Assembly: GCA_021773645.1 (NCBI GenBank)
Contig: JAJFJU010000012.1
Location: 124,001-188,000, forward strand
Length of the DNA stretch: 64,000 bases
Reading direction: 5' to 3'
Source of the DNA: Gammaproteobacteria bacterium
GTDB lineage: Bacteria > Pseudomonadota > Gammaproteobacteria > HK1
This document shows, piece by piece, positions 1 through 64,000 of the stretch. Positions within the stretch are counted from its first letter, which is position 1, and each line of letters begins with the position of its first letter. Below the pieces are notes generated by a model that was given only the letters and a program-made list of their open reading frames with translations, ran no database searches and was not told where the DNA came from. Both the position numbers and the translations under genes were made by a program.

Positions 1-979
1 TGGCTTGGGGCTCGGTGCGGCCGGGGCAATTCTTGAAGAAATCTCGCGTTCCGGCGGGCACCCGGGTGCCTGTCATGCGCAGATGTACACCATGGGCACG
101 TTGCTGCGCTATGGTTCCGATGCCCAAAAGCAACACTATCTGCCGCAGATAGCCGAGGGTAGCCTGCGCCTCCAGGCCTTCGGCGTCACCGAGCCCGCTG
201 CGGGTACCGACACCACCTCCATCCGTACCTTCGCCAAGCGCGATGGCGATCGCTACATCGTCAATGGCCAAAAGGTGTGGATCAGTCGTGCCGAGCACTC
301 GGATCTCTTGCTGTTGCTGGCGCGTACGACACCAAAAGAAGAGGCTTCTCACAAGACCGAGGGGCTGAGTGCTTTTCTGGTGGATTTACGTGAAGCTGTG
401 GGCAATGGGCTCAGCATTCAGCCCATCGAGACCATGATGAATCACCACACCACCGAATTGTTTTTTGATGATTTGGAAATTCCCGCTGATGCCCTTATCG
501 GTGAGGAGGGCAAGGGTTTTCGCTACATCCTTGATGGCATGAATGCCGAGCGTATCCTCATCGCCTTCGAGTGCATCGGTGATGCTAAGTTCTTTATCGA
601 ACGGGCAACGGATTATGCCTGTGACCGCAACGTCTTCCAGCGCCCCATCGGACAGAATCAGGGGGTGCAATTCCCCATCGCCCGCGCCTATGCCGATATG
701 CGAGCGGCGGAATTGATGGTGCATGAGGCAGCGGATCTGTTTGATGCCGGCAGCCACTGCGGTGCTGAGGCCAACATGGCTAAGTTGCTCGCTGCCGATG
801 TTTCCTGGCAGGCGGGGGATGTGTGTTTGCAGACTCATGGCGGCTACGGCTTTGCACGGGAATACGACATCGAGCGCAAACTGCGCGAGACCCGGCTCTA
901 TCAGGTAGCACCGATCTCTACCAATCTCATTCTTTCTTATCTTGGCGAGCATGTGCTCGGCATGCCGCGTTCTTTCTGA
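1..979 (+). CDS. Acyl-CoA dehydrogenase (5'-truncated by window edge)
   Basis: The reading frame is open from the window edge, so the N-terminal helical domain lies outside. About 324 residues are visible. They contain the flavin-domain motif AFGVTEPAAGTD near visible residue 59, followed by the beta-domain (VNGQKVWISRAEHSD), the C-terminal helical bundle (QTHGGYGFAREYDIERK) and a conserved C-terminal RLYQVAPISTN segment. The family oxidises acyl-CoA to enoyl-CoA using FAD, passing electrons to ETF. It lies 4 nt upstream of a class III CoA transferase, followed by a hydratase and a CitE-like lyase, so a branched or dicarboxylic acyl-CoA such as methylsuccinyl-CoA is a plausible substrate. That substrate is inference only. 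Confidence 0.9.
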   Translation, partial: GLGLGAAGAILEEISRSGGHPGACHAQMYTMGTLLRYGSDAQKQHYLPQIAEGSLRLQAFGVTEPAAGTDTTSIRTFAKRDGDRYIVNGQKVWISRAEHSDLLLLLARTTPKEEASHKTEGLSAFLVDLREAVGNGLSIQPIETMMNHHTTELFFDDLEIPADALIGEEGKGFRYILDGMNAERILIAFECIGDAKFFIERATDYACDRNVFQRPIGQNQGVQFPIARAYADMRAAELMVHEAADLFDAGSHCGAEANMAKLLAADVSWQAGDVCLQTHGGYGFAREYDIERKLRETRLYQVAPISTNLILSYLGEHVLGMPRSF

Positions 980-983
980 TGCC

Positions 984-2123
984 ATGAGTGACACCTCAAA
1001 ACCCCTCGACGGCATCCTTGTGGTTTCCTTGGAGCAGGCGGTAGCGGCTCCCACCTGCAGCGCACGCTTGGCCGATGCCGGCGCACGGGTGATTAAGGTG
1101 GAGCGCAAGGAGGGCGATTTTGCCCGCGGCTACGACAGCTATGTAAAGGGCGAGGCCACCTACTTTGTCTGGGCTAACCGTGGCAAGGAATCCATCTGTC
1201 TGGATCTCAAAGCCGAGGATGACCGTGCGGTGCTGGAGCGTTTGCTGGCGCAAGCAGACGTCTTCATCCAGAACCTTTCCGTGGGTGCGGCGGAACGCCT
1301 CGATCTTGGCGCCACGGCCCTGCATCAGCGCTATCCACGGCTTATTACCTGTTCTATTTCCGGCTACGGGGAAGACGGGCCTTATCGCCACATGCGTGCC
1401 TACGACATGCTATTGCAGGCGGAAAGCGGCTTTTCCTCCATTAGCGGTGATGGCCGCGCCGGGGTCTCCATTGCCGATATTATTACCGGTATCAATGCCC
1501 ATGGCGCCGTGCTGGAGGCCCTGTTTCAGCGCCAGCAAACCGGCGAGGGCAGCCACATCAGCCTTTCATTATTTGACAGCATGACCGACCTGATGGCGGT
1601 GCCGCTGCTGCAGACTCGCTACTCGGGTGAGCCACCGCGTTATATCGGCATGCGCCACCCTGCCATCGTGCCCTACGGCAACTTTCCTACCGCCAACGGT
1701 GGCGAGGTGGTGTTCTCAGTGCAGAACGAGCGCGAATGGGCTCGGCTCTGCGCGCAGATCCTGGAGCGCCCCGATCTCATCACTGACCCCCGCACTTGTG
1801 ATAACAAGGTACGCACCGCCAACCGTGAATTTGTCGAGGATATTGTTACGGCGGTGACACGTAACCGAAGCCAAGGGTGTGTGACCGAACAGCTCCTTAA
1901 GGCCGGCATCGCCCACGGTCGCTTCAATCACCTGCCAGAGGTGCTTGATCATCCACAATTGCGCGACTGCTCCGTGCCATTACCGAGTGGTGAGGTAGCC
2001 GAAGTGCCGGCACCACCTGCCCGGGTGCCGTGGCGTAATGATGCCCTAGGTGCGGTACCGGGCTTGGGAGAGCAGAGTGCTGCAATCCGTGCCGAATTCG
2101 CCAGGGAGAACGACGGTGAGTAG
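984..2123 (+). CDS. CaiB/BaiF class III CoA transferase
   Basis: This 379-residue protein has the class III CoA-transferase start (LDGILVVSLEQAVAAPTCSARLADAGARV is split across the first 45 residues) and the conserved AYDMLLQAESG segment around residue 140, where the family places its catalytic aspartate. The ATG at 984 was chosen over an in-frame upstream one because the protein then begins at the usual family position and leaves only a 4-nt gap after the dehydrogenase. The enzyme moves CoA between carboxylic acids. With the flanking dehydrogenase, hydratase and lyase, an intramolecular mesaconyl-CoA C1-to-C4 transfer (Mct-like) is one option, but sequence alone does not fix the substrate. 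Confidence 0.88.
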   Translation: MSDTSKPLDGILVVSLEQAVAAPTCSARLADAGARVIKVERKEGDFARGYDSYVKGEATYFVWANRGKESICLDLKAEDDRAVLERLLAQADVFIQNLSVGAAERLDLGATALHQRYPRLITCSISGYGEDGPYRHMRAYDMLLQAESGFSSISGDGRAGVSIADIITGINAHGAVLEALFQRQQTGEGSHISLSLFDSMTDLMAVPLLQTRYSGEPPRYIGMRHPAIVPYGNFPTANGGEVVFSVQNEREWARLCAQILERPDLITDPRTCDNKVRTANREFVEDIVTAVTRNRSQGCVTEQLLKAGIAHGRFNHLPEVLDHPQLRDCSVPLPSGEVAEVPAPPARVPWRNDALGAVPGLGEQSAAIRAEFARENDGE

Positions 2124-2967
2124 TCTCGACCTTGATGAATTCAGCCAGTGGATAGGTAAAACCGAAATCCGGACCGACATCATTCATCCTGGCCCCCTCG
2201 ATGCCCTTGCCGCTTCCCTGGATCGCGATGATCCTGCTGCCCAAATAGGAGATACTTTGCCGCCGCTATGGCACTGGCTCTATTTTCTATCCCACCCGCG
2301 TGCCTCGGAACTCGGATCAGACGGTCACGCAAAGCGCGGAGATTTCCTGCCGCCCGTACCGCTACCGCGTCGCATGTGGGCGGGCGGGCGCCTGCAATTC
2401 GATAGCTTGCCCAGGGTGGGTGAGACCCTGGAACGTGAATCCATGGTGGTAGATATCAAGCCCAAGCAGGGCAGATCAGGGGCATTGGTCTTTGTCCTCG
2501 TGCGTCATCTCATTGCTGGTGACCAGGGCGCACGAATGCTCGAGGAGCACGATATTGTCTACCGCGAGATGTCAAAGCCCGAAGCCAAGCAAGCGCCCGC
2601 TCTACCGGCACCTGCCGAGGCGCAGTGGTCACGGCAGATCATCCCTGATCCGGTGTTACTTTTTCGCTATTCTGCCCTCACCTTCAATGGCCACCGTATC
2701 CATTATGACCGCAGTTATTGCACCCGGCAGGAAGGCTATCCTGGCCTCGTGGTCCACGGGCCGCTGATTGCAACCTTGCTGCTAGAGGGTCTGCGTGAAC
2801 ATCATCCGGATGCCGTGATCAGTGGCTATGGCTTTAAGGCGGTGAGCCCACTCTTCGACACCGAGGTCTTCAGCATTCATGGTCGAATAGAGGGTGACGG
2901 GGCTCAATTGTGGGCATTGAATGAAAACGGTGAACTCACCATGGAGGCGACGGCCCAGCTGGGCTGA
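2116..2967 (+). CDS. MaoC/HTD2-type acyl-CoA hydratase (mesaconyl-C4-CoA hydratase-like)
   Basis: This 283-residue protein belongs to the double hot-dog FAS1-like dehydratase family: a W.YFL block near residue 55, PLPRRMWAGG near 78, and a second hot-dog with YSALTFNGHRIHYD near residue 195 containing the catalytic-type Asp/His environment. I chose the GTG at 2116, which overlaps the preceding stop codon by 8 nt, rather than an upstream in-frame ATG buried in the transferase gene. Relatives include 3-methylfumaryl-CoA and mesaconyl-C4-CoA hydratases. The neighbours fit hydration of mesaconyl-C4-CoA to citramalyl-CoA, which is an inference from context. Confidence 0.8.
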   Translation: MSSLDLDEFSQWIGKTEIRTDIIHPGPLDALAASLDRDDPAAQIGDTLPPLWHWLYFLSHPRASELGSDGHAKRGDFLPPVPLPRRMWAGGRLQFDSLPRVGETLERESMVVDIKPKQGRSGALVFVLVRHLIAGDQGARMLEEHDIVYREMSKPEAKQAPALPAPAEAQWSRQIIPDPVLLFRYSALTFNGHRIHYDRSYCTRQEGYPGLVVHGPLIATLLLEGLREHHPDAVISGYGFKAVSPLFDTEVFSIHGRIEGDGAQLWALNENGELTMEATAQLG

Positions 2968-2978
2968 AGGAGAGAAAT

Positions 2979-3860
2979 ATGGAACTGGAAACCAGCAATC
3001 CCGTTGTCTCCTGGCGCTCCCTACTTTTTGTGCCTGCCCATGTCGAGCGCTTTGTAACCAAAGCTCACACTCGTAGAGCGGATGCAGTGATTCTCGATCT
3101 TGAGGATGCTGTACCGCCCGATGCCAAGGCACAGGCGCGTGGCGCGCTGGCTGCGGCAGTCAAGCACCTTGCCGATCACGGCCAGTCGGTGGGCGTGCGT
3201 ATCAACGCGGAACCGGCCCTCGCCCGGCAGGATATAGAGATCGCCGCACGTCCCGGTGTGGCCACTATCGTCGTACCGAAGGTAGAAACCCCAGCCCAGA
3301 TTCAGGCCATCGACGAGGTCTTGAGGAAATGTGAAGCAAAGAGTGGCTTGCCGGAAGGCGGAATACGCCTGGTCGCCATGCTTGAAAGTGCGCTTGGCAT
3401 ACTCAATGCCCAGTCCATCGCCACCGCAAGCACGCGCTTGGTAGCACTCGCACTCGGCCCCGAGGATCTTGCCGCTGACATGGGTTGTGCACCGAGTTAC
3501 GTATCAATGATTGGCCCTTGCCAACACCTGCTGCTCTCGGCCCGTGCCGCGGGCCTCGTCGCCCTTGGCTTTCCCGGCTCCATCGCAGCCTTCAATGATG
3601 AGGCTCTCCTGCGCGAACAGCTTTCTAGTGCGCGAGCACTGGGCTTCACCGGAGCGCTTTGCATCCACCCGCGTCAGGTGCCAATCCTCAATGAGGTTTT
3701 TAGCCCAAGCGAAGAGGAATACGCCTGGGCAGAACGTATGATGCAGGCCTACGCCGAGGCAAAGAAAAATGGTAAAGGCGTCGTGGCCCTCGACGGTCGG
3801 ATGATTGACCCGCCAGTGGTGCGCCGAGCAGGGATGATTTTATCTAAATCGTCGTTATAG
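2979..3860 (+). CDS. HpcH/HpaI aldolase family lyase (CitE/malyl-CoA lyase-like)
   Basis: This 293-residue TIM-barrel protein begins with the family signature RSLLFVPAHVERF, followed by DAVILDLEDAVPP with the metal-binding Glu/Asp. ALGPEDLAADMG and CIHPRQV follow, as in CitE and malyl/citramalyl-CoA lyases. It lies 11 nt after the hydratase with a GGAG ribosome-binding site. It should cleave a 3-hydroxyacyl-CoA (citramalyl-CoA to acetyl-CoA and pyruvate, or malyl-CoA to acetyl-CoA and glyoxylate). The gene ends the operon. Confidence 0.88.
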   Translation: MELETSNPVVSWRSLLFVPAHVERFVTKAHTRRADAVILDLEDAVPPDAKAQARGALAAAVKHLADHGQSVGVRINAEPALARQDIEIAARPGVATIVVPKVETPAQIQAIDEVLRKCEAKSGLPEGGIRLVAMLESALGILNAQSIATASTRLVALALGPEDLAADMGCAPSYVSMIGPCQHLLLSARAAGLVALGFPGSIAAFNDEALLREQLSSARALGFTGALCIHPRQVPILNEVFSPSEEEYAWAERMMQAYAEAKKNGKGVVALDGRMIDPPVVRRAGMILSKSSL

Positions 3861-3937
3861 GGCGTAGCTCGGCGCTCAGAGACAGCTTCAGGTCTTGAAG
3901 TATGGCGAGATCCTTGTACGGGGGGGCTCCTAGCGAA

Positions 3938-4753
3938 CTATGCCGTTTTTCGCCGGTTGCCAAAGCCCATGCCAAGCAAGCCAAAGGCCAGTAGTACTAA
4001 GGTAGCGGGTTCCGGGACACTGGCTCCGAGGAATTCGTTCGATGTTAATACAACATCCGAGATCCGGATCTCGTCTATCAAACCATCTAGATACTGGCCA
4101 CTTCCATCCTGCAGACTGCCGATCCCGATTCCCGGATTCGAGCCGGTAAGTGCGAGTGTCGGCCGTATCGTGGTTGTCTTCGAGGCCACCTCGGCACCAT
4201 TGATAAAGAGCTTCATCGCGCCGGTGGTGTTGTCAATGCTGCCTGCCAGGTGGAGCAGTTCTCCGGTAGGCAGGAGGTTAGGCGAGAGTACTGCGACTGC
4301 TCCGGCAGTCCCCTCGATCAAAAACCGGAGGTGCCCGCCCAGGATTCCCAAGTAGAAGGGATCCGCACCGGCTCGACTGTCGCCACGAAATACGATCTGA
4401 TCAATCCCAAACGTGGCTAAGTTCAGCGTATCCAGAGACACGATGGCCTCTACCGTCATACTTGAGACGCTGAAGGCCGAAGAATCTGCTACCAAAACCC
4501 GGTCGTTGCTGCCATCGAACTTTAGCCCGGTGCCGCCTCCGGGAACTGCTTGGTAGATTGGGCCGCCAGATGGGGTGCCATTGTGGCCGTTGCCCGAGCT
4601 GTCCAGGACCGAGCCTGCGCCTGTTGCAACAACACCCGGGGCGCTCTCATTAAACGTCCAGTGTGCGATGGTCGTTGCGTACACCGAGCTGCCAGGAAGA
4701 CAAAGTGCCAGGATAGCGATTGCTGGAATAAGCCAGGTCCGTTTGTTTCTCAT
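3938..4753 (-). CDS. LamG-domain PEP-CTERM sorting protein
   Basis: This 271-residue exported protein has an N-terminal signal peptide (hydrophobic core at residues 8 to 25), a concanavalin/LamG-like beta-sandwich with SGNGHNGTP and IDEIRISD motifs, and a C-terminal PEP-CTERM tripartite signal: the VPEPAT motif, a hydrophobic helix and an NRRK cluster. PEP-CTERM proteins are processed by exosortase and linked to exopolysaccharide and floc formation. No exosortase gene is in the window. A candidate sigma-54 promoter lies upstream. The gene stands alone between oppositely directed neighbours. Confidence 0.9.
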   Translation of the reverse strand: MRNKRTWLIPAIAILALCLPGSSVYATTIAHWTFNESAPGVVATGAGSVLDSSGNGHNGTPSGGPIYQAVPGGGTGLKFDGSNDRVLVADSSAFSVSSMTVEAIVSLDTLNLATFGIDQIVFRGDSRAGADPFYLGILGGHLRFLIEGTAGAVAVLSPNLLPTGELLHLAGSIDNTTGAMKLFINGAEVASKTTTIRPTLALTGSNPGIGIGSLQDGSGQYLDGLIDEIRISDVVLTSNEFLGASVPEPATLVLLAFGLLGMGFGNRRKTA

Positions 4754-5161
4754 GTTCGTAATTCCTTGATATCAATACTTAGGGGACAACAGTCGTCCAA
4801 AGCCTCCCGGTAAAGGAACCGGGATTTCTACGTTGTCAGGACGCTCTTGCCTTAAGCTGCAATAATCAGGCCGATGGATATTAAATGTTAAATATCAAAG
4901 GGTTATTGTTTGACGAGCCTTGCATGGCGACAGGGTTGTAAAGTTTCCTGACGCTTTGACAGGGATTAGCGGGGGAGGGATCAGCTGATCCTTGGAGGAA
5001 ATACGTTTAATATTCGCATAATCAACATGTTATGGGTTTATTCTGACAGATGTATTGCGGTGAGAGCCAGCCTTCTTCAAGCGCTGCACATGGGGTTTCC
5101 GCAGCAGGAACCAGTAGAACGATAGCGAGCTCTCTTGGCCGCCAGCCAACGGAACGGAAAA
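4754..5161. other. Intergenic region upstream of PEP-CTERM gene and MOSC gene
   Basis: About 400 bp between two divergent genes, AT-richer than the surroundings. It holds a candidate sigma-54 promoter directed at the PEP-CTERM gene (4858-4874) and a short 6-bp stem (CCCGGT/ACCGGG, 4805-4822) inside the predicted leader. I see no convincing additional ORF or RNA gene here. Confidence 0.6.
4858..4874 (-). promoter_or_regulatory. Candidate sigma-54 promoter of PEP-CTERM gene
   Basis: Read on the minus strand the site is TCGGCCT-N5-TTGCA. It keeps the invariant GG-N10-GC spacing of -24/-12 promoters with a perfect TTGCA -12 box, but its -24 box is weak (GGCC instead of GGCAC). It lies about 105 nt upstream of the start codon. 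RpoN control of PEP-CTERM genes with PrsK/PrsR is known in floc-forming bacteria, so the location fits, but a single weak match is not proof. Confidence 0.4.
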
Positions 5162-5968
5162 ATGCCTGAACTCATACTGACCCGGTTAAGTTACTACCCA
5201 CTAAAATCCACCGCTGGCATTGATGTCCTTCAGGCCAAAGTGGAGCCTCGTGGGCTCAAGGATGATCGCCGCTGGATGTTGGTGGGCGCCGATGGGTGTT
5301 TCCTGACCGCCCGGGAACATCCACGACTGTTGCAGATCCAAGCGGGATTTAAGGGGCAGGCTTTGACTCTCAGCGCTCCCAAGATGTCGGTTCTGGAGCT
5401 GGATGAAGCTAGACCGGAAGCAGGACCACGCCTGGATATCACGGTATGGCGTGATCAACTCAGTGCTGCTGCCATGCCGGCCAGTGCGGATGCCTGGTGC
5501 AGTGAGTATCTGGGCCTCACCTGTCGGCTGGTGTACATGGATGAACAGTGTGAACGCGCCACTGACCCGGATTATTCCGTGGATGGAGACAGGGTGAGTT
5601 TTGCCGATGGTTTTCCTTGTCTGTTGATTAGTGAAGCCTCTCTCATCGATTTGAATACGCGTACGCCCTTGGCCATCAGCATGCGCCGTTTCCGGCCGAA
5701 TCTGGTGATCTCCGGATGTGAAGCCTATGCCGAAGATGACTGGCAACGATTGCGTATTGGAACGGTGGAATTCGCTGCAGTCAAAGCCTGCACGCGCTGT
5801 GTGCTCACCACCATCGATCCTGATACCTCGGAGAAGCATCCGGCGTTGGAACCGCTGCGCACCCTCGGCAGTTACCGGCGTACCGAACGCGGAATTGCCT
5901 TCGGAAAAAACCTGATCCCGCGAGGCATGGGGACATTGCGCGTTGGGGATTCGGCGGAGATCCTGTAA
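5162..5968 (+). CDS. MOSC domain protein, YcbX/mARC-like, lacking 2Fe-2S domain
   Basis: This 268-residue protein has an MOSC_N beta-barrel domain (residues 1 to 115, including YYPLKST and DRRWMLV) and a MOSC domain with the KACTRCVLTTIDP motif around residue 205. In YcbX/mARC this motif holds the cysteine that binds the molybdenum cofactor. E. coli YcbX carries a C-terminal ferredoxin domain that is absent here, so a separate reductase would be required. The likely role is reduction of N-hydroxylated compounds. The ATG at 5162 was chosen because homologues begin close to the LTRLSYYPLKS strand and a purine-rich GGAACGGAAAA sits just before it. Confidence 0.85.
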   Translation: MPELILTRLSYYPLKSTAGIDVLQAKVEPRGLKDDRRWMLVGADGCFLTAREHPRLLQIQAGFKGQALTLSAPKMSVLELDEARPEAGPRLDITVWRDQLSAAAMPASADAWCSEYLGLTCRLVYMDEQCERATDPDYSVDGDRVSFADGFPCLLISEASLIDLNTRTPLAISMRRFRPNLVISGCEAYAEDDWQRLRIGTVEFAAVKACTRCVLTTIDPDTSEKHPALEPLRTLGSYRRTERGIAFGKNLIPRGMGTLRVGDSAEIL

Positions 5969-6033
5969 GGCACGATGTTAAAAACCGGGCATGCCCATCT
6001 TGGACATTAGACGTCGCGTGAGGGAAACCAGTA

Positions 6034-6939
6034 TTAAGGGTTCGCGTCCCTAAATACCTGCCGTAATTCCTGGGCCATCCAGTCAACGAAAACCCGGACG
6101 CGGGTCGACATGAGTTTTGCGTGGGGGTAGACGACGCTGACTGGCACAGGTGCCGGTTCAAAATCCTCAAGTACGATTTTAAGTTTTCCTTCTTTCACCA
6201 GTGGTTCCACCTGATATGAGAGAAAGAGACCAAAGCCGATGCTCGCCGCGCAGGCCTCGGTCGTGGCAATGGCTTGGTTGCACATAAAAGATCCGGCCAC
6301 CTGAACCGATAGCTGTTTGCCTTTCTCAACGAAGTGCCATGTTGTTCCCGGTGCAATCCCGGTAAAACGCAGGCAGTCGTGGTGGGAGAGTTCCTCCGGC
6401 CGTTCGGGCACGCCGGTGTGCTTGAGCAACTTGGGGTTGGCACAGACTACTTGGCGGATCTGCCCTACAGGTGTCGCAATCATGGATGAATCATTGAGTT
6501 GGCCGATGCGTATGGCGACATCGATTCCCTCCTCGACCATATTGACGACGCGATCCAGGAGCAGGAGCTCAATCTGCACGCGCTCGAAGTGCTCCAGGAA
6601 TCGGGTGATACTCTGAGCGACATGCATTTGCCCGAAGGTTACCGGTGCGGTTACACGTAACAGGCCGCTTGGTTCTCGCTGCTGGGCGGTGAGTGCCAGT
6701 TCCGCCTCTTCGATGTCGGCGAGTATCCCGCGACACCGCTCCAGGTAATGTCGACCTTCGTCAGTCAGGGCGATTCGGCGGGTGGTACGGTTCAGTAGCC
6801 GGGTACTCAATGCATCTTCCAGTGATGCCAGTGACCTGACCACGGATGGCAGTGACCGGTCGAGGACTTCTGCGGCCGCGGTCAGGCTCCCACGGTCCAC
6901 GATCTGCACAAAGGTTTTCATCGCCAGCAGCTTATCCAT
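6034..6939 (-). CDS. LysR-family transcriptional regulator
   Basis: A 301-residue LysR regulator. Residues 1 to 60 form the winged helix-turn-helix (MKTFVQIVDRGSLTAAAEVL), followed by a linker helix and a periplasmic-binding-type effector domain. I start at the ATG at 6939 (MDKLLAMKTF), typical for this LysR clade, instead of an in-frame TTG six nt upstream. It is divergent from the DsrE-like gene, so that gene or the downstream FMN-binding protein may be its target. Confidence 0.88.
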   Translation of the reverse strand: MDKLLAMKTFVQIVDRGSLTAAAEVLDRSLPSVVRSLASLEDALSTRLLNRTTRRIALTDEGRHYLERCRGILADIEEAELALTAQQREPSGLLRVTAPVTFGQMHVAQSITRFLEHFERVQIELLLLDRVVNMVEEGIDVAIRIGQLNDSSMIATPVGQIRQVVCANPKLLKHTGVPERPEELSHHDCLRFTGIAPGTTWHFVEKGKQLSVQVAGSFMCNQAIATTEACAASIGFGLFLSYQVEPLVKEGKLKIVLEDFEPAPVPVSVVYPHAKLMSTRVRVFVDWMAQELRQVFRDANP

Positions 6940-7076
6940 TGCCAAACATTACTCCGTTTATCGGAGTAGTTAAATGTATATTCATATATTTATTCCGATC
7001 TTCATATCTTCCAGTATTTGTTTCACGCGGCCTTGCCGTGGTTTACAAACTTTATCTACTGACGGAGATAGCAACC

Positions 7077-7451
7077 ATGAAAGCAGCAATATTGATACTT
7101 TCTGATCCGAAGTCCGGATCAGACGAGGCGCTGGGACGGGTGTTCAATGCCTTGGCCGCGGCCTACGACTTCAAACAGCATGGCGACGAGGTAACCATCC
7201 TGTTTCACGGTGCCGGTACACGATGGATTGCGGAGGTGGCTAATCCCGAGCATCCCGTTTATGACTTGTTTGAGCAGGTGAAGGAGGTGGTAGCCGGTGT
7301 GTCTTGCGGATGTGCCGATGTATTTGGTGCGACGGAGGAGGTAGAAAAATCGGGCTTTGACCTTATTAAGGACAATCCGATCCCAGGAACCAGCGGTCTG
7401 CCTAGTTTGCAAAGTCTGGTGGCTGGCGGCTACACGGTGCTGACATTTTGA
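7077..7451 (+). CDS. DsrE/DsrF-like family protein
   Basis: This 124-residue single-domain protein has the DsrE-like fold pattern: an initial beta strand (MKAAILIL), a GDEVTILFHGAG strand-loop, and a VVAGVSCGCADVFGA segment whose paired cysteines sit where related sulfur carriers place reactive thiols. The ATG at 7077 follows a GGAG ribosome-binding site; a longer in-frame reading runs back into the divergent promoter and is unlikely. It stands apart from the dsrEFH genes found near 23 kb. Its function is unknown; redox or sulfur transfer is a guess from the family. Confidence 0.75.
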   Translation: MKAAILILSDPKSGSDEALGRVFNALAAAYDFKQHGDEVTILFHGAGTRWIAEVANPEHPVYDLFEQVKEVVAGVSCGCADVFGATEEVEKSGFDLIKDNPIPGTSGLPSLQSLVAGGYTVLTF

Positions 7452-7455
7452 GATC

Positions 7456-7492
7456 TAGGGGCCGGGCAAGGTATCTCTCTGCCCGGCCCCTA
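7456..7492. terminator. 13-bp perfect GC-rich hairpin
   Basis: TAGGGGCCGGGCA and TGCCCGGCCCCTA form a perfect 13-bp stem around an 11-nt loop, 4 nt after the DsrE-like stop codon. There is no U-tract on either side, so it is either an imperfect intrinsic terminator or an mRNA-stabilising element limiting read-through to the FMN-binding gene downstream. Confidence 0.6.
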
Positions 7493-7511
7493 CTTATCGG
7501 GAGCGACTGCG

Positions 7512-8465
7512 ATGAAAATTGATAACCCCTACCACGAAGGCGAACTGCTGGTACAACAAAATGCGGATGAAGCGGAGTGGGCACAACGCAATGGTGCTGT
7601 GATTGCCGATACCATCCCCAAGGGCGCTCTGCGTTTTATCGCCCAACAATCATTGGCTGTGCTCGGCAGTCTTGATGTCGACGGTAACGTTTGGGCCTCG
7701 GTCTTGATGGGCGACCCCGGGTTTTTGATGGCCCCGAATGAGCGTAGCGTGGAGTTGGATGCTACCCAACGGCGTTCCGCACAGGCGGACCCTCTGTGGA
7801 GCAACATCGAGACGAATAACCAAATTGGCGTATTGGTTATCGATCTGGCGACCCGTCGGCGGTTACGTATCAGCGGTAGTATCCACAAGGTCGATGATTC
7901 CCGATTTGAACTCACCGTGGAGCAGGCTTACCCAAATTGCCCCAAACACATACAACGTCGCCATCTGTCTGAACGCGGTACATCGGCTCCCCAGTCCACG
8001 AATGAATCGAGCCACGGGATTGCGCTAACAGAGGGGCAGTGTGCGCTCATTGCTGCTGCCGATACCTTTTTCGTCGCCAGCGCAAACCCAGAGCATGGCA
8101 TTGATGCCTCACATCGGGGCGGCCAGCCAGGATTCGTCCGTATGCTGGACAGCCGTCATTTGCGCATTCCCGACTATGCCGGCAATAGCATGTTCAATAC
8201 GCTTGGAAACTTTGCTGCCTATCCTCATGCGGGCCTAGTGTTTATGGACTTTGAGCGTGGTCGCGTCCTGCAACTCACAGGGCGTGCAGAAATCCTGTGG
8301 AACCAGAACGATCCGGGTGATGAAACGGGGGGTACAGGTCGCTATTGGGAGCTTGAAATTGAGCATTGGGTAGAAACTTCCTTGCCACGTCAGTTTCGCT
8401 GGGAGTTACTCGATTACTCCCCTCATAATCCACAAGCGCGGGGTGGAGAAGATGGGGGAAAGTAG
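7512..8465 (+). CDS. Pyridoxamine 5'-phosphate oxidase-related FMN-binding protein
   Basis: This 317-residue protein contains two split-barrel regions of the PNPOx-like fold. The first includes LDVDGNVWASVLMGDPGF around residue 56, where the family binds FMN. The second includes HRGGQPGFVRMLD and NTLGNFAAYPHAGLVFMDF around residues 200 to 245. Such proteins are flavoenzymes of mostly unknown substrate, some acting on reactive or xenobiotic compounds. It follows the DsrE-like gene and may share its promoter despite the hairpin between them. Confidence 0.82.
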   Translation: MKIDNPYHEGELLVQQNADEAEWAQRNGAVIADTIPKGALRFIAQQSLAVLGSLDVDGNVWASVLMGDPGFLMAPNERSVELDATQRRSAQADPLWSNIETNNQIGVLVIDLATRRRLRISGSIHKVDDSRFELTVEQAYPNCPKHIQRRHLSERGTSAPQSTNESSHGIALTEGQCALIAAADTFFVASANPEHGIDASHRGGQPGFVRMLDSRHLRIPDYAGNSMFNTLGNFAAYPHAGLVFMDFERGRVLQLTGRAEILWNQNDPGDETGGTGRYWELEIEHWVETSLPRQFRWELLDYSPHNPQARGGEDGGK

Positions 8466-8596
8466 TGGTGAAATTGCTAACCCAGAAAGCCATCGGTTGA
8501 TGTGATGGAGCAAGACCTGACGGGTCAACGTTGAGGCGTGCTTGACAGGGCAGGCCGCGCCCTTGCACGCTGAATGACTCTCTAAAAAGGCCGTCT

Positions 8597-9544
8597 ATGC
8601 TTGCCGTTCTGAACGTCGTTCTACCGGTTTTCCTCATCATCGCAACCGGTTACATGGCGACCCGCACCAAGCTCTTCCCCGATGCCGGCATCGACGGGTT
8701 GATTGCCTTTGTGATCAAATTCGCCATCCCGGCGTTGTTATTGAATGCCATGTATCGCATCGATCTCGCTATGGCCTTCGAGTGGCGAATCCTGGCCTCT
8801 TTTTACACGGGCGCACTGACTTGCTTCGTGTTGGGGATGATCCTGGCGCGCAAGGTTTGGAAACGGTCGCCTGGTGAGGCCGTGGCGGTGGGATTTTCCG
8901 CGTTATTTTCGAATACGGTATTGATCGGGTTGGCCGTAATGACCCGCGCCTACGGTGAGGAAGCGACCCAACCGATGTTCGGGATCATTGCCTTGCATGC
9001 GCCCTTGCTCTACACCTTTGGCATCATCTGCATGGAGATTGCCCGCCGGGACGGGGCGGATATGCCGACTACCGTGCGTCGGGTGCTAAGTGGCGTATTT
9101 TCCAATGCCTTGATGCTTGGCATCCTCACCGGTCTAGCGCTCAATATGCTGGAGGTCCAGTTGCCCGAAACGCTTGCTTCTACCCTGATGCTGCTGGCCG
9201 CCGCCACCATGCCAACGGCCTTGTTCAGCATAGGTGCTGCACTGACGCGATACCGGATGCGCACGGAGGCGAGTGAAGCACTGATGGTCTCAGTGCTGTT
9301 GCTGCTGGTACATCCCGGCATTGCCTATGTACTGTCGCAGTATGTGTTCGAATTATCGCCTGAGTTTGTCCGCGCGGCGGTGGTTACGGCGGCGATGCCA
9401 GCGGGGCTAAATATTTATATTTTTGCGGCGATGTACGACCGCGCCACCGGGCTTGCCGCCAGCGCGCTGCTGCTTTCCACTGTTTTATCTATAGCGACAA
9501 TTACCCTGTGGCTGACGTTGCTCGGCGGTGCAGGGATCAGCTGA
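8597..9544 (+). CDS. AEC-family (auxin efflux carrier-like) transporter
   Basis: A 315-residue integral membrane protein with about ten predicted transmembrane segments. It shows the typical AEC pattern: VLPVFLIIATGYMATR at the start, a central hydrophilic loop near residue 155, and a PAGLNIYIFAAMYD half-motif near residue 273. The family exports organic acids or amino acids and related anions. No partner gene is evident, so the substrate is unassigned. Confidence 0.87.
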   Translation: MLAVLNVVLPVFLIIATGYMATRTKLFPDAGIDGLIAFVIKFAIPALLLNAMYRIDLAMAFEWRILASFYTGALTCFVLGMILARKVWKRSPGEAVAVGFSALFSNTVLIGLAVMTRAYGEEATQPMFGIIALHAPLLYTFGIICMEIARRDGADMPTTVRRVLSGVFSNALMLGILTGLALNMLEVQLPETLASTLMLLAAATMPTALFSIGAALTRYRMRTEASEALMVSVLLLLVHPGIAYVLSQYVFELSPEFVRAAVVTAAMPAGLNIYIFAAMYDRATGLAASALLLSTVLSIATITLWLTLLGGAGIS

Positions 9545-9573
9545 ATTTGGTTTGCGGGTATGTTCTATGAAAT

Positions 9574-10161
9574 TCAGTGCCGTACTGAGCCGTGTACTAG
9601 GCGCTCCAGGAAATGCAGTTTGCGGACGACATCGTCGGTCTCCAGCAGTTCCTGTTTGCGCGGCAGCGGTAAGGGCAGGAATTCGGCGAGGCGGGCGGTA
9701 ACCCACTGGGCATCATCGTAATGGGTGGGAATTTCATAGCCGGGAGATAGTTCGCCAAGAATCTGTTTCAGCAGCATGGTCAGATCCTGGAAGCGGGCTG
9801 GTAGTGGCATCGGCGGGGTTTGTTCAAGAAAACCCGCCTGACATTGTATGAGCTGGTTTTCATCTACATGCGTGGCGAACAATTGGAAGCGCTTTTCCCC
9901 GTGTACGGTGATCTCTAGCAGACCGTTTTCGCCCTGCTGCCAGTCAACGATGCGAGCGTAGCAACCGATATCAAAGGTCTGCGCCGCATAGCCTACTTCA
10001 CTGCCTTCACGAATCAGACAAATCCCGAAGCCTGTTTCCTCGCGCATGCAGGTGCTGACCATGTCTAGATAGCGTGGCTCAAAGATTTGCAGTGGTAGCA
10101 GACCACCAGGAAACAGTACGGTGTTGAGCGGGAACAGGGGAAATTTTGCCTCAATCGCCAT
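9574..10161 (-). CDS. Lon N-terminal-domain protein
   Basis: This 195-residue protein consists of the Lon substrate-binding (LAN) domain alone, with the signature PLFPLNTVLFPGGLLPLQIFEPRY split around residues 6 to 30. No AAA+ or protease domain follows. The ATG at 10161 (MAIEAKFPLFPL) was chosen over an upstream in-frame one because it begins at the conserved strand. It overlaps the 3' end of ubiX by 11 nt. Stand-alone LAN proteins are widespread but their role is not established. Confidence 0.85.
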   Translation of the reverse strand: MAIEAKFPLFPLNTVLFPGGLLPLQIFEPRYLDMVSTCMREETGFGICLIREGSEVGYAAQTFDIGCYARIVDWQQGENGLLEITVHGEKRFQLFATHVDENQLIQCQAGFLEQTPPMPLPARFQDLTMLLKQILGELSPGYEIPTHYDDAQWVTARLAEFLPLPLPRKQELLETDDVVRKLHFLERLVHGSVRH

Positions 10162-10771
10162 CGGCTTCCCCCCAGCGCGGTAGCAACTCGTGTTCAATCT
10201 CCAAGTGATCGAGGATGCGCGCCACCATGAAATCTATGAGATCGGCCATTGTTTTCGGCTGCTGATAAAAGCCCGGGTTGGCGGGCATGATCACCGCACC
10301 CAAGCGGGCGAGCCGCAACATGTTTTCCAGGTGCAGTTCCGAGAGCGGGGTTTCACGGTGTACCAGGATGAGTTGCCGGTGCTCCTTGAGCACTACATCG
10401 GCGGCGCGCTCGATGAGATTGTTACTCAAGCCCGCGGCGATGCCAGCCAAGGTGCCACTGGTGCAGGGGCAGATCACCAGAGCGCGGGGTGGGTTGGAGC
10501 CACTTGCCACTGGGGCCATCCACTCTTCGCGGCCAAACACAGTGAACTGCCCCGGCTGGGCGTTGTAACGCTCGCCGAGGATTTTCTCGATTGCCCGCGG
10601 GCGGGTGGGGAGTTTTAGCCCGACCTCCATATCCAGCACCATGCGCGCCGGGTCCGAGAGCATGAAATAGACCTGTTCACCGGCTCCGAGTAGCTGCTCT
10701 AGCAGGCGCAGGCCATAGGCGGCACCCGAGGCGCCGGTCATGGCTAGGGCGATAGCAGAGTTAGCTGTCAT
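10151..10771 (-). CDS. ubiX: Flavin prenyltransferase UbiX
   Basis: This 206-residue flavoprotein starts with ALAMTGASGAAYGLRLLE, the FMN-binding loop of UbiX/Pad1. It also has SLPVASGSNPP-like ASGSNPP, CPCTSGTLAGIAAGLSNNL and a C-terminal MPANPGFYQQPKT motif. It makes the prenylated FMN cofactor used by UbiD decarboxylases in ubiquinone synthesis. The gene overlaps mpl upstream and the Lon-domain gene downstream, forming a tight three-gene leftward unit. Confidence 0.94.
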   Translation of the reverse strand: MTANSAIALAMTGASGAAYGLRLLEQLLGAGEQVYFMLSDPARMVLDMEVGLKLPTRPRAIEKILGERYNAQPGQFTVFGREEWMAPVASGSNPPRALVICPCTSGTLAGIAAGLSNNLIERAADVVLKEHRQLILVHRETPLSELHLENMLRLARLGAVIMPANPGFYQQPKTMADLIDFMVARILDHLEIEHELLPRWGEADGD

Positions 10772-12128
10772 GATGTTTCCTCAGGCTTATTTCAAGTCGT
10801 TCATGAAGGCCGCCAAAGGCGCCGTTACTCATGATGAGCAGATGGTCGCCGGGGCGTGCTTCTAGCGTGATGGTATCAATTAGGGTATCGAGTTCTGCTG
10901 CGATATGAATTTCATCTTCTCTTCCCGTCGCCACGGCCCCGAGATTCCAGTCGAGTCCCGGGGGTTGGTAGAGCCAGGCGAGATCGGCGTCGGCCAGGGC
11001 TGGACCCAAGGTGTCGCGATGTACCCCGAGTCGCATGGTGTTGGAGCGAGGTTCAAGGATGGCAAGGATGCGTCCACTATCGATGTGCTGGCGCAGGCCA
11101 GCCACCGTGGTGGCGATGGCGCTGGGATGATGGGCGAAGTCATCATAAAGGGTGATGTTGGCTACCTTGGCGCGCACCTCCATGCGCCGTTTGATGCCCT
11201 GGAATTCAGCCAGCGCCTCACAGGCCACACCTACAGGCACGCCGGCATGGCGGGCTGAGGCGATGGCGGTGAGGGCGTTAAGTACATTGTGATCACCAAT
11301 GAGGGACCAGTTCACGGTGCCGGCGCACCGGCCTTCCAACCACACTTCAAAGTGGCTACCGTCATTGGTTAGTAACCGTGCCTGCCATTGCCCCGAGCCC
11401 AAGCCAAAGTCTTCGCGGGGGGTCCAGCAACCCATTTCCAAGACCTCGGCCACAGACGGGTCTTCAGCATGGTGAATTATTTTTGCGTTACCGGGGACGG
11501 TACGTACCAGGTGATGAAACTGGGTCTTGATGGCGGCGAGATCTGGAAAGATATCGGCGTGATCGTATTCAAGATTGTTAATCGCCAGGGTGCGCGGATG
11601 GTAGTGAACGAACTTGGAGCGTTTGTCGAAAAAGGCGGTGTCGTATTCATCTGCCTCCACCACGAAAAAGGGGGCGTCACCAAGGCGGGCTGAGAGGCCA
11701 AAGTTGCCGGGTACGCCACCAATGAGAAAACCCGGCGCAAGATTGGCGTATTCCAATATCCAGGCGATGAGGCTGGCGGCGGTGGTTTTACCATGGGTGC
11801 CGGCCACCGCCAGTACCCAGCGATCGGCGAGCAGGTTTTCCGCCAGCCAGGCGGGGCCGGAGGTATAACGAAGTCCACGGTCCAGCACATATTCCACCAC
11901 TGGATTGCCGCGTGACAGGGCGTTGCCGATGACCACTTGATCTGGTGCCGGATCCAGTAGTGCCGGGTCGTAGCCCTCGGTGACCTCAATGCCCAACCCG
12001 TCCAGTAGCGTACTCATAGGCGGGTAGGCATGGGCGTCGGAGCCGGTAACTCGGTGCCCCAATTCGCGTGCCAGGGTGGCAACCCCTGCCATGAAGGTGC
12101 CGCAGATGCCGAGTATGTGGACGTGCAT
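10761..12128 (-). CDS. mpl: UDP-MurNAc:L-Ala-gamma-D-Glu-mDAP ligase Mpl
   Basis: This 455-residue Mur ligase has the N-terminal Rossmann motif GICGTFMAGVATLA, which marks Mpl apart from MurC. It also has the ATP-binding GTHGKTTAASL (near residue 110), the EADEYDTAFFDKRSK block and the NNLEYDHADIFPD block. It reattaches tripeptide recovered from peptidoglycan turnover to UDP-MurNAc. It is directly followed by ubiX, and its start codon abuts the stop of a small membrane protein gene. Confidence 0.95.
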   Translation of the reverse strand: MHVHILGICGTFMAGVATLARELGHRVTGSDAHAYPPMSTLLDGLGIEVTEGYDPALLDPAPDQVVIGNALSRGNPVVEYVLDRGLRYTSGPAWLAENLLADRWVLAVAGTHGKTTAASLIAWILEYANLAPGFLIGGVPGNFGLSARLGDAPFFVVEADEYDTAFFDKRSKFVHYHPRTLAINNLEYDHADIFPDLAAIKTQFHHLVRTVPGNAKIIHHAEDPSVAEVLEMGCWTPREDFGLGSGQWQARLLTNDGSHFEVWLEGRCAGTVNWSLIGDHNVLNALTAIASARHAGVPVGVACEALAEFQGIKRRMEVRAKVANITLYDDFAHHPSAIATTVAGLRQHIDSGRILAILEPRSNTMRLGVHRDTLGPALADADLAWLYQPPGLDWNLGAVATGREDEIHIAAELDTLIDTITLEARPGDHLLIMSNGAFGGLHERLEISLRKHHDS

Positions 12129-12644
12129 TCAGGAGGCCAGTGGGAACAATTGATTCATAATAATGATAGAAATCCAGGAAAATGCCACTGCGAGTACCAG
12201 TCCCCGGGTGAAGAGACAGTTGAGAGCATGGCGCAGGATATGGGCGGTGATGGCGAGGCTCCAGCCCACCAGCGCGAGCAGCAACAATGCGGGTGCACCA
12301 CTGGGATCGGCCGCGGCCTTGGCGGTGTGCAGCCAATGGGTGATGGGGATTGCCAACAGACTGAGCATTGCGCCGGTACCTGCCAGCGCGGTGAGGGTCT
12401 GGTGATAACGCGGTAAACGACCCGATAGATAGAGCGCTATGGCAGCGAAGGCGGCCAGCAGCACCGTCTCAGCCAGTCCCGCCGCGAAGGCCCGGGTCGG
12501 TACCAGATAGGCCAGCGAGAGCAAAAACGCAGCGAGGCCGTGAGCTGTCAGCGCGAGCCCTGTCAGTAGCATAGAGGTCGGCAGTTGCTGGGGGCCGCTA
12601 CGCAGCCAGCAAAGTTCCAAAAAGGGTCGAATCAGGGCGTACAA
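12129..12644 (-). CDS. Hypothetical multi-pass membrane protein
   Basis: A 171-residue hydrophobic protein with about five predicted transmembrane helices and no motif I recognise. Its stop codon abuts the mpl start, so the two are co-transcribed. A conserved-looking RHALNCLFTRG segment lies near residue 137. A role in cell-envelope function is only suggested by the neighbour; resemblance to Yip1-type five-helix proteins is possible but unproven. Confidence 0.7.
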   Translation of the reverse strand: MYALIRPFLELCWLRSGPQQLPTSMLLTGLALTAHGLAAFLLSLAYLVPTRAFAAGLAETVLLAAFAAIALYLSGRLPRYHQTLTALAGTGAMLSLLAIPITHWLHTAKAAADPSGAPALLLLALVGWSLAITAHILRHALNCLFTRGLVLAVAFSWISIIIMNQLFPLAS

Positions 12645-12748
12645 ATGAAGGTCTCCGGTTGAACATGCCGTAGATCGTTATTGTACGCGATTAGCCATTA
12701 GGAGCTTGCACCGATGAGGGCGCGTTGGGATCATGGGCGGGAACGGCT

Positions 12749-12770
12749 GCTGTGGAGATTTGTCCACAGC
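12749..12770 (+). promoter_or_regulatory. Leader hairpin upstream of ROK kinase gene
   Basis: GCTGTGGA and TCCACAGC form a perfect 8-bp stem with a 6-nt loop ending 27 nt before the chosen ROK start codon. It may influence translation initiation. It could also be incidental, and no known RNA motif is recognised. Confidence 0.3.
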
Positions 12771-12797
12771 CTGCGACATCGACAAGGACGGAAGCAC

Positions 12798-13703
12798 ATG
12801 CGTATTGGTATAGACCTCGGCGGCACCAAGATCGAGGCCATTGCCTTGTCAGAACAGGGCGAGGAGTTGGCGCGGCAACGGGTGCCGACGCCGCAGAGCA
12901 GCTATCAAGATACCCTCGATGCCATCACTGGCCTGGTGATGGGCATTGAGCAGCAGCTAGATTGTTCAGCCTCGGTTGGGGTGGCGACACCGGGGGCCAT
13001 CTCGCCTGCCAGTGGCCTGATCAAGAATGCCAATTCCACCCGCCTTATCGGTCACCCGTTGGATCGCGACCTTGCCGCGGCGCTTGGGCGTCCGGTACGT
13101 ACCGCCAATGATGCCAATTGCTTTGCTCTTTCCGAAGCGGTGGACGGTGCGGCGGCGGGCGCTGAAACTGTTTTTGGGGTGATTGTTGGCACCGGCACTG
13201 GCGGCGGTCTGGTGGTGCGCGGTGAGGTGCTCACCGGCCCCAATGCCATCGCCGGCGAATGGGGGCACAACCCTATGCCATGGCCGCGCCCGGAGGAGTG
13301 GCCCGGCGTGCGTTGCTATTGTGGCCGTATGGGCTGCCTGGAGACCTTCCTATGCGGGCCGGGATTTGCCCGTGAGTTTGATGAGGCCACCGGGCAGACG
13401 CTCACCGCTAAGGAGATTGTTGCTCTGGCTGATGATGGGGATGCAGCTGCATCCGCAGCACTCGATCGCTACGAGGAGCGTCTGGCTCGGGCACTGGCCC
13501 ACGTCATCAATATCTTCGATCCAGAGGTCATCGTGCTCGGTGGTGGCATGTCTAATATTGGCAGGCTTTATGAAAACGTTCCCAAATTATGGGGCAACTG
13601 GGTATTTTCTGATCGCGTGGATACGCGGCTTATATCACCACGCTTCGGAGATTCCAGTGGGGTTCGGGGTGCGGCCTGGCTATGGCCCCTAGCCGACCGT
13701 TGA
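12798..13703 (+). CDS. ROK-family sugar kinase (fructokinase/NAG-kinase-like)
   Basis: This 301-residue kinase has the ATP-binding GIDLGGTKIEAIAL at its start, ANDANCFALSEA near residue 103 with the catalytic aspartate, GTGTGGGLV near residue 131, and the ROK zinc motif CYCGRMGCLE near residue 174. The ATG at 12798 places the first strand at the usual position; a longer in-frame reading exists but adds an unconserved basic leader. The last codons run into a 127-bp palindromic repeat that supplies the TGA stop. Confidence 0.9.
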   Translation: MRIGIDLGGTKIEAIALSEQGEELARQRVPTPQSSYQDTLDAITGLVMGIEQQLDCSASVGVATPGAISPASGLIKNANSTRLIGHPLDRDLAAALGRPVRTANDANCFALSEAVDGAAAGAETVFGVIVGTGTGGGLVVRGEVLTGPNAIAGEWGHNPMPWPRPEEWPGVRCYCGRMGCLETFLCGPGFAREFDEATGQTLTAKEIVALADDGDAAASAALDRYEERLARALAHVINIFDPEVIVLGGGMSNIGRLYENVPKLWGNWVFSDRVDTRLISPRFGDSSGVRGAAWLWPLADR

Positions 13704-13825
13704 AACAGTCCCATGCGGCACAATACGGCGTTAAAAATCGGCTTAAAATGCTCACTTACTGCAAGTAAGCTCCGCTTTCTCGCCAATTTTTGCCTTGTCT
13801 TGCACTCGCCTGTAACTCTTTCAAC
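13699..13825. repeat. 127-bp imperfect palindromic element, copy 1
   Basis: The element begins GTTGAAA and ends TTTCAAC, and its two halves are imperfect reverse complements over the whole length. Internal matching blocks include AAAAATCGGC against GCCAATTTTT. The centre is a CTTAC-TGCAA-GTAAG hairpin. A second copy of exactly the same length lies at 22761-22887, with about 19 differences by hand count. The shape is that of a non-autonomous miniature element or large REP-like unit. Its left terminus overlaps the TGA stop codon of the ROK kinase gene. Confidence 0.85.
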
Positions 13826-13864
13826 CGCCGGCTAGATCTCGGTCACACCCAACGGGGTAAATAA

Positions 13865-14569
13865 ATGATAGCGCTTTACCAATTTCCACCTGCCTTTGGT
13901 CTGCCCAATCCCAGCCCCTTTTGTATGAAGCTGGAGACTTGGCTGCGGCTCGCCGGGCTTGAATACGAGGTGCGAACGGTCACTAGTCCGGGTAAGGCTC
14001 CGGGAGGCAAGTTGCCCTCGCTGGTGGTGGACGGAAAAACGCTAACCGACTCCGCGGCGGCCATCCGCCACTTGGAGCAGCAGTTTCAACTGGATGTGGA
14101 TTCCCCTCTTTCTGCCGAGCAGCGGGCCGTGTGCGAGGCCATTGAGCGCCTGCTGGAGGATCATCTTTACTGGATCATGCTCTACAGCCGTTGGATGGTG
14201 CCCGCTAACTGGCGGGTGGTGCGCCGCACTTTTTTTGGCGATCTGCGTTTCCCGCTGTCGGCCTATCTGCCCGGTATCGCTCAGCGCCAAGTGCGCAGCA
14301 TGCTGCAAGCGCAGGGTCTTGCCGAGCGGCCACGTGACGAGGTCTATGCCCTCGGCTGCCGTGATATCGATGTGCTTTCGACCCTGCTGGGGAAAAAACC
14401 CTTCCTTATTGGTGAGGAACCGGTGCGGGTGGATTGCTGTGCCTACGGAATGCTGGCGAACATTATAAAGCCGCCAGTTGAATCAAAACTAAAGGCCCAT
14501 ACTCTCGACCAAACCAATCTCGTCGCCTATTACGAGCGTATGAGTGAACGCTTTTTTCCAGCGGAATAA
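13865..14569 (+). CDS. Glutathione S-transferase family protein
   Basis: This 234-residue protein has a thioredoxin-like N-terminal domain (residues 1 to 80) with NPSPFCMKLETWLRLAG, a KLPSLVVDGKTLTDSAAAI glutathione-binding strand-turn, and an all-helical C-terminal domain. The Cys in the SPFC position resembles the failed-axon/metaxin-like clade of GSTs. It is followed after 12 nt by an ATM1-type ABC exporter, and such exporters move glutathione conjugates, so the pair may act together on thiol adducts. Confidence 0.85.
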   Translation: MIALYQFPPAFGLPNPSPFCMKLETWLRLAGLEYEVRTVTSPGKAPGGKLPSLVVDGKTLTDSAAAIRHLEQQFQLDVDSPLSAEQRAVCEAIERLLEDHLYWIMLYSRWMVPANWRVVRRTFFGDLRFPLSAYLPGIAQRQVRSMLQAQGLAERPRDEVYALGCRDIDVLSTLLGKKPFLIGEEPVRVDCCAYGMLANIIKPPVESKLKAHTLDQTNLVAYYERMSERFFPAE

Positions 14570-14581
14570 TTAGGGAACCCC

Positions 14582-16426
14582 ATGGTCTACCGTCCTACCC
14601 CGCATCACCGCCAGGATTCCACTGGCCCCAGCCCGGGCCTGCGCTCGGACTGGAATAATCTGCGCCAGTTTTTACCCCTGTTATGGGAGTTTCGCGGGCG
14701 CGTGTTTATCGCCCTTGCCTGCCTAATTCTCGCCAAGCTGGCCAGCGTGGGTGTGCCCCTGTTGCTCAAGCAGATCGTGGAGGTGATGGAAGGCCGGGGC
14801 CAGGAAGTACTACTATTGCCGGTGCTGTTGGTGCTTGGCTACGGTGGTCTGCGGCTTACCTCTTCGCTGTTTAATGAGTTGCGTGATGCCATATTTTCAC
14901 GAGTGCGGTACCACACCATGCGCCGGCTCTCGGGTAAGGTGCTCACGCATCTCCATACTCTGGCGCTGCGCTACCACTTGGAGCGCAAAACCGGCGCCAT
15001 CTCCCGGGACCTTGAGCGGGCCACCCGCAGCCTGAGTTCGCTGCTCAACTACCTAGCGTTCAGCATTTTTCCGACGGCACTGGAGTTCCTGCTGGTGGGT
15101 GGCATCTTGTTTAGTAACTATCCGTGGCAATTTGCGGCGAGTACCTTCGGCACTGTGGTGATATACGTCCTCTTTACCCTGGCGGTGACGGAATGGCGCA
15201 TCCATTACCGTCAGGAAATGAACGCCCTGGATTCCGAGGCCAATAGCCAGGCGGTGGACAGTCTGATCAATTATGAGACGGTGAAATACTTCGGCAACGA
15301 GGCATTAGAGACGGAACGCTACGACAAAACCCTGGGGCTCTGGGAAGGCTTGGCGGTGAAGACCCAAACCTCCATGTGTGCGCTCAACTTTGGACAGGGG
15401 GCGATCATTGCGGGCGGAGTTACCCTCATTATGTTTCTTGCCACCCAAGGGGTGTTGGCGGGGGAGTTAAGCCTGGGCGATTTGGTGTTGGTCAACGCCT
15501 TTTTATTACAGCTTTTCATTCCCCTCAACATGCTTGGCATCGTATATCGTCAGATTAAATATGCCTTTACCGACATTGAGTTGGTGGCCAATTTGCTCGC
15601 CGAAGAAGTAGAGATCAAAGACCCGGCTAAAGCCCCGGATCTGGCGGTTTCTGGTGGTGAGGTGCGCTTTAAAAATGTGAGCTTTGCCTATCAATCAGAC
15701 CGCCCCATTCTGCATGCGGTAGATTTTCGTATTCCTGCTGGCAAGAAGACCGCAGTAGTCGGGCCCAGCGGTGCGGGAAAATCGACCCTGGCGCGCTTGC
15801 TATTTCGCTTCTACGACGTCACCGCAGGCAACATATCCATAGACGGTCAGGATATCCGTGAGGTAAGCCAACAAAGCCTGCGCGGGGCCATCGGCATCGT
15901 CCCCCAGGACACCGTATTGTTCAACGAAAGCATCCATTACAACATTGTTTATGCACGGCCGGGAGCATCTCAGGACGAGGTGGAACAGGCGGCACGGTTG
16001 GCCCATATCCACGACTTTATTGCCTCCTTGCCGCAGGGCTATGACACCGTGGTGGGTGAGCGCGGACTCAAGCTTTCCGGTGGTGAAAAGCAGCGCGTGG
16101 CCATCGCCCGCGTGATCCTCAAGAACCCGAATATCCTTATCTTCGATGAGGCCACCTCATCCCTCGACAGCCACTCCGAACAGGCTATTCAAACGGCTCT
16201 TGGCGAAGTGTCGACCAACCACACCACCCTGGTCATCGCCCACCGTTTATCCACGGTGGTGGATGCCGATGAAATTCTGGTAATGGAGGCAGGCCGCATC
16301 AGCGAACGCGGCGACCACCGCGCCCTACTAGCAAAGCAGGGCCTCTACGCCCGCATGTGGGCCTTGCAACAGGAAGAGCGGCAGCAGGAGAAGTTAGCCA
16401 AAATCGCGGTGGAGGCGGATGCTTGA
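14582..16426 (+). CDS. ATM1/HMT1-type ABC exporter (fused permease-ATPase)
   Basis: A 614-residue half-transporter. Six transmembrane helices span about residues 35 to 320, including the NYETVKYFGNEALE coupling motif diagnostic of the ATM1/ABCB7 clade. The nucleotide-binding domain follows with Walker A GPSGAGKST near residue 396, signature LSGGEKQRVAIAR, Walker B ILIFDEATSSLD and the H-loop IAHRLSTV. ATM1-like proteins export glutathione-linked sulfur or metal species. The adjacent GST supports a thiol-conjugate substrate. The protein should homodimerise. Confidence 0.92.
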   Translation: MVYRPTPHHRQDSTGPSPGLRSDWNNLRQFLPLLWEFRGRVFIALACLILAKLASVGVPLLLKQIVEVMEGRGQEVLLLPVLLVLGYGGLRLTSSLFNELRDAIFSRVRYHTMRRLSGKVLTHLHTLALRYHLERKTGAISRDLERATRSLSSLLNYLAFSIFPTALEFLLVGGILFSNYPWQFAASTFGTVVIYVLFTLAVTEWRIHYRQEMNALDSEANSQAVDSLINYETVKYFGNEALETERYDKTLGLWEGLAVKTQTSMCALNFGQGAIIAGGVTLIMFLATQGVLAGELSLGDLVLVNAFLLQLFIPLNMLGIVYRQIKYAFTDIELVANLLAEEVEIKDPAKAPDLAVSGGEVRFKNVSFAYQSDRPILHAVDFRIPAGKKTAVVGPSGAGKSTLARLLFRFYDVTAGNISIDGQDIREVSQQSLRGAIGIVPQDTVLFNESIHYNIVYARPGASQDEVEQAARLAHIHDFIASLPQGYDTVVGERGLKLSGGEKQRVAIARVILKNPNILIFDEATSSLDSHSEQAIQTALGEVSTNHTTLVIAHRLSTVVDADEILVMEAGRISERGDHRALLAKQGLYARMWALQQEERQQEKLAKIAVEADA

Positions 16427-16522
16427 GGGGGTGGCTTTTCCGCCGGGCGATGGCCCGACAAGAGTGAGGTGCCTTATGCAGCCCCGTGCATTTATTGTTA
16501 GACCACTTAGATACTGAGCGAC

Positions 16523-17077
16523 ATGAGTAAAGGTCTGAAGAATTTCCTTGCCTATATTGTGGCCGTATTACTGTTGTCGGTCGCTTACTATGGTTATGTC
16601 TTGGTATCACATCCACCATCATCCGAACGAGAGACCTTCTTCACGGAAATCGGTGAAGGCTTTGGTGAGATGGCTCTTTGGGTCTTTGTGTTTATCTACA
16701 TGCGCACGGCACTTAAACTTATTATGGGTAAGGGGCCGCTAGCGCGCCGTCTCTTACCAGACTATTCGGCCCCAGCTAGCATGGGCTACCTTGAACACCT
16801 CGTCTTTTACCTGGACCGAAGTCACGTCTATTTTGGTAGTGCCGCAGTTGCCCTTGCTCTCATTCACATCGCATTTATGGGTCTCCGACCCGATATTCTA
16901 TTTTTTCCGATAGTCCTTGCTCTCATATTATGGCAAGTGCTATTTGGCATATTCTTAACTTGGCGTCGTATACCTCAAGACCTGAGAAAATGGTCGTACT
17001 TTGTTCATGCGCAACTTATTACGGGCGTATCAATTGGGTTTTTTTCCTACTTTGGGCATCTATTAATCGATGATTGA
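16523..17077 (+). CDS. Ferric-reductase-like transmembrane protein
   Basis: This 184-residue protein has about five transmembrane segments. Histidines recur within or beside helices (RSHVYFG, ALIHIAFMG, YFVHAQL, FGHLL), the arrangement used to bind b-type haem in ferric reductase and cytochrome b561-like membrane domains. There is no flavin or NAD domain. The coding sequence is visibly more AT-rich than its neighbours, which might mean later acquisition. Haem binding is an inference from histidine spacing. Confidence 0.65.
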   Translation: MSKGLKNFLAYIVAVLLLSVAYYGYVLVSHPPSSERETFFTEIGEGFGEMALWVFVFIYMRTALKLIMGKGPLARRLLPDYSAPASMGYLEHLVFYLDRSHVYFGSAAVALALIHIAFMGLRPDILFFPIVLALILWQVLFGIFLTWRRIPQDLRKWSYFVHAQLITGVSIGFFSYFGHLLIDD

Positions 17078-17328
17078 AATAGAGCTCAAATCATCTGTAT
17101 AAATAAGATTGGGCTCTGTTCTCGTATCGTAATATCGACATCGTTCCAGTAGGTCGGACCGCGTCCGCCGCCCCGGTTAGGAGGTTGGTAGCCATCCAGG
17201 CCCCGATCCCTCTTAAAGTTTTTTCTAGACGCAGGGGAGATCGTTGCTTTTGAGAATGTGTCGGAGGATGCGGGCGCGTTGGTCGAGCACATTGCGCCAG
17301 TCGGTATGTTCTTGTATTTAGTGAGACA

Positions 17329-18003
17329 TTACTCTTCACCGTTCATGAAGCTCAGCAGGTGCAGCAAGCTGGTGAACAAGTTGAGGATGGATACGTACAG
17401 CGTGACGGTCGCCATGATGTAGTTAGTTTCGCCGCCGTGGATGATGTTGCTGGTCTGGTACAGGATCAGGCCCGCCATCAGCAGCACGAACATGGATGAC
17501 ACCGCCAGCGACAGAGCAGGCATCTCGAAAAATACCGCACTGAGCCCGGCGAGGAAAGCGACCAGGATGCCGACCATCAGGAACCCGCCCAAGAAGCTGA
17601 AATTTTTGCGGGTGGTTAGTGCGTAACCGGACAAGCCAAGGAAGATGGCGCCGGTAGCGCCCATGGAGGTCATTACCACCTGGCTACCGTTAGGCATGGC
17701 CAGATAGGCGTTGAGCAGCGGTCCCAACGTGTAGCCCATAAAGCCGGTTAGGGCAAATACGAAGGTCAGTCCCAAAGCGCTGTCACGGAATTTCGAAGTT
17801 AGGAACAGCAGACCGAAATAACCGCCAAGTGTTAGCAGTAGTCCTGGGTGTGGCAGATTCAGCGCCATCGATACCCCGGCGGTCAGTGCGCTGAACAGCA
17901 GTGTCATAGACAACAACATATAGGTGTTGCGGACGACCTTGTTGATGGCAAAAACGGCCGTTTGTGCCTGGATTGTCGGGTTTGTCATTGATCTATTCAT
18001 CAT
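17329..18003 (-). CDS. yccA: Bax inhibitor-1/YccA family membrane protein
   Basis: A 224-residue protein with seven predicted transmembrane helices, the pattern of the BI-1 (TMBIM) family. It has the conserved ILNLFTSLLHLLSFMNG C-terminus and a GGETNYIMATVTLYVS segment. In E. coli YccA binds and modulates the FtsH protease. The first of two tandem ATG codons follows a GGAG ribosome-binding site. It is encoded just downstream of an HPF-like gene on the same strand. Confidence 0.9.
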   Translation of the reverse strand: MMNRSMTNPTIQAQTAVFAINKVVRNTYMLLSMTLLFSALTAGVSMALNLPHPGLLLTLGGYFGLLFLTSKFRDSALGLTFVFALTGFMGYTLGPLLNAYLAMPNGSQVVMTSMGATGAIFLGLSGYALTTRKNFSFLGGFLMVGILVAFLAGLSAVFFEMPALSLAVSSMFVLLMAGLILYQTSNIIHGGETNYIMATVTLYVSILNLFTSLLHLLSFMNGEE

Positions 18004-18040
18004 GAGCGATCTCCTGCCAGGTTGAAAAAGTAGTTGCGAG

Positions 18041-18391
18041 TCATTGGCTAATCGATACCGTGCTGTGCAGATCAGATGAACGAGCCGTGTCGCGCTGACG
18101 TGCTAGCCGCCGCCCAACGGTACGCCCGGCGCGACCGGTTGCCCGGTCGATGGCGACGTACAGATCAGCCTCAGTATCTTCGATCACTACATCGGGCAGA
18201 CCGGCGAGAACCACCTGCAGGTGGCAATGCTTGTCCACACCACCGCGTGGACCGTTGATGTCGGATAGCCGTATAACCACGCGTTGAATGTGATCTTCGC
18301 AGCAAGTCAGAGCGAATCGCAGGCGCCGTTCGGTATGACTGCGCAGGGCGTTGGTCAGGGAAAAATTGCGTGCCTGTATGTCAATTTGCAT
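18041..18391 (-). CDS. HPF/RaiA-family ribosome-associated protein
   Basis: A 116-residue protein with the HPF/RaiA beta-alpha-beta fold: MQIDIQARNFSLTNALRSH at the start, a central strand VVIEDTEADLYVAIDRATGRAGRTV, and a basic C-terminal helix. Such proteins dock in the ribosomal decoding centre during stationary phase. The tail of about 20 residues after the fold is not conserved-looking. It is divergent from nhaR. Confidence 0.8.
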   Translation of the reverse strand: MQIDIQARNFSLTNALRSHTERRLRFALTCCEDHIQRVVIRLSDINGPRGGVDKHCHLQVVLAGLPDVVIEDTEADLYVAIDRATGRAGRTVGRRLARQRDTARSSDLHSTVSISQ

Positions 18392-18468
18392 AGGGTTCTC
18401 CGCTGCTTTGCTGGTGGTGTTTCGTGATTAACCATCCTAGGCGGGAGAGATAGACAGTAAAAGTCGAA

Positions 18469-18474
18469 TATAAT
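18469..18474 (+). promoter_or_regulatory. Candidate -10 box upstream of nhaR
   Basis: A perfect TATAAT lies 40 nt before the GTG start of nhaR, with a second TATACT nine nt downstream. I find no convincing -35 hexamer at 16 to 18 bp, so an activated promoter or an extended -10 is possible. The evidence is short and AT-rich sequence could produce it by chance. Confidence 0.35.
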
Positions 18475-18513
18475 TGATATACTGATCGGTATTTGCGAAC
18501 TATTGGCGACCCT

Positions 18514-19413
18514 GTGATTAACTATAAGCATCTACATTACTTCTGGTCGGTGGCCAGAGAGGGAGGGGTCGCCCGGGCCAGTGAGCGACTGCACCTGACG
18601 CCACAGACCATTAGTGGCCAATTGAGTTTGTTGGAGGAATATCTCGGAGTGGATCTATTTGCTCGGGTTGGACGTAACCTGGAACTCACTGACACCGGAC
18701 GGGTGGTGTTGAGTTATGCCGATGAAATCTTTTCGTTGGGTGGTGAGCTGGAAGAAGTGATGCATCAGTTGCCGATTGATCGTCCCCAGCTATTCAGGGT
18801 TGGGGTAGTCGATGTGCTACCCAAGTCCATCGCACATCGTATCCTTCAGCCTGCGCTGATGATGCCGGAGTCGGTACGCATGACCTGCCGCGAGGCGAGT
18901 CTTGATACGTTGTTGGCGGAACTGGCCGTGCACCGCCTTGACCTGGTGCTGGCCGATCGTCCAATTCCCCCGACGGTTAGTACGCGTGGCTTCAGCCACA
19001 AGCTCGGCGAGTGTGCGGTCAGCTTCTTTGCCACAGAGAAATTGGGAAAGACGCTAGAGGGCGACTTTCCCCACTGTCTGGATGGCGCGCCGCTACTGCT
19101 ACCCAGCAGCGGAAATCAGCTGCGTTCCGGTATTGACCGGTGGCTGGACAAACATCGCATCCATCCGCGCACGATTGCAGAATTTGACGACAGTGCACTG
19201 ATGAAGGCTTTTGGGCAGGAAGGTGCTGGGATCTTTATCGCGCCCGCTGCTATCGAGGCAGAGGTGGAGTGGCAGTATCAGGTGAATGTGATTGGTCGGG
19301 TCGATGAAGTGAAGGAGCAATTTTATGCCATCTCCGTGGAGCGTCGAGTCTTGCACCCTGTCGTCTCTACAGTAGTGGAGGCGGCCCGTGAGTCGCTGTT
19401 TGTTGATGAATAG
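18514..19413 (+). CDS. nhaR: LysR-type regulator NhaR
   Basis: This 299-residue LysR regulator matches the NhaR subfamily by its N-terminus INYKHLHYFWSVAREGG and the HTH segment LHLTPQTISGQLSLLEEYLG. NhaR activates nhaA in response to sodium. I start at the GTG at 18514, seven codons inside an upstream TTG, because it aligns with NhaR where the conserved INY begins near residue 2. Its 3' end overlaps nhaA, which supports the call. Confidence 0.92.
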   Translation: MINYKHLHYFWSVAREGGVARASERLHLTPQTISGQLSLLEEYLGVDLFARVGRNLELTDTGRVVLSYADEIFSLGGELEEVMHQLPIDRPQLFRVGVVDVLPKSIAHRILQPALMMPESVRMTCREASLDTLLAELAVHRLDLVLADRPIPPTVSTRGFSHKLGECAVSFFATEKLGKTLEGDFPHCLDGAPLLLPSSGNQLRSGIDRWLDKHRIHPRTIAEFDDSALMKAFGQEGAGIFIAPAAIEAEVEWQYQVNVIGRVDEVKEQFYAISVERRVLHPVVSTVVEAARESLFVDE

Positions 19414-20770
19414 TCAGGAGAAAACAGGCGTATATCACGCTCCTTGGGAGAAGGGTTTCGACAAGCTCCTCACGCCTTTCGAAGAATTTATTCACCGCCA
19501 AACCACCAGCGGTTTACTACTGATGGGTGTGGCGGTCCTCGCGTTGGTACTGGCTAACGGGCCGCTAACTTCCGCCTATGAACATGTAGTGCACACCCTC
19601 ATCAGCCTCAACATCGGTAGTTGGAGCTTAGAAATGAGCCTAAACCACTGGATCAATGACGGCCTGATGGCACTGTTTTTTTTCGTCGTCGGGCTGGAGC
19701 TGAAACGGGAAATTCTGGTAGGTGAACTGGCGAAGCTGCGCAACGCGGCACTGCCGATCGGGGCGGCAATCGGCGGCATGGTGGTGCCGGCATTAGTTTA
19801 TTTTGCTATTAACCCGGAAGGTGATGCCGCGCGTGGCTGGGGTATTCCCATGGCTACTGATATCGCCTTTGCTATCGGTGCCTTGGCATTATTGGCAGGC
19901 CGGGTGCCCAAAGCCCTGATCACCTTTTTAGTAGCACTGGCGATTGTGGATGATCTGGGCGCTGTGATGGTGATTGCGGTGTTTTACACTGACTCCATTT
20001 CGCTCGGCCCGCTTGCGGTAGCCTGCGGATTATTTGCTTTGCTATTGGTGTTCAATAAGAGCGGGATCCGAAAATCCGCCCCCTATTTTATAGTTGCAGT
20101 GTTTTTGTGGTATGCCTTACTGCAATCTGGAATACATGCGACCTTGGCAGGTATTTTGGGTGCCTTAACGGTGCCGGCTGTACCGAAATATAATCCCGGG
20201 CGTTTCAGTGAGCACGTCAGGGATTTGATGCAAACTTTTAATGCTAGCCACCAACCCGGCAGGAGCATTATGACAAATGATAAATTGCGCGCTGTGGTAC
20301 AGGCTCTGGGAAATGGTGTGCATAGCGTCGAAGCTCCGTTACAACGACTGGAGCATATCTGGCACATGCCGGTGGCCTACTTGGTGATCCCGGTCTTCGC
20401 CCTGGCCAATGCTGGTATCACACTGGACTTTTCTACACTGGGTGAGACCTTCGCCCATCCTGTGATGCTTGGCGTGTCGCTGGGACTGGTGCTGGGAAAG
20501 TTTATTGGTATCACTGGGGTCTGCTGGTTGATGCTAAAACTGGGCGTAGCGGTATTGCCGAAAGGAACTCGATTCACTCAGATTGCCGGTGTGTCGCTGC
20601 TGGCCGGGATCGGATTCACCATGTCTATATTTGTTGCTCAGCTCGGTTTCAGCGAGAGCACAGATTTGCTGCTGATGGCCAAGACCGGTGTTCTAGTGGC
20701 CTCCCTGCTTGCGGGCGTGGCAGGTTTCATCTGGCTCTATCTCGTGAGCGATCCGGTGGAGGTTCCCTAG
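19388..20770 (+). CDS. nhaA: Na+/H+ antiporter NhaA
   Basis: A 460-residue membrane antiporter with about twelve helices. It has the NhaA hallmarks ALFFFVVGLELKRE, GIPMATDIAFAIGAL and the ion-binding double aspartate in LAIVDDLGAVMVIAV. It extrudes Na+ in exchange for protons, mainly at alkaline pH. The GTG at 19388 is favoured over an ATG six codons later because GGAGG sits 6 nt before the GTG. The start overlaps nhaR by 26 nt, implying coupled translation. A hydrophilic insertion near residues 275 to 315 is longer than in E. coli NhaA. Confidence 0.95.
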   Translation: MSRCLLMNSQEKTGVYHAPWEKGFDKLLTPFEEFIHRQTTSGLLLMGVAVLALVLANGPLTSAYEHVVHTLISLNIGSWSLEMSLNHWINDGLMALFFFVVGLELKREILVGELAKLRNAALPIGAAIGGMVVPALVYFAINPEGDAARGWGIPMATDIAFAIGALALLAGRVPKALITFLVALAIVDDLGAVMVIAVFYTDSISLGPLAVACGLFALLLVFNKSGIRKSAPYFIVAVFLWYALLQSGIHATLAGILGALTVPAVPKYNPGRFSEHVRDLMQTFNASHQPGRSIMTNDKLRAVVQALGNGVHSVEAPLQRLEHIWHMPVAYLVIPVFALANAGITLDFSTLGETFAHPVMLGVSLGLVLGKFIGITGVCWLMLKLGVAVLPKGTRFTQIAGVSLLAGIGFTMSIFVAQLGFSESTDLLLMAKTGVLVASLLAGVAGFIWLYLVSDPVEVP

Positions 20771-20813
20771 CGTTGCGGCTTGAAGCATCCCCAAGAACCA
20801 ATCTAACAGAGTC

Positions 20814-20836
20814 ATCTTTATAGCATTGATAAAGAT
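20814..20836. terminator. AT-rich 8-bp hairpin between convergent nhaA and msrA
   Basis: ATCTTTAT and ATAAAGAT pair perfectly around a 7-nt loop between two convergent genes. The stem is weak and lacks a T-run, so it is only a tentative bidirectional terminator. Confidence 0.35.
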
Positions 20837-20944
20837 CGTACATTCTGTTTCTGCGCCACCATGTCCCCAGGTACCAGGTCTGCGTTTCACTCCACACGGT
20901 ATGACGTGGTGGATGGGGATGTGATTTATAGCTATCTCTTTCCT

Positions 20945-21415
20945 TTAACAGTGACCACGTCCGTGTTTTTCAAGATAACGCTGGTGATATTCCTCGGCTC
21001 GGTAGAAGGTGCTTGCCGCGACGATCTGGGTCACGATAGGGCGTCCTTCCCCCAATTCTGACTGATGGTAGTTGCGAGATGCCTCGGCTGCTGTCTGTTG
21101 CTCCGGAGAATGGCAGAAGATGGCGGAGCGGTACTGGCTGCCCACATCCGGGCCTTGGCGGTTACGGGTAGTGGGGTTGTGGCTATCCCAGAAGACGGCG
21201 AGGAGCTTTTTGTAGCTGATGCGGGCTGGATCGAAGCAGACTTCTACTGCCTCGGCGTGGCCGGTGTCACCACGACACACTGCCTCATAGTTGGGATCAA
21301 GGGTGCTGCCGTCGGTGTAGCCGACCGTGGCATCCAGCACGCCGTTGAGGCGACGAAACATTGCTTCCACGCCCCAGAAGCAGCCCGCTGCAAAAGTTGC
21401 CTTTTCTCCGTACAT
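20945..21415 (-). CDS. msrA: Peptide-methionine (S)-S-oxide reductase MsrA
   Basis: This 156-residue enzyme has the MsrA active-site motif ATFAAGCFWGVE near residue 6 with the catalytic cysteine, plus the GYTDG, GDTGHAEAVEVCFDP, FWDSHNPTTRNRQGPDVGSQYRS blocks and a C-terminal QRYLEKH. It reduces the S-epimer of methionine sulfoxide. The ATG at 21415 has GGAGC six nt upstream; an open frame continues upstream into the aldo-keto reductase gene but lacks family similarity. It is co-directional with the aldo-keto reductase and glutaredoxin genes. Confidence 0.95.
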   Translation of the reverse strand: MYGEKATFAAGCFWGVEAMFRRLNGVLDATVGYTDGSTLDPNYEAVCRGDTGHAEAVEVCFDPARISYKKLLAVFWDSHNPTTRNRQGPDVGSQYRSAIFCHSPEQQTAAEASRNYHQSELGEGRPIVTQIVAASTFYRAEEYHQRYLEKHGRGHC

Positions 21416-21425
21416 TTTCTGCTCC

Positions 21426-22472
21426 TTACGGTCCTGGATTGGGATGCCGGGTGTGGATGGCATCGATGGCGCTGGTGATTTCTGCTGGCAGTTCGAGCTC
21501 TGCGCTAGCGATATCCTCGTCCAGTTGCTCCAGGTTGGTAGCGGTAATGATGTTGCTGGTGATAAAGGGCCGGCTGGTGACGTAAGACAATGCCATCTGT
21601 GCCGGCGACAAGCCGTATTCTCGCGCCAGGCGCACATAGGCGGCGGTGGCGGCCAGTGCCTCGGGGCTGCTGTAGCGAGTGTATTGGGAAAACAGACTGA
21701 GGCGTGAGCCCGCCGGTTTTTCACCATCGAGGTATTTTCCACTCAGGGTGCCGAAGGCCATTGGTGAGTAGGCCAGCAATCCGAGATCTTCGCGGTGGGC
21801 GATCTCGGCAAGGCCGATTTCGAAGCTGCGATTCAGCAGATTATAGGGATTCTGGATGCTCACCATACGTGGCAGTTCGGGATTCGACTCGGCTAATTGC
21901 AGGTAGCGCATGGCCCCCCAGGGGGTCTCGTTAGAGATACCCACGTGGCGTACCTTGCCGGCACGGACTAAACCGGCGAGCACTTCCAGGGTCTCTTCCA
22001 GCGGAATGGTGGATTCGGCTAGCGGGTGTACATAGCCCAGTTTGCCGAAGTAGTTGGTCTGGCGATCGGGCCAATGCAGTTGGTAGAGATCGATGTAATC
22101 AGTTTGCAGGCGCTTGAGGCTGGTGTTGATGGCGGCCTCGATATGGCTACGGTTGAGGCGCGGCTGACCGCCGCGAATCCACTCCAGCCAACCGCTGCCT
22201 GGCCCCACCACCTTGGTAGCAAGAATGACCTGCTCCCGATTGCCACGGGCTGCAAACCAGCTGCCGATAAAGCGCTCGGTATCGCCATAGGTCTCGGCAC
22301 GTACCGCGACGGGATACATCTCCGCGGTATCGATGAAGTTGATGCCCGCCGCTACGGCACGATCGAGCTGGGCATGGGCCTCGGTTTCATCGGCCTGCTC
22401 TCCCCAGGTCATGCTACCGAGGCATAGCGCGCTGACCTCAAGATCGGTGCGTCCAAGTTTGCGGTATTCCAC
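21426..22472 (-). CDS. Tas-like NADP(H)-dependent aldo-keto reductase
   Basis: This 348-residue (beta/alpha)8 oxidoreductase has the catalytic tetrad context FIDTAEMYP (Asp/Tyr), ATKVVGPG (Lys) and YQLHWPDR (His). The pattern GRTDLEVSALCLGSMTWGEQ matches the Tas branch of aldo-keto reductases. The substrate is not known; Tas complements a prephenate dehydrogenase defect in E. coli. It lies 10 nt before msrA and just downstream of a glutaredoxin gene, suggesting an oxidative-damage operon. Confidence 0.9.
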   Translation of the reverse strand: MEYRKLGRTDLEVSALCLGSMTWGEQADETEAHAQLDRAVAAGINFIDTAEMYPVAVRAETYGDTERFIGSWFAARGNREQVILATKVVGPGSGWLEWIRGGQPRLNRSHIEAAINTSLKRLQTDYIDLYQLHWPDRQTNYFGKLGYVHPLAESTIPLEETLEVLAGLVRAGKVRHVGISNETPWGAMRYLQLAESNPELPRMVSIQNPYNLLNRSFEIGLAEIAHREDLGLLAYSPMAFGTLSGKYLDGEKPAGSRLSLFSQYTRYSSPEALAATAAYVRLAREYGLSPAQMALSYVTSRPFITSNIITATNLEQLDEDIASAELELPAEITSAIDAIHTRHPNPGP

Positions 22473-22483
22473 GATGTTTCTCC

Positions 22484-22744
22484 TCAGCAGGCTTTGTCTA
22501 GCAGGCGTTTAAGCAAGGGGCCAGAGGCTGCGCTTTCCAGTTCATCAAAGCCACCCACATGATGTTTGCCGATAAAGATTTGCGGCACGCTGGTGCGTCC
22601 GGAGCGCTCCAGCATCTCCCGTGCCCGTTGCCCGCCCCAGCCAACCCACACGCTACGATAGGGTATGTTTAACTGGCGCAATAGGGCACGCGCTCCAATG
22701 CAATAGGGACAGAGGAGGGTGCCGTAAAGGACGACTTCGGTCAT
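22484..22744 (-). CDS. grxC: Glutaredoxin, GrxC-type
   Basis: This 86-residue thioredoxin-fold protein has the dithiol active site CPYC near residue 12, the TSVPQIFIG cis-proline strand and the GGFDEL glutathione-binding turn. It reduces disulfides and glutathione mixed disulfides. I start at 22744 (MTEVVLYG); a longer open frame reaches into the neighbouring palindromic repeat. It leads a leftward unit with the aldo-keto reductase and msrA. Confidence 0.92.
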   Translation of the reverse strand: MTEVVLYGTLLCPYCIGARALLRQLNIPYRSVWVGWGGQRAREMLERSGRTSVPQIFIGKHHVGGFDELESAASGPLLKRLLDKAC

Positions 22745-22760
22745 GCATTGCTCCCAGGCC

Positions 22761-22887
22761 GTTGAAAAAGTCTCATGTGGCACCAGACCGTGTTAAAAAT
22801 CGTCTCAAAATGCTCACTTACTATTTGTAAGCTCCGCTTTTTCACCGATTTTTGCCTTGTCTGGCACTCCCCTGAAACTCTTTCAAC
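22761..22887. repeat. 127-bp imperfect palindromic element, copy 2
   Basis: Same 127-bp length and termini (GTTGAAA/TTTCAAC) as the copy at 13699-13825, about 85 percent identical by hand. The central stem CTTAC/GTAAG is retained while its 5-nt loop differs completely (TATTT here, TGCAA there), as expected if the hairpin rather than the loop sequence is selected. It lies 17 nt upstream of the glutaredoxin start codon. Confidence 0.85.
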
Positions 22888-23015
22888 AGCCTGCTTTAGG
22901 TATGGTTAATTGAAGAACGAGTCTCTCTTAGGACGTGGGAATAAAAAGAAGTTCATCTTCCAAAGCTCTAGCCTGAGTCCTTACAATAGCGCCATCTTTC
23001 CCGGAATGTTCTCAC

Positions 23016-23408
23016 GTGCAATTTGCCCTCCTCGTTAACGAAGGTCCCTACCAGCACCAGGCCGCGGATAGCGCCTGGCATTTTGCCCGGGCAGCCCTAG
23101 CCAAGGGACATGGGATTTCGCGCGTCTTTTTTTACCATGACGGGGTCTATAACGGCACCCGTCTCGGAGTGGTGCCGCAGGATGAGCGCCATATCCCGGA
23201 GCGTTGGGCTTTGCTTGCCAAGGAGCACGATGTGGATCTGGTGATCTGCGTCGCGGCTGCTCAGCGGCGAGGAATTCTCGATGCGGCGGAGAGCCGTCGC
23301 CATGGCAAGGGTGCAGATAATCTTGCCGAGGGTTTCCGCATAGGTGGTTTGGGACAGCTTATTGAGTCCGGCATAGAAGCCGATCGCCTGCTGGTGTTTG
23401 GTGACTGA
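23016..23408 (+). CDS. dsrE: Sulfur relay protein DsrE/TusD
   Basis: This 130-residue protein has the DsrE/TusD pattern: FALLVNEGPYQHQAADSAW at the start, FFYHDGVYNG, and LVICVAAAQRRGI, whose cysteine corresponds to the active-site persulfide cysteine of TusD/DsrE. It forms a heterohexamer with the next two products and passes sulfane sulfur to DsrC/TusE. The gene set is read as sulfur oxidation (Dsr) or tRNA 2-thiouridine (Tus). Without dsrAB in the window the distinction stays open. Confidence 0.9.
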   Translation: MQFALLVNEGPYQHQAADSAWHFARAALAKGHGISRVFFYHDGVYNGTRLGVVPQDERHIPERWALLAKEHDVDLVICVAAAQRRGILDAAESRRHGKGADNLAEGFRIGGLGQLIESGIEADRLLVFGD

Positions 23409-23779
23409 TGGCTGCCGCAAATAAGAAGCGCATCCTCTATGTGCAGCGTCGCGCGCCCTATGGTTCTCTTTATGCTCAGGAGGCGCTGGAGATGTTGTTG
23501 ATGGGCGCTGCCTTTGGCCAACGGGTCAGCATCGCTTTTCTAGATGACGGGGTGTTTCAACTTAAGGCTGAGCAGGCACCAAGTGCGCTGGGTATGAAGA
23601 ATTTCGGGCGTATGGTGCGGGCGCTGGAACTCCATGATTTGGAGGGCATTTACGTGGAGCGAGAATCTTTGGATGAGCGCAACCTTAAGTCCGGGCAGTT
23701 GGTGTTGCCAGCTGAGGTGGTGCGACGGGCAGAACTCTCACAGTTAATGGCCGAGCAAGATCTGGTGCTGAGTTTTTGA
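23408..23779 (+). CDS. dsrF: Sulfur relay protein DsrF/TusC
   Basis: This 123-residue subunit has the TusC/DsrF segments VQRRAPYGSLYAQEALEMLLMGAAF (residues 10 to 34) and an IYVERESLDER loop. It is a structural partner of the DsrE and DsrH homologues. Its start overlaps the dsrE stop by one base and its stop almost touches dsrH, so the three are translated together. Confidence 0.9.
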   Translation: MAAANKKRILYVQRRAPYGSLYAQEALEMLLMGAAFGQRVSIAFLDDGVFQLKAEQAPSALGMKNFGRMVRALELHDLEGIYVERESLDERNLKSGQLVLPAEVVRRAELSQLMAEQDLVLSF

Positions 23780-23781
23780 CC

Positions 23782-24087
23782 ATGAGCACCCTGCATCTTG
23801 TCAATAAATCACCCTTCGAGAAGGACGCCTTTGACAGTTGTCTGCGCCATGCCTTGCCCGGCAGTGCGGTGCTGCTGATTGAGGATGGGATTTACGGGGC
23901 CTTGCAGGGGACGGCGCCAGGTGATTGTTTTGGGCAGGCCACGGAGCTGCAGCGTTACGTGCTGGTAGAGGATCTGCGTGCCCGGGGTTTTGGCGCTGAG
24001 CATCTGGTGGTGGGCGTGCAGGTGATCGATTACGAGGGTTTCGTGGACTTGGCAGTGGCGCACGAGCTTGTGCAGTCTTGGTTATAA
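23782..24087 (+). CDS. dsrH: Sulfur relay protein DsrH/TusB
   Basis: This 101-residue protein has the TusB/DsrH start STLHLVNKSPFEKDAFDSCL with the conserved cysteine near residue 19 and a VLLIEDGIYGAL strand. The ATG at 23782 is preferred to a TTG six nt earlier. It completes the E-F-H heterohexamer. Confidence 0.9.
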   Translation: MSTLHLVNKSPFEKDAFDSCLRHALPGSAVLLIEDGIYGALQGTAPGDCFGQATELQRYVLVEDLRARGFGAEHLVVGVQVIDYEGFVDLAVAHELVQSWL

Positions 24088-24125
24088 TTCGCTGATTAAT
24101 GCGTGTAGTTAGAGCCTGAGTAGAA

Positions 24126-24461
24126 ATGATGAGTGTAGTGGTAGATGGCAAGATCCTTGAGACCGACGATGAGGGTTATCTGGAAAGTCTCGAAGACTGG
24201 AGCCCCCGGGTGGCCGAGGTAATGGCGACTGTGGAAGACAACGAGCTTGGGGAGGAGCATTGGGTGGTGCTGAATATATTGCGTGACCACTATGCCGAAT
24301 ATGAAATGGCCCCTGCGGTGCGTCTATTGACCAAGCTGGTGGGAAAGCAACTGGGCAAGGACAAGGCCAACACCCGCTTTCTGTATCAGCTATTCCCCTT
24401 CGGTCCGGTACGCCAGGGGTGTCGATTGGCAGGATTGCCCAAACCTACGGGCTGCGTTTAG
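24126..24461 (+). CDS. dsrC: DsrC/TusE sulfur carrier with two C-terminal cysteines
   Basis: This 111-residue protein shows the DsrC fold (DDEGYLESLEDWSP, HWVVLNILRDHYAEY) and the flexible C-terminal arm GCRLAGLPKPTGCV. Both arm cysteines, ten residues apart with one penultimate, are present. As I recall, E. coli TusE keeps only the penultimate one. The pair is needed for the DsrC trisulfide chemistry of sulfur oxidation and reduction. It follows dsrEFH by 38 nt. A second in-frame ATG one codon downstream could be the actual start. Confidence 0.9.
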   Translation: MMSVVVDGKILETDDEGYLESLEDWSPRVAEVMATVEDNELGEEHWVVLNILRDHYAEYEMAPAVRLLTKLVGKQLGKDKANTRFLYQLFPFGPVRQGCRLAGLPKPTGCV

Positions 24462-24488
24462 CCCAGAGCCTAAAAGCGCCATTTGATC

Positions 24489-24540
24489 GGCGGACATGGT
24501 CCGCCCTACCAACCCATGTGTAGGGCGGACCATGTCCGCC
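24489..24540. repeat. 21-bp perfect inverted repeat with nested palindromes
   Basis: Arms at 24489-24509 and 24520-24540 are perfect reverse complements over 21 bp, with a 10-nt spacer. Each arm is itself nearly palindromic (GGCGGAC-ATG-GTCCGCC). It lies between the convergent dsrC and cysG genes and could serve as a bidirectional terminator. The GGGCGGACCATGTCCGCC type motif recurs as a dispersed repeat in many bacterial genomes. Confidence 0.85.
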
Positions 24541-24569
24541 GCATACCGCGCCACTGGTGCCCATTCGCC

Positions 24570-25967
24570 CTATGTTGGGTTCCGATCCGCGCCCTCAAAC
24601 CAATGCAACCGTTCGCGTAATTTCACCACCCCGCCGACGATGAGCAGGGTGGGTGCGTGTACCTCGGCCTGTTCCGCAATTTCTGGCAGTGTGGTCAAGG
24701 TGCCTTCAAGCACTCGCTGGCGTGGCGTGGTGCCTTGCTCGATAAGGGCGGCCGGGGTGTCTTCTGGTAAACCATATTCCACCAGTTTTCTGGCTATTAT
24801 GGGCAACCCCACCAGGCTCATATAGAAGACCAGGGTCTGATCCCGGGCGACTAGGCGCTCCCAGGCCAGATTGACGTTGCCATCCTTGAGATGCCCGGTG
24901 ACGAAGACGCAGGATTGGGCGTGATTACGGTGGGTCAGTGGGATGCCGGCATAGGCGGAGCAGCCTGAGGCCGCGGTAATGCCGGGCACTACCTGAAAGG
25001 GAATTCCATTTTCTGCCAGAGTTTCTATTTCCTCACCACCACGCCCGAAGATGAAAGGATCGCCGCCCTTGAGGCGCAGCGCACGTTTGCCCTCGCGAGC
25101 CAGTTTTACCAGTAGTGTGTTGATCTCCTGTTGACGCAGTGCGTGGCAGGCGCGAGCTTTGCCCACATAAATTCGTTCGGCATCCCGGCGTACCAGTTCC
25201 AGTACAGCGGGAGAAACCAATCGATCATGGAGCACCACATCGGCCTTTTGCATCAGCCGCAGGGCACGAAAGGTAAGTAGATCGGGATCACCTGGACCGG
25301 CACCCACCAGATAAACCTCTCCCGTGGGGGTGTCGGTTGGCTGCTCAATGGCCTGCTGGAGTTGTTCCCGGGCCTCGGCTTCGCGCCCCCCGTGCACCAG
25401 CTCCGCGATGGAGCCTTCTAGCACCTGTTCCCAGAAGTGCCGGCGTGCCAATCCTGAGGGCAAGCGCGCTTTAACTGTGTCGCGGAAGTCTCCAGCGAGG
25501 CGCGCGAGGCGACCGTAACTGGTTGGAATCAGGCTTTCCAGGCGGGCTCGTAGGGCGCGGGCGAGCAGGGGCGAGGTGCCGCCGCTGGAAATGGCTGCGA
25601 CGATGGGGGAACGGTCGAGTATGGCCGGCATGATGAAGCTGCAAGCTTTGGGATCATCCACCACGTTGATCAGGATGTTGCGTTCACCGGCAGTGACTGC
25701 AACGTGGTGATTGAGTTCACCATCAGCGGTGGCGGCGATGACGATGCGGCAGCCATCGAGGTCTTCGTCAACGAAGGAACGATGCAGGATCTGCACGCTA
25801 TGTTCTGCTTCCAGCGCAGCGATGTCGGGGCCAACTTCCGGGGCCACAATGACTACCTGGGCATTTGCCTTGAGCAGCAGCTCGGCCTTGCGGGCCGCGA
25901 CCTGGCCACCACCGATTATCAGGCAGCGTTCACCTTCAAGGCGAAGAAATAGAGGGAAAAATTCCAC
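24570..25967 (-). CDS. cysG: Trifunctional sirohaem synthase CysG
   Basis: This 465-residue fusion has an N-terminal precorrin-2 dehydrogenase/ferrochelatase (NAD-binding [18 protein letters not shown] near residue 14, helical dimerisation domain to about 215). The C-terminal uroporphyrinogen III methyltransferase includes [55 protein letters not shown]. It makes sirohaem from uroporphyrinogen III in three steps for sulfite and nitrite reductases, and also feeds sirohaem-derived haem pathways. Position beside dsrEFHC suggests a sulfur link. Confidence 0.96.
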
Positions 25968-26218
25968 GACGTAGATCCTGATGATTTACCGGTTGGAAAA
26001 GTATACGCTTTCGCGATGTTTGGGGAGCTTGGAGGAGATAGTGTGAGGGTTGGATGTCAGCAAACAACAGGTACATTGAAACGGTGATTTTGCCAGCGCC
26101 CACAAGCCGGGCATCCAGGCATATTCCAGGACCCAAAGGTCCGTGGAAACTACAATCATCAAGGGGTTCAGATTGCTCAAATGCGACGTTATTGATGCCG
26201 CAAAAGCGGGGGGGTGTA

Positions 26219-26294
26219 TGGCGCTCCCTAGGGGACTCGAACCCCTGTCTACGCCGTGAGAGGGCGGTATCCTGGACCACTAGACGAAGGGAGC
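26219..26294 (-). tRNA. tRNA-Glu (CTC)
   Basis: On the minus strand the 76 nt fold as a cloverleaf: acceptor GCTCCCT/AGGGAGC, D-arm TCGTCTAGTGGTCCAGGA, anticodon loop CTCTCAC giving anticodon CTC, and T-arm AGGGGTTCGAGTCCCCT. An encoded CCA ends at 26219. The sequence closely follows bacterial tRNA-Glu. One mismatch is seen at the base pair closing the anticodon stem. Confidence 0.93.
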
Positions 26295-26347
26295 GGCGAG
26301 CCCGGTATTATACGCGCGCTCGGTGCGGGCTCAAGGGCTGAATCCAT

Positions 26348-27706
26348 ATGATTTCACGTTTAATTAAACGCGCCGTTTCTTCGGTGTTTTCCTCGGAAAA
26401 ACAACAAGCTGAGACACGTCCAGAACCTGTGGTCATTCCTCGGAGTGCCCATACGGTTTCGCGGGCCAATATCAGCGAGAGCGCCTTGAAGGTGCTCTAT
26501 CGTCTCAAGCGGGGCGGGTATCGGGGCTATTTGGTAGGCGGCGGGGTGCGCGATTTATTGCTCGGGCATAAGCCCAAGGATTTTGATGTCGCCACCGATG
26601 CGACCCCGGAGCAAATCCGTAAATTGTTTTCCAACTGTAGGCTCATTGGGCGGCGTTTCCGGCTGGCGCACGTGCGCTATGGTCGCGAGATCATCGAGGT
26701 GGCCACCTTTCGTGCCGGCCATGCGGCGACCCCTGAGGGCGCTGCGGTCAGTGATGAAGGGCGGGTGCTTCGAGATAATGTCTACGGCAGCTTTGAAGAA
26801 GATGCCTGGCGCCGCGACTTCACCGTAAATAGCCTGTATTACGATATTCGTGACTTTTCGGTGGTGGATTGCACTGGCGGCATGGCGGATCTAAAAAGGG
26901 GGATGCTGCGTCTCATTGGTGATCCGGAGCAGCGTTATCGGGAAGACCCGGTGCGCATGCTGCGTGCAGTACGTTTTTCCGCCAAGCTGGGTTTTCAGAT
27001 CGAGGCAAAGACGGCGGCCCCCATCCGGGAACTTTCTTATCTGTTAACGGAAGTGCCAGCGGCCCGGCTCTACGAAGAAGTGCTTAAGTTGTTCCTTGGT
27101 GGCCATGCGGCTTCGGTTTTCCGCCTGCTGGATAAATACGGCATCTTTGAGCAACTGTTTCCCGAGGTAGCGGAGAGCCTGGAAGATGAAGGCGGTGATC
27201 GCAAGTTGCTGCTGTCCCGAGCCTTTCTCAACACCGATAGCCGGATTCTTGGTGACAAGCACGTCACCCCCGGGTTTTTGTTCGCAGCATTGCTTTGGGG
27301 GCCCTTGCAGCGTGCCGCAAAGGCCTATCAGGCTGATGGCATGACTCCGCTGCAGGCCATCGAACATGCCTGTGGCGGGGTATTGGCGAAGCAGGTGCAG
27401 CGGGTAGCGATTCCGCGCCGCTTCAGCACCGTGAGTCGTGAAATCTGGACCCTGCAACCGCGCCTTGAACGTCGCCGTGGACGCCAACCGTTTCGGCTCA
27501 TCGAGCATCCGCGCTTTCGTGCCGGCTACGACTTTTTGCTGCTGCGTGCTGAGGCCGGTGAGCCAGTAAAGGAATTGGCAGAGTGGTGGACGAATTTTCT
27601 GGAAAGTGACGAAGAGGCGCGTGCGCTGGCGCTCAAGGCCGTACATCGGCCGAGTGGGCGTCCACGCCGGCGACGTCGGCGTCGGCCTCGCAAGGCTCCA
27701 GAGTGA
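26348..27706 (+). CDS. pcnB: Poly(A) polymerase I
   Basis: This 452-residue class II nucleotidyltransferase has the catalytic VGGGVRDLLLGHKPKDFDVATDA block near residue 63 to 85 (split here), with DFD aspartates. It also has the RRDFTVNSLYYD and GDPEQRYREDPVRMLRAVRFSAKLGF motifs of the CCA/PAP family. A C-terminal basic tail RPRRRRRRRPRKAPE matches PcnB rather than CCA-adding enzymes. It adds 3' poly(A) tails that promote RNA decay. The stop overlaps folK. Confidence 0.94.
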   Translation: MISRLIKRAVSSVFSSEKQQAETRPEPVVIPRSAHTVSRANISESALKVLYRLKRGGYRGYLVGGGVRDLLLGHKPKDFDVATDATPEQIRKLFSNCRLIGRRFRLAHVRYGREIIEVATFRAGHAATPEGAAVSDEGRVLRDNVYGSFEEDAWRRDFTVNSLYYDIRDFSVVDCTGGMADLKRGMLRLIGDPEQRYREDPVRMLRAVRFSAKLGFQIEAKTAAPIRELSYLLTEVPAARLYEEVLKLFLGGHAASVFRLLDKYGIFEQLFPEVAESLEDEGGDRKLLLSRAFLNTDSRILGDKHVTPGFLFAALLWGPLQRAAKAYQADGMTPLQAIEHACGGVLAKQVQRVAIPRRFSTVSREIWTLQPRLERRRGRQPFRLIEHPRFRAGYDFLLLRAEAGEPVKELAEWWTNFLESDEEARALALKAVHRPSGRPRRRRRRRPRKAPE

Positions 27707-28206
27707 ATGCTGCTATTGTCCATGAGCGCACTTATGTGGGGCTAGGCAGTAATCTGGCCAATCCCCTGAATCAACTACGCTGCGCCATTGATGCGCTGGC
27801 AAAGTTGCCGAACACTCGATTGCTGAGCCAATCCTCGCTATACAGTTCCCCTGCCGAGGGACCCGCCGGGCAGCCGGATTATATGAATGCGGTGGCAGAG
27901 TTGGAGACTTGTCTATCACCGGCTGATTTATTGGAGGCACTGCAGGGTATAGAAGATGCCCAGGGTAGGCGCCGTGGTTTGCGTTGGGGTGCACGCACCC
28001 TGGATCTGGACTTGCTGCTCTGGGGTACGCAGCTGCAAAGCAGTGCCAAGCTCAGCCTGCCCCACCCTGAAATGCACCGACGTGCCTTTGTACTGGTGCC
28101 CTTGCGTGAAGTTGCCCCCGCGCTGGAAATTCCTGGTCACGGCCTAATTACAAAACTTCTGGATGCGGTCAGCCGCGTGGGATTACGTGTGGTGGCCTTG
28201 CCTTAA
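27703..28206 (+). CDS. folK: HPPK, 2-amino-4-hydroxy-6-hydroxymethyldihydropteridine diphosphokinase
   Basis: This 167-residue enzyme has YVGLGSNLANPLNQL, SSLYSSPAEGP, QPDYMNAVAEL and the signature RRGLRWGARTLDLDLLLWG, which holds the Mg-binding aspartates. It pyrophosphorylates the pterin in folate synthesis. The GTG at 27703 overlaps the pcnB stop by four nt (GTGA), a typical coupled arrangement. Confidence 0.95.
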   Translation: MNAAIVHERTYVGLGSNLANPLNQLRCAIDALAKLPNTRLLSQSSLYSSPAEGPAGQPDYMNAVAELETCLSPADLLEALQGIEDAQGRRRGLRWGARTLDLDLLLWGTQLQSSAKLSLPHPEMHRRAFVLVPLREVAPALEIPGHGLITKLLDAVSRVGLRVVALP

Positions 28207-28895
28207 TGTTGATGCAAACGGAAGCTGGAACGGTAGATGCGGGCAGCAGCGTGACCGAGAGTCGGTTCCAGCACATCGTCGTGGAAGGGCCTATTGGGGT
28301 AGGTAAAACCACCCTCGCCAAGCGTTTAGCCGAACGTTTTGGGGGAGAACTCATCCTTGAGGCGCCCGCAGATAATCCTTTTCTGGAGCGTTTTTACCGC
28401 GAGCCTGCGACCTGGGCGTTGGCGACCCAGCTTTCTTTTTTGCTGCAGCGGGTTCGTCAGGCCGATGAACTGGCTAGCCCAGATTTGTTTGCCGGGGTAC
28501 GGATAGCAGATTATCTCATTGAAAAGGATCGCCTGTTTGCGGAGCTTACGCTGGCGCCCGATGAATTTGAGGTCTACGAACAAGTTTATTCACAGATGAC
28601 GCCGGTGGTTTCGCAACCGGATCTGGTGATTTATCTGCAGGCCCCAGCGCGGGTATTACGTGAGCGTATCAGCTCTCGCGGTATCCGCTTTGAACAGCGC
28701 ATGGGCGCGGATTATTTGCAGCGGCTAACGGATGCTTACACTCGTTTTTTCTATAATTACAACGCAACTACCCTGCTTATCGTCAATGCCGCCGAAATCG
28801 ATCTGGCACATGGCACCGAGGGTTTTGAGCTATTAGTGGAACGCCTTGGGCAGTTGCGTAGCGGACGTTATTTTTTCAATCCCTCATTTTTCTGA
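28206..28895 (+). CDS. Deoxynucleoside kinase family protein
   Basis: This 229-residue kinase has the P-loop GPIGVGKTTLAKRLAERFG near residue 29, the ERF-containing substrate segment FLERFYREP and the LID-like RERISSRGIRFEQRMGADYL. It belongs to the dNK/dGK family that phosphorylates deoxyadenosine or deoxyguanosine. The ATG overlaps the folK stop (TAATG). It is often found between folK and panB in gammaproteobacteria. Confidence 0.9.
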   Translation: MLMQTEAGTVDAGSSVTESRFQHIVVEGPIGVGKTTLAKRLAERFGGELILEAPADNPFLERFYREPATWALATQLSFLLQRVRQADELASPDLFAGVRIADYLIEKDRLFAELTLAPDEFEVYEQVYSQMTPVVSQPDLVIYLQAPARVLRERISSRGIRFEQRMGADYLQRLTDAYTRFFYNYNATTLLIVNAAEIDLAHGTEGFELLVERLGQLRSGRYFFNPSFF

Positions 28896-28925
28896 AAGAG
28901 TGGATTAATCGAAGGTTAAAAGCTC

Positions 28926-29744
28926 ATGAGTAGCCAAACAGATAGGGCTCCCCAAGTCACCATCAGTACCTTGCTACGGGCCAAGCAGGCGGGCGAAAAA
29001 TTTGCTTGCCTGACCGCCTATGATGCCAGCTTCGCGCGCATCCTCGACAAGGCTAACGTCGATGTCATTCTGGTGGGTGATTCCCTTGGCATGGTGGTGC
29101 AGGGGCTGGCAACCACCGTGCCGGTGAGCATGGACGATATGGTTTACCACTCGCGCCTGGTGGCCCGCGGTTCCAAGCGCGCGCTGCTCATGGCTGACAT
29201 GCCCTTCATGAGCTTTGCCTCACCGGCTGAGGCCGCGACCAATGCCGCTCGGCTGATGCAAGAAGGTGGCGCGCATATGGTCAAGCTGGAAGGCGGTGCC
29301 ATCCAGTTATCTACGGTAAAATATCTTTCAGAACGTGGCGTGCCGGTATGTGCCCATCTAGGTTTGCAACCCCAATCCATCCATCAGCTGGGTGGTTATC
29401 GAGTGCAGGGGCGAGAGGATGCGGCGGCGCGTGCTATGGTGGAAGATGCCGCCCGGCTGGAACAGGCGGGTGCCGCAGCCCTGTTGCTCGAATGTGTGCC
29501 GTCATCATTGGCGGCCGAGATCAGCGCTGCGGCGACCGTTCCGGTAATTGGTATTGGTGCTGGCCCCGCCTGCGACGGCCAGATCCTGGTGCTCTACGAC
29601 ATGCTCGGAATCGCACCGGGGAAGCGGCTACGCTTTAGCCACGACTTCCTGGCCGACACCGGCTCGGTATCCGCCGCCGTATCCGCCTATGTGAATGCAG
29701 TCAAGGATGTCAGCTTTCCCGCGCCCGAACACGGTTTCGAGTAA
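28926..29744 (+). CDS. panB: 3-methyl-2-oxobutanoate hydroxymethyltransferase
   Basis: This 272-residue TIM-barrel enzyme has KFACLTAYDASFARILD, VILVGDSLGMVVQG with the metal-binding aspartate, LMADMPFMSF and the VPVIGIGAGPACDGQILVLYD motif. It transfers a hydroxymethyl group from methylenetetrahydrofolate to ketoisovalerate, the first step of pantothenate synthesis, so its place after folK is functional as well as positional. The stop overlaps panC. Confidence 0.97.
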   Translation: MSSQTDRAPQVTISTLLRAKQAGEKFACLTAYDASFARILDKANVDVILVGDSLGMVVQGLATTVPVSMDDMVYHSRLVARGSKRALLMADMPFMSFASPAEAATNAARLMQEGGAHMVKLEGGAIQLSTVKYLSERGVPVCAHLGLQPQSIHQLGGYRVQGREDAAARAMVEDAARLEQAGAAALLLECVPSSLAAEISAAATVPVIGIGAGPACDGQILVLYDMLGIAPGKRLRFSHDFLADTGSVSAAVSAYVNAVKDVSFPAPEHGFE

Positions 29745-30598
29745 TGCAATCGGTACGGGAATGCGCTGAACTGCGTGGCACGCTTGCCAATGCACGCGCC
29801 CGGGGCAAGCGCATTGCCTTCGTGCCTACTCTAGGCAACCTCCATGCCGGCCATCTCGCCTTGGTGAAACGTGCCGTGGAACTGGCCGATCTCACGGTGG
29901 TGAGCATTTTTGTAAATCCCTTCCAGTTTGCCCCCGGCGAGGACTACGAGGCCTATCCACGCACCTTGGATGCGGATCTCAAAAAACTGGTGGAGAGTGG
30001 TGCCGATCTATTATTTTTGCCGGAAGTGAGCGAAATCTACCCGCGTGGTTCCGAACATGCGACGGTTATTGAGGTTCCTGCCCTGGGAGATGTGCTCTGC
30101 GGCGAACATCGCCCAGGATTTTTTCGCGGCGTCGCCACGGTTCTCGGCATTCTCTTTAATCTGGTGGCCCCTGATGTGGCCCTTTTCGGCGAGAAGGATT
30201 TTCAGCAATTATTGGTGGTGCGGCGTATGGTTTGGGATCTTCATCTCCCCATCGACATCATTCCAGTGCCCACGGTGCGAGAGTCCTCGGGACTGGCTAT
30301 GAGTTCGCGCAATGCCTATCTGAATAACGCAGAAACCGCCACTGCCCCTGAACTCTACCGCCAGCTTGGTGTTATCCGGGACGCTATCCAGGCGGGAGAG
30401 CGGAACTTTGAATCCCTTGAAGTAGCCGCCATTCAGGCCCTGAAAAAGGTGGGCTTCAGGCCAGATTACTTCAGCGTGCGTACCGCTTCGGCACTGATGC
30501 CACCAGGGGAGGGTGACATGGATTTGGTAATTCTGGCCGCTGCTTGGCTTGGAAAGGCACGGCTGATCGATAATCTGAGTATCGCTCCACACACTTAG
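29744..30598 (+). CDS. panC: Pantothenate synthetase
   Basis: This 284-residue adenylate-forming enzyme has the HxGH nucleotide motif in PTLGNLHAGHLALVKRA, FVNPFQFAPGEDY, LFGEKDFQQLLVVRRM and SSGLAMSSRNAYL (KMSKS-like region). It condenses pantoate and beta-alanine. The start overlaps the panB stop by one base. Confidence 0.97.
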   Translation: MQSVRECAELRGTLANARARGKRIAFVPTLGNLHAGHLALVKRAVELADLTVVSIFVNPFQFAPGEDYEAYPRTLDADLKKLVESGADLLFLPEVSEIYPRGSEHATVIEVPALGDVLCGEHRPGFFRGVATVLGILFNLVAPDVALFGEKDFQQLLVVRRMVWDLHLPIDIIPVPTVRESSGLAMSSRNAYLNNAETATAPELYRQLGVIRDAIQAGERNFESLEVAAIQALKKVGFRPDYFSVRTASALMPPGEGDMDLVILAAAWLGKARLIDNLSIAPHT

Positions 30599-30657
30599 GC
30601 TTCATAAATTTTGCCCATCTGACCGGGTGGCCGGTTGGCTCGAGAGGCGCCATTCGA

Positions 30658-32358
30658 ATGGTTGAAGTACTGGTATTGCTGACCGCTGCGGTGCTTTTGG
30701 TGCCGCTTTCCAAGCGGCTGGGTCTGGGCTCGGTCCTCGGCTATCTCATGGCCGGTATGTTGGTGGGTCCCTGGGGACTGGGGCTCATCGATCGGCTGGA
30801 AGAGATCCGCCACATTGCTGAATTTGGTGTGGTCTTCCTACTGTTTATCATTGGCATTGAATCGAAGCCTGCGCGCCTGTGGGTGATGCGGCGGACCGTT
30901 TTTGGCCTGGGCACGGCTCAGGTGACGGTGACCGGCCTGTTGCTCACGGGGCTGGCCTTGCTCTTCGAGCTAGATGCCAGGACCGCGATCATCGTCGGCT
31001 TCGGATTGGCATTGTCCTCCACCGCCTTTGGCTTGCAGTTTCTAACCGAGCGGGGTGAATTGGGGACTCACTCGGGGCGGGCGGCATTCTCCATCTTGTT
31101 GCTGCAGGATCTCGCGGTGGTGCCATTGCTGACGCTGGTTTCACTGCTCGCCCAGCCGGTTTCCTTGGTCGAGGGCATAGAATTTGCCCTGCTCGATACC
31201 ATTCTGGTCGTTGCCTCAGTGATCCTGTTTGGCCGTTTTCTACTCAGTCCCTTGCTCCATCATGTGGCCACCAGTCGTAACAGCGAGGTGTTTACTGCGG
31301 CGGCGGTGCTGGTGGTATTAGGAACTGCCTGGTTAATGGATGCGGTGGGGCTTTCCATGGCGCTCGGTGCCTTTCTCGCCGGGATGATGCTTGCAGATTC
31401 CTCTTTTCGCCATCAGATCATCGCTGATATTCAGCCTTTCCGAGGCAGCTTGTTGGGGCTGTTTTTTATGGCCGTAGGTATGTCGATCAATTTTGGCCTG
31501 CTGACGGAACGCGGATTGCTGGTTATTGCGCTGGTAGCGGGTTTACTGTCCCTCAAAGCAGGTGTGCTTTGGGGATTGTGCCGGTTGGCTAAAATTGAGC
31601 AGGAACATAGCTTGCGGGTTTCGCTGTTACTCGCCCAGAGTGGGGAATTCGGTTTCGTGATATTTGCCCTGGCGGTTACGGAAGGGGTGATGATGACGGA
31701 ATTGTTCCAGATGCTCACCCTGATTATCGCCCTGAGCATGGCGCTCACTCCGCTTTTGGTCCGTGTGCATTTTCGTTTTGAACACCATCGGCCTGACGGT
31801 CATCACGCCCATCCACATCAGATAAACCATGCGTCGATGGAGGGCAAGGAACACTATGTGGTGCTTGCCGGATTTGGGAGAATGGGGCGGAATGTGGCAA
31901 AGATCCTGGCGGTTAGAAAAATTCCGTATTTGGCGATCGATAGCGATCCGGAACGCGTGGCTCTGGCTCGAGGCAAGGGCTTTGAGGTTTTTTACGGCGA
32001 TGCCAGTCGGGCGGCAGTACTACATGCCGCGGGTGCCGAGCGAGCAGACATGTTGGTGGTTACCTTGGATAAACCCGAAGTCACCGGACGTCTGGTGAAA
32101 ATTATGCATGAGCATTATCCACACACCCCGATTTACACTCGTGCTCGGGATCAGGCCCATGTGGAGCAGTTATACAAGCTGGGTGCACGCTATGTGGTTT
32201 CCGAAACGCGGGAGGCAAGTTTTCAGTTGGGCGGAGAAATCCTTCGGGCCAACGGTATCGCGGTCGAGGAGGTCGATCGCCTGTTAGGTGATTTACGCAA
32301 TACTTATTATGACAAACTGCGTGGTAGCAGGGAGAGAAGCAATTCACAAGATGTTTGA
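30658..32358 (+). CDS. KefB/KefC-type CPA2 cation:proton antiporter
   Basis: This 566-residue protein has about twelve transmembrane helices (residues 5 to 370) with GLGSVLGYLMAGMLVGPWGLG at the start (split over two helices) and ALGAFLAGMMLADSSFRHQI. A histidine-rich linker at about residues 378 to 399 leads to a TrkA-N Rossmann domain (VLAGFGRMGRNVAKIL near residue 400). Kef systems export K+ in exchange for H+ under electrophile stress gated by glutathione. No KefF/KefG subunit gene is adjacent. The histidine cluster between channel and regulatory domain is unusual. Confidence 0.9.
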   Translation: MVEVLVLLTAAVLLVPLSKRLGLGSVLGYLMAGMLVGPWGLGLIDRLEEIRHIAEFGVVFLLFIIGIESKPARLWVMRRTVFGLGTAQVTVTGLLLTGLALLFELDARTAIIVGFGLALSSTAFGLQFLTERGELGTHSGRAAFSILLLQDLAVVPLLTLVSLLAQPVSLVEGIEFALLDTILVVASVILFGRFLLSPLLHHVATSRNSEVFTAAAVLVVLGTAWLMDAVGLSMALGAFLAGMMLADSSFRHQIIADIQPFRGSLLGLFFMAVGMSINFGLLTERGLLVIALVAGLLSLKAGVLWGLCRLAKIEQEHSLRVSLLLAQSGEFGFVIFALAVTEGVMMTELFQMLTLIIALSMALTPLLVRVHFRFEHHRPDGHHAHPHQINHASMEGKEHYVVLAGFGRMGRNVAKILAVRKIPYLAIDSDPERVALARGKGFEVFYGDASRAAVLHAAGAERADMLVVTLDKPEVTGRLVKIMHEHYPHTPIYTRARDQAHVEQLYKLGARYVVSETREASFQLGGEILRANGIAVEEVDRLLGDLRNTYYDKLRGSRERSNSQDV

Positions 32359-32418
32359 TAGTGTCATGGTTCATTGGTTTAGAAGCAATCAGAGACGCCT
32401 TAGGGCGAACACCTGCAG

Positions 32419-33543
32419 ATGACTGAAGCACAGCATAATTTCCAGGTTTTTCCGTGGAATGACAACTTTTTAACCGGCGTGGCGCGGATTGATGAGCAGC
32501 ATCAAGTGCTTGTTAGTTTGCTCAATGATTTGGCTTCGCAGTTAGTGAGCGAGGATGCGATTGAGTTGAGCAATGTTTTCGATCAACTGGCTGCATATGC
32601 CCAGCATCATTTCGAAACCGAAGAAGGAATTTGGGCGCCTTATTTCAAGGATGATCCGTGGTTTATTGAGCATCAAAAAACCCATGCATCATTCCTTCCT
32701 AAAACACTTGAAATCAAGGCGCGGGAAGGCGGAAATGATCTGAACGATGCCTGTGAAAGCATCATTAAATTTCTTATACGTTGGCTGGCCTTTCACATTA
32801 TTGATAGCGATCAGCGGATGGCGATTGTTATACGTAAGGTAGATGCTGGTGTCTCCCTGGATGATGCCAAAGATATTGCGGATAAGGAGATGCGTGGGTC
32901 TCATCAGTTGTTAGTCGATACCGTTCTTTCAATGTATGACTCCTTATCATCGCGCACATTGGATTTAATGCGAGAGCGTATTGAACGCCAGCGCACTGAA
33001 AAAAAGTTGCTAGAGGCCCTGCAAAAACTGGAAGAGATTGCCACAAAAGACAAACTCACAGGGCTTAGAAACCGTCGGAACTTTGATGAAGTTGTAGAGA
33101 GAGAGCTGGGACGAAAGAAACGCGAGAAAAAACTATTCTCCCTAATCATATTCGATATAGATTTCTTTAAAAAACTAAATGACAACTATGGACACGCGCA
33201 AGGTGATGAGGCCTTAAGAATAATTGGTCATGAGATACAGGCGCTTTGCCGCCGACCCGGGGACTTTCCTTTCAGAATCGGTGGCGAGGAATTTTGCGTG
33301 GTAATTGATAGCGAGAGCAAACAACACACACAAGAATTCGCCGAGCTAATAAGGTTGTCGATTGAAAACCTGAATATTCTACATGCCTATAGCGAAGTCT
33401 CAGACTATGTCACGGTGTCTGTTGGGGTGGTTTCGAAAATTTCAGATGCCGACAGTACTGTAGAAGAGTTTTTTAAAAAAGCGGATTCCAGACTTTATAA
33501 AGCTAAGAAAAAGGGCCGCAATCGCGTGGTGTCTAAAGGATGA
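32419..33543 (+). CDS. Bacteriohemerythrin-GGDEF diguanylate cyclase
   Basis: This 374-residue fusion begins with a hemerythrin domain (residues 10 to 140) carrying the di-iron ligand pattern IDEQHQVLV, YAQHHFETEE, HQKTHASF and a C-terminal HIIDSDQRM. A connecting coiled coil (about 175 to 215) follows. The GGDEF domain has DKLTGLRNRRNFDE, FDIDFFKKLND and the active loop GGEEF at about 288. The variant GGEEF is catalytically competent in known cyclases. It should sense O2 or redox through the di-iron site and make cyclic di-GMP. Confidence 0.92.
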   Translation: MTEAQHNFQVFPWNDNFLTGVARIDEQHQVLVSLLNDLASQLVSEDAIELSNVFDQLAAYAQHHFETEEGIWAPYFKDDPWFIEHQKTHASFLPKTLEIKAREGGNDLNDACESIIKFLIRWLAFHIIDSDQRMAIVIRKVDAGVSLDDAKDIADKEMRGSHQLLVDTVLSMYDSLSSRTLDLMRERIERQRTEKKLLEALQKLEEIATKDKLTGLRNRRNFDEVVERELGRKKREKKLFSLIIFDIDFFKKLNDNYGHAQGDEALRIIGHEIQALCRRPGDFPFRIGGEEFCVVIDSESKQHTQEFAELIRLSIENLNILHAYSEVSDYVTVSVGVVSKISDADSTVEEFFKKADSRLYKAKKKGRNRVVSKG

Positions 33544-33662
33544 TCGCCTGGACAAATAATGAAAGACCTGCCCGCATGCCGCCATCGGCGATTGATTTGG
33601 GGGGTTAAAGCCCCGTCAAAGGAGTTGTCCGTATACCTTTGAGGTGGAGTTCGCGGTCAGGC

Positions 33663-35054
33663 CTAGCTTTGAAGTCTCCACGTGCTTGGCTCGTGACAGC
33701 TGCTTTTGCTCAAAAAATCATGGATTCGACCCGCAGTTTCGTCTGCTTGGGCAATGCAGGAGGCCACTGCAACACCAGCCAGATAGTTGCCGGTAAGAAA
33801 TAGGCCCGGCCATCGTTTTTCAGTGCCCTGGATGATGGCTATCCGATCGCGGTGGCCGAGGTTGTACTGGGGCAGGCCGCGTGGCCATTGACGGACCCGG
33901 GTGATTACCGGCTTTCCCTTCACCCCCAGCAGTTCAGCATGCTCTGCCCGTGCCAGAGCCACCAGTTCCTCTGGTGCCAGTCGGGCTAGTTCCGGCGCTC
34001 TGGCACCCCCTATATAGGAAGCAAAAGCGACGTGCCCCTCCGGTGCGCGGCCCGGGAACATGGTGGAGCAAAACAGAGTGCCGCTAACGCTTCGTTTTTC
34101 GCTGGGTGGGGTCAGGCAGCCGAGGCCGTTCAGGGGATGGGCTACCTGTTCACGTCGGTAACCCAGGAATACTACGGCCAAGGGTGGTGCGGAGATCGCG
34201 GCAGCGGATTCGGCTGCCAGCTGGTCTACATCTTCTAGCAGCATGGCGGCCACATGGGGCTGGGTGGCGATGACGACGGCTCTTGCGTTCACGGTTCCCG
34301 AAGTCCCCGTGTCTATCCTAAAGCCGTTGGGGGTGGGTCGGATGCGGCGGACTACGACATCCGTGTGCACTGCGGGGCCCAGTTGGTTGGCGAGTGCGGT
34401 GGGCAGGGCACCGATGCCGTTGCGCCAAGAAAATAAGCGGCGTCCTGGCATGCTGCCCCCGGCCAAGCGGCGCTTCAAAATCCCGCGACTGATGGAGCCG
34501 TAGCGTTTTTCCATTTCCAGTAGCCGGCCGAATACTGCATCCAGGGACATGGCTGAGGCCGAGCCCGCAAACAGGCCACCTACCAGCGGGTCGATGACGC
34601 GATCACTGAATTCCTGTCCAAAGCGACGGGCCCAGAAGTCGGCGATGCTTTCCTCGGCATCGCTTTTGTTGGCCTTGACCAAGCACTCTGCCAGTACGCG
34701 CAGGCGTCCTCGTATTGATAGATAGTTAGAAGTTAGGAAGCCGAGGGGGTGGGTGGAAATGCGGTGTAAGCGACCTTGGCCGACGAGATAACGGTAGCGT
34801 ACATCGGCCCCGAGTGGGCAGCTCTGATTGCCGAGACCGAGTTCATCGGACAGCGCAACGGTGGCGCTGGCGCTGGCATTCACCGAGCTGGGGCCGTGTT
34901 CCATGAGGAAGCCGCCACTACGCTCGGAAATGGCATTGCCACCAGGGCGTACTTGGCGCTCCAGTACGGCGACTTTATATCCTACTCGCTGTAGCCGGTA
35001 GGCGGTGGTGAGCCCGGAGATGCCGCCGCCAATGATAGCGACATCCACGCTCAT
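33663..35054 (-). CDS. hemY: Protoporphyrinogen oxidase (HemY-type)
   Basis: This 463-residue FAD amine-oxidase-fold protein has the dinucleotide motif VAIIGGGISGLTTAYRLQ at residue 5, VLERQVRPGGNA, MEHGPSSVNA, and the C-terminal FAD motif GLFLTGNYLAGVAVASCI. It resembles oxygen-dependent protoporphyrinogen/coproporphyrinogen oxidases that act in haem synthesis. It is the last gene of the long operon and overlaps the radical SAM gene by four nt. Being inside a cytochrome operon suggests that it supplies haem or a modified tetrapyrrole for these oxidases. Confidence 0.88.
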   Translation of the reverse strand: MSVDVAIIGGGISGLTTAYRLQRVGYKVAVLERQVRPGGNAISERSGGFLMEHGPSSVNASASATVALSDELGLGNQSCPLGADVRYRYLVGQGRLHRISTHPLGFLTSNYLSIRGRLRVLAECLVKANKSDAEESIADFWARRFGQEFSDRVIDPLVGGLFAGSASAMSLDAVFGRLLEMEKRYGSISRGILKRRLAGGSMPGRRLFSWRNGIGALPTALANQLGPAVHTDVVVRRIRPTPNGFRIDTGTSGTVNARAVVIATQPHVAAMLLEDVDQLAAESAAAISAPPLAVVFLGYRREQVAHPLNGLGCLTPPSEKRSVSGTLFCSTMFPGRAPEGHVAFASYIGGARAPELARLAPEELVALARAEHAELLGVKGKPVITRVRQWPRGLPQYNLGHRDRIAIIQGTEKRWPGLFLTGNYLAGVAVASCIAQADETAGRIHDFLSKSSCHEPSTWRLQS

Positions 35055-36373
35055 GCCTTTTTGCCTGGGGCCGGGATTTTCGCGGAAATGGTAGGAGCAT
35101 TCGGGATGACGCGTCCGGCGGGGCCTCCAGCACCGAAACGTCGTCGTGCCAGACTGTGCAGGTGTTCGGCATTGACCTCGCGTTCACCTAGGCCGCGTAC
35201 GTGGGCCTCGGCGCGGCGTTTCACCATCTTTTGCAGGAAGGCCGGAATACGGGACAGGCGCTGCTCTGCTTCCGGGGTCCAGGACAAAGTTGCTGGAGTT
35301 TCCACAAAGGGCTCGATGACGGCTCCGCCCTGGGGTCGGTAGGCGCACCAGCTGTCCTCCGCCATCAAATCGCCGTGCAGGGCCAGCCCCCGTGCCCGGC
35401 AACCACCGCACATGCGTTGGTATTCGCAGTTCCCACACTTGCCCTCAAGCTGCGGGTTGCGCAGTTTTTCGAAGTCCGGTGCGGTATCCCAGATATCGAT
35501 AAAGGGGCGCTGGCGGATATTGTCTATTTCGTCGGGCACATAGGGGCAGGCGGTGACGCCACCCTCCGGGGTGATGCGGCAATAGTGGGTGCCGGCGATG
35601 CAGCTGCCGCCCTCGTAGCCCTGAATCCGCGTCCACGGTGAATTCGGGTCGCGCTGGTGGGCAACGCGCTGAAAATGGGGTGCGCAACGGGCGCGGATGA
35701 TGAGCTCGTGGTCACCCTCTTGGGCAGCCAGAATTTGGTGCAATACCTGCTCGTAGGCGGCGGGGCTGATATCGCTCATGGACTCGCCGCGGCCGGTGCA
35801 GACCAGGAAAAAGAAGTTCAGTACGTGGGCGCCGCTGGCGCGGGCGAAGTCGATCATGGCCGGGACTTCGGTAGCATTGCGCTCGGTGACGGAAAAATGC
35901 ACCTGGAAGGGAAGCTGGTGGCGACGACAGGCTTCAATGCCGGCCAAGGTCTTGTTCCAGGCGCCGGGACGGCCACGGAATTGATCATGGTGTTCTGGGT
36001 CGAGGGAATCGACACTGATCCCCATGCCCATGGCGCCGGCCGCCTTGAGGGACTGCACCCGTTTGTCGGTCAGCATGACGCCGTTGGTGCCCACTACCAT
36101 GAATAGGCCGAGTGCCGTGCCATGGGCTACCAGTGTTTTCAGATCTCGTCGTAGTAGCGGTTCACCACCGGTCAGTACCACCATGGTGGCGCGGCTGCGT
36201 TCAGCTACTTGATCGAGCAGTTCCGTGACCTCCGCGGTGCTCAATTCATCGGCGCTGCCGTGTTTCAGGGTCTCGGCATCGAGATAACAGTGGGCACAAC
36301 TCAGATTGCAGCGCCGGGTCAGGTTGACCGCCAGCAGATAGAGATCGTTGGGGGTGGTCACGGTTTTAGCCAC
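35051..36373 (-). CDS. Radical SAM/SPASM protein with C-terminal PCP_red domain
   Basis: This 440-residue protein has the radical SAM motif RCNLSCAHC at residues 21 to 29, a TGGEPLLR SAM-binding strand, and a SPASM region with clustered cysteines (SCIAG, CRITPEGGVTACPY, CGNCEYQRMCGGCRARG). From about residue 350 a PCP_red-like unit (LSWTPEAEQRLSRIPAFLQK) follows, the module found at the C-terminus of dark protochlorophyllide reductase. The radical SAM part resembles NirJ/AhbD enzymes of haem d1 and alternative haem synthesis. The GTG at 36373 overlaps the upstream stop by 8 nt and is preferred to a longer in-frame ATG. Confidence 0.88.
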   Translation of the reverse strand: MAKTVTTPNDLYLLAVNLTRRCNLSCAHCYLDAETLKHGSADELSTAEVTELLDQVAERSRATMVVLTGGEPLLRRDLKTLVAHGTALGLFMVVGTNGVMLTDKRVQSLKAAGAMGMGISVDSLDPEHHDQFRGRPGAWNKTLAGIEACRRHQLPFQVHFSVTERNATEVPAMIDFARASGAHVLNFFFLVCTGRGESMSDISPAAYEQVLHQILAAQEGDHELIIRARCAPHFQRVAHQRDPNSPWTRIQGYEGGSCIAGTHYCRITPEGGVTACPYVPDEIDNIRQRPFIDIWDTAPDFEKLRNPQLEGKCGNCEYQRMCGGCRARGLALHGDLMAEDSWCAYRPQGGAVIEPFVETPATLSWTPEAEQRLSRIPAFLQKMVKRRAEAHVRGLGEREVNAEHLHSLARRRFGAGGPAGRVIPNAPTISAKIPAPGKKA

Positions 36374-38537
36374 CGGAACGGGGGTCGTCGGGGTCGAGAT
36401 GAAAGCGCCCGCTTTGCGCCCATTCCTCAATGATGGTGTTGACGCTATCGGCATCGACTTGATCCAGACTCTGGCGCTGAACCCAGGCCTCAATCTCCTT
36501 GATTAACATGCCCCGTACCATCGGTGGGGATTTCTGAATCCGTGCTCGTGCGGTGCTGTCCCAGGGCAGGGTTTCGGTGGCACCACCGGAGCCGCGACTA
36601 AAGGTATCGAGCACCTGGTTGAGGAATTCGGCACTGATTTCGCTTAACCCTTGGCCGCCACCGATAGTTTCAACGGCCTTGCGAGTCATGTCCCGGCTCA
36701 TGCCTTCGGGGATGCTCTGCAGGCGGGCCAAGGCCTGTGCCGACCAGACCGGGGAATCGGGGGTTTCGCTTTCCAACATGGCGGCAAAGGGACAGCCCCC
36801 CCCCGTGGATTTAGGGGCTTCGGCATCCGGGCCGTTCTTGATTGCGTCTTGCTTCACCATGCCTGCTTCCATGGCCTTGCGTGCCTGCGCCAGACCCGCC
36901 TCGGCAATCTCCAGGCTGATCTCGTCGGCGTGTTGATCCCGGGCATAGTCCTCAATGCGGGTCCGCGAGGCATCGCGCATGAAGCCTTCCGGCACACGCA
37001 TCAGCCGGGCCAATGCCGCGCTCTGCCAATGCAGTTGCGGGGCGTCTAGCTCGGCCGTTGTCGTCTGGTCGCTGATGAAGGCTTCTACATGCTCGGCCAG
37101 CACCTCATCGGCGGCTGTCACCCGGGCTTTTTTCTCTGCCCGATTACGGATGTTTTCGCGTATGGCGGCATCATCAATGGACTGTAGCAGTGCGGTGGCG
37201 GGTTCCGACCACGGCAGGGTCAGGCCCTGTGTGCTGCTTCCGGAGTCCAGTTCACTGGCATCATGGGCCGCGACGATCTCCTCCATGGCCTGCTCGGCAT
37301 GGCTGGGCATCAGCTCGGCCGTTGCCTCTTCTACGATGCGTTCAGTGATCACCGTATGGCCCTGTTGCTGGGCGTAACGCAGGATGGCCATGCGCGCCAT
37401 ATTGCGCACAAATTCGGGCACCCGGGTCATGCGTTGCTCGGCCTCGTGGGTCCAGGAGGTGGTAGTTTCGGCCATGATGTCGAGGGCTGGCTGGTGCTCG
37501 CGCTGGCTGAGCAGTACGGCGCAATCGACGTTCATCAGCAGGTTTTCGGCATTACCGCCGATGTCCAACCCTTCATCGGCATGGATCCCCAATTTACCGA
37601 TTACCAGCAGGCTGGGTTTGAGCTTTTCCAGATGGCGCTCAATGGCGTCGTGGGGTTTGCCGTCGAGTAGTGCGATTTCAATATTGGCGTCATGGTCCTG
37701 GGCGATACTTTCGGCTACATCCAGGTGTCCCTGATAGATCTTGGCCAAGCCGGAATCAATAATTTCCTCGTGCAGCTTTTCCTGTTGTTTGAAGCGGAAG
37801 ACTTTGCCGGCCTCCTCCGAGAGCACGCCGGCGATGCGGTTGAAGGCAACGTAGTGGTAATAGGGATCGAAGGCCGAGACCACATGCAAGGGGACTTGCC
37901 ATTCCCGCGCCAGAGCAAATGCTGTGAGCAGTCCACCGAAGGATTTCTTCGAGCCATCGATGGCCACCAGGATGGGGCCCTCGGTGATATCGCGGGTGGG
38001 CTCCTTGATGACCAGGGTGTCGATATCGGTGCGGCGCGCCACGCGCTGGCAAACCGTGCCCAGGCGGCTGCCGGCCACGGCTCCAAGACCCAGCGCCCCC
38101 ATGATCAGAAGATCATAGGCCCCGCCGTTGGTTTCACGCACCAGTTCACGGTAGTTCTTGCCCTCCAGTGCCCGGCGCTTGAAGGGGATGCCCTGATCAC
38201 GGCATCCGCGTTCCGCCTGGTCGAGATAGGAGTCGGTGATGATCGACAGGCCGTGGGTAATGAGATCGTCGTGGACGTCGCGCTGGCGTTCCAGCTCCTG
38301 TTCGGCACGGAACTGCTCCGGTAAGCCGCCCTCCATCTGTCGAAAGCGGAGATCGTGTAATTTAGCGGCATAGGCATGGGTACCGGTGATGGTTGCAGCA
38401 TCGCTCAGCCTGGCCAGAGTCATGGCGATTTTTGCCGCGGTGTTGGCGTGGTCAGAGGAGTCCAGCGCCACCAAAATCCGCTGGTAGAGTTCGGACTGTG
38501 GGATGGGGGATTCGGCGACCGAGCTTTGCGTAGTCAT
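36366..38537 (-). CDS. Double UspA protein with five tandem PCP_red-like repeats
   Basis: This 723-residue protein has UspA 1 (about 17 to 178, GALGLGAVAGS nucleotide-type loop) and UspA 2 (187 to 345, GKLGIHADEGLDIGGNAEN). Five repeats of about 50 residues follow at 361-410, 441-490, 502-552, 596-646 and 657-706. Each has a W.. .A..R...IP pattern followed by helices and an E.A.. end. These match the PCP_red C-terminal unit, and the next gene carries one more. A GCPFAAM segment lies near residue 581. There is no signal peptide, so it is cytoplasmic. The function is not known; tetrapyrrole handling or complex assembly is an inference. It overlaps both neighbours. Confidence 0.8.
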   Translation of the reverse strand: MTTQSSVAESPIPQSELYQRILVALDSSDHANTAAKIAMTLARLSDAATITGTHAYAAKLHDLRFRQMEGGLPEQFRAEQELERQRDVHDDLITHGLSIITDSYLDQAERGCRDQGIPFKRRALEGKNYRELVRETNGGAYDLLIMGALGLGAVAGSRLGTVCQRVARRTDIDTLVIKEPTRDITEGPILVAIDGSKKSFGGLLTAFALAREWQVPLHVVSAFDPYYHYVAFNRIAGVLSEEAGKVFRFKQQEKLHEEIIDSGLAKIYQGHLDVAESIAQDHDANIEIALLDGKPHDAIERHLEKLKPSLLVIGKLGIHADEGLDIGGNAENLLMNVDCAVLLSQREHQPALDIMAETTTSWTHEAEQRMTRVPEFVRNMARMAILRYAQQQGHTVITERIVEEATAELMPSHAEQAMEEIVAAHDASELDSGSSTQGLTLPWSEPATALLQSIDDAAIRENIRNRAEKKARVTAADEVLAEHVEAFISDQTTTAELDAPQLHWQSAALARLMRVPEGFMRDASRTRIEDYARDQHADEISLEIAEAGLAQARKAMEAGMVKQDAIKNGPDAEAPKSTGGGCPFAAMLESETPDSPVWSAQALARLQSIPEGMSRDMTRKAVETIGGGQGLSEISAEFLNQVLDTFSRGSGGATETLPWDSTARARIQKSPPMVRGMLIKEIEAWVQRQSLDQVDADSVNTIIEEWAQSGRFHLDPDDPRSGG

Positions 38538-38791
38538 AGTGCATCTCTCTCTGAGCCAAGGTATTCATCCTGGGTGCCGGGGCTGTTAACTGCGGTGTCT
38601 TTGGCAACCTGAGCACGATGTATTACTCCCATGGCGAATAGAAACAGGCCGGTGGCGATGAGTAGCAGGTAAAAGTCATTCACCACCAGACCACCCCGCC
38701 AGGACAGCAGGCTGTTGAGCATGCCGAGAAAGATCAAAATTACCCCAAACAGCCGGGGAAGCATGCCTCTGCTACGGTTGTTCGCTTCCAT
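38534..38791 (-). CDS. Small two-helix membrane protein
   Basis: An 85-residue protein with two predicted helices (about residues 11 to 28 and 38 to 57), MLPRLFGVILIFLGMLNSLL and FYLLLIATGLFLFAMGV. A hydrophilic C-terminal tail follows. It overlaps the UspA-PCP_red gene by four nt and follows a diheme cytochrome gene by one nucleotide. No family is recognised. A role in anchoring or assembling the second oxidase module is an inference from position. Confidence 0.7.
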   Translation of the reverse strand: MEANNRSRGMLPRLFGVILIFLGMLNSLLSWRGGLVVNDFYLLLIATGLFLFAMGVIHRAQVAKDTAVNSPGTQDEYLGSERDAL

Positions 38792-38792
38792 C

Positions 38793-40313
38793 TTATGAGC
38801 CCTCTTTATTGCCGGTTGCGCCGCGTGCCCACCAGAACAAGATGCCGGCGATGAGCAGTGCCATTAGCAGCGCGGTGATCAACGGTTTGTTGCCGGTGGC
38901 TGGTTTTAGCAGCAGCCAGTACCAGGTGGTCATGGTGTGTCTGGAGCCCGTTTCGCTGTTGCTGCCATCCCAGGCAGCGAAGGCGATGGGGATGAATGCA
39001 CCTTCCACAAACTGGATATCTTTGTCTATTGGGGTGGTGGCTAGTGGGCGCTTCATCAGCACTTTCCAGGTGCCCTTTTGATACTGGCCAGTGGCCTCGA
39101 CTCCGATCTCTGCTGGATCTCTTTGCGCGATTTCCCCGAAGCCGCGGCCGTTGAGTAGCGCCAAGCTCTCGGATTTTTCAGTGCTACCACTGCGCCAATG
39201 CCAGATATTGACGGTGTTGGCGGCATCCCCCATACCGAAGTAGGGCTTTTCCATGCCCTCGGGGATGTGGATGGGTAGCTGGATGGCCACGGCATCCTCG
39301 GCAATATCCGGGTCCGAGATCTTTTCCGCTTTCTCATCGCCCGGGATACTGTGAGTGCGATCATCCCATTCCAGCAGCAGGGAAATCTCGCTATCGCTGT
39401 ACAGGGCGCGCACGGTGATAGTGTCGTTGGAAGGCTTGAAGAAGCGATCTTTGGCAATCAGCTGGGGGACCAGGAAAAAGGTCGTGGCTTCGCTCTGTTG
39501 CCAACGCGGGTCATCTACGGTGGTCGGGAGTTCGCCTGCCAGCTTGTCCGCCTTTATCACCGTATTTTTAGCCCGTACCACTTCAGTGGCCTTCGCCAGG
39601 GACTGGACATAGTTGGCGATGTGCCAACGCTCGTCAGCGCTGAGCTTCTTCTTGCTGGTGGGGTCGGCAAAGGAGGGCATCTGGGTGCCGGGGATACCCA
39701 CGGAGATGCGGCTGTAGATATCTTTCGGGTCATTGCTGCCGCGAAAGGTCCAGGGCTTAGTGAGATTCCGCGGCCAAGTGCGCTCGCCGTTGTCATCTTT
39801 AAGACCCTTGCTGGCATCACCCTTGCCGTCTTCGCCGTGGCACTCGCTGCAGCGTTCATCGTCAAGGAAGAGTTCCCGGCCCTTGGCGATGCTTTCCGGG
39901 GAGGAGGGGATGGGGGTGCCGTAGTCCACCTGCTGGCTGGGTACTTCTTCCTCCATGCCACCGAAAATCTTGAGGTAGGCCACTAGGTCCCACATATCCT
40001 GTTCGTTGAGCAGATCATCCCAGCCGGGCATGGCCGTTCCCGGCATGCCCTTGGCAATCATGCGGTAGACATCTTTATCGTTGGGCACGATGTCGTCGAA
40101 GCCGGTGGTTTTGATCTTGTATTGCGCGGAACTGAAATCCCGTGGTGGCGGATTCAGCCGTTCGGTGGCGGCACTTTCGCCATCGCCATCCACGCCATGA
40201 CACCAGACACAACGCTGCTCGTAGACGGCTTTACCATTGTCTACATTGCCTGGTTTGGCCCAGACGTTGGTGGTGATGAGCAGGGAGGCAGCGATGGCGA
40301 GCAGATGGCGCAC
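38793..40313 (-). CDS. Diheme cytochrome c with ethylbenzene-dehydrogenase-gamma-like domain (module 2)
   Basis: This 506-residue exported protein has a signal peptide (to about 23), two c-type haem domains (CVWCH near residue 40, CSECH near 155), an EB_dh-like beta-rich haem-b domain (about 240 to 460) and a C-terminal transmembrane anchor with a short basic tail. The GTG at 40313 begins three nt after the upstream stop triplet starts and restores a clean signal peptide; a 69-codon longer frame is a shadow. It is a paralogue of the 45839-47479 protein. EB_dh domains carry haem b in gamma subunits of DMSO-reductase-family dehydrogenases. Confidence 0.88.
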   Translation of the reverse strand: MRHLLAIAASLLITTNVWAKPGNVDNGKAVYEQRCVWCHGVDGDGESAATERLNPPPRDFSSAQYKIKTTGFDDIVPNDKDVYRMIAKGMPGTAMPGWDDLLNEQDMWDLVAYLKIFGGMEEEVPSQQVDYGTPIPSSPESIAKGRELFLDDERCSECHGEDGKGDASKGLKDDNGERTWPRNLTKPWTFRGSNDPKDIYSRISVGIPGTQMPSFADPTSKKKLSADERWHIANYVQSLAKATEVVRAKNTVIKADKLAGELPTTVDDPRWQQSEATTFFLVPQLIAKDRFFKPSNDTITVRALYSDSEISLLLEWDDRTHSIPGDEKAEKISDPDIAEDAVAIQLPIHIPEGMEKPYFGMGDAANTVNIWHWRSGSTEKSESLALLNGRGFGEIAQRDPAEIGVEATGQYQKGTWKVLMKRPLATTPIDKDIQFVEGAFIPIAFAAWDGSNSETGSRHTMTTWYWLLLKPATGNKPLITALLMALLIAGILFWWARGATGNKEGS

Positions 40314-40314
40314 T

Positions 40315-41082
40315 TTATTCGTGCTCCCACGATCGTGGCCGGCGGCCGGTGTAGTCGTAGAGAAACAGGATGACCTTCCAGATTTCGTCTTCAGTGAGAA
40401 AGTCCTGCCACACGGGCATGGAAGAGATCCACGGGGCGGCTTCCTTGGGCAGCCCGGGTCCACCGGTGGCGATGCGCCAGAACAGGAAGGATTCCTGCAG
40501 TTGGGCGATGGTGCCCACATCCTGGAAATTCAGCGGCGTGGGGTTAAGCCCGGCTGCATAGGGGCCGCGGCCATCGAGCTTGTCGCCGTGGCAGTACTGG
40601 CAGTTCTGGATGTAGATATCGCCACCTTCCCGGACCAGTGCACGGAATTTATCCGGGTCTGATTTTTCGTATTGGCGAAAGGGATTTTCCAGCGTCGCCA
40701 GATTGAAGCGTTTACCGTAGGCCTTGACCGTGGCCGGCGGTGCGGGGTGGATGCTGCGCAGTTCCACTGGTGCCTCGAAACTCGGTGACATGCGCTGATA
40801 GGTGAAGCCAGCCACCAGTAGCGGCACGATGATGAACACCACGTTGCGGAGGCGTTTCTTCCCGGGGTCCTCCACTAGGGCCTTGATGGGGGCCACCAGC
40901 TCGCGGGCACTTTCTTCGGTGTAGGTGTACACCATGAACACACCGGCAATGACGAAGAACATATACATGCTCAACAGACTGGACGGGATCACCTGTCCAA
41001 GCAGATAGTCGAATACCAGTATGAAGCCGGCGTAGATGCCAACAACTACTAATACCGCTTGCAGCAGTCGTGGCATCTTCAT
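40315..41082 (-). CDS. Membrane-anchored monoheme cytochrome c (module 2)
   Basis: This 255-residue protein has two N-terminal transmembrane helices (about 8 to 25 and 35 to 55), a third near 80, and a periplasmic cytochrome domain with CQYCHGDKLDGRGPYA near residue 158. The downstream WRIATGGPGLPKEAAPW block with methionine in SSMPVW is the likely axial ligand. It is paralogous to the 47482-48441 protein. It overlaps the upstream diheme cytochrome by four nt. Confidence 0.88.
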   Translation of the reverse strand: MKMPRLLQAVLVVVGIYAGFILVFDYLLGQVIPSSLLSMYMFFVIAGVFMVYTYTEESARELVAPIKALVEDPGKKRLRNVVFIIVPLLVAGFTYQRMSPSFEAPVELRSIHPAPPATVKAYGKRFNLATLENPFRQYEKSDPDKFRALVREGGDIYIQNCQYCHGDKLDGRGPYAAGLNPTPLNFQDVGTIAQLQESFLFWRIATGGPGLPKEAAPWISSMPVWQDFLTEDEIWKVILFLYDYTGRRPRSWEHE

Positions 41083-41906
41083 TTCAGGCCCGCCAGGTAA
41101 TCCACCAGCATTTCCAGCTCTTTAGCGCTCATCTGTTCGCTATAGATGTTGGGCATCATGCCCGCCATGAACCCGGCGGCCGCATCGGCATTAGGGTCGA
41201 GCAGAGAGCGCCGCAGATAGGCTTTGTCGCGCGTGGCGCCAATGGTGGTCAGATCGGGGCCGACAGCACCTACTTGATCGGCCACCTTATGGCAGGCACC
41301 GCAGGTAAATTTGGCGATGATGGCGGCCGGCGTATCCAACGCGGTACGTGGTGTCGGTGGTGGATTCGCAGTCTCTTCCTTGGCCTCGGTGGGCGCAGCA
41401 TCCGTGGGGATGCTAACCGTCACATCGGCACCGGCGAGATCCTGCAGATAGGCGATGATGGCCTTGAGTTCGGCATCGGAGAGATCGATGCCATTCGCCG
41501 CGACATTGGGCATCGGGCTCTCGGTGTCGTTGCTGCCCGCCTTGCCAAACCCAGACACCACATAGGCCGACGGTTCCACCATGGATTCATACAGATAGTC
41601 GACCACGCTGCTGGCCTTGCCCTGATAACGGGTGTCTTGTAGGCGTTCTGCGGCCACGGTGGCGGCACTCGCCAATAAGGGGGCGCGACCGCCGGTGGGG
41701 TTATGACACAGGGTGCAGGTACCCTTGCCGTTGTAGAGGCGTTCCCCCAGTTTGATGAACTTCTCCATGGTCATGGTACCGAGTTCCAGCTTTTCCTCCA
41801 CTGGCGGCAGTGCCGGTTCGATCTGCGGGATGCCGTAATTGGCATAGCCGGCGAATAGGGTAATCACCAGCAGGCTGAAACACAGCACTTTCAGGAAGTT
41901 CTTCAT
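41079..41906 (-). CDS. Diheme cytochrome c (module 2)
   Basis: This 275-residue protein has one N-terminal transmembrane or signal helix and two haem-binding domains: CTLCHNPTGGRAPLL near residue 54, with an axial methionine in SPMPNV, and CGACHKVADQVGAVGPDL near residue 193. The ATG at 41906 overlaps the bd-like stop by four nt; a longer frame upstream is a shadow of the oxidase gene. It aligns with the 48438-49415 protein but lacks that protein's extra C-terminal domain. Confidence 0.9.
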   Translation of the reverse strand: MKNFLKVLCFSLLVITLFAGYANYGIPQIEPALPPVEEKLELGTMTMEKFIKLGERLYNGKGTCTLCHNPTGGRAPLLASAATVAAERLQDTRYQGKASSVVDYLYESMVEPSAYVVSGFGKAGSNDTESPMPNVAANGIDLSDAELKAIIAYLQDLAGADVTVSIPTDAAPTEAKEETANPPPTPRTALDTPAAIIAKFTCGACHKVADQVGAVGPDLTTIGATRDKAYLRRSLLDPNADAAAGFMAGMMPNIYSEQMSAKELEMLVDYLAGLK

Positions 41907-43750
41907 GCCGATGGTGTCTTCCAGTAAGCGTCTGTCGGTGTCTTGCGGCCGCTGACGTCGGCAATCCAGAATACAAAGATGACCATGGCCATGAACAGGA
42001 TGGTGCCCACGGAGACCACGTTGGCGGCATAACCCAGCCCCGGAGTGAAGGCATCGGGGGAGGCGTCGCGGAAGACGTTGGTGACATGCCAGTGCTGACG
42101 GATACCGGAGCGGATATAACCCATCAACCCCATCAGCCAAGTGAAGGCCACGGCGAGCAGGAACAGGGCGTATTGGGAGCGATCCGAGACTCGGCCCCAG
42201 TGTAGTGGCGCGACCTCTTTGGCACCCCGATACATGAGGCTGTCGATGATTGTGCTACTAACGATGATGGTCAGGGTGGTGAGCACCTGTGGGATTGAGG
42301 CGGCCACTTTGTACACGGTGTTGGTGAAGTAACCGTGATAAATGCCGAGGAAGAAGATGTTGAGGATGCCGGCGGTGAACAGGGCGATCTGGATGGCATT
42401 ACCCGCACTGGCCCAGGAGACCGTGGCGACCTTGTTGGCCCGCCTATAAAAGATAAAACTTAGAGTGGTAAACAGGATCATGATGTTCACCGCGGTGTTC
42501 TTCGCGGGCATGATGCCGAGTGGTCCCAGGTATTTGTGGTAGGGGCCGCCGAGGGCTTTGAGTTCTTCGTTGGTGAGCACCAGGGTATGAGGGGTGAACC
42601 ACACCAAAAAAGCGCCGACGATGACGATGGCCAGATATTTTATGTATTTGTGGTAGCGCACGGCGCCATCGCTGCGCCCCATGCCGCACCACAGATAATA
42701 GTTAGCAGACAGGAACAGGGTGCCGATGAGCACCGCCTGAATAATGAACAGCCAGGCGAAGACGCCGCCCATCAGGGTGATCCCCATCTGCTGGCTGTAG
42801 GCGTAGATCTCGGCAGTCAGGTAGTAGCCGGCAAAGGGTAGGGGCAGCAGCGCTGAGATGGCAATAAAGTTGGCGTTATAGCCCATCCAGTCATAGTGGG
42901 CGCGCTGCTCGGGCTTTCTCGCGCTGAGAAACTTGAAGGCGGCATAGGCGCCGACGATGGAGCCGCCATAGGCGATGTTGGCGATCACCCGGTGCAGGTT
43001 GATGGGATTCCACAAGAAGTTGTGGATGGCCGCCCACGCGTCACCACTGAAGACCCCGGCGGGGTCCACGCCTGCCGGGCTCATCATGAAGGTGACCCAG
43101 GCGTTGGCGAGGAACATCAGCAAGGTGCCCACGGCGTTGAGCAGCAGCCCGAGGCTCAGATGCACCCATTTTCGGAATTCACCCTGCAACCAGTGCCAGC
43201 CGTAGTAATAGAGGTACAGGGTGGCGCTTTCCAGGAAGAACAGCAGGGCGTAATAGAACATGCTCTCCTTGAAAATGGTGCTCATATACTGGAATAGGTG
43301 GGGATAAAACAGCACCAGCAGGAAGGTCAGCAGCCCACCGAGGATGGCGGTGAAGGAATAGGCAGTGATACTGACCTTAATGAACTCATAGGCCATGTTG
43401 TCGTAGCGTTTGTCCCGCGTGGCCATGCCAATGGCTTCGATGATGAATACAAAGATCGGCACCGCCAGTACGAAGGCTGCGAACCACAGGTGTAGTTGCG
43501 CGGCTAGCCACACCGCGATGCGGCTGTTTACGCCTTTGATAGTGGGGTAGTCGGCAGCCGTTAGTTTGGGGGCGGGTAGATAAGTTGGTGCGTCGGCGAC
43601 GTCGCTAGTGCTCGCCTCCGCCGCATGAGCCAAGCCACCATCGACACCGGGAAGGCCAATGGCAAACAGAATCAATAACAGGCTGAGGCAAAGGAACGCC
43701 AGCCAGACCCGGCGAGCCCTGTTGTTCGACCTTGGTGAATTGATCGTCAT
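41903..43750 (-). CDS. Cytochrome bd-like oxidase subunit I, short form (module 2)
   Basis: This 615-residue polytopic membrane protein has CydA-like helices: QLHLWFAAF near residue 86 (haem ligand histidine), YYALLFFLES (glutamate), GWHW, NAWVTFMMSPAGVD, and LHRVIANIAYGG (second histidine). I find no GRQPW quinol-binding Q-loop motif. An N-terminal hydrophobic leader with a possible signal-peptide site (HAAEA) precedes the core. It resembles the bd-like oxidases described for nitrite oxidisers such as Nitrospira, which are thought to take electrons from c-type cytochromes. The second paralogue is at 49412-51565. Confidence 0.88.
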   Translation of the reverse strand: MTINSPRSNNRARRVWLAFLCLSLLLILFAIGLPGVDGGLAHAAEASTSDVADAPTYLPAPKLTAADYPTIKGVNSRIAVWLAAQLHLWFAAFVLAVPIFVFIIEAIGMATRDKRYDNMAYEFIKVSITAYSFTAILGGLLTFLLVLFYPHLFQYMSTIFKESMFYYALLFFLESATLYLYYYGWHWLQGEFRKWVHLSLGLLLNAVGTLLMFLANAWVTFMMSPAGVDPAGVFSGDAWAAIHNFLWNPINLHRVIANIAYGGSIVGAYAAFKFLSARKPEQRAHYDWMGYNANFIAISALLPLPFAGYYLTAEIYAYSQQMGITLMGGVFAWLFIIQAVLIGTLFLSANYYLWCGMGRSDGAVRYHKYIKYLAIVIVGAFLVWFTPHTLVLTNEELKALGGPYHKYLGPLGIMPAKNTAVNIMILFTTLSFIFYRRANKVATVSWASAGNAIQIALFTAGILNIFFLGIYHGYFTNTVYKVAASIPQVLTTLTIIVSSTIIDSLMYRGAKEVAPLHWGRVSDRSQYALFLLAVAFTWLMGLMGYIRSGIRQHWHVTNVFRDASPDAFTPGLGYAANVVSVGTILFMAMVIFVFWIADVSGRKTPTDAYWKTPSA

Positions 43751-43863
43751 GGGTGATAGATCACGGTCAGCCCCATCAATTTCATGATGGTGTAGTCCAG
43801 CCCCAGGAAAGCAATGCCGAAGACGACGAAGGCGATGAGGAAGGGGGCGAGCCAGGTTTTCAT
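43747..43863 (-). CDS. 38-residue single-helix membrane peptide
   Basis: This short gene reads MKTWLAPFLIAFVVFGIAFL and continues for 18 residues to a terminal HP. It has one transmembrane helix (about residues 6 to 22). It has a strong GGAG ribosome-binding site 5 nt upstream, and its stop overlaps the bd-like oxidase start by four nt (ATGA). Tiny single-helix peptides encoded directly before oxidase subunits (CydX, CcoQ-type) often stabilise the complex, and this one may do the same. Confidence 0.7.
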   Translation of the reverse strand: MKTWLAPFLIAFVVFGIAFLGLDYTIMKLMGLTVIYHP

Positions 43864-43864
43864 A

Positions 43865-44506
43865 TCAGCTCCCTCCCTTGCCCGCGTGGGAGTTGCTGGT
43901 GTATTTCGATTGCGTATTCCGAGAGCCGTATCGCCCTATATTTGTCTGTATACGGGCGGCCAATTTCTCGGCGGGCAGGCCAAAGTCAAAGGCCGCTATG
44001 AAGTCGCCATCCGGCCCCATGAGATACATCAGGGCGGTGTGGTCCATGGAATATTCTGGTATCTGTTTGTCGTCGTCACTGGGCGGTGCCATGTAGTAGA
44101 AGCGGCTGTAGCGCACTCGAAAGCGATTAGTGACGTGGCGGATCTGTTCGGGTGTGCCGGTGAGGCCCAGTAGCCGGGGATGAAAATGATTTACGTAGCT
44201 CGCCATGATCTCCGCGGTGTCACGTTGCGGGTCGATGCTAATGAAGATCGGCTGTAATTTATTGGCGTTTGCTCCCAGCAATTTCATGGTCTGAGCGAGG
44301 GTTTGTAGACCGATGGGGCAAATCTCTGGGCAGTGGGTGTAGCCAAAGAAGATCAGCATGAAGTTGCCGCGAAAGTCTGTATCGCTGACGTTCTTTCCAC
44401 CGTGGCCGATCAGGCTGAAGGCCCCACCCGGTGCTGTCGGGGCAGCGAGTGCTGTTGTGCCCGATAGCGCGAGCAGCAAAATCCAGTGCAGGGCCCTTAG
44501 CTTCAT
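43865..44506 (-). CDS. SCO1/SenC-family copper chaperone
   Basis: This 213-residue thioredoxin-like protein has an N-terminal signal peptide, the copper-binding CPEIC (in THCPEICPIG near residue 58), and the third ligand His in SMDHTALMYLMG near residue 150. SCO proteins deliver copper to oxidase CuA sites or act as thiol-disulfide reductases. Its place between the cytochrome genes and the bd-like gene suggests that part of this complex, perhaps the cupredoxin-like product, needs copper. Confidence 0.93.
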   Translation of the reverse strand: MKLRALHWILLLALSGTTALAAPTAPGGAFSLIGHGGKNVSDTDFRGNFMLIFFGYTHCPEICPIGLQTLAQTMKLLGANANKLQPIFISIDPQRDTAEIMASYVNHFHPRLLGLTGTPEQIRHVTNRFRVRYSRFYYMAPPSDDDKQIPEYSMDHTALMYLMGPDGDFIAAFDFGLPAEKLAARIQTNIGRYGSRNTQSKYTSNSHAGKGGS

Positions 44507-44531
44507 GCCTGCGCTGCCTTTGCCCGGTTGT

Positions 44532-44630
44532 TCACAGGAACCACCAGAAAAAGCTAAGCAGGGATAGCAGCACCGTGATGAACAGGGCGGGTCCGGCCCA
44601 AGGATAGCGTTGTGCTTCGGTATCGCTCAA
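44532..44630 (-). CDS. 32-residue single-helix membrane peptide
   Basis: TTG start at 44630 overlaps the preceding stop (TTGA). The product is MSDTEAQRYPWAGPALFITV followed by LLSLLSFFWWFL, a hydrophobic helix with a tryptophan-rich end. It lies between another tiny gene and SCO. Evidence is limited to position, overlap and hydrophobicity, but the three tiny genes in a row are unlikely to be accidental. Confidence 0.55.
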   Translation of the reverse strand: MSDTEAQRYPWAGPALFITVLLSLLSFFWWFL

Positions 44631-44782
44631 AACACGTAGAACCAGAGGATTAAGCCGATCACCACGACGTTGACTGCCATACCGGCGAAGATCACCACGT
44701 CAGCGATGTTGTGCACCGGCAATAGCGCCTTCAAACTAAATGGCCGGTCCTCAGCGTGGGAATCGGAGGAGATAACGGTCAA
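44627..44782 (-). CDS. 51-residue single-helix membrane peptide
   Basis: TTG start at 44782 overlaps the stop of the upstream cytochrome gene (TTGA). An in-frame TAA two codons upstream leaves TTG as the only feasible early start. The product has a hydrophilic N-terminus (SSDSHAEDRPFSLKALLP) and a C-terminal transmembrane helix (about residues 27 to 49, IADVVIFAGMAVNVVVIGLI). It is not recognised as any known family. Its position suggests an accessory subunit of the respiratory complex. Confidence 0.6.
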   Translation of the reverse strand: MTVISSDSHAEDRPFSLKALLPVHNIADVVIFAGMAVNVVVIGLILWFYVF

Positions 44783-45153
44783 CTCCCCTTACCCTTGCAG
44801 TTACACAACTTGCGCAGGTATTTCACCAATGCGTCCGCATCCGCCTCACTAATGGTTTTGGACCAGGGCGGCATCATGGGCGATTTGCTGGCTGAGGGCC
44901 CGCCGTCCATGATCACGTTTTTCATGTCCGCATCGGAGAGCTTTTCCATTTCCTTGGCCTTAGTGAAGTTGCGTGGGTCCACCGGGAAGGTTTTGCTCAC
45001 ATTGGGGCCGTCGCCCTTGCCTTCGAGTCCGTGGCACTGGGCGCAGTAGAAGTTGAACACCTGCTCCACCTCGGCCGCCGGGGCGGGGGTGCTGAGCGCC
45101 AGGCTGAAAGCGCAGAGGAGTGCTGTATAAATTATCGATTTAGACATTTTCAT
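44779..45153 (-). CDS. Monoheme cytochrome c
   Basis: This 124-residue periplasmic cytochrome has a signal peptide (cleavage after about residue 27, PAPAAE), haem motif CAQCHGLEGKGDGP near residue 37 and an axial methionine in SPMMPPW. A cysteine pair near the C-terminus (LCNCKG) is unusual. Class I fold. It may be a soluble electron carrier between the molybdoenzyme and the oxidase modules. Confidence 0.92.
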   Translation of the reverse strand: MKMSKSIIYTALLCAFSLALSTPAPAAEVEQVFNFYCAQCHGLEGKGDGPNVSKTFPVDPRNFTKAKEMEKLSDADMKNVIMDGGPSASKSPMMPPWSKTISEADADALVKYLRKLCNCKGKGS

Positions 45154-45169
45154 AATTCCTCCGCGTGGC

Positions 45170-45817
45170 TTACTTGAAGCTGGCGACGTACTGCGCCACC
45201 TTCTTCATATTTTTTTCGCTCAATAGTCCCTTGAACACCGGCATGGAACGGACTGGTTTGAATTCTTTCGTATCCTTCAGATAGGCAAAGATCCAGTCTG
45301 GATTAAGGCGCTTGCCGGCACCCACCAGAGAGGGTCCTGAACGGCCTCCCTTGAACTTCTTTTTGCCTGGGAAGGCATGACATCCGCTGCAGGGCATTTT
45401 CTTGACGAAGATGAGGCGGCCCTTGGGGTTTTTCTTGGGCTTTATGAATCCGGACTTGACACTTTTTGAGGTCAGCGTCATGAGGAAATCGGTGACTGAC
45501 TTGGCATCGGCCGCTGCCAGCTTGGGGTGATTGCCGGGGTTGTTGACGGTCAGCGAGTTATATTTCAGCGAGCGTATGGGCTTGGGATCCTGCAACCAGG
45601 CCTGTAACCATTTTTGCTGAAACTTGCTGCCGGCATACCAGAGTTCCGGGCCCTTCTTGGCCAGTTGGTCGGCAATGCTTTTTTCCCGCGCCGGCCCCTG
45701 GGTGTAATGGCAGGCATTACATTTTTTCGCGGTAAATATCTTCTCTCCCGCATGAACGGGGGAGGCTGCCAGCATTAGTAGGGCAGAGCCTAATAAAGCA
45801 CTCGTCAATCGTTTCAT
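45170..45817 (-). CDS. Lysine-rich diheme cytochrome c
   Basis: This 215-residue exported protein has a signal peptide, haem motifs CNACHYTQGP near residue 33 and CSGCHAFPGKKKFKGG near residue 140, and a very basic stretch between and after the second motif. The ATG at 45817 is favoured over one six nt upstream because GGAG is then spaced 7 nt. The positive charge suggests docking to an acidic partner such as another cytochrome. It follows the diheme/EB_dh protein by 21 nt. Confidence 0.9.
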   Translation of the reverse strand: MKRLTSALLGSALLMLAASPVHAGEKIFTAKKCNACHYTQGPAREKSIADQLAKKGPELWYAGSKFQQKWLQAWLQDPKPIRSLKYNSLTVNNPGNHPKLAAADAKSVTDFLMTLTSKSVKSGFIKPKKNPKGRLIFVKKMPCSGCHAFPGKKKFKGGRSGPSLVGAGKRLNPDWIFAYLKDTKEFKPVRSMPVFKGLLSEKNMKKVAQYVASFK

Positions 45818-45838
45818 CAGCATTCTCCTTCAGCGCAT

Positions 45839-47479
45839 TCAGGCATTGGTTTCGTTCTCCGCTTTTCTCACTAACCACCAACCCAGCCCTGCACTAAGCA
45901 AAATGGCGAGCAGGGTATAGAGGTAAACGGTGTTGGGAGTGGGTGCTTCCAGCAGCACGTAATACCAGCTGGACAGGCTCATCAGCAGGCCGTGTTCGCC
46001 GTTGGAGCCATCCCAGGCATTGATCGCCAGCGGAATAAACTGCCCCTTAACAAACTGCACGTCGTTTTTGTCTGCCGTTAGCAGCGGGCGTTTCATCAGT
46101 ACCCGCCAGCGCCCCTGTTCCCAGCTCGCGCTACTGACTAGCTGCTGTTGTTCGGCGGGCTGATTCTTGGGTACTTGCTTCCAGCCACGGGCGATGGCTT
46201 CTTCCGCGGCTGCAAGATCCGCCTTCCAGACCCACAGATGCACCGGGTTAGAGGCGCTGCCACGGAAGAAATGAGGTTTCTTGGTGCCGGTGGTCGCCTT
46301 GATGGGAAACTGCAGGGCGACGGCGTCGCGAAAGGTTTCCAGTTGGCGTGGCACCGCATCATTGGCCGCCACATAGGAATTGTAGGCGCCGACTTTGCTT
46401 ATGTCCTTGAAGTCGACCTCCGCCTCCGGATCGTGACTCGCATCCTGAAAGGGGTCGTCCCATTCCAGCAGAAAGGCGATTTCCTGCTGGTTATAAATGG
46501 CTTTCAGGGAGACTAGGTCGATGCTCGGGTTTTGCCACCGCGGGGCACCAATCACCTGTCCCGCCAAGCGAATATCCATGGGCTTGGCGCTGTCCCATAT
46601 GGGGTCATCCGGGGTGTCGGGTAGTGCGGTATCGACCAGGCTGGCCTTGAGCACCTGGTGTTCCGTCAACTGACGCTGAAGGGATTTGATGTAATTGGCC
46701 AGTTGCCAGCGTTGCTCGGCATTTAGTGCCTTGGCAAAGGAGGGCATGGGGGTACCGTTGATGCCGGTGGAGAAGCGCATATAGATGTCTTGCACGCGGT
46801 CGCCACCCTTGATTTTCCACGGATGGGTGACGTTGCGGATGCGGATTGGGAAGCCCCAGTCATCCTCCCGATCGAAGGCTTTCTGGCCATCGCCGCGCCC
46901 CAGCTTGCCGTGGCATTCCCAGCACTTGGCCTTTTCAAATACCTTTTTGCCCTCGGCGACAATTGCGGCGCTGTAGGCTGGCATCTCTGCAGGCAGTTTG
47001 ATTTGCTTGCCCGTTTTTACCGGGTCCAGTTCGGGATCCTGAAATTCCTGGGCAAAGGTTTTGATGTAGGCGATGACCGCCCAGCGCTGTGTTTCGGACA
47101 GGCCGCTTTTGATTAGCTCATTGTCAAAGGGCTGCATGCCGGTGCCACTGAGCCCGCGGCTGATGGTACGAAACAGATCCTCGTCGGTGGGCAATTCGCC
47201 GCTGGCAGTGGTGCGGAACTTATAGGTTCCGAGGGTGAAATCCCGGGGGCGGGGATCCATATAATCCGCTGCCGGTCCGTTGCCATCGCCCACCAGACCG
47301 TGGCAGAAACTGCAGCGCTGGACATATATAACTTGACCACTGGCCACCAGTTCGGGGGTTTCTGCTGGTTTGGGACCGGTGGGTTTGTCGGCCGCGATGG
47401 CGTTGCTCGTGCCGAGCAGGCAGAGCACGCCCAATGTCATGGAGATGGCGGTTCGTGTTTTTTGCATCCAGGTCGCCAT
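45839..47479 (-). CDS. Diheme cytochrome c with ethylbenzene-dehydrogenase-gamma-like domain (module 1)
   Basis: This 546-residue exported protein has a signal peptide (to about 29), haem-c motifs CSFCHGLVGDGNGPAADY near residue 57 and CWECHGKLGRGDGQ near residue 187, an EB_dh-like domain (about 270 to 500) with IAFLLEWDDPF and HFFRGSASNPVHLWVW, and a C-terminal transmembrane helix. Start at 47479 chosen because it follows the upstream stop by 2 nt and gives a proper signal peptide. It is the module-1 partner of the 38793-40313 paralogue. The combination of haem c and possible haem b suggests electron transfer between the molybdoenzyme and the membrane. Confidence 0.88.
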   Translation of the reverse strand: MATWMQKTRTAISMTLGVLCLLGTSNAIAADKPTGPKPAETPELVASGQVIYVQRCSFCHGLVGDGNGPAADYMDPRPRDFTLGTYKFRTTASGELPTDEDLFRTISRGLSGTGMQPFDNELIKSGLSETQRWAVIAYIKTFAQEFQDPELDPVKTGKQIKLPAEMPAYSAAIVAEGKKVFEKAKCWECHGKLGRGDGQKAFDREDDWGFPIRIRNVTHPWKIKGGDRVQDIYMRFSTGINGTPMPSFAKALNAEQRWQLANYIKSLQRQLTEHQVLKASLVDTALPDTPDDPIWDSAKPMDIRLAGQVIGAPRWQNPSIDLVSLKAIYNQQEIAFLLEWDDPFQDASHDPEAEVDFKDISKVGAYNSYVAANDAVPRQLETFRDAVALQFPIKATTGTKKPHFFRGSASNPVHLWVWKADLAAAEEAIARGWKQVPKNQPAEQQQLVSSASWEQGRWRVLMKRPLLTADKNDVQFVKGQFIPLAINAWDGSNGEHGLLMSLSSWYYVLLEAPTPNTVYLYTLLAILLSAGLGWWLVRKAENETNA

Positions 47480-47481
47480 GA

Positions 47482-48441
47482 TTAGTGGGACTCCGGTATA
47501 CGTGGGGTCTTCTGGGCCAGTTCGTATTCCGCCATGATGATTTTCCAGCGCTCTTCCTCGCTGAGATTCAGCTTCCACTCCGGCATGGCGGAATCCCACG
47601 GGGTGGCTTCCGTGGGCAATCCTGGCCCACCGTTGCTAACCCGCCAGTAGGTGTAACCCTCGATGATGGTCTCGATGGTGCCGTTGTCGGTGAAGTTGAT
47701 GGGGCGCAGTTTGAATCCGTCCGCCATGGGGCCGTCACCGGCCACGCTGTCGCCATGACAGGGACGGCAGTTCATGGCGTAGAGGGCGCGTCCTTCGAAC
47801 AGATTCTTTTCCAGCAAGGCCGCTTTGGCGGTTTCTTTATCGACTTTTCCAGACTCTAATTGGGCAAGAAAATCTGTCATGGCCGCAGCGGGAATGAAGG
47901 ATAGCGGGTGTACTTCTTCCTCGTTGTTTTCAAGCCAGGCCTCCGCATCAGCCATCACTTGGGGAATCAGTTGTACCTCCTGGGCACGGGCCTGCTCGAT
48001 GAAGGCATCGATATCCGCTGCCGTGGGATTGGCAACGGGGTTGTGCAGATCTTCGAACTTGGCCGGGAAATTGGATGAGGGATGCTGGATGCGCAGCGAG
48101 GGCGGTAGTTGTGCCTTCGGTACGGCAGAGGAATACATCTGCCAGCCAATCAGCAGCGGTAGTACCACCAGGACTATCGTGCGCGGCAGTTTGCCGTAGT
48201 TTCCGCGCAGGAATTGCTTGATGGGATGAAGAAACTCATCCATATGGGTGTCGGAGAAGGTGACGAATAAGATCAGCGCCACCACCGTCAATAGCATGTA
48301 GATGAATATCAGCGTTCCCGGCACCGGTAACGGGAAGGGTAGCCCGGTGATCTGCCGGGAAACCGTGGGGATACCCCATTTCACCAAGGCATAGACCACC
48401 AGCAGGGTTAGCAGGACGGAGAAGAATCGGCTGATCTTCAT
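47482..48441 (-). CDS. Membrane-anchored monoheme cytochrome c (module 1)
   Basis: This 319-residue protein has three N-terminal helices (about 8 to 25, 42 to 62 and 84 to 101) and a periplasmic domain with CRPCHGDSVAGDGPMADG near residue 225. WRVSNGGPGLPTEATPW and an axial methionine in SAMPEW follow. Compared with its module-2 paralogue (255 residues) it has an extra acidic helical segment of about 60 residues before the haem. It overlaps the diheme gene by four nt. Confidence 0.9.
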   Translation of the reverse strand: MKISRFFSVLLTLLVVYALVKWGIPTVSRQITGLPFPLPVPGTLIFIYMLLTVVALILFVTFSDTHMDEFLHPIKQFLRGNYGKLPRTIVLVVLPLLIGWQMYSSAVPKAQLPPSLRIQHPSSNFPAKFEDLHNPVANPTAADIDAFIEQARAQEVQLIPQVMADAEAWLENNEEEVHPLSFIPAAAMTDFLAQLESGKVDKETAKAALLEKNLFEGRALYAMNCRPCHGDSVAGDGPMADGFKLRPINFTDNGTIETIIEGYTYWRVSNGGPGLPTEATPWDSAMPEWKLNLSEEERWKIIMAEYELAQKTPRIPESH

Positions 48442-49415
48442 TCGCTCTCACCCTTTTGCATCATCAGGTAGGCCTGCACATCCTGAAAATCTTTCACCGT
48501 CATGGCCTCGATGAGATCCTCGGGCATGATGCTTCTGCCCTCCTCTATCGCTATTTCCTTGATGTCGGCCTTGCTGATGGTGACTACTTCGCCGTTGTCC
48601 TTGGTGATATCGATTTCGGTCGCAGTGTCGCGGGTCTTCAAACCGATGGTGCGGCGACCTTCCTGATTCACCACCACCCAGGTTTCATAACCCTTGGAGA
48701 TTTTTTTGGCCGGCCGGAGGATGGATTCTGAGATGAACTTCAGGCCCTTTAGGCTGATGGCATTGAGATCCGGGCCAACATCGCCGCCCTCATCCTGAAC
48801 TTTGTGGCACTCGGCACAGTTGTCGTCAAAGACCTCCAGACCGGCACCGGGATCACCGCCGCCGGCGGCGGTGGCTGCGGCAATGCGGGCGTAGTATTTG
48901 GCGGAGATTTCACTGGGATTCTCTATGGCCTCGAGATCCAGCTCCCCACCCTGGCTTTGCAGATAGGCGATCACCGCTTTGATCTCGTTCAGATTGAGTG
49001 CGATAGGGGGTGCGTAGACGATGGCCATCTCGTCTTTGAAGCCCTCCACCACATAGGCACTGGGGACTGCCAGACTCTCTACCAGATAGTCAGTGGCAGT
49101 GTAGTTTTCACCAGTTTCCTCGGAGCGTTCTTTCGCCCGCTCCGCCGCACGCTCACCGATGGGCATAAGGAATTTCTCGCCGAATTGGCCTAGGTTCGGA
49201 CAGCGTACGGCGCTACCCTGATCACCAAGGCTATGACAGGTAAAGCAACGCCCCTTGCCCCAGAAGATGGACTCGCCACCTTCCGGCGTGATTTCCACGA
49301 TGCTGGCGGCCTTCTTCTCGCCACCAGTCATGGCGGTGATGGTTTGCCCCATCCACAGAAAAGCGCCGAGTAACAGCAGCAAAAACAGTAAAACTTTGCC
49401 GATGGAGCGGGTCAC
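48438..49415 (-). CDS. Diheme cytochrome c with extra C-terminal domain (module 1)
   Basis: This 325-residue protein has an N-terminal transmembrane/signal helix (residues 5 to 24), haem motifs CFTCHSLGDQGSAVRCPNLG near residue 59 and CAECHKVQDEGGDVGPDL near residue 207. The C-terminal beta-rich domain (IGLKTRDTATEIDITK, SIMPEDL) is like those fused to cytochromes of planctomycete-type dehydrogenases. GTG at 49415 overlaps the bd-like stop by four nt. The module-2 paralogue lacks the C-terminal domain. Confidence 0.9.
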   Translation of the reverse strand: MTRSIGKVLLFLLLLLGAFLWMGQTITAMTGGEKKAASIVEITPEGGESIFWGKGRCFTCHSLGDQGSAVRCPNLGQFGEKFLMPIGERAAERAKERSEETGENYTATDYLVESLAVPSAYVVEGFKDEMAIVYAPPIALNLNEIKAVIAYLQSQGGELDLEAIENPSEISAKYYARIAAATAAGGGDPGAGLEVFDDNCAECHKVQDEGGDVGPDLNAISLKGLKFISESILRPAKKISKGYETWVVVNQEGRRTIGLKTRDTATEIDITKDNGEVVTISKADIKEIAIEEGRSIMPEDLIEAMTVKDFQDVQAYLMMQKGESE

Positions 49416-51565
49416 GGCTCGTCCGTCTCTGCTTCGGCTGCCTGATCCTCGGTGGGGCCTTTCTTCGCGGCGATACCACCTAGCCAGAACATGAAGGCGA
49501 CCCCCAACATGAATACCAGTACGGTCAGACTCACCATCTGGGTCATGGTGTAGTTGCTGGGGGTGTAGGACCACGGCGAGGTATCGCGCATGACACCGAA
49601 GATGTGCCAGTCGCCGCGCAACCCGGAGCGGATGAAGCCCATCAGGCCCATATTCATGGTGATGATGAAGGTCAGTGCCAGCAGTGCGTACTGGCTGCGT
49701 ACGCTGATTTTACCCCACTGCAACTTGCCGATTTCTTTTGCATCACGGAACAGGAAGAAGTCGATGGCGGTGACCAGAATCAGACAGCTGATGAGTTGCA
49801 GGAACTGGCTGACAGCCACATTGCGCAGAAAGGGTGAGGCCTTTTCCATGACTACGAAGCCGTAGACTCCTAGGAAGATCACCACGCTAAAAGCGGTGGA
49901 TCCCAAGTAGAGGCCCTGGGCGAGCTTGCCTCGATCTTTCAGCGCTAGTATCACTGCCAGTACCGCCACGGCGCATTCGGCCAGCAGCAGATAGCCGACA
50001 GTACGGAAGTACTGCACCCGGTCGGCGGGCAGGTCCAGTTCGGCCGGGTCCATGTTCAGCAGGCTCAACCCATACTGGCCGACCATAGCCACTGCCGCGA
50101 GCCCCGCTAACGGGATAATGATCCTAGGTAATCGGCCCTGCTGGCTGATGGGGAGCACATCGCTTTTATTGCCACGCCGATAGAGCAAAAAGCTGAAAAA
50201 GGTGGAGAGAATGATGAGATTCACCACCGCGTTCTTGGCCGGCATCAGGCCCATGAACTTGAGTGTCGGATGGTATTGGCTGCCACCCATTTGCCCCACT
50301 TCCTGGCCCGTGAGCGGCAGGTTGTGCGGGGTCAGCCAGATGGCGAAAGAGATGATCAACGCAGCCAGAATCCACTTGATGTAGCCGTAGTAGCGCTGGG
50401 CACCGGGGATGCGGGTCATGCCACTCCACAGGTAGTAGTTGGTGATGATGAATAGCGAGCCCACCAGCGCCGCCTGGATGATGAAGGTCCAGGAGAAATC
50501 CCCGCCCATCATGTTGTTGCCCATCACCGCGCTGGTGGAGTAGACCTCGCGGCCTAGGTAGTAGCCGGCGAAGGGTAGGGGGATGAGGGCAGCGATGGCG
50601 ACGAAGTTGGAGATATAACCCATCCAGTCGTAATGGGCTTTTTCCTCCGGAGTTTGGGCGCCGATGAATTTCACTGCCGCGTAGGCACCGGCCACTAGGC
50701 CACCAAAGGCCAAGTTGCCGAGCATGCGGTGCATGGCGATGGGGGTGGCCAGGATGTTTTCAAAGGCCACCCACAGGGAGCCGGTCAGTGCGCCGTCCTG
50801 ATCCACGCCCGCCGGGCTCATCATGAAGCCGGCCCAACTATTGGCCAGTTGCATGATGGCGGTGCCGGCGACGTTGAGCAGGATGCCAATCATGATGTGG
50901 ACGCTCTTGCGGTCTTTCAGAATCAGAAAGCCGATGCCCGGTGGCAGGATGTAGAGCAGGGTCATGAAGGAGCGGGTGTCGCCGCGCATCTCCGGCCCCA
51001 GACCGCCGAAGAAGAACACCAGACCGAAGACGATGATGGCGCTACCGATCCCCTTGAACAGCCACTGCAGTCGTTTGCTGAATTGCTCACCGCCCTGCAT
51101 CCAGTGCCAGCCGTAGTAATAGAGGTAGAGACAGAAGGTTTCGGCGAAAAACAGCAGGGCGTACAGGAACATCACGTCCTTGAATAAGCCCGCCAAATAG
51201 CCCGTGAAGCTCGGGTAGAGGGTGAATAGGGCAAAGGCGAGCATGCCGCCGAGGGCTGCAGTAGTGGCGTAGGCGACACTTAGCAGGCTGGTGAATTCAT
51301 GCGCCAGCTTGTCGAATTTGGGATCCTTGTTACGCCAGCCCACCACCTCGATGATGACCGCGAATAGCGGTACACCGAGGACAAAGGCGGCAAAGAACAG
51401 GTGTAACTGGGCCAGGAACCAGATCACCTTGCGGGAGTCGCCACCGAGAATTTGGCGATATTCGTTAGCCTCCTGGGCGTAGGCCGGGGTTCCAACGAGG
51501 GCGAGCGCGGCTAGCGCCAGTATTGCCAGCGTTGGTTTGTACAATGGGCGGAACAGCCGATTCAT
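49412..51565 (-). CDS. Cytochrome bd-like oxidase subunit I, long form (module 1)
   Basis: This 717-residue protein has the same core as the 615-residue paralogue: QLHLFFAAF, YALLFFAET, GWHWMQ, NSWAGFMMSPAGVD, AMHRMLGNLAFGG, HYDWMGYISNFVA, and a terminal GLMGFIRSGLRG block. Two extra hydrophobic segments of about 60 residues each are present, one after GWHW (about 175 to 230) and one near 490 to 560. A signal-like leader ends in TPAYAQEA. I see no GRQPW quinol loop. Haem ligands appear conserved but oxidase activity is not shown by sequence. It overlaps the upstream cytochrome and downstream diheme genes by four nt. Confidence 0.88.
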   Translation of the reverse strand: MNRLFRPLYKPTLAILALAALALVGTPAYAQEANEYRQILGGDSRKVIWFLAQLHLFFAAFVLGVPLFAVIIEVVGWRNKDPKFDKLAHEFTSLLSVAYATTAALGGMLAFALFTLYPSFTGYLAGLFKDVMFLYALLFFAETFCLYLYYYGWHWMQGGEQFSKRLQWLFKGIGSAIIVFGLVFFFGGLGPEMRGDTRSFMTLLYILPPGIGFLILKDRKSVHIMIGILLNVAGTAIMQLANSWAGFMMSPAGVDQDGALTGSLWVAFENILATPIAMHRMLGNLAFGGLVAGAYAAVKFIGAQTPEEKAHYDWMGYISNFVAIAALIPLPFAGYYLGREVYSTSAVMGNNMMGGDFSWTFIIQAALVGSLFIITNYYLWSGMTRIPGAQRYYGYIKWILAALIISFAIWLTPHNLPLTGQEVGQMGGSQYHPTLKFMGLMPAKNAVVNLIILSTFFSFLLYRRGNKSDVLPISQQGRLPRIIIPLAGLAAVAMVGQYGLSLLNMDPAELDLPADRVQYFRTVGYLLLAECAVAVLAVILALKDRGKLAQGLYLGSTAFSVVIFLGVYGFVVMEKASPFLRNVAVSQFLQLISCLILVTAIDFFLFRDAKEIGKLQWGKISVRSQYALLALTFIITMNMGLMGFIRSGLRGDWHIFGVMRDTSPWSYTPSNYTMTQMVSLTVLVFMLGVAFMFWLGGIAAKKGPTEDQAAEAETDEP

Positions 51566-51963
51566 CGGGTCGCCTCAGCATTATCTTTCCGAGCTGCGAT
51601 TAAGATCACGGATGGCCCTTCATTGCTATGGCCCGCCTTTGCTGGCGGCTGATGGAATTGGCGCGCGTAACGCAATGCGGCCTGCTGTTCTGCATCGCTG
51701 AGGGCACCGGCCCACGGCGGCATGGCACCCTTGCCGTCACGGATGCTGGTTAATAGCTCTGTGTCATTTTTCTCCAGCCGCTCCCCTTTAATGAAGTTGG
51801 GGGCCCCCGGCATGATGGGCACACCGTCATAGCCGTGACACATGGCGCAGTTGTCTTCGTACAGTTCCTGAGCCTCGGCCAGTTCTATCTTTTCCGCGGC
51901 CAGTGCCGGGGTGGATAGGCTGAACAGGATGATGAGGCCATTTATAAGTGTGGTTTTCGTCAT
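51562..51963 (-). CDS. Monoheme cytochrome c
   Basis: This 133-residue periplasmic cytochrome has a signal peptide (cleavage after about LAAEK), haem motif CAMCHGYDGVPIMPGAP near residue 40 and an axial methionine in GAMPPWAG. The ATG at 51963 is 10 nt after the HEAT gene stop. Its C-terminal tail (about 30 residues) is hydrophilic. It sits directly before the bd-like gene and overlaps it. Confidence 0.9.
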   Translation of the reverse strand: MTKTTLINGLIILFSLSTPALAAEKIELAEAQELYEDNCAMCHGYDGVPIMPGAPNFIKGERLEKNDTELLTSIRDGKGAMPPWAGALSDAEQQAALRYARQFHQPPAKAGHSNEGPSVILIAARKDNAEATR

Positions 51964-51973
51964 CCGGAATTCT

Positions 51974-54229
51974 CTAGCGGGCAGTGAGAAGCGTGGTTTG
52001 GCCATGTAAGTGGCCGAGGGTGTCGATACAGATCCAGTGAAATTCTTCCTGCTCCGAATCGTCGAGCATGGCCAGTAGTCGGGGTGTGGCGGAGGTGTCG
52101 TGAATGCGGGCCAAGGTGCTGCCAATTTCCGGTTGTAATTCGCCAGGGAAACGGAACAGTAATTTCAGGATGGGTTCAGAGAGGGCGCTGCTCCAGTTGC
52201 CTAGCCGGATTGCCGCCAGGGCGGCACGACAGACCCCAAGGTCGCCATCATCCAGGGCGGTAATGAGATACATGCCCACTTTGTCGCCATCGCCCGTACC
52301 CAGGGCACTAATCACCCGCTCCCGGATGATGGGGTCTGGGTCATGCAGCATGCCGGCAAGGGTTTGCTCGGCATCACCGGGGATGCCCAATCGGGCCAAG
52401 GCGTCGAGGGCTACCAGTCGAATGTCGCGTTCTTCGGCATCTAATGCCTGCAGGATAGTTGCCTGAGCAGTTTTATCCCCAATGCGGCCCAGGGCCTCCA
52501 GGGCCTCTCGACGTAGCTCAAGCTCCGGTGATTCGGCTGCATTCATCAGCGCAGTTAGCACCTCGCTGCCGGGTTCGGGGAGACTTCCCAGTAAACGAGC
52601 AGCCACGATCCGGGTCGATGTATCACGGATCTCTATCTCCGGCTTCTCAGTTAATTCGTCGGGGGCTGTTTTATCGGGTGTCGTCGAAATCTGTGCTGGC
52701 TGCTTCGCCAGGATGGCAGCCAAAGTAGATGTTTCCGGTGTACCACTACCTACCAGCGCCGCCAGTTGATCCGTGTCTTGAGTTTCCTGCTCTGCTGCCT
52801 CGTCACTGGGCGCCTCTTCGTCCGAGGTGGGGGCTGCGTCCTCATTCCGAGTCGATTGGCCACGCAGAATGTTGGTCAGGATTTCGGCACCATGCCGCGA
52901 ATCCATCTGCATCAATGCCGCCATGGCCGCATGACCGACTCGTTCGTCGGCATCAAGTACTGCATCGGTAAGAACCGCCTCCGGTTCTACCGTTAAATCA
53001 CCGGATTCATCCGTATCATCCCTGGAAGCAGAATGTGGCGGATGGGAATCTGAGGTGACGGAATAGGTGGGAGCCAGGATCCTGCCCAGGGCGAGAGCTG
53101 CCTGGACACGAATGGTATGGGGGCATTCGTGATCGGCCAGCAGCTCGGCCAGACGTTGTTCGGGTCCTGGCCGCCCAATTTGTTCCAAGGCTACAACGGC
53201 CTCATAAAGCAGGGCCGTATCCTCTGTAGTCAGTAGCTGGCTCAGGGGTGCTACCGAGCGGGGATCCCGGATCTCCCCCAAAATTCGGACTATGCCCTTT
53301 TTTAGGGTCAGTTTTGATTCATCCAGCAGGGGATGTAAACGGTCAAGGATTTCGTGGTTGGGCAATTTGGCCAATGCATGGGCAGCCTCGGTAACCACGC
53401 CCTCGTCCACATCTCCGAGCAGCAGGGTGAGCGGTGCCACTACCAGTGGGTTTTGGGTGCCACCGATGGCACGAGCGGCATAGCTGCGCACCGCCGGGTC
53501 CTGATCTACCAAGGCGTTGCTTAGGGCATTAAGTAGTTCAGGTGAGAGCTCGCCTTGCTGTCCGTCGGGCAATGTTGCCAGGGCCAGGAGGGCCCTGCGT
53601 CGTGCCAGCCGGTTACCCTGACTGAGTTGTTCCAGCAGGAAGCCGCGGGCCTTGTCGTCGTCCAGGTGAACCAGCGCCCGAAAACCGCTTTCCTGGAGAT
53701 CTTCATAGGCCTCATCTTTCAGCAATTCGATGACTGGTTCCGTTGCCTGTCGATCACCAATGGATGCCAAGGCATTAATCGCCTGATTCAGCACCTCTGA
53801 GTCGGCGTTGTAAGGCTCATCATCTTCCATGGCATCCAGCTCGGGATAACCATCTTCCCGGATGCAACGAATCAATGGTTCTACCGAGTTTTTCGAGCGA
53901 ATGCTGCACAGGGCTTTGGCCACCTCAATACGGACTTCGCCGTCGGGATCTCCTTCGAGATTACGGATCAGTGGCTCAACCGCCGTGTCGATCTTCATGC
54001 GTCCCAAAGCCACCGCGACATCGGTTCTTACATCGGGATCGGGATGGAGCAGCAACTCTATGAGGTGTCCGACGGAGACGGGATCGCGGGCATCGAGTTT
54101 CTCCAGCGCACGTATGGCGCAGCACTGGGACAGGGAATTATCCCTGCCCAGCACCTCATGTAGTGCTCGTATCAGTGCATCCCGGTGGGTGTCCGTGGTC
54201 ACGGTTTGTTTTTGTTTTGCCGTGTTCAT
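51974..54229 (-). CDS. HEAT-repeat protein of the Mo-enzyme cluster
   Basis: A 751-residue protein almost entirely of HEAT/PBS-lyase-type helical repeats, each with the R..AA.ALG pattern (for example VRTDVAVALGRMKI, VRIEVAKALCSI, VRSYAARAIGG). A low-complexity acidic stretch lies at about residues 405 to 545. No signal peptide, so cytoplasmic. It follows the molybdoenzyme gene by 9 nt. Related repeats act as lyases or as assembly scaffolds, so an assembly role for the Mo or cytochrome complex is plausible but not shown. Confidence 0.85.
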   Translation of the reverse strand: MNTAKQKQTVTTDTHRDALIRALHEVLGRDNSLSQCCAIRALEKLDARDPVSVGHLIELLLHPDPDVRTDVAVALGRMKIDTAVEPLIRNLEGDPDGEVRIEVAKALCSIRSKNSVEPLIRCIREDGYPELDAMEDDEPYNADSEVLNQAINALASIGDRQATEPVIELLKDEAYEDLQESGFRALVHLDDDKARGFLLEQLSQGNRLARRRALLALATLPDGQQGELSPELLNALSNALVDQDPAVRSYAARAIGGTQNPLVVAPLTLLLGDVDEGVVTEAAHALAKLPNHEILDRLHPLLDESKLTLKKGIVRILGEIRDPRSVAPLSQLLTTEDTALLYEAVVALEQIGRPGPEQRLAELLADHECPHTIRVQAALALGRILAPTYSVTSDSHPPHSASRDDTDESGDLTVEPEAVLTDAVLDADERVGHAAMAALMQMDSRHGAEILTNILRGQSTRNEDAAPTSDEEAPSDEAAEQETQDTDQLAALVGSGTPETSTLAAILAKQPAQISTTPDKTAPDELTEKPEIEIRDTSTRIVAARLLGSLPEPGSEVLTALMNAAESPELELRREALEALGRIGDKTAQATILQALDAEERDIRLVALDALARLGIPGDAEQTLAGMLHDPDPIIRERVISALGTGDGDKVGMYLITALDDGDLGVCRAALAAIRLGNWSSALSEPILKLLFRFPGELQPEIGSTLARIHDTSATPRLLAMLDDSEQEEFHWICIDTLGHLHGQTTLLTAR

Positions 54230-54238
54230 GTGCTTCCG

Positions 54239-56944
54239 TTAGACGATATCTCGCCGTTTGAAGGTCATCTGGGCGAAGGTGTGCTTGAAGTGGCTCTCGC
54301 CGATCTTCCTGACGGTGCCGGTGGCAATCTTGAAGCGGTAGTTCTGGGTGATAGGGTCCGGTACCCGAGGGGTGATGTTATTGACCGGTTGGCTAGTGTG
54401 CAGGCACTCGGTGAAAGCCACGCCTTTTTTGACCGCCGGAGTGACAATGGCCACCGCCGATAAGGACCCGGTTACGAGCTTGATATGGCCCTTTTTTATT
54501 AGTCCGGAGAACCACATGTCGTCGCTTTTCACCCCCAAATTGAAGTCTGTCTGCACCGGTACCCGTTTGGACTCGATGGCCACCAGATCGCCGGATTCTA
54601 TGCCGCGCTTTTTGGCATCGTCTGGATGAATCTCGATGAAGTTCATCGGCCAGCGTTGCTGGGTATAGGGTCGGCGCTCGTAGTCATCAAAGCCGGATTC
54701 CCAAATCTCGTTGATGCGCCCGTTGCTGATCCACAGTTCATCGTTTTTTGGCTGCATGAAGTCGTAAAAATCAGACCACAATTTCCACGGTGATTTCACC
54801 AGATTGAGCTTGCCGGTCTGGGTCTTGAAGGCCAGCAAGCGCTTGTTGGTAATGGTCACGCCCTCCGGTCCGGTATCCGGGATATCGGTGCGGTTGTAGT
54901 CGTGCAACCGTTTGGTTTCCACCAACTTGTCGCCGAAGATCAGCAATGGAGTCTGCAGTCCGGTGGTGCCAAAGCTTCTGAGATATTCATGGGCCTTCAT
55001 GCCCTTACGTCGTGCCATCACGCGTATGGCGTTGTAGTCCTTGCGTGACCCGCGGGAGAAGCGGCAGGTTTCCTCGAATACTTCGTTGGAGTCCTTCCAG
55101 TCGTAACCATGAAAGCCCATTTTCTTGGCAAACATGGCGGCGATCTTCCAGTCAGGCAGGGCCTCTCCGGGTGGGTCATAGAACTTTGAATATAGCCGCA
55201 CGCGTCGTTCAGAATTGGCCCGGGCGAAGTCTTCCTCACCCCAGGTGGCGGCGGGCAGCACGATGTCTGCGTACTGGGCACCGATAGGATCCCGCAGGTA
55301 GATCTCCTGATTCACGACTACGGTGCCACCGCTATCCACCCGCTTTTTCAGGGTGTCGATGATGGTCTGCTTGTCGAAGCTGCGGACCTGATTGGGGTTG
55401 AGCTTTACCAGCCGACGGAAGGTGTCTTGTAGAGCCGAGGAGCCGGCCATAGCCTGGATCCAGGTGGTGCCGACTACGTAGGCAAAACGCACGTGGCCAG
55501 ATTCCAGCCAACGATCCAGATCCATGCGGTGACGCCTGCGGCCGGGTACCTTGTAGGGCGATTTCCAGCCCGGATATTTGCCACCGCTCATGCCGCCACG
55601 CTGGTGACCACCGAGGCGGGTAATCACCTGCCCCGGGCGGCCGCCACAGCCAAGGATTGCACCGAGGGTGCCGATAGAGGCGGTGTTGAGATAGTTATTG
55701 GACCAGTAGTTGCCTTTCTCGATACAGATGCTGGTCTTTACTCGCTCACCGTTGGCTTTGGGCTTGGCCATCATCTCTGCCGCCTGGTAGAGCTTTTTGA
55801 TATCTATGCCGGCAATCTTGGCTGCGACTTCGGGCTTCGATTCTTCTTGGGACAGTACCCACTCTTTGAAGTGCTTGGGTGAGCCCTCGTAGCCTTTGAC
55901 CTGAAACTTTCCCCAAGTAGTGCGCCACTGCCAGGGGGTGTTGCGGGTGCCTTGGCCGAAGCCAGAGTCGGTCTCCCAAGCGTTGGCCACCCATTTCTTG
56001 ATGAAGGCTTTGTCCTCCCATCCGCTCTCCATGATGATCCGCTGCAGGGCCAGATGGACCACGGTATCGGAGCCAGGATTGACGTCCAGATGCAGGCCAC
56101 CGTGTTTCTCGGCATAGGCGATGCCCGCGGTTTTTCGCGGGTTGATCATGACCACTTTCATGTTGTTGCCGTGGATGCCCTTGAGGATCCAGGTGTTCCA
56201 CAGGGTGGTCTTGGTTTCAAAGGGATCGGTACCAGAGATCACCAGGCAATCGGCCAGCGCAAAGTCCTCGTGGGAGGCGCTGAAGATGTCGTAGCCGATA
56301 TCTACCCAACCGGGCACCGAATTGACTATGGCGGGGTGGTCATGGTGTGCCACTGCAGGTGTGTTGATGCTCTTGAAGGCCAGCTTGGTCAGTGCATAGG
56401 TGTTCTCGAAAAACTGGTAGCTGAAGTACTTCAAGGCCCAGGCACTTTCGCCGTGTTTTTTAATCACGTACTTGGACACTTCAGCGGCGATATCCAGGGC
56501 AAAATCCCAGGTCACTGGCATGAGGATGTCGTTGATACGGATCATCGGGTGCTGTAACCGATCCTGGGTGGGTTTTTGCGGGTTGTAGACCTTCTGGGCG
56601 ATGCAGCCACCACGGATGCTGTGTCCGCCGCCGACATTGACCACGCGTGCCTTGTGATCGGCGACCACGGCAATGTTGTGGAGTCGTCCCTTATAGGTGG
56701 CCTGAGTGAACTGATTGGGTCCGACCCAGCCGCCTTGCCCGGGCCGTAACGGGTAATTCCGGTTGAGCGCGTTCTGGGATTTTTTAGGGCCGCCATCGGG
56801 TCCATTTGCCGGCCAGCGATAGACCTTCAATCCACAGGCCATGACGCAGTAGTCGCAGCAGGTGGTGAGTACCTCAGCATTTTTTGGAGGCAGCGGAACC
56901 TTGTCTTCCGGCTGATAAAACGGGGTGGAGTTTGAATCTGCCAT
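54239..56944 (-). CDS. AioA/IdrA-family molybdopterin oxidoreductase, catalytic subunit
   Basis: This 901-residue DMSO-reductase-superfamily enzyme has N-terminal C30-x2-C33-x3-C37 (CDYCVMAC) and Ser109 in HSIRGG where a fourth cysteine would sit, the pattern of the [3Fe-4S] cluster in arsenite oxidase. It also has GTDPFETKTTLWN, INPRKTAGIAYAEKHGG, RLGGHQRG, SERRVRLYSKFYDPPGEAL and ISNGRINEIWESGFDD, all aligning from memory with AioA. Arg443 and His447 match arsenite-oxidase substrate residues. The AioA segment holding the other His/Glu ligands is replaced by NSVPGWVDIGYD (208 to 219). No Tat signal, so it probably rides with the Rieske partner. Substrate unknown. Confidence 0.9.
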   Translation of the reverse strand: MADSNSTPFYQPEDKVPLPPKNAEVLTTCCDYCVMACGLKVYRWPANGPDGGPKKSQNALNRNYPLRPGQGGWVGPNQFTQATYKGRLHNIAVVADHKARVVNVGGGHSIRGGCIAQKVYNPQKPTQDRLQHPMIRINDILMPVTWDFALDIAAEVSKYVIKKHGESAWALKYFSYQFFENTYALTKLAFKSINTPAVAHHDHPAIVNSVPGWVDIGYDIFSASHEDFALADCLVISGTDPFETKTTLWNTWILKGIHGNNMKVVMINPRKTAGIAYAEKHGGLHLDVNPGSDTVVHLALQRIIMESGWEDKAFIKKWVANAWETDSGFGQGTRNTPWQWRTTWGKFQVKGYEGSPKHFKEWVLSQEESKPEVAAKIAGIDIKKLYQAAEMMAKPKANGERVKTSICIEKGNYWSNNYLNTASIGTLGAILGCGGRPGQVITRLGGHQRGGMSGGKYPGWKSPYKVPGRRRHRMDLDRWLESGHVRFAYVVGTTWIQAMAGSSALQDTFRRLVKLNPNQVRSFDKQTIIDTLKKRVDSGGTVVVNQEIYLRDPIGAQYADIVLPAATWGEEDFARANSERRVRLYSKFYDPPGEALPDWKIAAMFAKKMGFHGYDWKDSNEVFEETCRFSRGSRKDYNAIRVMARRKGMKAHEYLRSFGTTGLQTPLLIFGDKLVETKRLHDYNRTDIPDTGPEGVTITNKRLLAFKTQTGKLNLVKSPWKLWSDFYDFMQPKNDELWISNGRINEIWESGFDDYERRPYTQQRWPMNFIEIHPDDAKKRGIESGDLVAIESKRVPVQTDFNLGVKSDDMWFSGLIKKGHIKLVTGSLSAVAIVTPAVKKGVAFTECLHTSQPVNNITPRVPDPITQNYRFKIATGTVRKIGESHFKHTFAQMTFKRRDIV

Positions 56945-56959
56945 GGGGCTAATCCTCCG

Positions 56960-57511
56960 CTAACTTTTAAGGTTGTCGTAGCGGCCGTAGATCAGGCCGA
57001 GCATGCCTACCGCGTAGATATTGTCTCCGTCGAGTTCGAGCAGAACCTGAGGCAGACTTTCGGTGGCATGGCCGCTGACAACCATGCCGTGGCGAGTGAG
57101 GTCGAAGGTGGACTGATGCAGGGGGCAGGGACCAAGGACCTGATCTGCCGGCCTGTAAGTGGTGCCCATGAGGCCCCCCATATGGGTGCACAGGCTGTTG
57201 AAGGCCACCACATCGTGTTTGGGGCTGATGCCGCCACCGGCCTCGGCGCTGAGCTTGATCAGCAGGCTCTGGGAGTTGGCACCCTTGTCCGGATAGTTGA
57301 ATTTGACTGGCTTATCCACTTTGAGCCGGCTGAGCTTGCCAATGAGCATGCGCGGATAGCGGGCTATCTCGGCGGCCAGGGCTTGGCCTTCCATACCAGG
57401 GATGTGGTTTAGCACCACCGTGCCCCCCACCACTGCACCGCTGCGGAACAGGAAGGATCTGCGAGACATGCAGCCCGATTTCGACGGGGTCTTGTCTTGA
57501 ATGCTTGCCAT
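56960..57511 (-). CDS. Tat-exported Rieske protein, AioB/IdrB-like
   Basis: This 183-residue protein has a twin-arginine signal (SRRSFLF near residue 16) with a hydrophobic stretch to about 36. The Rieske cluster is C108-T-H110 and C129-P-L-H132 (CTHMGG, CPLHQSTFD). The two cysteines that form a disulfide in most high-potential Rieske proteins are replaced by Gly and Leu. It is the expected small subunit of the molybdoenzyme encoded 15 nt downstream. GGAGG precedes the ATG at 57511. A lower potential than for cytochrome bc1-type Rieske centres is expected from the missing disulfide, an inference. Confidence 0.9.
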   Translation of the reverse strand: MASIQDKTPSKSGCMSRRSFLFRSGAVVGGTVVLNHIPGMEGQALAAEIARYPRMLIGKLSRLKVDKPVKFNYPDKGANSQSLLIKLSAEAGGGISPKHDVVAFNSLCTHMGGLMGTTYRPADQVLGPCPLHQSTFDLTRHGMVVSGHATESLPQVLLELDGDNIYAVGMLGLIYGRYDNLKS

Positions 57512-57525
57512 GACGATCGCCTCCT

Positions 57526-58746
57526 TTATCTTTTCGTGGTGCTGGAGAGGTATGTCTCCAGCCCGATACGTTTGGCCTTCTTCTGGGTCAGCCCTTTGAC
57601 GTCCGGCATCACTCCGTAGCCAGGAACCTTGGGAATCGCCATGAGAATTTCCTCACCACTTATTTCTTCCAGAAAGATCACCAGAGCCTCTTTCTCCTCA
57701 TCGCTGAGGTTCAGTGGCTTGAGGATTTTGGTCTTGTTGCCGTATTGCTCAGTGAACTGGTTTTCGCCGCCGCCGTCGTTGTAAAAATCCACCACCTCTT
57801 CGAGGGTGAAGAACTGGCCGGCGTGCATATAGGGTGCGGTGTAGGCGAGATAACGTAGCGGTTGGGTGCGGAACTTGCCGGCATCCTTGATGCGTTTGGT
57901 GGTGAAATACACCCCGGCATCGTCCTTCCATTCCCGATAACGTTTTTCGTAGACTCCCTTGGCATAGTTCTCCCAGCGAAAGCTGATTTGGTTCATGCCG
58001 GATTCCTCGAACTCTGGAGGTTGAGGCAGACCGAGGTTGTAATACTTCTCATCGCTAAGTACCGGGCCGTTGTGGCACTCAATGCAATTGGCCTTGCCGG
58101 TAAATAGCTTCATGCCGGCGATGGCCTCTTTTGACAGCGCTTTTTTGTCGCCCTTTAAATAACGATCCAGCGGGGTGTTCTTTTGGGTGAGCATGTCGCG
58201 CTCGAAGGTGGCGATAGCCATCCAGGCGTCCAGCATATTGGGGCGCTTGGTGCCGAACACTTCTTCAAAGGCCTTGATGTAGTAGGGCGTTTGGCGCAAC
58301 CGTGCCTCCATTACGTCGTTCTCACCATTGCCGGCCAGTGCCCCCTTGTTGGCGGTGGGGGCCTGCTTTTCCAGACTCCCGACATTTCCTTGCCAGAACA
58401 GTTTGGATAGATAGCCGCTGTTAATGGCAGTGTGCGCATTACGCCAATGGACCGCGCCGGGATAACCCCGGGAGATGGGTTCATTGGTGCCAAAGCCCTG
58501 TTTGGGATCGTGACAATCGGCACAGGAGAGGCTGGCATCACCGGTGAGTTTCGGATCGAAGAACAGCAGCTTTCCGAGCTCGGATTTCGCCTTGGTAATG
58601 GGGTTGTCCAGCGGGGTGGGTACCGGCGGTAAAGGCGCTAGCCCCGGGTCCTTATCCGGATCGCCTTCGGCCAGGCCGTTTGTGCTGATAGTCGCCACAA
58701 CGAAGCTGGCGAGCAGCAGAGTGAATGACTTTGTGAGTGCTCTCAT
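57526..58746 (-). CDS. MauG/cytochrome c peroxidase-like diheme protein A
   Basis: This 406-residue protein has a signal peptide (to about 27) and two haem-c motifs, CADCHDPKQGFG near residue 75 and CIECHNGPVLSDEKYYN near residue 222, with YTAPYMHAGQFFTLEEVV and the FYNDGGG block of the CcpA/MauG family. A long C-terminal extension of about 40 residues is unusual. It starts 10 nt after its paralogue's stop. Two such proteins beside an AioA/IdrA-type Mo enzyme match the iodate reductase gene set, where they are proposed to act on reduced oxygen species. Confidence 0.9.
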   Translation of the reverse strand: MRALTKSFTLLLASFVVATISTNGLAEGDPDKDPGLAPLPPVPTPLDNPITKAKSELGKLLFFDPKLTGDASLSCADCHDPKQGFGTNEPISRGYPGAVHWRNAHTAINSGYLSKLFWQGNVGSLEKQAPTANKGALAGNGENDVMEARLRQTPYYIKAFEEVFGTKRPNMLDAWMAIATFERDMLTQKNTPLDRYLKGDKKALSKEAIAGMKLFTGKANCIECHNGPVLSDEKYYNLGLPQPPEFEESGMNQISFRWENYAKGVYEKRYREWKDDAGVYFTTKRIKDAGKFRTQPLRYLAYTAPYMHAGQFFTLEEVVDFYNDGGGENQFTEQYGNKTKILKPLNLSDEEKEALVIFLEEISGEEILMAIPKVPGYGVMPDVKGLTQKKAKRIGLETYLSSTTKR

Positions 58747-58756
58747 CGCCTTGTCC

Positions 58757-59914
58757 TCAGTTGTGTGTGCTTGCCCAGTTCGCGATGGGTGCATATTTCT
58801 GCGGCACCTTGACTGGCTTGACCGTAACGGGATTTTTGCTACTCAGACTGTTTAAAAAGGCCACCAGATCCTTCTGCTCCTTTGCCTTGAGTTTCAGAGG
58901 CTTTAGCTCGGTGGCGAGAGGATCATCGTGCCCACCGCCCCGGTTATAGAACGCCACCACCGCGTCCAGGGTGCTGATCATGCCGTTGTGCATATAGGGG
59001 GCGGTGTATTTGAGCTCGCGCAGAGTCGGTGTAATGAATTTGCCCACATCGGCGTAGTTTTTGCTCACCAGGAAATAACCGACGTCGCGACGCCAGATAT
59101 CCGCCTTGGGTACACCGTGATTGGTGGTTACCGCGCGGTAGGTGATGTGGCGCAGCGGGTTGTTGAAGATATCGAAGTTCTCGTCTACCCCGGTGTTGTG
59201 TGGCTTGCCGTCGGATAGATACGGACCGTTATGACACTGGATGCAGCCAGCCTTGCCTTCGAACAACTTACGACCGCGCTGGGCCGCCTTGGATAGCTTG
59301 CCCTGATCGAAAGGGGTCTTTGTGGAGACCAGCGTTTGTACAAAGGCCACCAGTGCCTTGCGGCCCTTGCCGGAGCTGCATTCGCCATTGAAATTCTGTT
59401 TACACATCTGCACGTACACCGGGTCCTGTTTCATGCGTTCGTGCATCAGTCGCATATCCAGATTCAGCACCATGGTTTCGGTGATTTCGTTGCGCACCAC
59501 ATCGTTGAGATTGGCTCCCATGTGCCCATCCCAGGACCAGCCAACGTTGCTAAAGTCTGCTTTATAGATGGTGTTGATGAGGGTGGGGGCGTTGCGGTAA
59601 TGCTTGGTGCCGGGATAGGCGTCGGACAGCACCATGGGCTTGCCGTCTGCATCCTTCTGGCGAGTGAAGCCTTGCGCCGGGTCGTGGCAGGTGGCACAAC
59701 TAATGGCACCATCACCCGATATACGGGCATCAAAGAACAGCCGCTTTCCCATCTCGACGAGACTGGCCTTGGGGGCCTTTTTTGCTGGCAGGGGGCCGAG
59801 CGCTGGATAGTTTCCGGCATGGGCGTATCCGGGAAGCGCGGTGACCGCGGCCGCTATCAGCACGCTCAATAAACCCGAGCGCCATAGAAATGTCTGTCTG
59901 ATTTGTTTCCTCAC
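58757..59914 (-). CDS. MauG/cytochrome c peroxidase-like diheme protein B
   Basis: This 385-residue protein has a signal peptide (to about 33), haem motifs CATCHDPAQGFTRQKDADG near residue 73 and CIQCHNGPYLSDGKPHNTG near residue 228, and PYMHNGMISTLDAVVAFYNRGGG. The overall layout is that of bacterial diheme peroxidases, with the first haem as the peroxidatic-type site. A CKQNFNGECSSGKG cysteine pair near residue 172 may form a disulfide. It is distinct from the neighbouring protein A by about half its length in hand comparison, so the pair is likely an old duplication. Confidence 0.9.
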   Translation of the reverse strand: MRKQIRQTFLWRSGLLSVLIAAAVTALPGYAHAGNYPALGPLPAKKAPKASLVEMGKRLFFDARISGDGAISCATCHDPAQGFTRQKDADGKPMVLSDAYPGTKHYRNAPTLINTIYKADFSNVGWSWDGHMGANLNDVVRNEITETMVLNLDMRLMHERMKQDPVYVQMCKQNFNGECSSGKGRKALVAFVQTLVSTKTPFDQGKLSKAAQRGRKLFEGKAGCIQCHNGPYLSDGKPHNTGVDENFDIFNNPLRHITYRAVTTNHGVPKADIWRRDVGYFLVSKNYADVGKFITPTLRELKYTAPYMHNGMISTLDAVVAFYNRGGGHDDPLATELKPLKLKAKEQKDLVAFLNSLSSKNPVTVKPVKVPQKYAPIANWASTHN

Positions 59915-59932
59915 GACCGTTTCTCCTGACTG

Positions 59933-60730
59933 TTACTTTGCAGAAAACACGAAATTATTTTCCACCGCGCCCTTGGCCGGGACGGTGATCTTGGTTTTTT
60001 GTACGCCGAGCCTGGGGTGCCAGGCCATAAGGGTGTATTTGCCCGCTGGGATGTTATCGATGGCATAGCTGCCGTCTTCCTGGACCACCACCGCGTAGGG
60101 ATGTTTGGGGGCCATCATGAAGCCGAACATGAAGTTGTGGGCCTCACAGTTGACCGCGATATGCGGCGAGCGCCGGGGTTTTAGTTCCTGCTCGATATCA
60201 CCCGGGTCCGGTTGCCCGAAGTTGAACATGGTGCGTTTGATGGGTTTGCGTTTTTTCTCTACGCCGATGAGTTCGCGGGTATTGATGTTGTGCAACACGC
60301 CGTTATCGCTGTTGCGGATCACCAAATTGCCGGGCTTGACCACTTGGGCCCAGGGGCGGAAGCGACAGCCCTTCTGATCAACCAGGTAATTCCCACCCTT
60401 GGGAGCACCCCATTTCTTGCCCTGCTTAACTTTGTTTAGATAGACGAAGGCACCGCGCAATGCGCCCTTATCTACATCAATCCAGATGACCTCGCGGTAA
60501 CCGGGATTGTTGGGGTCTTTGTCGCAGACTTCTGGGTTTTTGGTGATACCGATCTTCTCTATGGCATCTGCTGGCAGGGCACCTTCAAAGCTAAGTTTCC
60601 CGCTGATGCTGCCGCCATCGGTCACTTCCATGGTCTTGTATTTTGCCGCGTGACTCGACATGGGAAGGGCCAACAACAGGGCTGTTGCAGTGGCCAGGGT
60701 GTTCCAAAATTTGCCCGTTTGCATCGACAT
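59933..60730 (-). CDS. Cupredoxin-like / regulatory-domain periplasmic protein
   Basis: This 265-residue exported protein has a signal peptide (to about 28), a cupredoxin-type region with potential copper ligands in GVLHNINTRE and NCEAHNFMFGFM, and a C-terminal carboxypeptidase-regulatory-like beta domain (DGSYAIDNIPAGKYTLMAWHP). It is the first gene after the intergenic region and has the candidate sigma-54 promoter. Copper binding is inferred from ligand spacing. It may be an electron carrier for the complex. Confidence 0.75.
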   Translation of the reverse strand: MSMQTGKFWNTLATATALLLALPMSSHAAKYKTMEVTDGGSISGKLSFEGALPADAIEKIGITKNPEVCDKDPNNPGYREVIWIDVDKGALRGAFVYLNKVKQGKKWGAPKGGNYLVDQKGCRFRPWAQVVKPGNLVIRNSDNGVLHNINTRELIGVEKKRKPIKRTMFNFGQPDPGDIEQELKPRRSPHIAVNCEAHNFMFGFMMAPKHPYAVVVQEDGSYAIDNIPAGKYTLMAWHPRLGVQKTKITVPAKGAVENNFVFSAK

Positions 60731-60896
60731 ACGCTTCCTCGCTCATGGCCACAAGGTGTTTGGGTGGGGCGTGTTGTGCTGTCCCTGTACCGCGCCTTCC
60801 AATCAAGCTTGTAGTTTGGTCTGTCTGGGGTCGCTGCACGCTTGCGCTCGATTCTTTAGTCGCGCTTTTGCGACGTGCTGTATTTAAGGAGGTTCA

Positions 60897-60913
60897 TCCA
60901 AGAAGCGTGCCAA
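60897..60913 (-). promoter_or_regulatory. Candidate sigma-54 promoter of respiratory operon
   Basis: On the minus strand the sequence is TTGGCACG-CTTC-TTGGA. The -24 box is an ideal TTGGCACG. The GG-N10-GC spacing is kept but the -12 reads GG instead of GC. It lies about 167 nt upstream of the first operon start. The kinase and response regulator divergently encoded next door fit NtrC-type activation, though the regulator's ATPase domain lies outside the window. Confidence 0.5.
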
Positions 60914-60999
60914 GCGGAGGTAAAACTGAGAAGTAGTTCACAAAACAGAGGGATACAGTGCCCGACTCAAGCGCCTTCTAATCTGCGGCAAGGGGGTGA

Positions 61000-61018
61000 A
61001 TTGAACGGATCGTTCAAT
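61000..61018. promoter_or_regulatory. Palindromic activator-binding site candidate 1
   Basis: ATTGAACG-GAT-CGTTCAAT is a perfect 8-bp inverted repeat with a 3-nt spacer, about 90 bp upstream of the sigma-54 candidate, where enhancer-binding proteins usually bind. Confidence 0.5.
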
Positions 61019-61043
61019 CTCCTGGCGTAGATAAAGTCGGTTT

Positions 61044-61051
61044 CGTTCAAT
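61044..61051. promoter_or_regulatory. Half site CGTTCAAT, activator-binding candidate 2
   Basis: The same CGTTCAAT as in the palindrome recurs exactly 33 bp further on, three helical turns, so both could lie on the same DNA face. Only one half is present here. Confidence 0.35.
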
Positions 61052-61132
61052 CATTTGCAGCGACTTAGCTGGGTTTTTCACCCGTGCTAAGATGAAATTC
61101 CCGTGATCGAGGAGAGGAATACGGGCTAGATA

Positions 61133-63763
61133 ATGACCCATGATCCCATAGCTTCCGAGCTGTTCCCCTGGGGCCTTAGCCGAGGCTTCCTGCGTATCTT
61201 TATTCCCTTGGCCGGCCTGCTTGCCGTGGTGATGGGGGCCCACTATTTTTCCGAATATCGCAGCGCGCGAATTACCCGTGAAGCCAGCGAGACCCTCAAC
61301 GTCGATCTGGCACGACGGATGATTGGGACAGATATTGCCGGGGTGGTTGCGGATTTAGGCTTCCTTGCCAGCCATATCGAGGCGCGTGGTTTACTTGAAG
61401 TCCCGGCCGCTCGACGCAAAGGGCCGATTGCCACTGAATTTAAGGTTTTTCTCCGTAAAAAGAAGCTTTACGACCAGGCAAGATTTATCGATCAGGCCGG
61501 TATGGAGATGGTGCGCGTCAACTATAACGGTGGGCGGGTGCGGGCATTGTCGGATAGTGAATTACAGGATAAATCCAGGCGTTATTATTTTTCTGAAGCT
61601 TTGAGTACCGAGCGCGGCCAGATCTATATTTCACCGCTGGACCTGAATGTTGAAGAGGGCCAGGTAGAACGGCCGTTAAAACCGGTGATGCGTTTTGCCA
61701 TGCCGGTGTTTGATCGCAGCGGACGCAAGCAAGGCGTGGTCTTTCTTAACTATTTCGGGCAGCAGCTTATTCGGCATTTCAAGCGCGCGGCGGCGAATAT
61801 TGCTGATCACGTGGAGTTGGTTAACAGCGACGGATTTTGGCTCAGCAGCCCGCGTGAAGAAGACCTGTGGGGCTTCATGTTTCGCAATGAACAGACCTTC
61901 GGGCGACGCCATCCCGAGGCCTGGAAGCAGATTGTGAATACTGAATCGGGGCAGTTCATGAGCGCTGGAAGTCTGTTCACCTATACGACTATTCATCCGC
62001 TACAGGCGGCCCGGGTGGCGCGCAATATGGATGCTGCCGTCGATGTGGATAGCAGCGAACACTATCGATGGAAGGTGGTCGCTCATATATCACCATCGGT
62101 CTTACAGGCTACGCCACTTATTTTTCTGCAGCGGAACCTGCTGCTGTACATCACCATGTTCACCTTGCTGGCGATTGCATCGGTATTTCTTGCGCGTAGC
62201 CAGATCCGGCACCGACAGATGGCCGCTGAGCGTGAGTATGAGCGTCGCTTTCGCCGTACCCTGGAGAACGTGCAGTTGGCTGCCGTGACCCTGGACATGA
62301 ACGGCAAGATAGCCTTCTGTAACGAATTTCTCCTGCGCCTGACTGGATGGGGTCATGAGCAGGTCTACGGACATGATTGGTTTGAGACCTTCATCCCACC
62401 GGAGCGGCGCGCTGCCAGCCGGGAGCAGTTGCTGAATCCGGAACGGGGAGGGAGGTATGCCGCATCATACCGGGATGAAATCCTTAGCCGTGAGGGCAAA
62501 GCGTTGACGATTTCCTGGAATCGGACGCTGTCCCTGAATTCCGCAGGGGTGGCCATTGGAATTACCTGTATTGGCGAGGATGTCACCGATCAGGAGCGCG
62601 CCGAGCAGGAATTGCGCCAGCTCTCACGTGCGGTGGAGCAAAGCCCGAGTACGGTGATGATCACCAGTCGGGACGGCATCATTGAGTACGTTAATCCCAA
62701 GTTTGCCAGCCTGACCGGTTATTTGCCGGAAGAGGTGATGGGCAAAAACCCGAATATGCTCAAGTCGGAGAACACTAGCGCGGATGAGTACCGCGAGTTG
62801 TGGGACACGATCTCCGCCGGCGGCGAGTGGCGTGGTGAGTTCCAAAACCGGAAAAAGAACGGGGAGCTTTACTGGGAGACGGCTTCTATCTCGGCGGTGC
62901 GGGACGCGGATGGTGAGATCACCCATTTTGTGGCGGTGAAGGAGGACATCACCGAGCGTAAGCGCCTGGAGCAGGAAGTGGAAGCGCACAACCGGCAATT
63001 GGCCCGGTCTCAAGCGCTGGCGGCCATGGGGCAGGCGGCCTCGATGATCGCCCATGATCTGCGTAACCCGCTGTCGTCCATCAAGATGACGCTACAAATG
63101 CTGGGCAGGAAGCCGGCAGGGAAGTGGGGAGGCGACGAGCAGGAATTGCACCAGATTGCGCTGGAGCGAGTGCGCTATATGGAGGACATTCTCGCCGATC
63201 TGTTGACCTACTCGCGGCCCGATGCCCTCAAGCCCGAATGGATTGCTATCGATAAGCTGATGGAAACGGCCATTAGCCTGTCCCAGAAACGCATCGATGA
63301 GTACGGGGTTGAGGTGGTCACCCATTTTCGCCCGGGCCTCCCCACCCTACACGGGGACAGCACGAAATTACGGCAGGTGTTTTCAAATCTCATCATTAAT
63401 GCCGCGCAGGCAACCGAAGGGGTCGAACAGGGGCGTGCCGAGATCAGTATTCATACCCGTCTGGAATTGACCCCTGCCGGCTCCAGAATTCAGGTGGATA
63501 TTTGTGATAACGGGCGGGGTATCGATGCGGAGCTACAGGAGCAACTGTTCGATCCGTTTTTTACCACCCGAGCCTCCGGTACCGGGCTGGGGCTCGCCAT
63601 TGTCAAACGTATTCTTGATCAGCATGGTGGAGATATTGTGTTGAGATCGGGGGAGTTGAGGGGCACCTGTGCCGTGGTCACTTTGCCCACCGGCCCCATC
63701 AACGGGTTGACGGTGACCGATACAAACAGGACGCCGGTGACGGAGCTTAGCGAGCCGCTATGA
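61133..63763 (+). CDS. Membrane PAS-domain sensor histidine kinase
   Basis: This 876-residue kinase has a first helix at about 18 to 40, a large periplasmic sensor (41 to 330, double-Cache-like), a second helix (about 334 to 355), two PAS domains (about 370 to 490 and 500 to 620, SPSTVMITSRDGIIEYVNPK), a HisKA H-box in MIAHDLRNPLSSIKMTLQML, and a GHKL ATPase (DNGRGIDAELQEQLFDPFFT, GTGLGLAIVKRI). It is divergent from the respiratory operon and translationally overlaps the response regulator. The sensor domain may bind the substrate or product of the Mo enzyme. Confidence 0.93.
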   Translation: MTHDPIASELFPWGLSRGFLRIFIPLAGLLAVVMGAHYFSEYRSARITREASETLNVDLARRMIGTDIAGVVADLGFLASHIEARGLLEVPAARRKGPIATEFKVFLRKKKLYDQARFIDQAGMEMVRVNYNGGRVRALSDSELQDKSRRYYFSEALSTERGQIYISPLDLNVEEGQVERPLKPVMRFAMPVFDRSGRKQGVVFLNYFGQQLIRHFKRAAANIADHVELVNSDGFWLSSPREEDLWGFMFRNEQTFGRRHPEAWKQIVNTESGQFMSAGSLFTYTTIHPLQAARVARNMDAAVDVDSSEHYRWKVVAHISPSVLQATPLIFLQRNLLLYITMFTLLAIASVFLARSQIRHRQMAAEREYERRFRRTLENVQLAAVTLDMNGKIAFCNEFLLRLTGWGHEQVYGHDWFETFIPPERRAASREQLLNPERGGRYAASYRDEILSREGKALTISWNRTLSLNSAGVAIGITCIGEDVTDQERAEQELRQLSRAVEQSPSTVMITSRDGIIEYVNPKFASLTGYLPEEVMGKNPNMLKSENTSADEYRELWDTISAGGEWRGEFQNRKKNGELYWETASISAVRDADGEITHFVAVKEDITERKRLEQEVEAHNRQLARSQALAAMGQAASMIAHDLRNPLSSIKMTLQMLGRKPAGKWGGDEQELHQIALERVRYMEDILADLLTYSRPDALKPEWIAIDKLMETAISLSQKRIDEYGVEVVTHFRPGLPTLHGDSTKLRQVFSNLIINAAQATEGVEQGRAEISIHTRLELTPAGSRIQVDICDNGRGIDAELQEQLFDPFFTTRASGTGLGLAIVKRILDQHGGDIVLRSGELRGTCAVVTLPTGPINGLTVTDTNRTPVTELSEPL

Positions 63764-64000
63764 AAAAGATATTGGTTATTGACGATGATGTGGCCAGTGG
63801 TCGTACCTTGCAGCTGCATTTTCGTAGCCAGGGTTACGACACTGCAGTGGCATCGGGGGTTGATGAAGGATTGGCCACGGCCCAACAACTGCAGCCACAC
63901 TTGCTGGTAATGGATATCCGTATGCCGGGTAAATCGGGGCTGGAGGGGTTGCCTGAATTCAAGCAAAAATTTTCGGATATCCGGGTGATTATGATCACCG
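63760..64000 (+). CDS. Response regulator (3'-truncated by window edge)
   Basis: The visible 80 residues form a receiver domain: acidic pocket IDDD near residue 8, phospho-acceptor Asp52 in VMDIRMPGKSG. The ATG at 63760 overlaps the kinase stop (ATGA). The output domain is outside the window. An NtrC-type sigma-54 activator is likely from the partner kinase type and the candidate promoter, but unproven here. Confidence 0.9.
   Translation, partial: MKKILVIDDDVASGRTLQLHFRSQGYDTAVASGVDEGLATAQQLQPHLLVMDIRMPGKSGLEGLPEFKQKFSDIRVIMIT

Follow-up and report, generated by a model that had tools for sequence, protein, structure and literature searches.

A probable iodate reductase operon of the IdrAB type linked to a cytochrome module of the nitrite-oxidiser kind

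Iodate reductases of the IdrAB type have been described in Pseudomonas sp. SCT, Denitromonas sp. IR-12, Azoarcus sp. DN11 and Roseovarius azorensis, with reductase activity shown in the latter (PMC11445184). Their published signature is the gene order peroxidase-peroxidase-B-A (PMC8692401, PMC10989891), and in the iodate-respiring strain DN11 the catalytic subunit IdrA harbours a CX2CX3CX70S motif, while the Rieske subunit IdrB combines a CXHX18CX2H motif with the Tat motif SRRSFL (PMC10149662). The arsenite oxidases AioAB (Alcaligenes faecalis, 1G8K; NT-26, 4AAY) have the same [3Fe-4S] plus Rieske architecture, and the catalytic residues of AioA are H199, E207, R447 and H451 in NT-26 numbering (PMC10448176). 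Relevant here as well are the nitrite oxidoreductase (NXR) clusters of Nitrospira, Nitrospina and Kuenenia and TO_1 of Ca. Manganitrophaceae, a proposed cytochrome c-oxidising terminal oxidase for high-potential donors (PMC3578206, PMC10579370, PMC9040806).

We analysed a 64,000-nucleotide stretch of a gammaproteobacterial contig (JAJFJU010000012.1, hereafter the window). The coordinates given in the original prediction hold a molybdenum and a Rieske subunit, both on the minus strand, in the following gene set:

54239..56944, minus strand: IdrA-family Mo-bisMGD catalytic subunit, 901 aa (motif, profile, alignment and fold match)
56960..57511, minus strand: IdrB-type Rieske subunit, 183 aa, with CXHX18CX2H and the Tat motif SRRSFL (TIGR02694, motifs)
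57526..58794, minus strand: di-heme cytochrome c peroxidase/MauG-like protein of the IdrP1/P2 type, 422 aa, two CxxCH
58757..59914, minus strand: second di-heme cytochrome c peroxidase/MauG-like protein of the IdrP1/P2 type, 385 aa, two CxxCH
59933..60730, minus strand: p265, exported cupredoxin-like protein (H147, C195, H198 and a downstream Met) ending in a carboxypeptidase-regulatory-like domain
51974..54229, minus strand: HEAT-repeat protein, 751 aa, encoded immediately downstream of idrA, a position kept in many Idr loci

The order peroxidase-peroxidase-IdrB-IdrA is intact in the window and its relatives, as in the known systems. Relative to DN11, the Rieske and Tat motifs of IdrB are identical, with export predicted to proceed through IdrB, and the [3Fe-4S] motif of IdrA is one residue longer (CX2CX3CX71S; C30-X2-C33-X3-C37-X71-S109). 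All four predicted positions were found. A PADLOC scan with one of the window peroxidases gave no match. The p265 gene is conserved beside idr genes, and its product is a candidate electron carrier.

The window IdrA shares 50-60% identity with other IdrA proteins from many phyla, and 26-31% with AioA. In phylogenetic analyses the IdrA/AioA split is fully supported and very long, and the window protein falls on the IdrA side, within a fully supported monophyletic subclade (71-95% identity). The same IdrA clade includes relatives of the proven iodate-reducing types, namely Roseobacter-type proteins and an Azonexus locus, the latter with sigma-54/histidine-kinase and cytochrome/moaA neighbours as described for DN11 and SCT; a literature search on the Azonexus strain returned no papers. 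The best tree nests the subclade among other IdrA (SH-aLRT 89-92), with the proven enzymes of SCT, IR-12, DN11 and R. azorensis placed through relatives and published descriptions. A position as sister to all other IdrA was not rejected (AU p 0.137), and a placement flanked on both sides by proven iodate reducers did not reach significance.

The Mo/Rieske pair also scores above the cut-offs of TIGR02693 and TIGR02694 (382.4 versus 359.05 for the window IdrA with NCBIfam arsenite_ox_L), and automatic annotation would therefore name this protein arsenite oxidase. The models do not discriminate AioA from IdrA, since they capture IdrA-type proteins as well; the arsenite_ox_L/arsenite_ox_S names are, for instance, those given to the Azonexus idr-type cluster. 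On sequence grounds, the window Mo protein is a member of the iodate reductase family and not an orphan relative of arsenite oxidases.

The arsenite oxidase scaffold is nevertheless kept in both subunits, for the Mo subunit in agreement with the original prediction. AioA is the best structural match of the predicted window IdrA model (Z 40.3, 2.6 Å, 742 residues). As this cofactor-free AlphaFold2 model has pLDDT values under 50 at residues 100-127 and 446-450, the pocket (H201, H203, S209, R443, H447 and R449) was read from the alignment of 22 close relatives, 63 other IdrA and 8 AioA and not from model geometry. Three of the four AioA catalytic residues are kept in the window IdrA: H201, R443 and H447, of which the last two align with NT-26 R447 and H451, as predicted. 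The fourth, E207, is replaced by S209. The claim that the AioA loop bearing His195 and Glu203 had been replaced is thus right for the glutamate but not for the histidine, since H201 (HDHPAIVNSVPGWVDIGYD), immediately N-terminal to the segment originally quoted, is invariant in all three sets of sequences. Nor was the loop swapped: the quoted segment, N208-D219, aligns gap-free to its AioA counterpart and has diverged in place.

Moreover, the AioA glutamate is absent in 83 of the 85 aligned IdrA-side rows, so its loss is not peculiar to the window protein. The reasoning that led from the loop to an unfamiliar substrate is weak, because IdrA proteins in general show this change and retain the key His; we consequently discarded the loop loss as a sign of an unidentified substrate. 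There is nonetheless good support for the predicted outcome, namely that the substrate is not arsenite, and iodate, the first candidate then named, is the best one. The window protein does belong to a separate group with a distinct pocket, insofar as it lies apart from AioA in a monophyletic IdrA subclade marked by His203, but its peroxidase genes and overall sequence are those of the known iodate reductase family. His203 itself, part of an HDHP loop, takes the place of the second-sphere R201 of AioA; it occurs in 22/22 subclade rows and in no other IdrA row, which counts against the iodate reading, and the equivalent position varies (Thr, Asn, Lys) among tested-type IdrA groups. At the position of AioA E453 the window protein has R449, and nearly all IdrA have Arg.

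Relative to the idr systems named at the outset, the window island adds p265, the HEAT-repeat protein, a cytochrome bd-like module in two tandem copies and heme-modification genes:

51562..52125, minus strand: mono-heme c-type cytochrome that probably starts internally, at MTKTTLI... (about 133 aa)
49412..51565, minus strand: cytochrome bd-like membrane protein, 717 aa, CydA fold (domain and predicted fold)
48438..49574, minus strand: di-heme c-type cytochrome with a listed start that runs into the bd-like gene; translation probably begins near 49412
47482..48441, minus strand: membrane-anchored mono-heme c-type cytochrome, 319 aa
45839..47599, minus strand: NxrC-like protein with two cytochrome c domains, EB_dh (heme b; PF09459) and a C-terminal membrane anchor
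45170..45823, minus strand: di-heme c-type cytochrome, 217 aa
43865..44506, minus strand: SCO1/SenC copper chaperone (PF02630), between the two bd-like modules
38793..43750, minus strand: second, paralogous module as a whole
41903-43750, minus strand: bd-like protein of the second module, 615 aa
41079-42140, minus strand: di-heme c cytochrome of the second module
40315-41082, minus strand: mono-heme c cytochrome of the second module
38793-40520, minus strand: di-heme c plus EB_dh protein of the second module
33663..38537, minus strand: putative heme-modification trio, recurring beside bd-like and Idr loci
36366-38537, minus strand: USP/PCP_red protein of the trio
35051-36493, minus strand: radical SAM-SPASM/PCP_red protein of the trio
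33663-35054, minus strand: protoporphyrinogen-oxidase-like flavoprotein of the trio

The predicted fold of the bd-like protein matches CydA (E 2.5e-6), although its AlphaFold2 model is weak (mean pLDDT 64) and supports a CydA-type fold only. The island thus unites a CydA-like membrane protein, an EB_dh/NxrC-like heme protein and c-type cytochromes. What stands out is the union of an idr operon with a cytochrome module whose other known occurrences are in nitrite-oxidising bacteria, a likeness identified through domain content and published descriptions rather than direct alignment. It extends to the CydA-like N-terminal domain, the EB_dh-type heme protein with c-type hemes, the mono- and di-heme cytochromes c and the cupredoxin-like protein of the NXR clusters and TO_1; in contrast with these, the window module is tied to an IdrA-type enzyme and not to NxrAB. 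In nitrite oxidisers, related modules occur with enzymes that oxidise an electron donor, a setting that would suit the direction opposite to iodate reduction.

Among 369 gammaproteobacterial genomes, IdrA and the bd-like protein co-occur (9/14 each, p about 1e-11). The bd-like/p265 module also accompanies the IdrA proteins of several lineages (L056, L091, L093), indicating that it serves the IdrA family and not one odd substrate. The bd-like protein was absent from all 12 cultured-type Idr genomes searched (11 alphaproteobacterial genomes and Moritella), and in two Gammaproteobacteria a related module adjoins a type II DMSO-reductase alpha subunit of NXR-like size in place of IdrA. According to record titles, many module-bearing members stem from marine metagenomes (Tara, Saanich Inlet, eastern tropical Pacific, hydrothermal, deep-sea) and others from groundwater.

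The window pair is an IdrAB-type periplasmic oxidoreductase of a distinct subclade within the iodate reductase family. Our analysis showed its family, its motifs, the order of the genes, the conservation of the module and the co-occurrence of both. We consider it probable that the enzyme serves iodate respiration and has an electron-transfer module of its own; substrate, direction and electron route are our inferences. IdrA would fold in the cytoplasm and be exported together with IdrB by the Tat pathway. In the periplasm, single electrons would enter the Rieske centre and pass through the [3Fe-4S] cluster to Mo, where an oxygen atom would be taken off IO3-, guided by H201, R443, H447 and the greater positive charge of the funnel (R449). 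This would yield hypoiodous acid, which would then disproportionate, and the two di-heme peroxidases may clear H2O2 or other oxidants arising en route, an equivalent role having been proposed for Pseudomonas SCT and Denitromonas. The bd-like membrane protein, the EB_dh/NxrC-like protein, the c-type cytochromes and p265 might supply the electrons and connect the enzyme to the quinone or cytochrome c pool.

The same family might instead run oxidatively, as an iodide (or HOI) oxidase whose high-potential electrons would travel via the NXR-type module to O2 or return to quinone; we regard this as unlikely. The resemblance of the bd-like, EB_dh and cytochrome c module to NXR clusters and TO_1 (PMC3578206, PMC10579370, PMC9040806) fits this reading, as do the modules beside NXR-like-size subunits, the lack of the bd-like protein in cultured-type genomes and the copper chaperone encoded between both modules; furthermore, the agent of marine iodide-to-iodate oxidation is not known (PMC12335899). 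However, by our own estimate iodide oxidation yields very little energy per electron (about 0.15 V for IO3-/I- versus O2 at pH 7, with sub-micromolar iodide), and the peroxidases suit iodate reduction. The genomes already encode bc1 and heme-copper oxidases, so a dedicated oxidase is not needed, and in two subclade members (L041, L042) the bd-like protein carries Lys at His57. RuBisCO was found neither in the window genome nor in its two congeners, and autotrophy was dropped as a hint of lithotrophic iodide oxidation.

It is also improbable that the main substrate of this IdrA-fold enzyme is another oxyanion, e.g. bromate, chlorate, selenate, nitrate or nitrite. Promiscuity is common among the Mo oxyanion enzymes of this superfamily, and both His203, unique to the subclade, and the monophyly of the latter would be in line with a changed specificity. 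Nevertheless, as that position already varies in the tested-type groups, the His203 change alone says little, and the full idrP-P-B-A cassette is retained. Lastly, a divergent arsenite (or antimonite) oxidase is very unlikely and was rejected, despite its scores with both NCBIfam models and the conserved AioA scaffold with H201, R443 and H447, on the pocket (E207 lost, R201 to His, E453 to Arg), the IdrA-side tree placement and the neighbours, which comprise peroxidase genes and, unlike aio clusters, no regulatory aio genes that we could see; two subclade genomes (G001, G460) additionally encode a bona fide AioA of their own.

Iodate reductase islands fall into two genetic types, a bare cassette in relatives of the tested bacteria and a cassette combined with a nitrite-oxidiser-type respiratory module. 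We found no description of the second type, and among the literature matches listed (8 of 16) no paper named both iodate reductase and bd-like proteins. Standard annotation will label the module-bearing IdrA proteins arsenite oxidase, which calls for caution. The direction in which these members work, iodate reduction or iodide oxidation, matters directly for how marine iodate is renewed, and the gene set for testing this is now defined. It is doubtful that the module-bearing islands form a functional class working in reverse, with a periplasmic Mo enzyme turning iodide into iodate and delivering electrons to a bd-like oxidase; if true, this class would fill the enzymatic gap in marine iodide oxidation.

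The Mo subunit (901 residues) and the Rieske subunit (183 residues) are encoded in the following island, in which the bd-like module denotes a cytochrome bd-like protein, an EB_dh/NxrC-like protein and c-type cytochromes, as found with nitrite oxidoreductase.

61133-63763, divergent orientation, upstream of the island: PAS/histidine kinase
upstream of the idr genes: p265, an exported cupredoxin-like protein
54239-57511, minus strand: two genes, for the Mo and Rieske subunits
downstream, first: HEAT-repeat protein, mono-heme cytochrome, 717-aa cytochrome bd-like protein, di-heme and mono-heme cytochromes
downstream, next: EB_dh-domain protein that also has two cytochrome c domains, then di-heme cytochrome
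downstream, last: SCO1 protein, second bd-like module, trio (below)
38793-43750: paralogous second copy of the bd-like/cytochrome module; it lies about 6 kb further downstream, and the SCO1 copper chaperone is encoded between the two
33663-38537: trio made up of a USP protein (four PCP_red domains), a radical SAM-SPASM protein that also has PCP_red, and a protoporphyrinogen-oxidase-like flavoprotein

The arsenite-oxidase scaffold ascribed to the Mo subunit in the original prediction stands, since the protein harbours the [3Fe-4S] motif (C30-X2-C33-X3-C37 and S109), its top NCBIfam match is arsenite_ox_L (382.4 bits, cut-off 359.05), and the closest solved structure to its AlphaFold2 model (pLDDT 76, 34 sequences) is that of arsenite oxidase (Z 40.3, 2.6 Å, 742 residues, 29% identity). 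In a phylogeny of 62 proteins, of the kind suggested along with that prediction, IdrA and AioA are separated by a fully supported split, and the window protein falls with IdrA. It is <31% identical to annotated AioA and 50-54% identical to three proteins from plasmid records, one of which (Azonexus hydrophilus) belongs to a peroxidase-peroxidase-small subunit-large subunit cluster. Among the 80 loci obtained by scanning named genomes, some 20 are 71-95% identical to it and the others, including those of Roseibium, Pseudovibrio, Ruegeria and Moritella, 56-60%. Except for a few truncated or rearranged loci, all have the gene order peroxidase-peroxidase-IdrB-IdrA, a hallmark of iodate reductases missing from AioA neighbourhoods (PMC8692401, PMC10989891). 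The window protein and its closest relatives (18 rows) form a fully supported group, nested in the best tree between the Azonexus/Thiothrix and Roseobacter/Moritella groups; the AU test does not reject the alternative of a sister relation between this group and the remaining IdrA (p-AU 0.137). The window enzyme represents a new subclade within an established family. Of note, the IdrA encoded on a contig labelled Dehalococcoidia (L034) is nearly identical to the one in an Acidiferrobacteraceae MAG (L031); the contig is likely mis-binned.

Proven iodate reducers are represented in this comparison by relatives and published descriptions rather than by their own sequences. Roseovarius azorensis and two further marine Alphaproteobacteria have been shown to reduce iodate (PMC11445184). 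The CXHX18CX2H and SRRSFL motifs of the window IdrB are identical in the iodate-respiring strain DN11, whose IdrA has CX2CX3CX70S (PMC10149662) where the window protein has CX2CX3CX71S. The Azonexus locus has counterparts of the sigma-54 regulator and the histidine kinase that lie upstream of the DN11 cluster, and of the cytochrome and moaA near that of SCT (PMC10149662). Kinases resembling that of the window (36-39%) occur close to the idr genes in Moritella, Aliivibrio and Oceanospirillaceae; the window kinase is a possible regulator.

In NT-26 AioA, the Mo=O ligand is hydrogen-bonded by His199, Glu207, Arg447 and His451; the second sphere also includes Asp169, Arg201, Lys413 and Glu453 (PMC10448176). 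We aligned 22 subclade rows (one genome twice), 63 other IdrA and 8 AioA. His199 (window H201), Arg447 (R443) and His451 (H447) are kept in every row. Glu207 is replaced by S209 in the window, the Glu being lost in 83 of the 85 IdrA-side rows, and Glu453 corresponds to R449, an Arg in 84 of 85. The predicted loss of the arsenite-binding loop therefore holds for the Glu, as a trait of the whole IdrA family, but it overlooked the essential His: the segment in question, NSVPGWVDIGYD (residues 208-219), aligns without gaps to SEVHGTRDMGVG of AioA. Proper to the subclade is His203, which replaces AioA Arg201 in 22/22 rows, other IdrA having Thr, Asn, Ser, Lys or Gln.

In 12 subclade loci (Alpha-, Beta- and Gammaproteobacteria), the bd-like module follows immediately downstream. 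The bd-like protein is absent from both planctomycete subclade genomes, and the deltaproteobacterial one encodes only a 44% homologue elsewhere. The same module (58-75% identity) also occurs with IdrA of other lineages (L056, L091, L093), and a 615-aa-type module is found in further Gammaproteobacteria, one alphaproteobacterium and one Nitrospinaceae genome. Among 369 evenly drawn Gammaproteobacteria, including the window genome and a congener, 14 encode IdrA, 14 the bd-like protein and 9 both (hypergeometric p 1.2e-11); counted by family, the numbers are 11, 12 and 7 (p 4e-8 to 8e-7 for 232 to 150 families). The bd-like protein is missing from 12 cultured-type genomes with Idr (11 alphaproteobacterial ones and that of Moritella). 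Tandem modules also occur in relatives L036, L041, L042 and L121. In many genomes the trio, which may make a modified heme, again lies next to bd-like and Idr loci; it is also present where IdrA is missing (L118, L119). The listed starts of the cytochrome ORFs at 48438-49574 and 51562-52125 overlap neighbouring genes, and the true starts are probably further in.

Electrons would reach IdrAB via the Rieske centre and the [3Fe-4S] cluster, and iodate would probably be reduced at its Mo. The peroxidases probably clear H2O2 or other oxidants, as proposed (PMC8692401, PMC10149662), and the module would probably link IdrAB to the quinone or cytochrome c pool. In fold, the low-confidence bd-like model (pLDDT 64) comes closest to cytochrome bd subunit I (E 2.5e-6). 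Published views of such modules differ between a cytochrome c terminal oxidase and an alternative complex III (PMC3578206, PMC10579370, PMC9040806); the window genome encodes its own bc1 cytochrome b and heme-copper oxidases, and therefore either role would be an addition, not a replacement. Two betaproteobacterial bd-like proteins (L041:14920-17040, L042:14918-17023) have Lys at the position of His57, matched by eye to the high-spin heme ligand of CydA, which would argue against a shared O2-reducing role.

Module-bearing Idr enzymes might work in reverse, as iodide oxidases, because related modules go with enzymes oxidising high-potential donors, but the small energy yield, the peroxidase genes in the cassette and the absence of RuBisCO from the window genome make this rather unlikely. 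In two Gammaproteobacteria, the neighbour of a related module is, in place of IdrA, an alpha subunit from the type II DMSO-reductase family with NXR-like length, about 1180 aa (L141:3357-6893, L143:12426-15953). Arsenite was rejected as substrate on the grounds of pocket residues, tree placement and gene neighbours. In addition, two subclade genomes (G001 and G460) encode a separate AioA alongside, 44% and 77% identical to that of NT-26; the window genome itself has none.

No enzyme has been identified for the renewal of iodate in seawater (PMC12335899). We found no description of Idr with a nitrite-oxidiser-type module in the literature searched; this combination is a variant arrangement of iodate-reductase islands.
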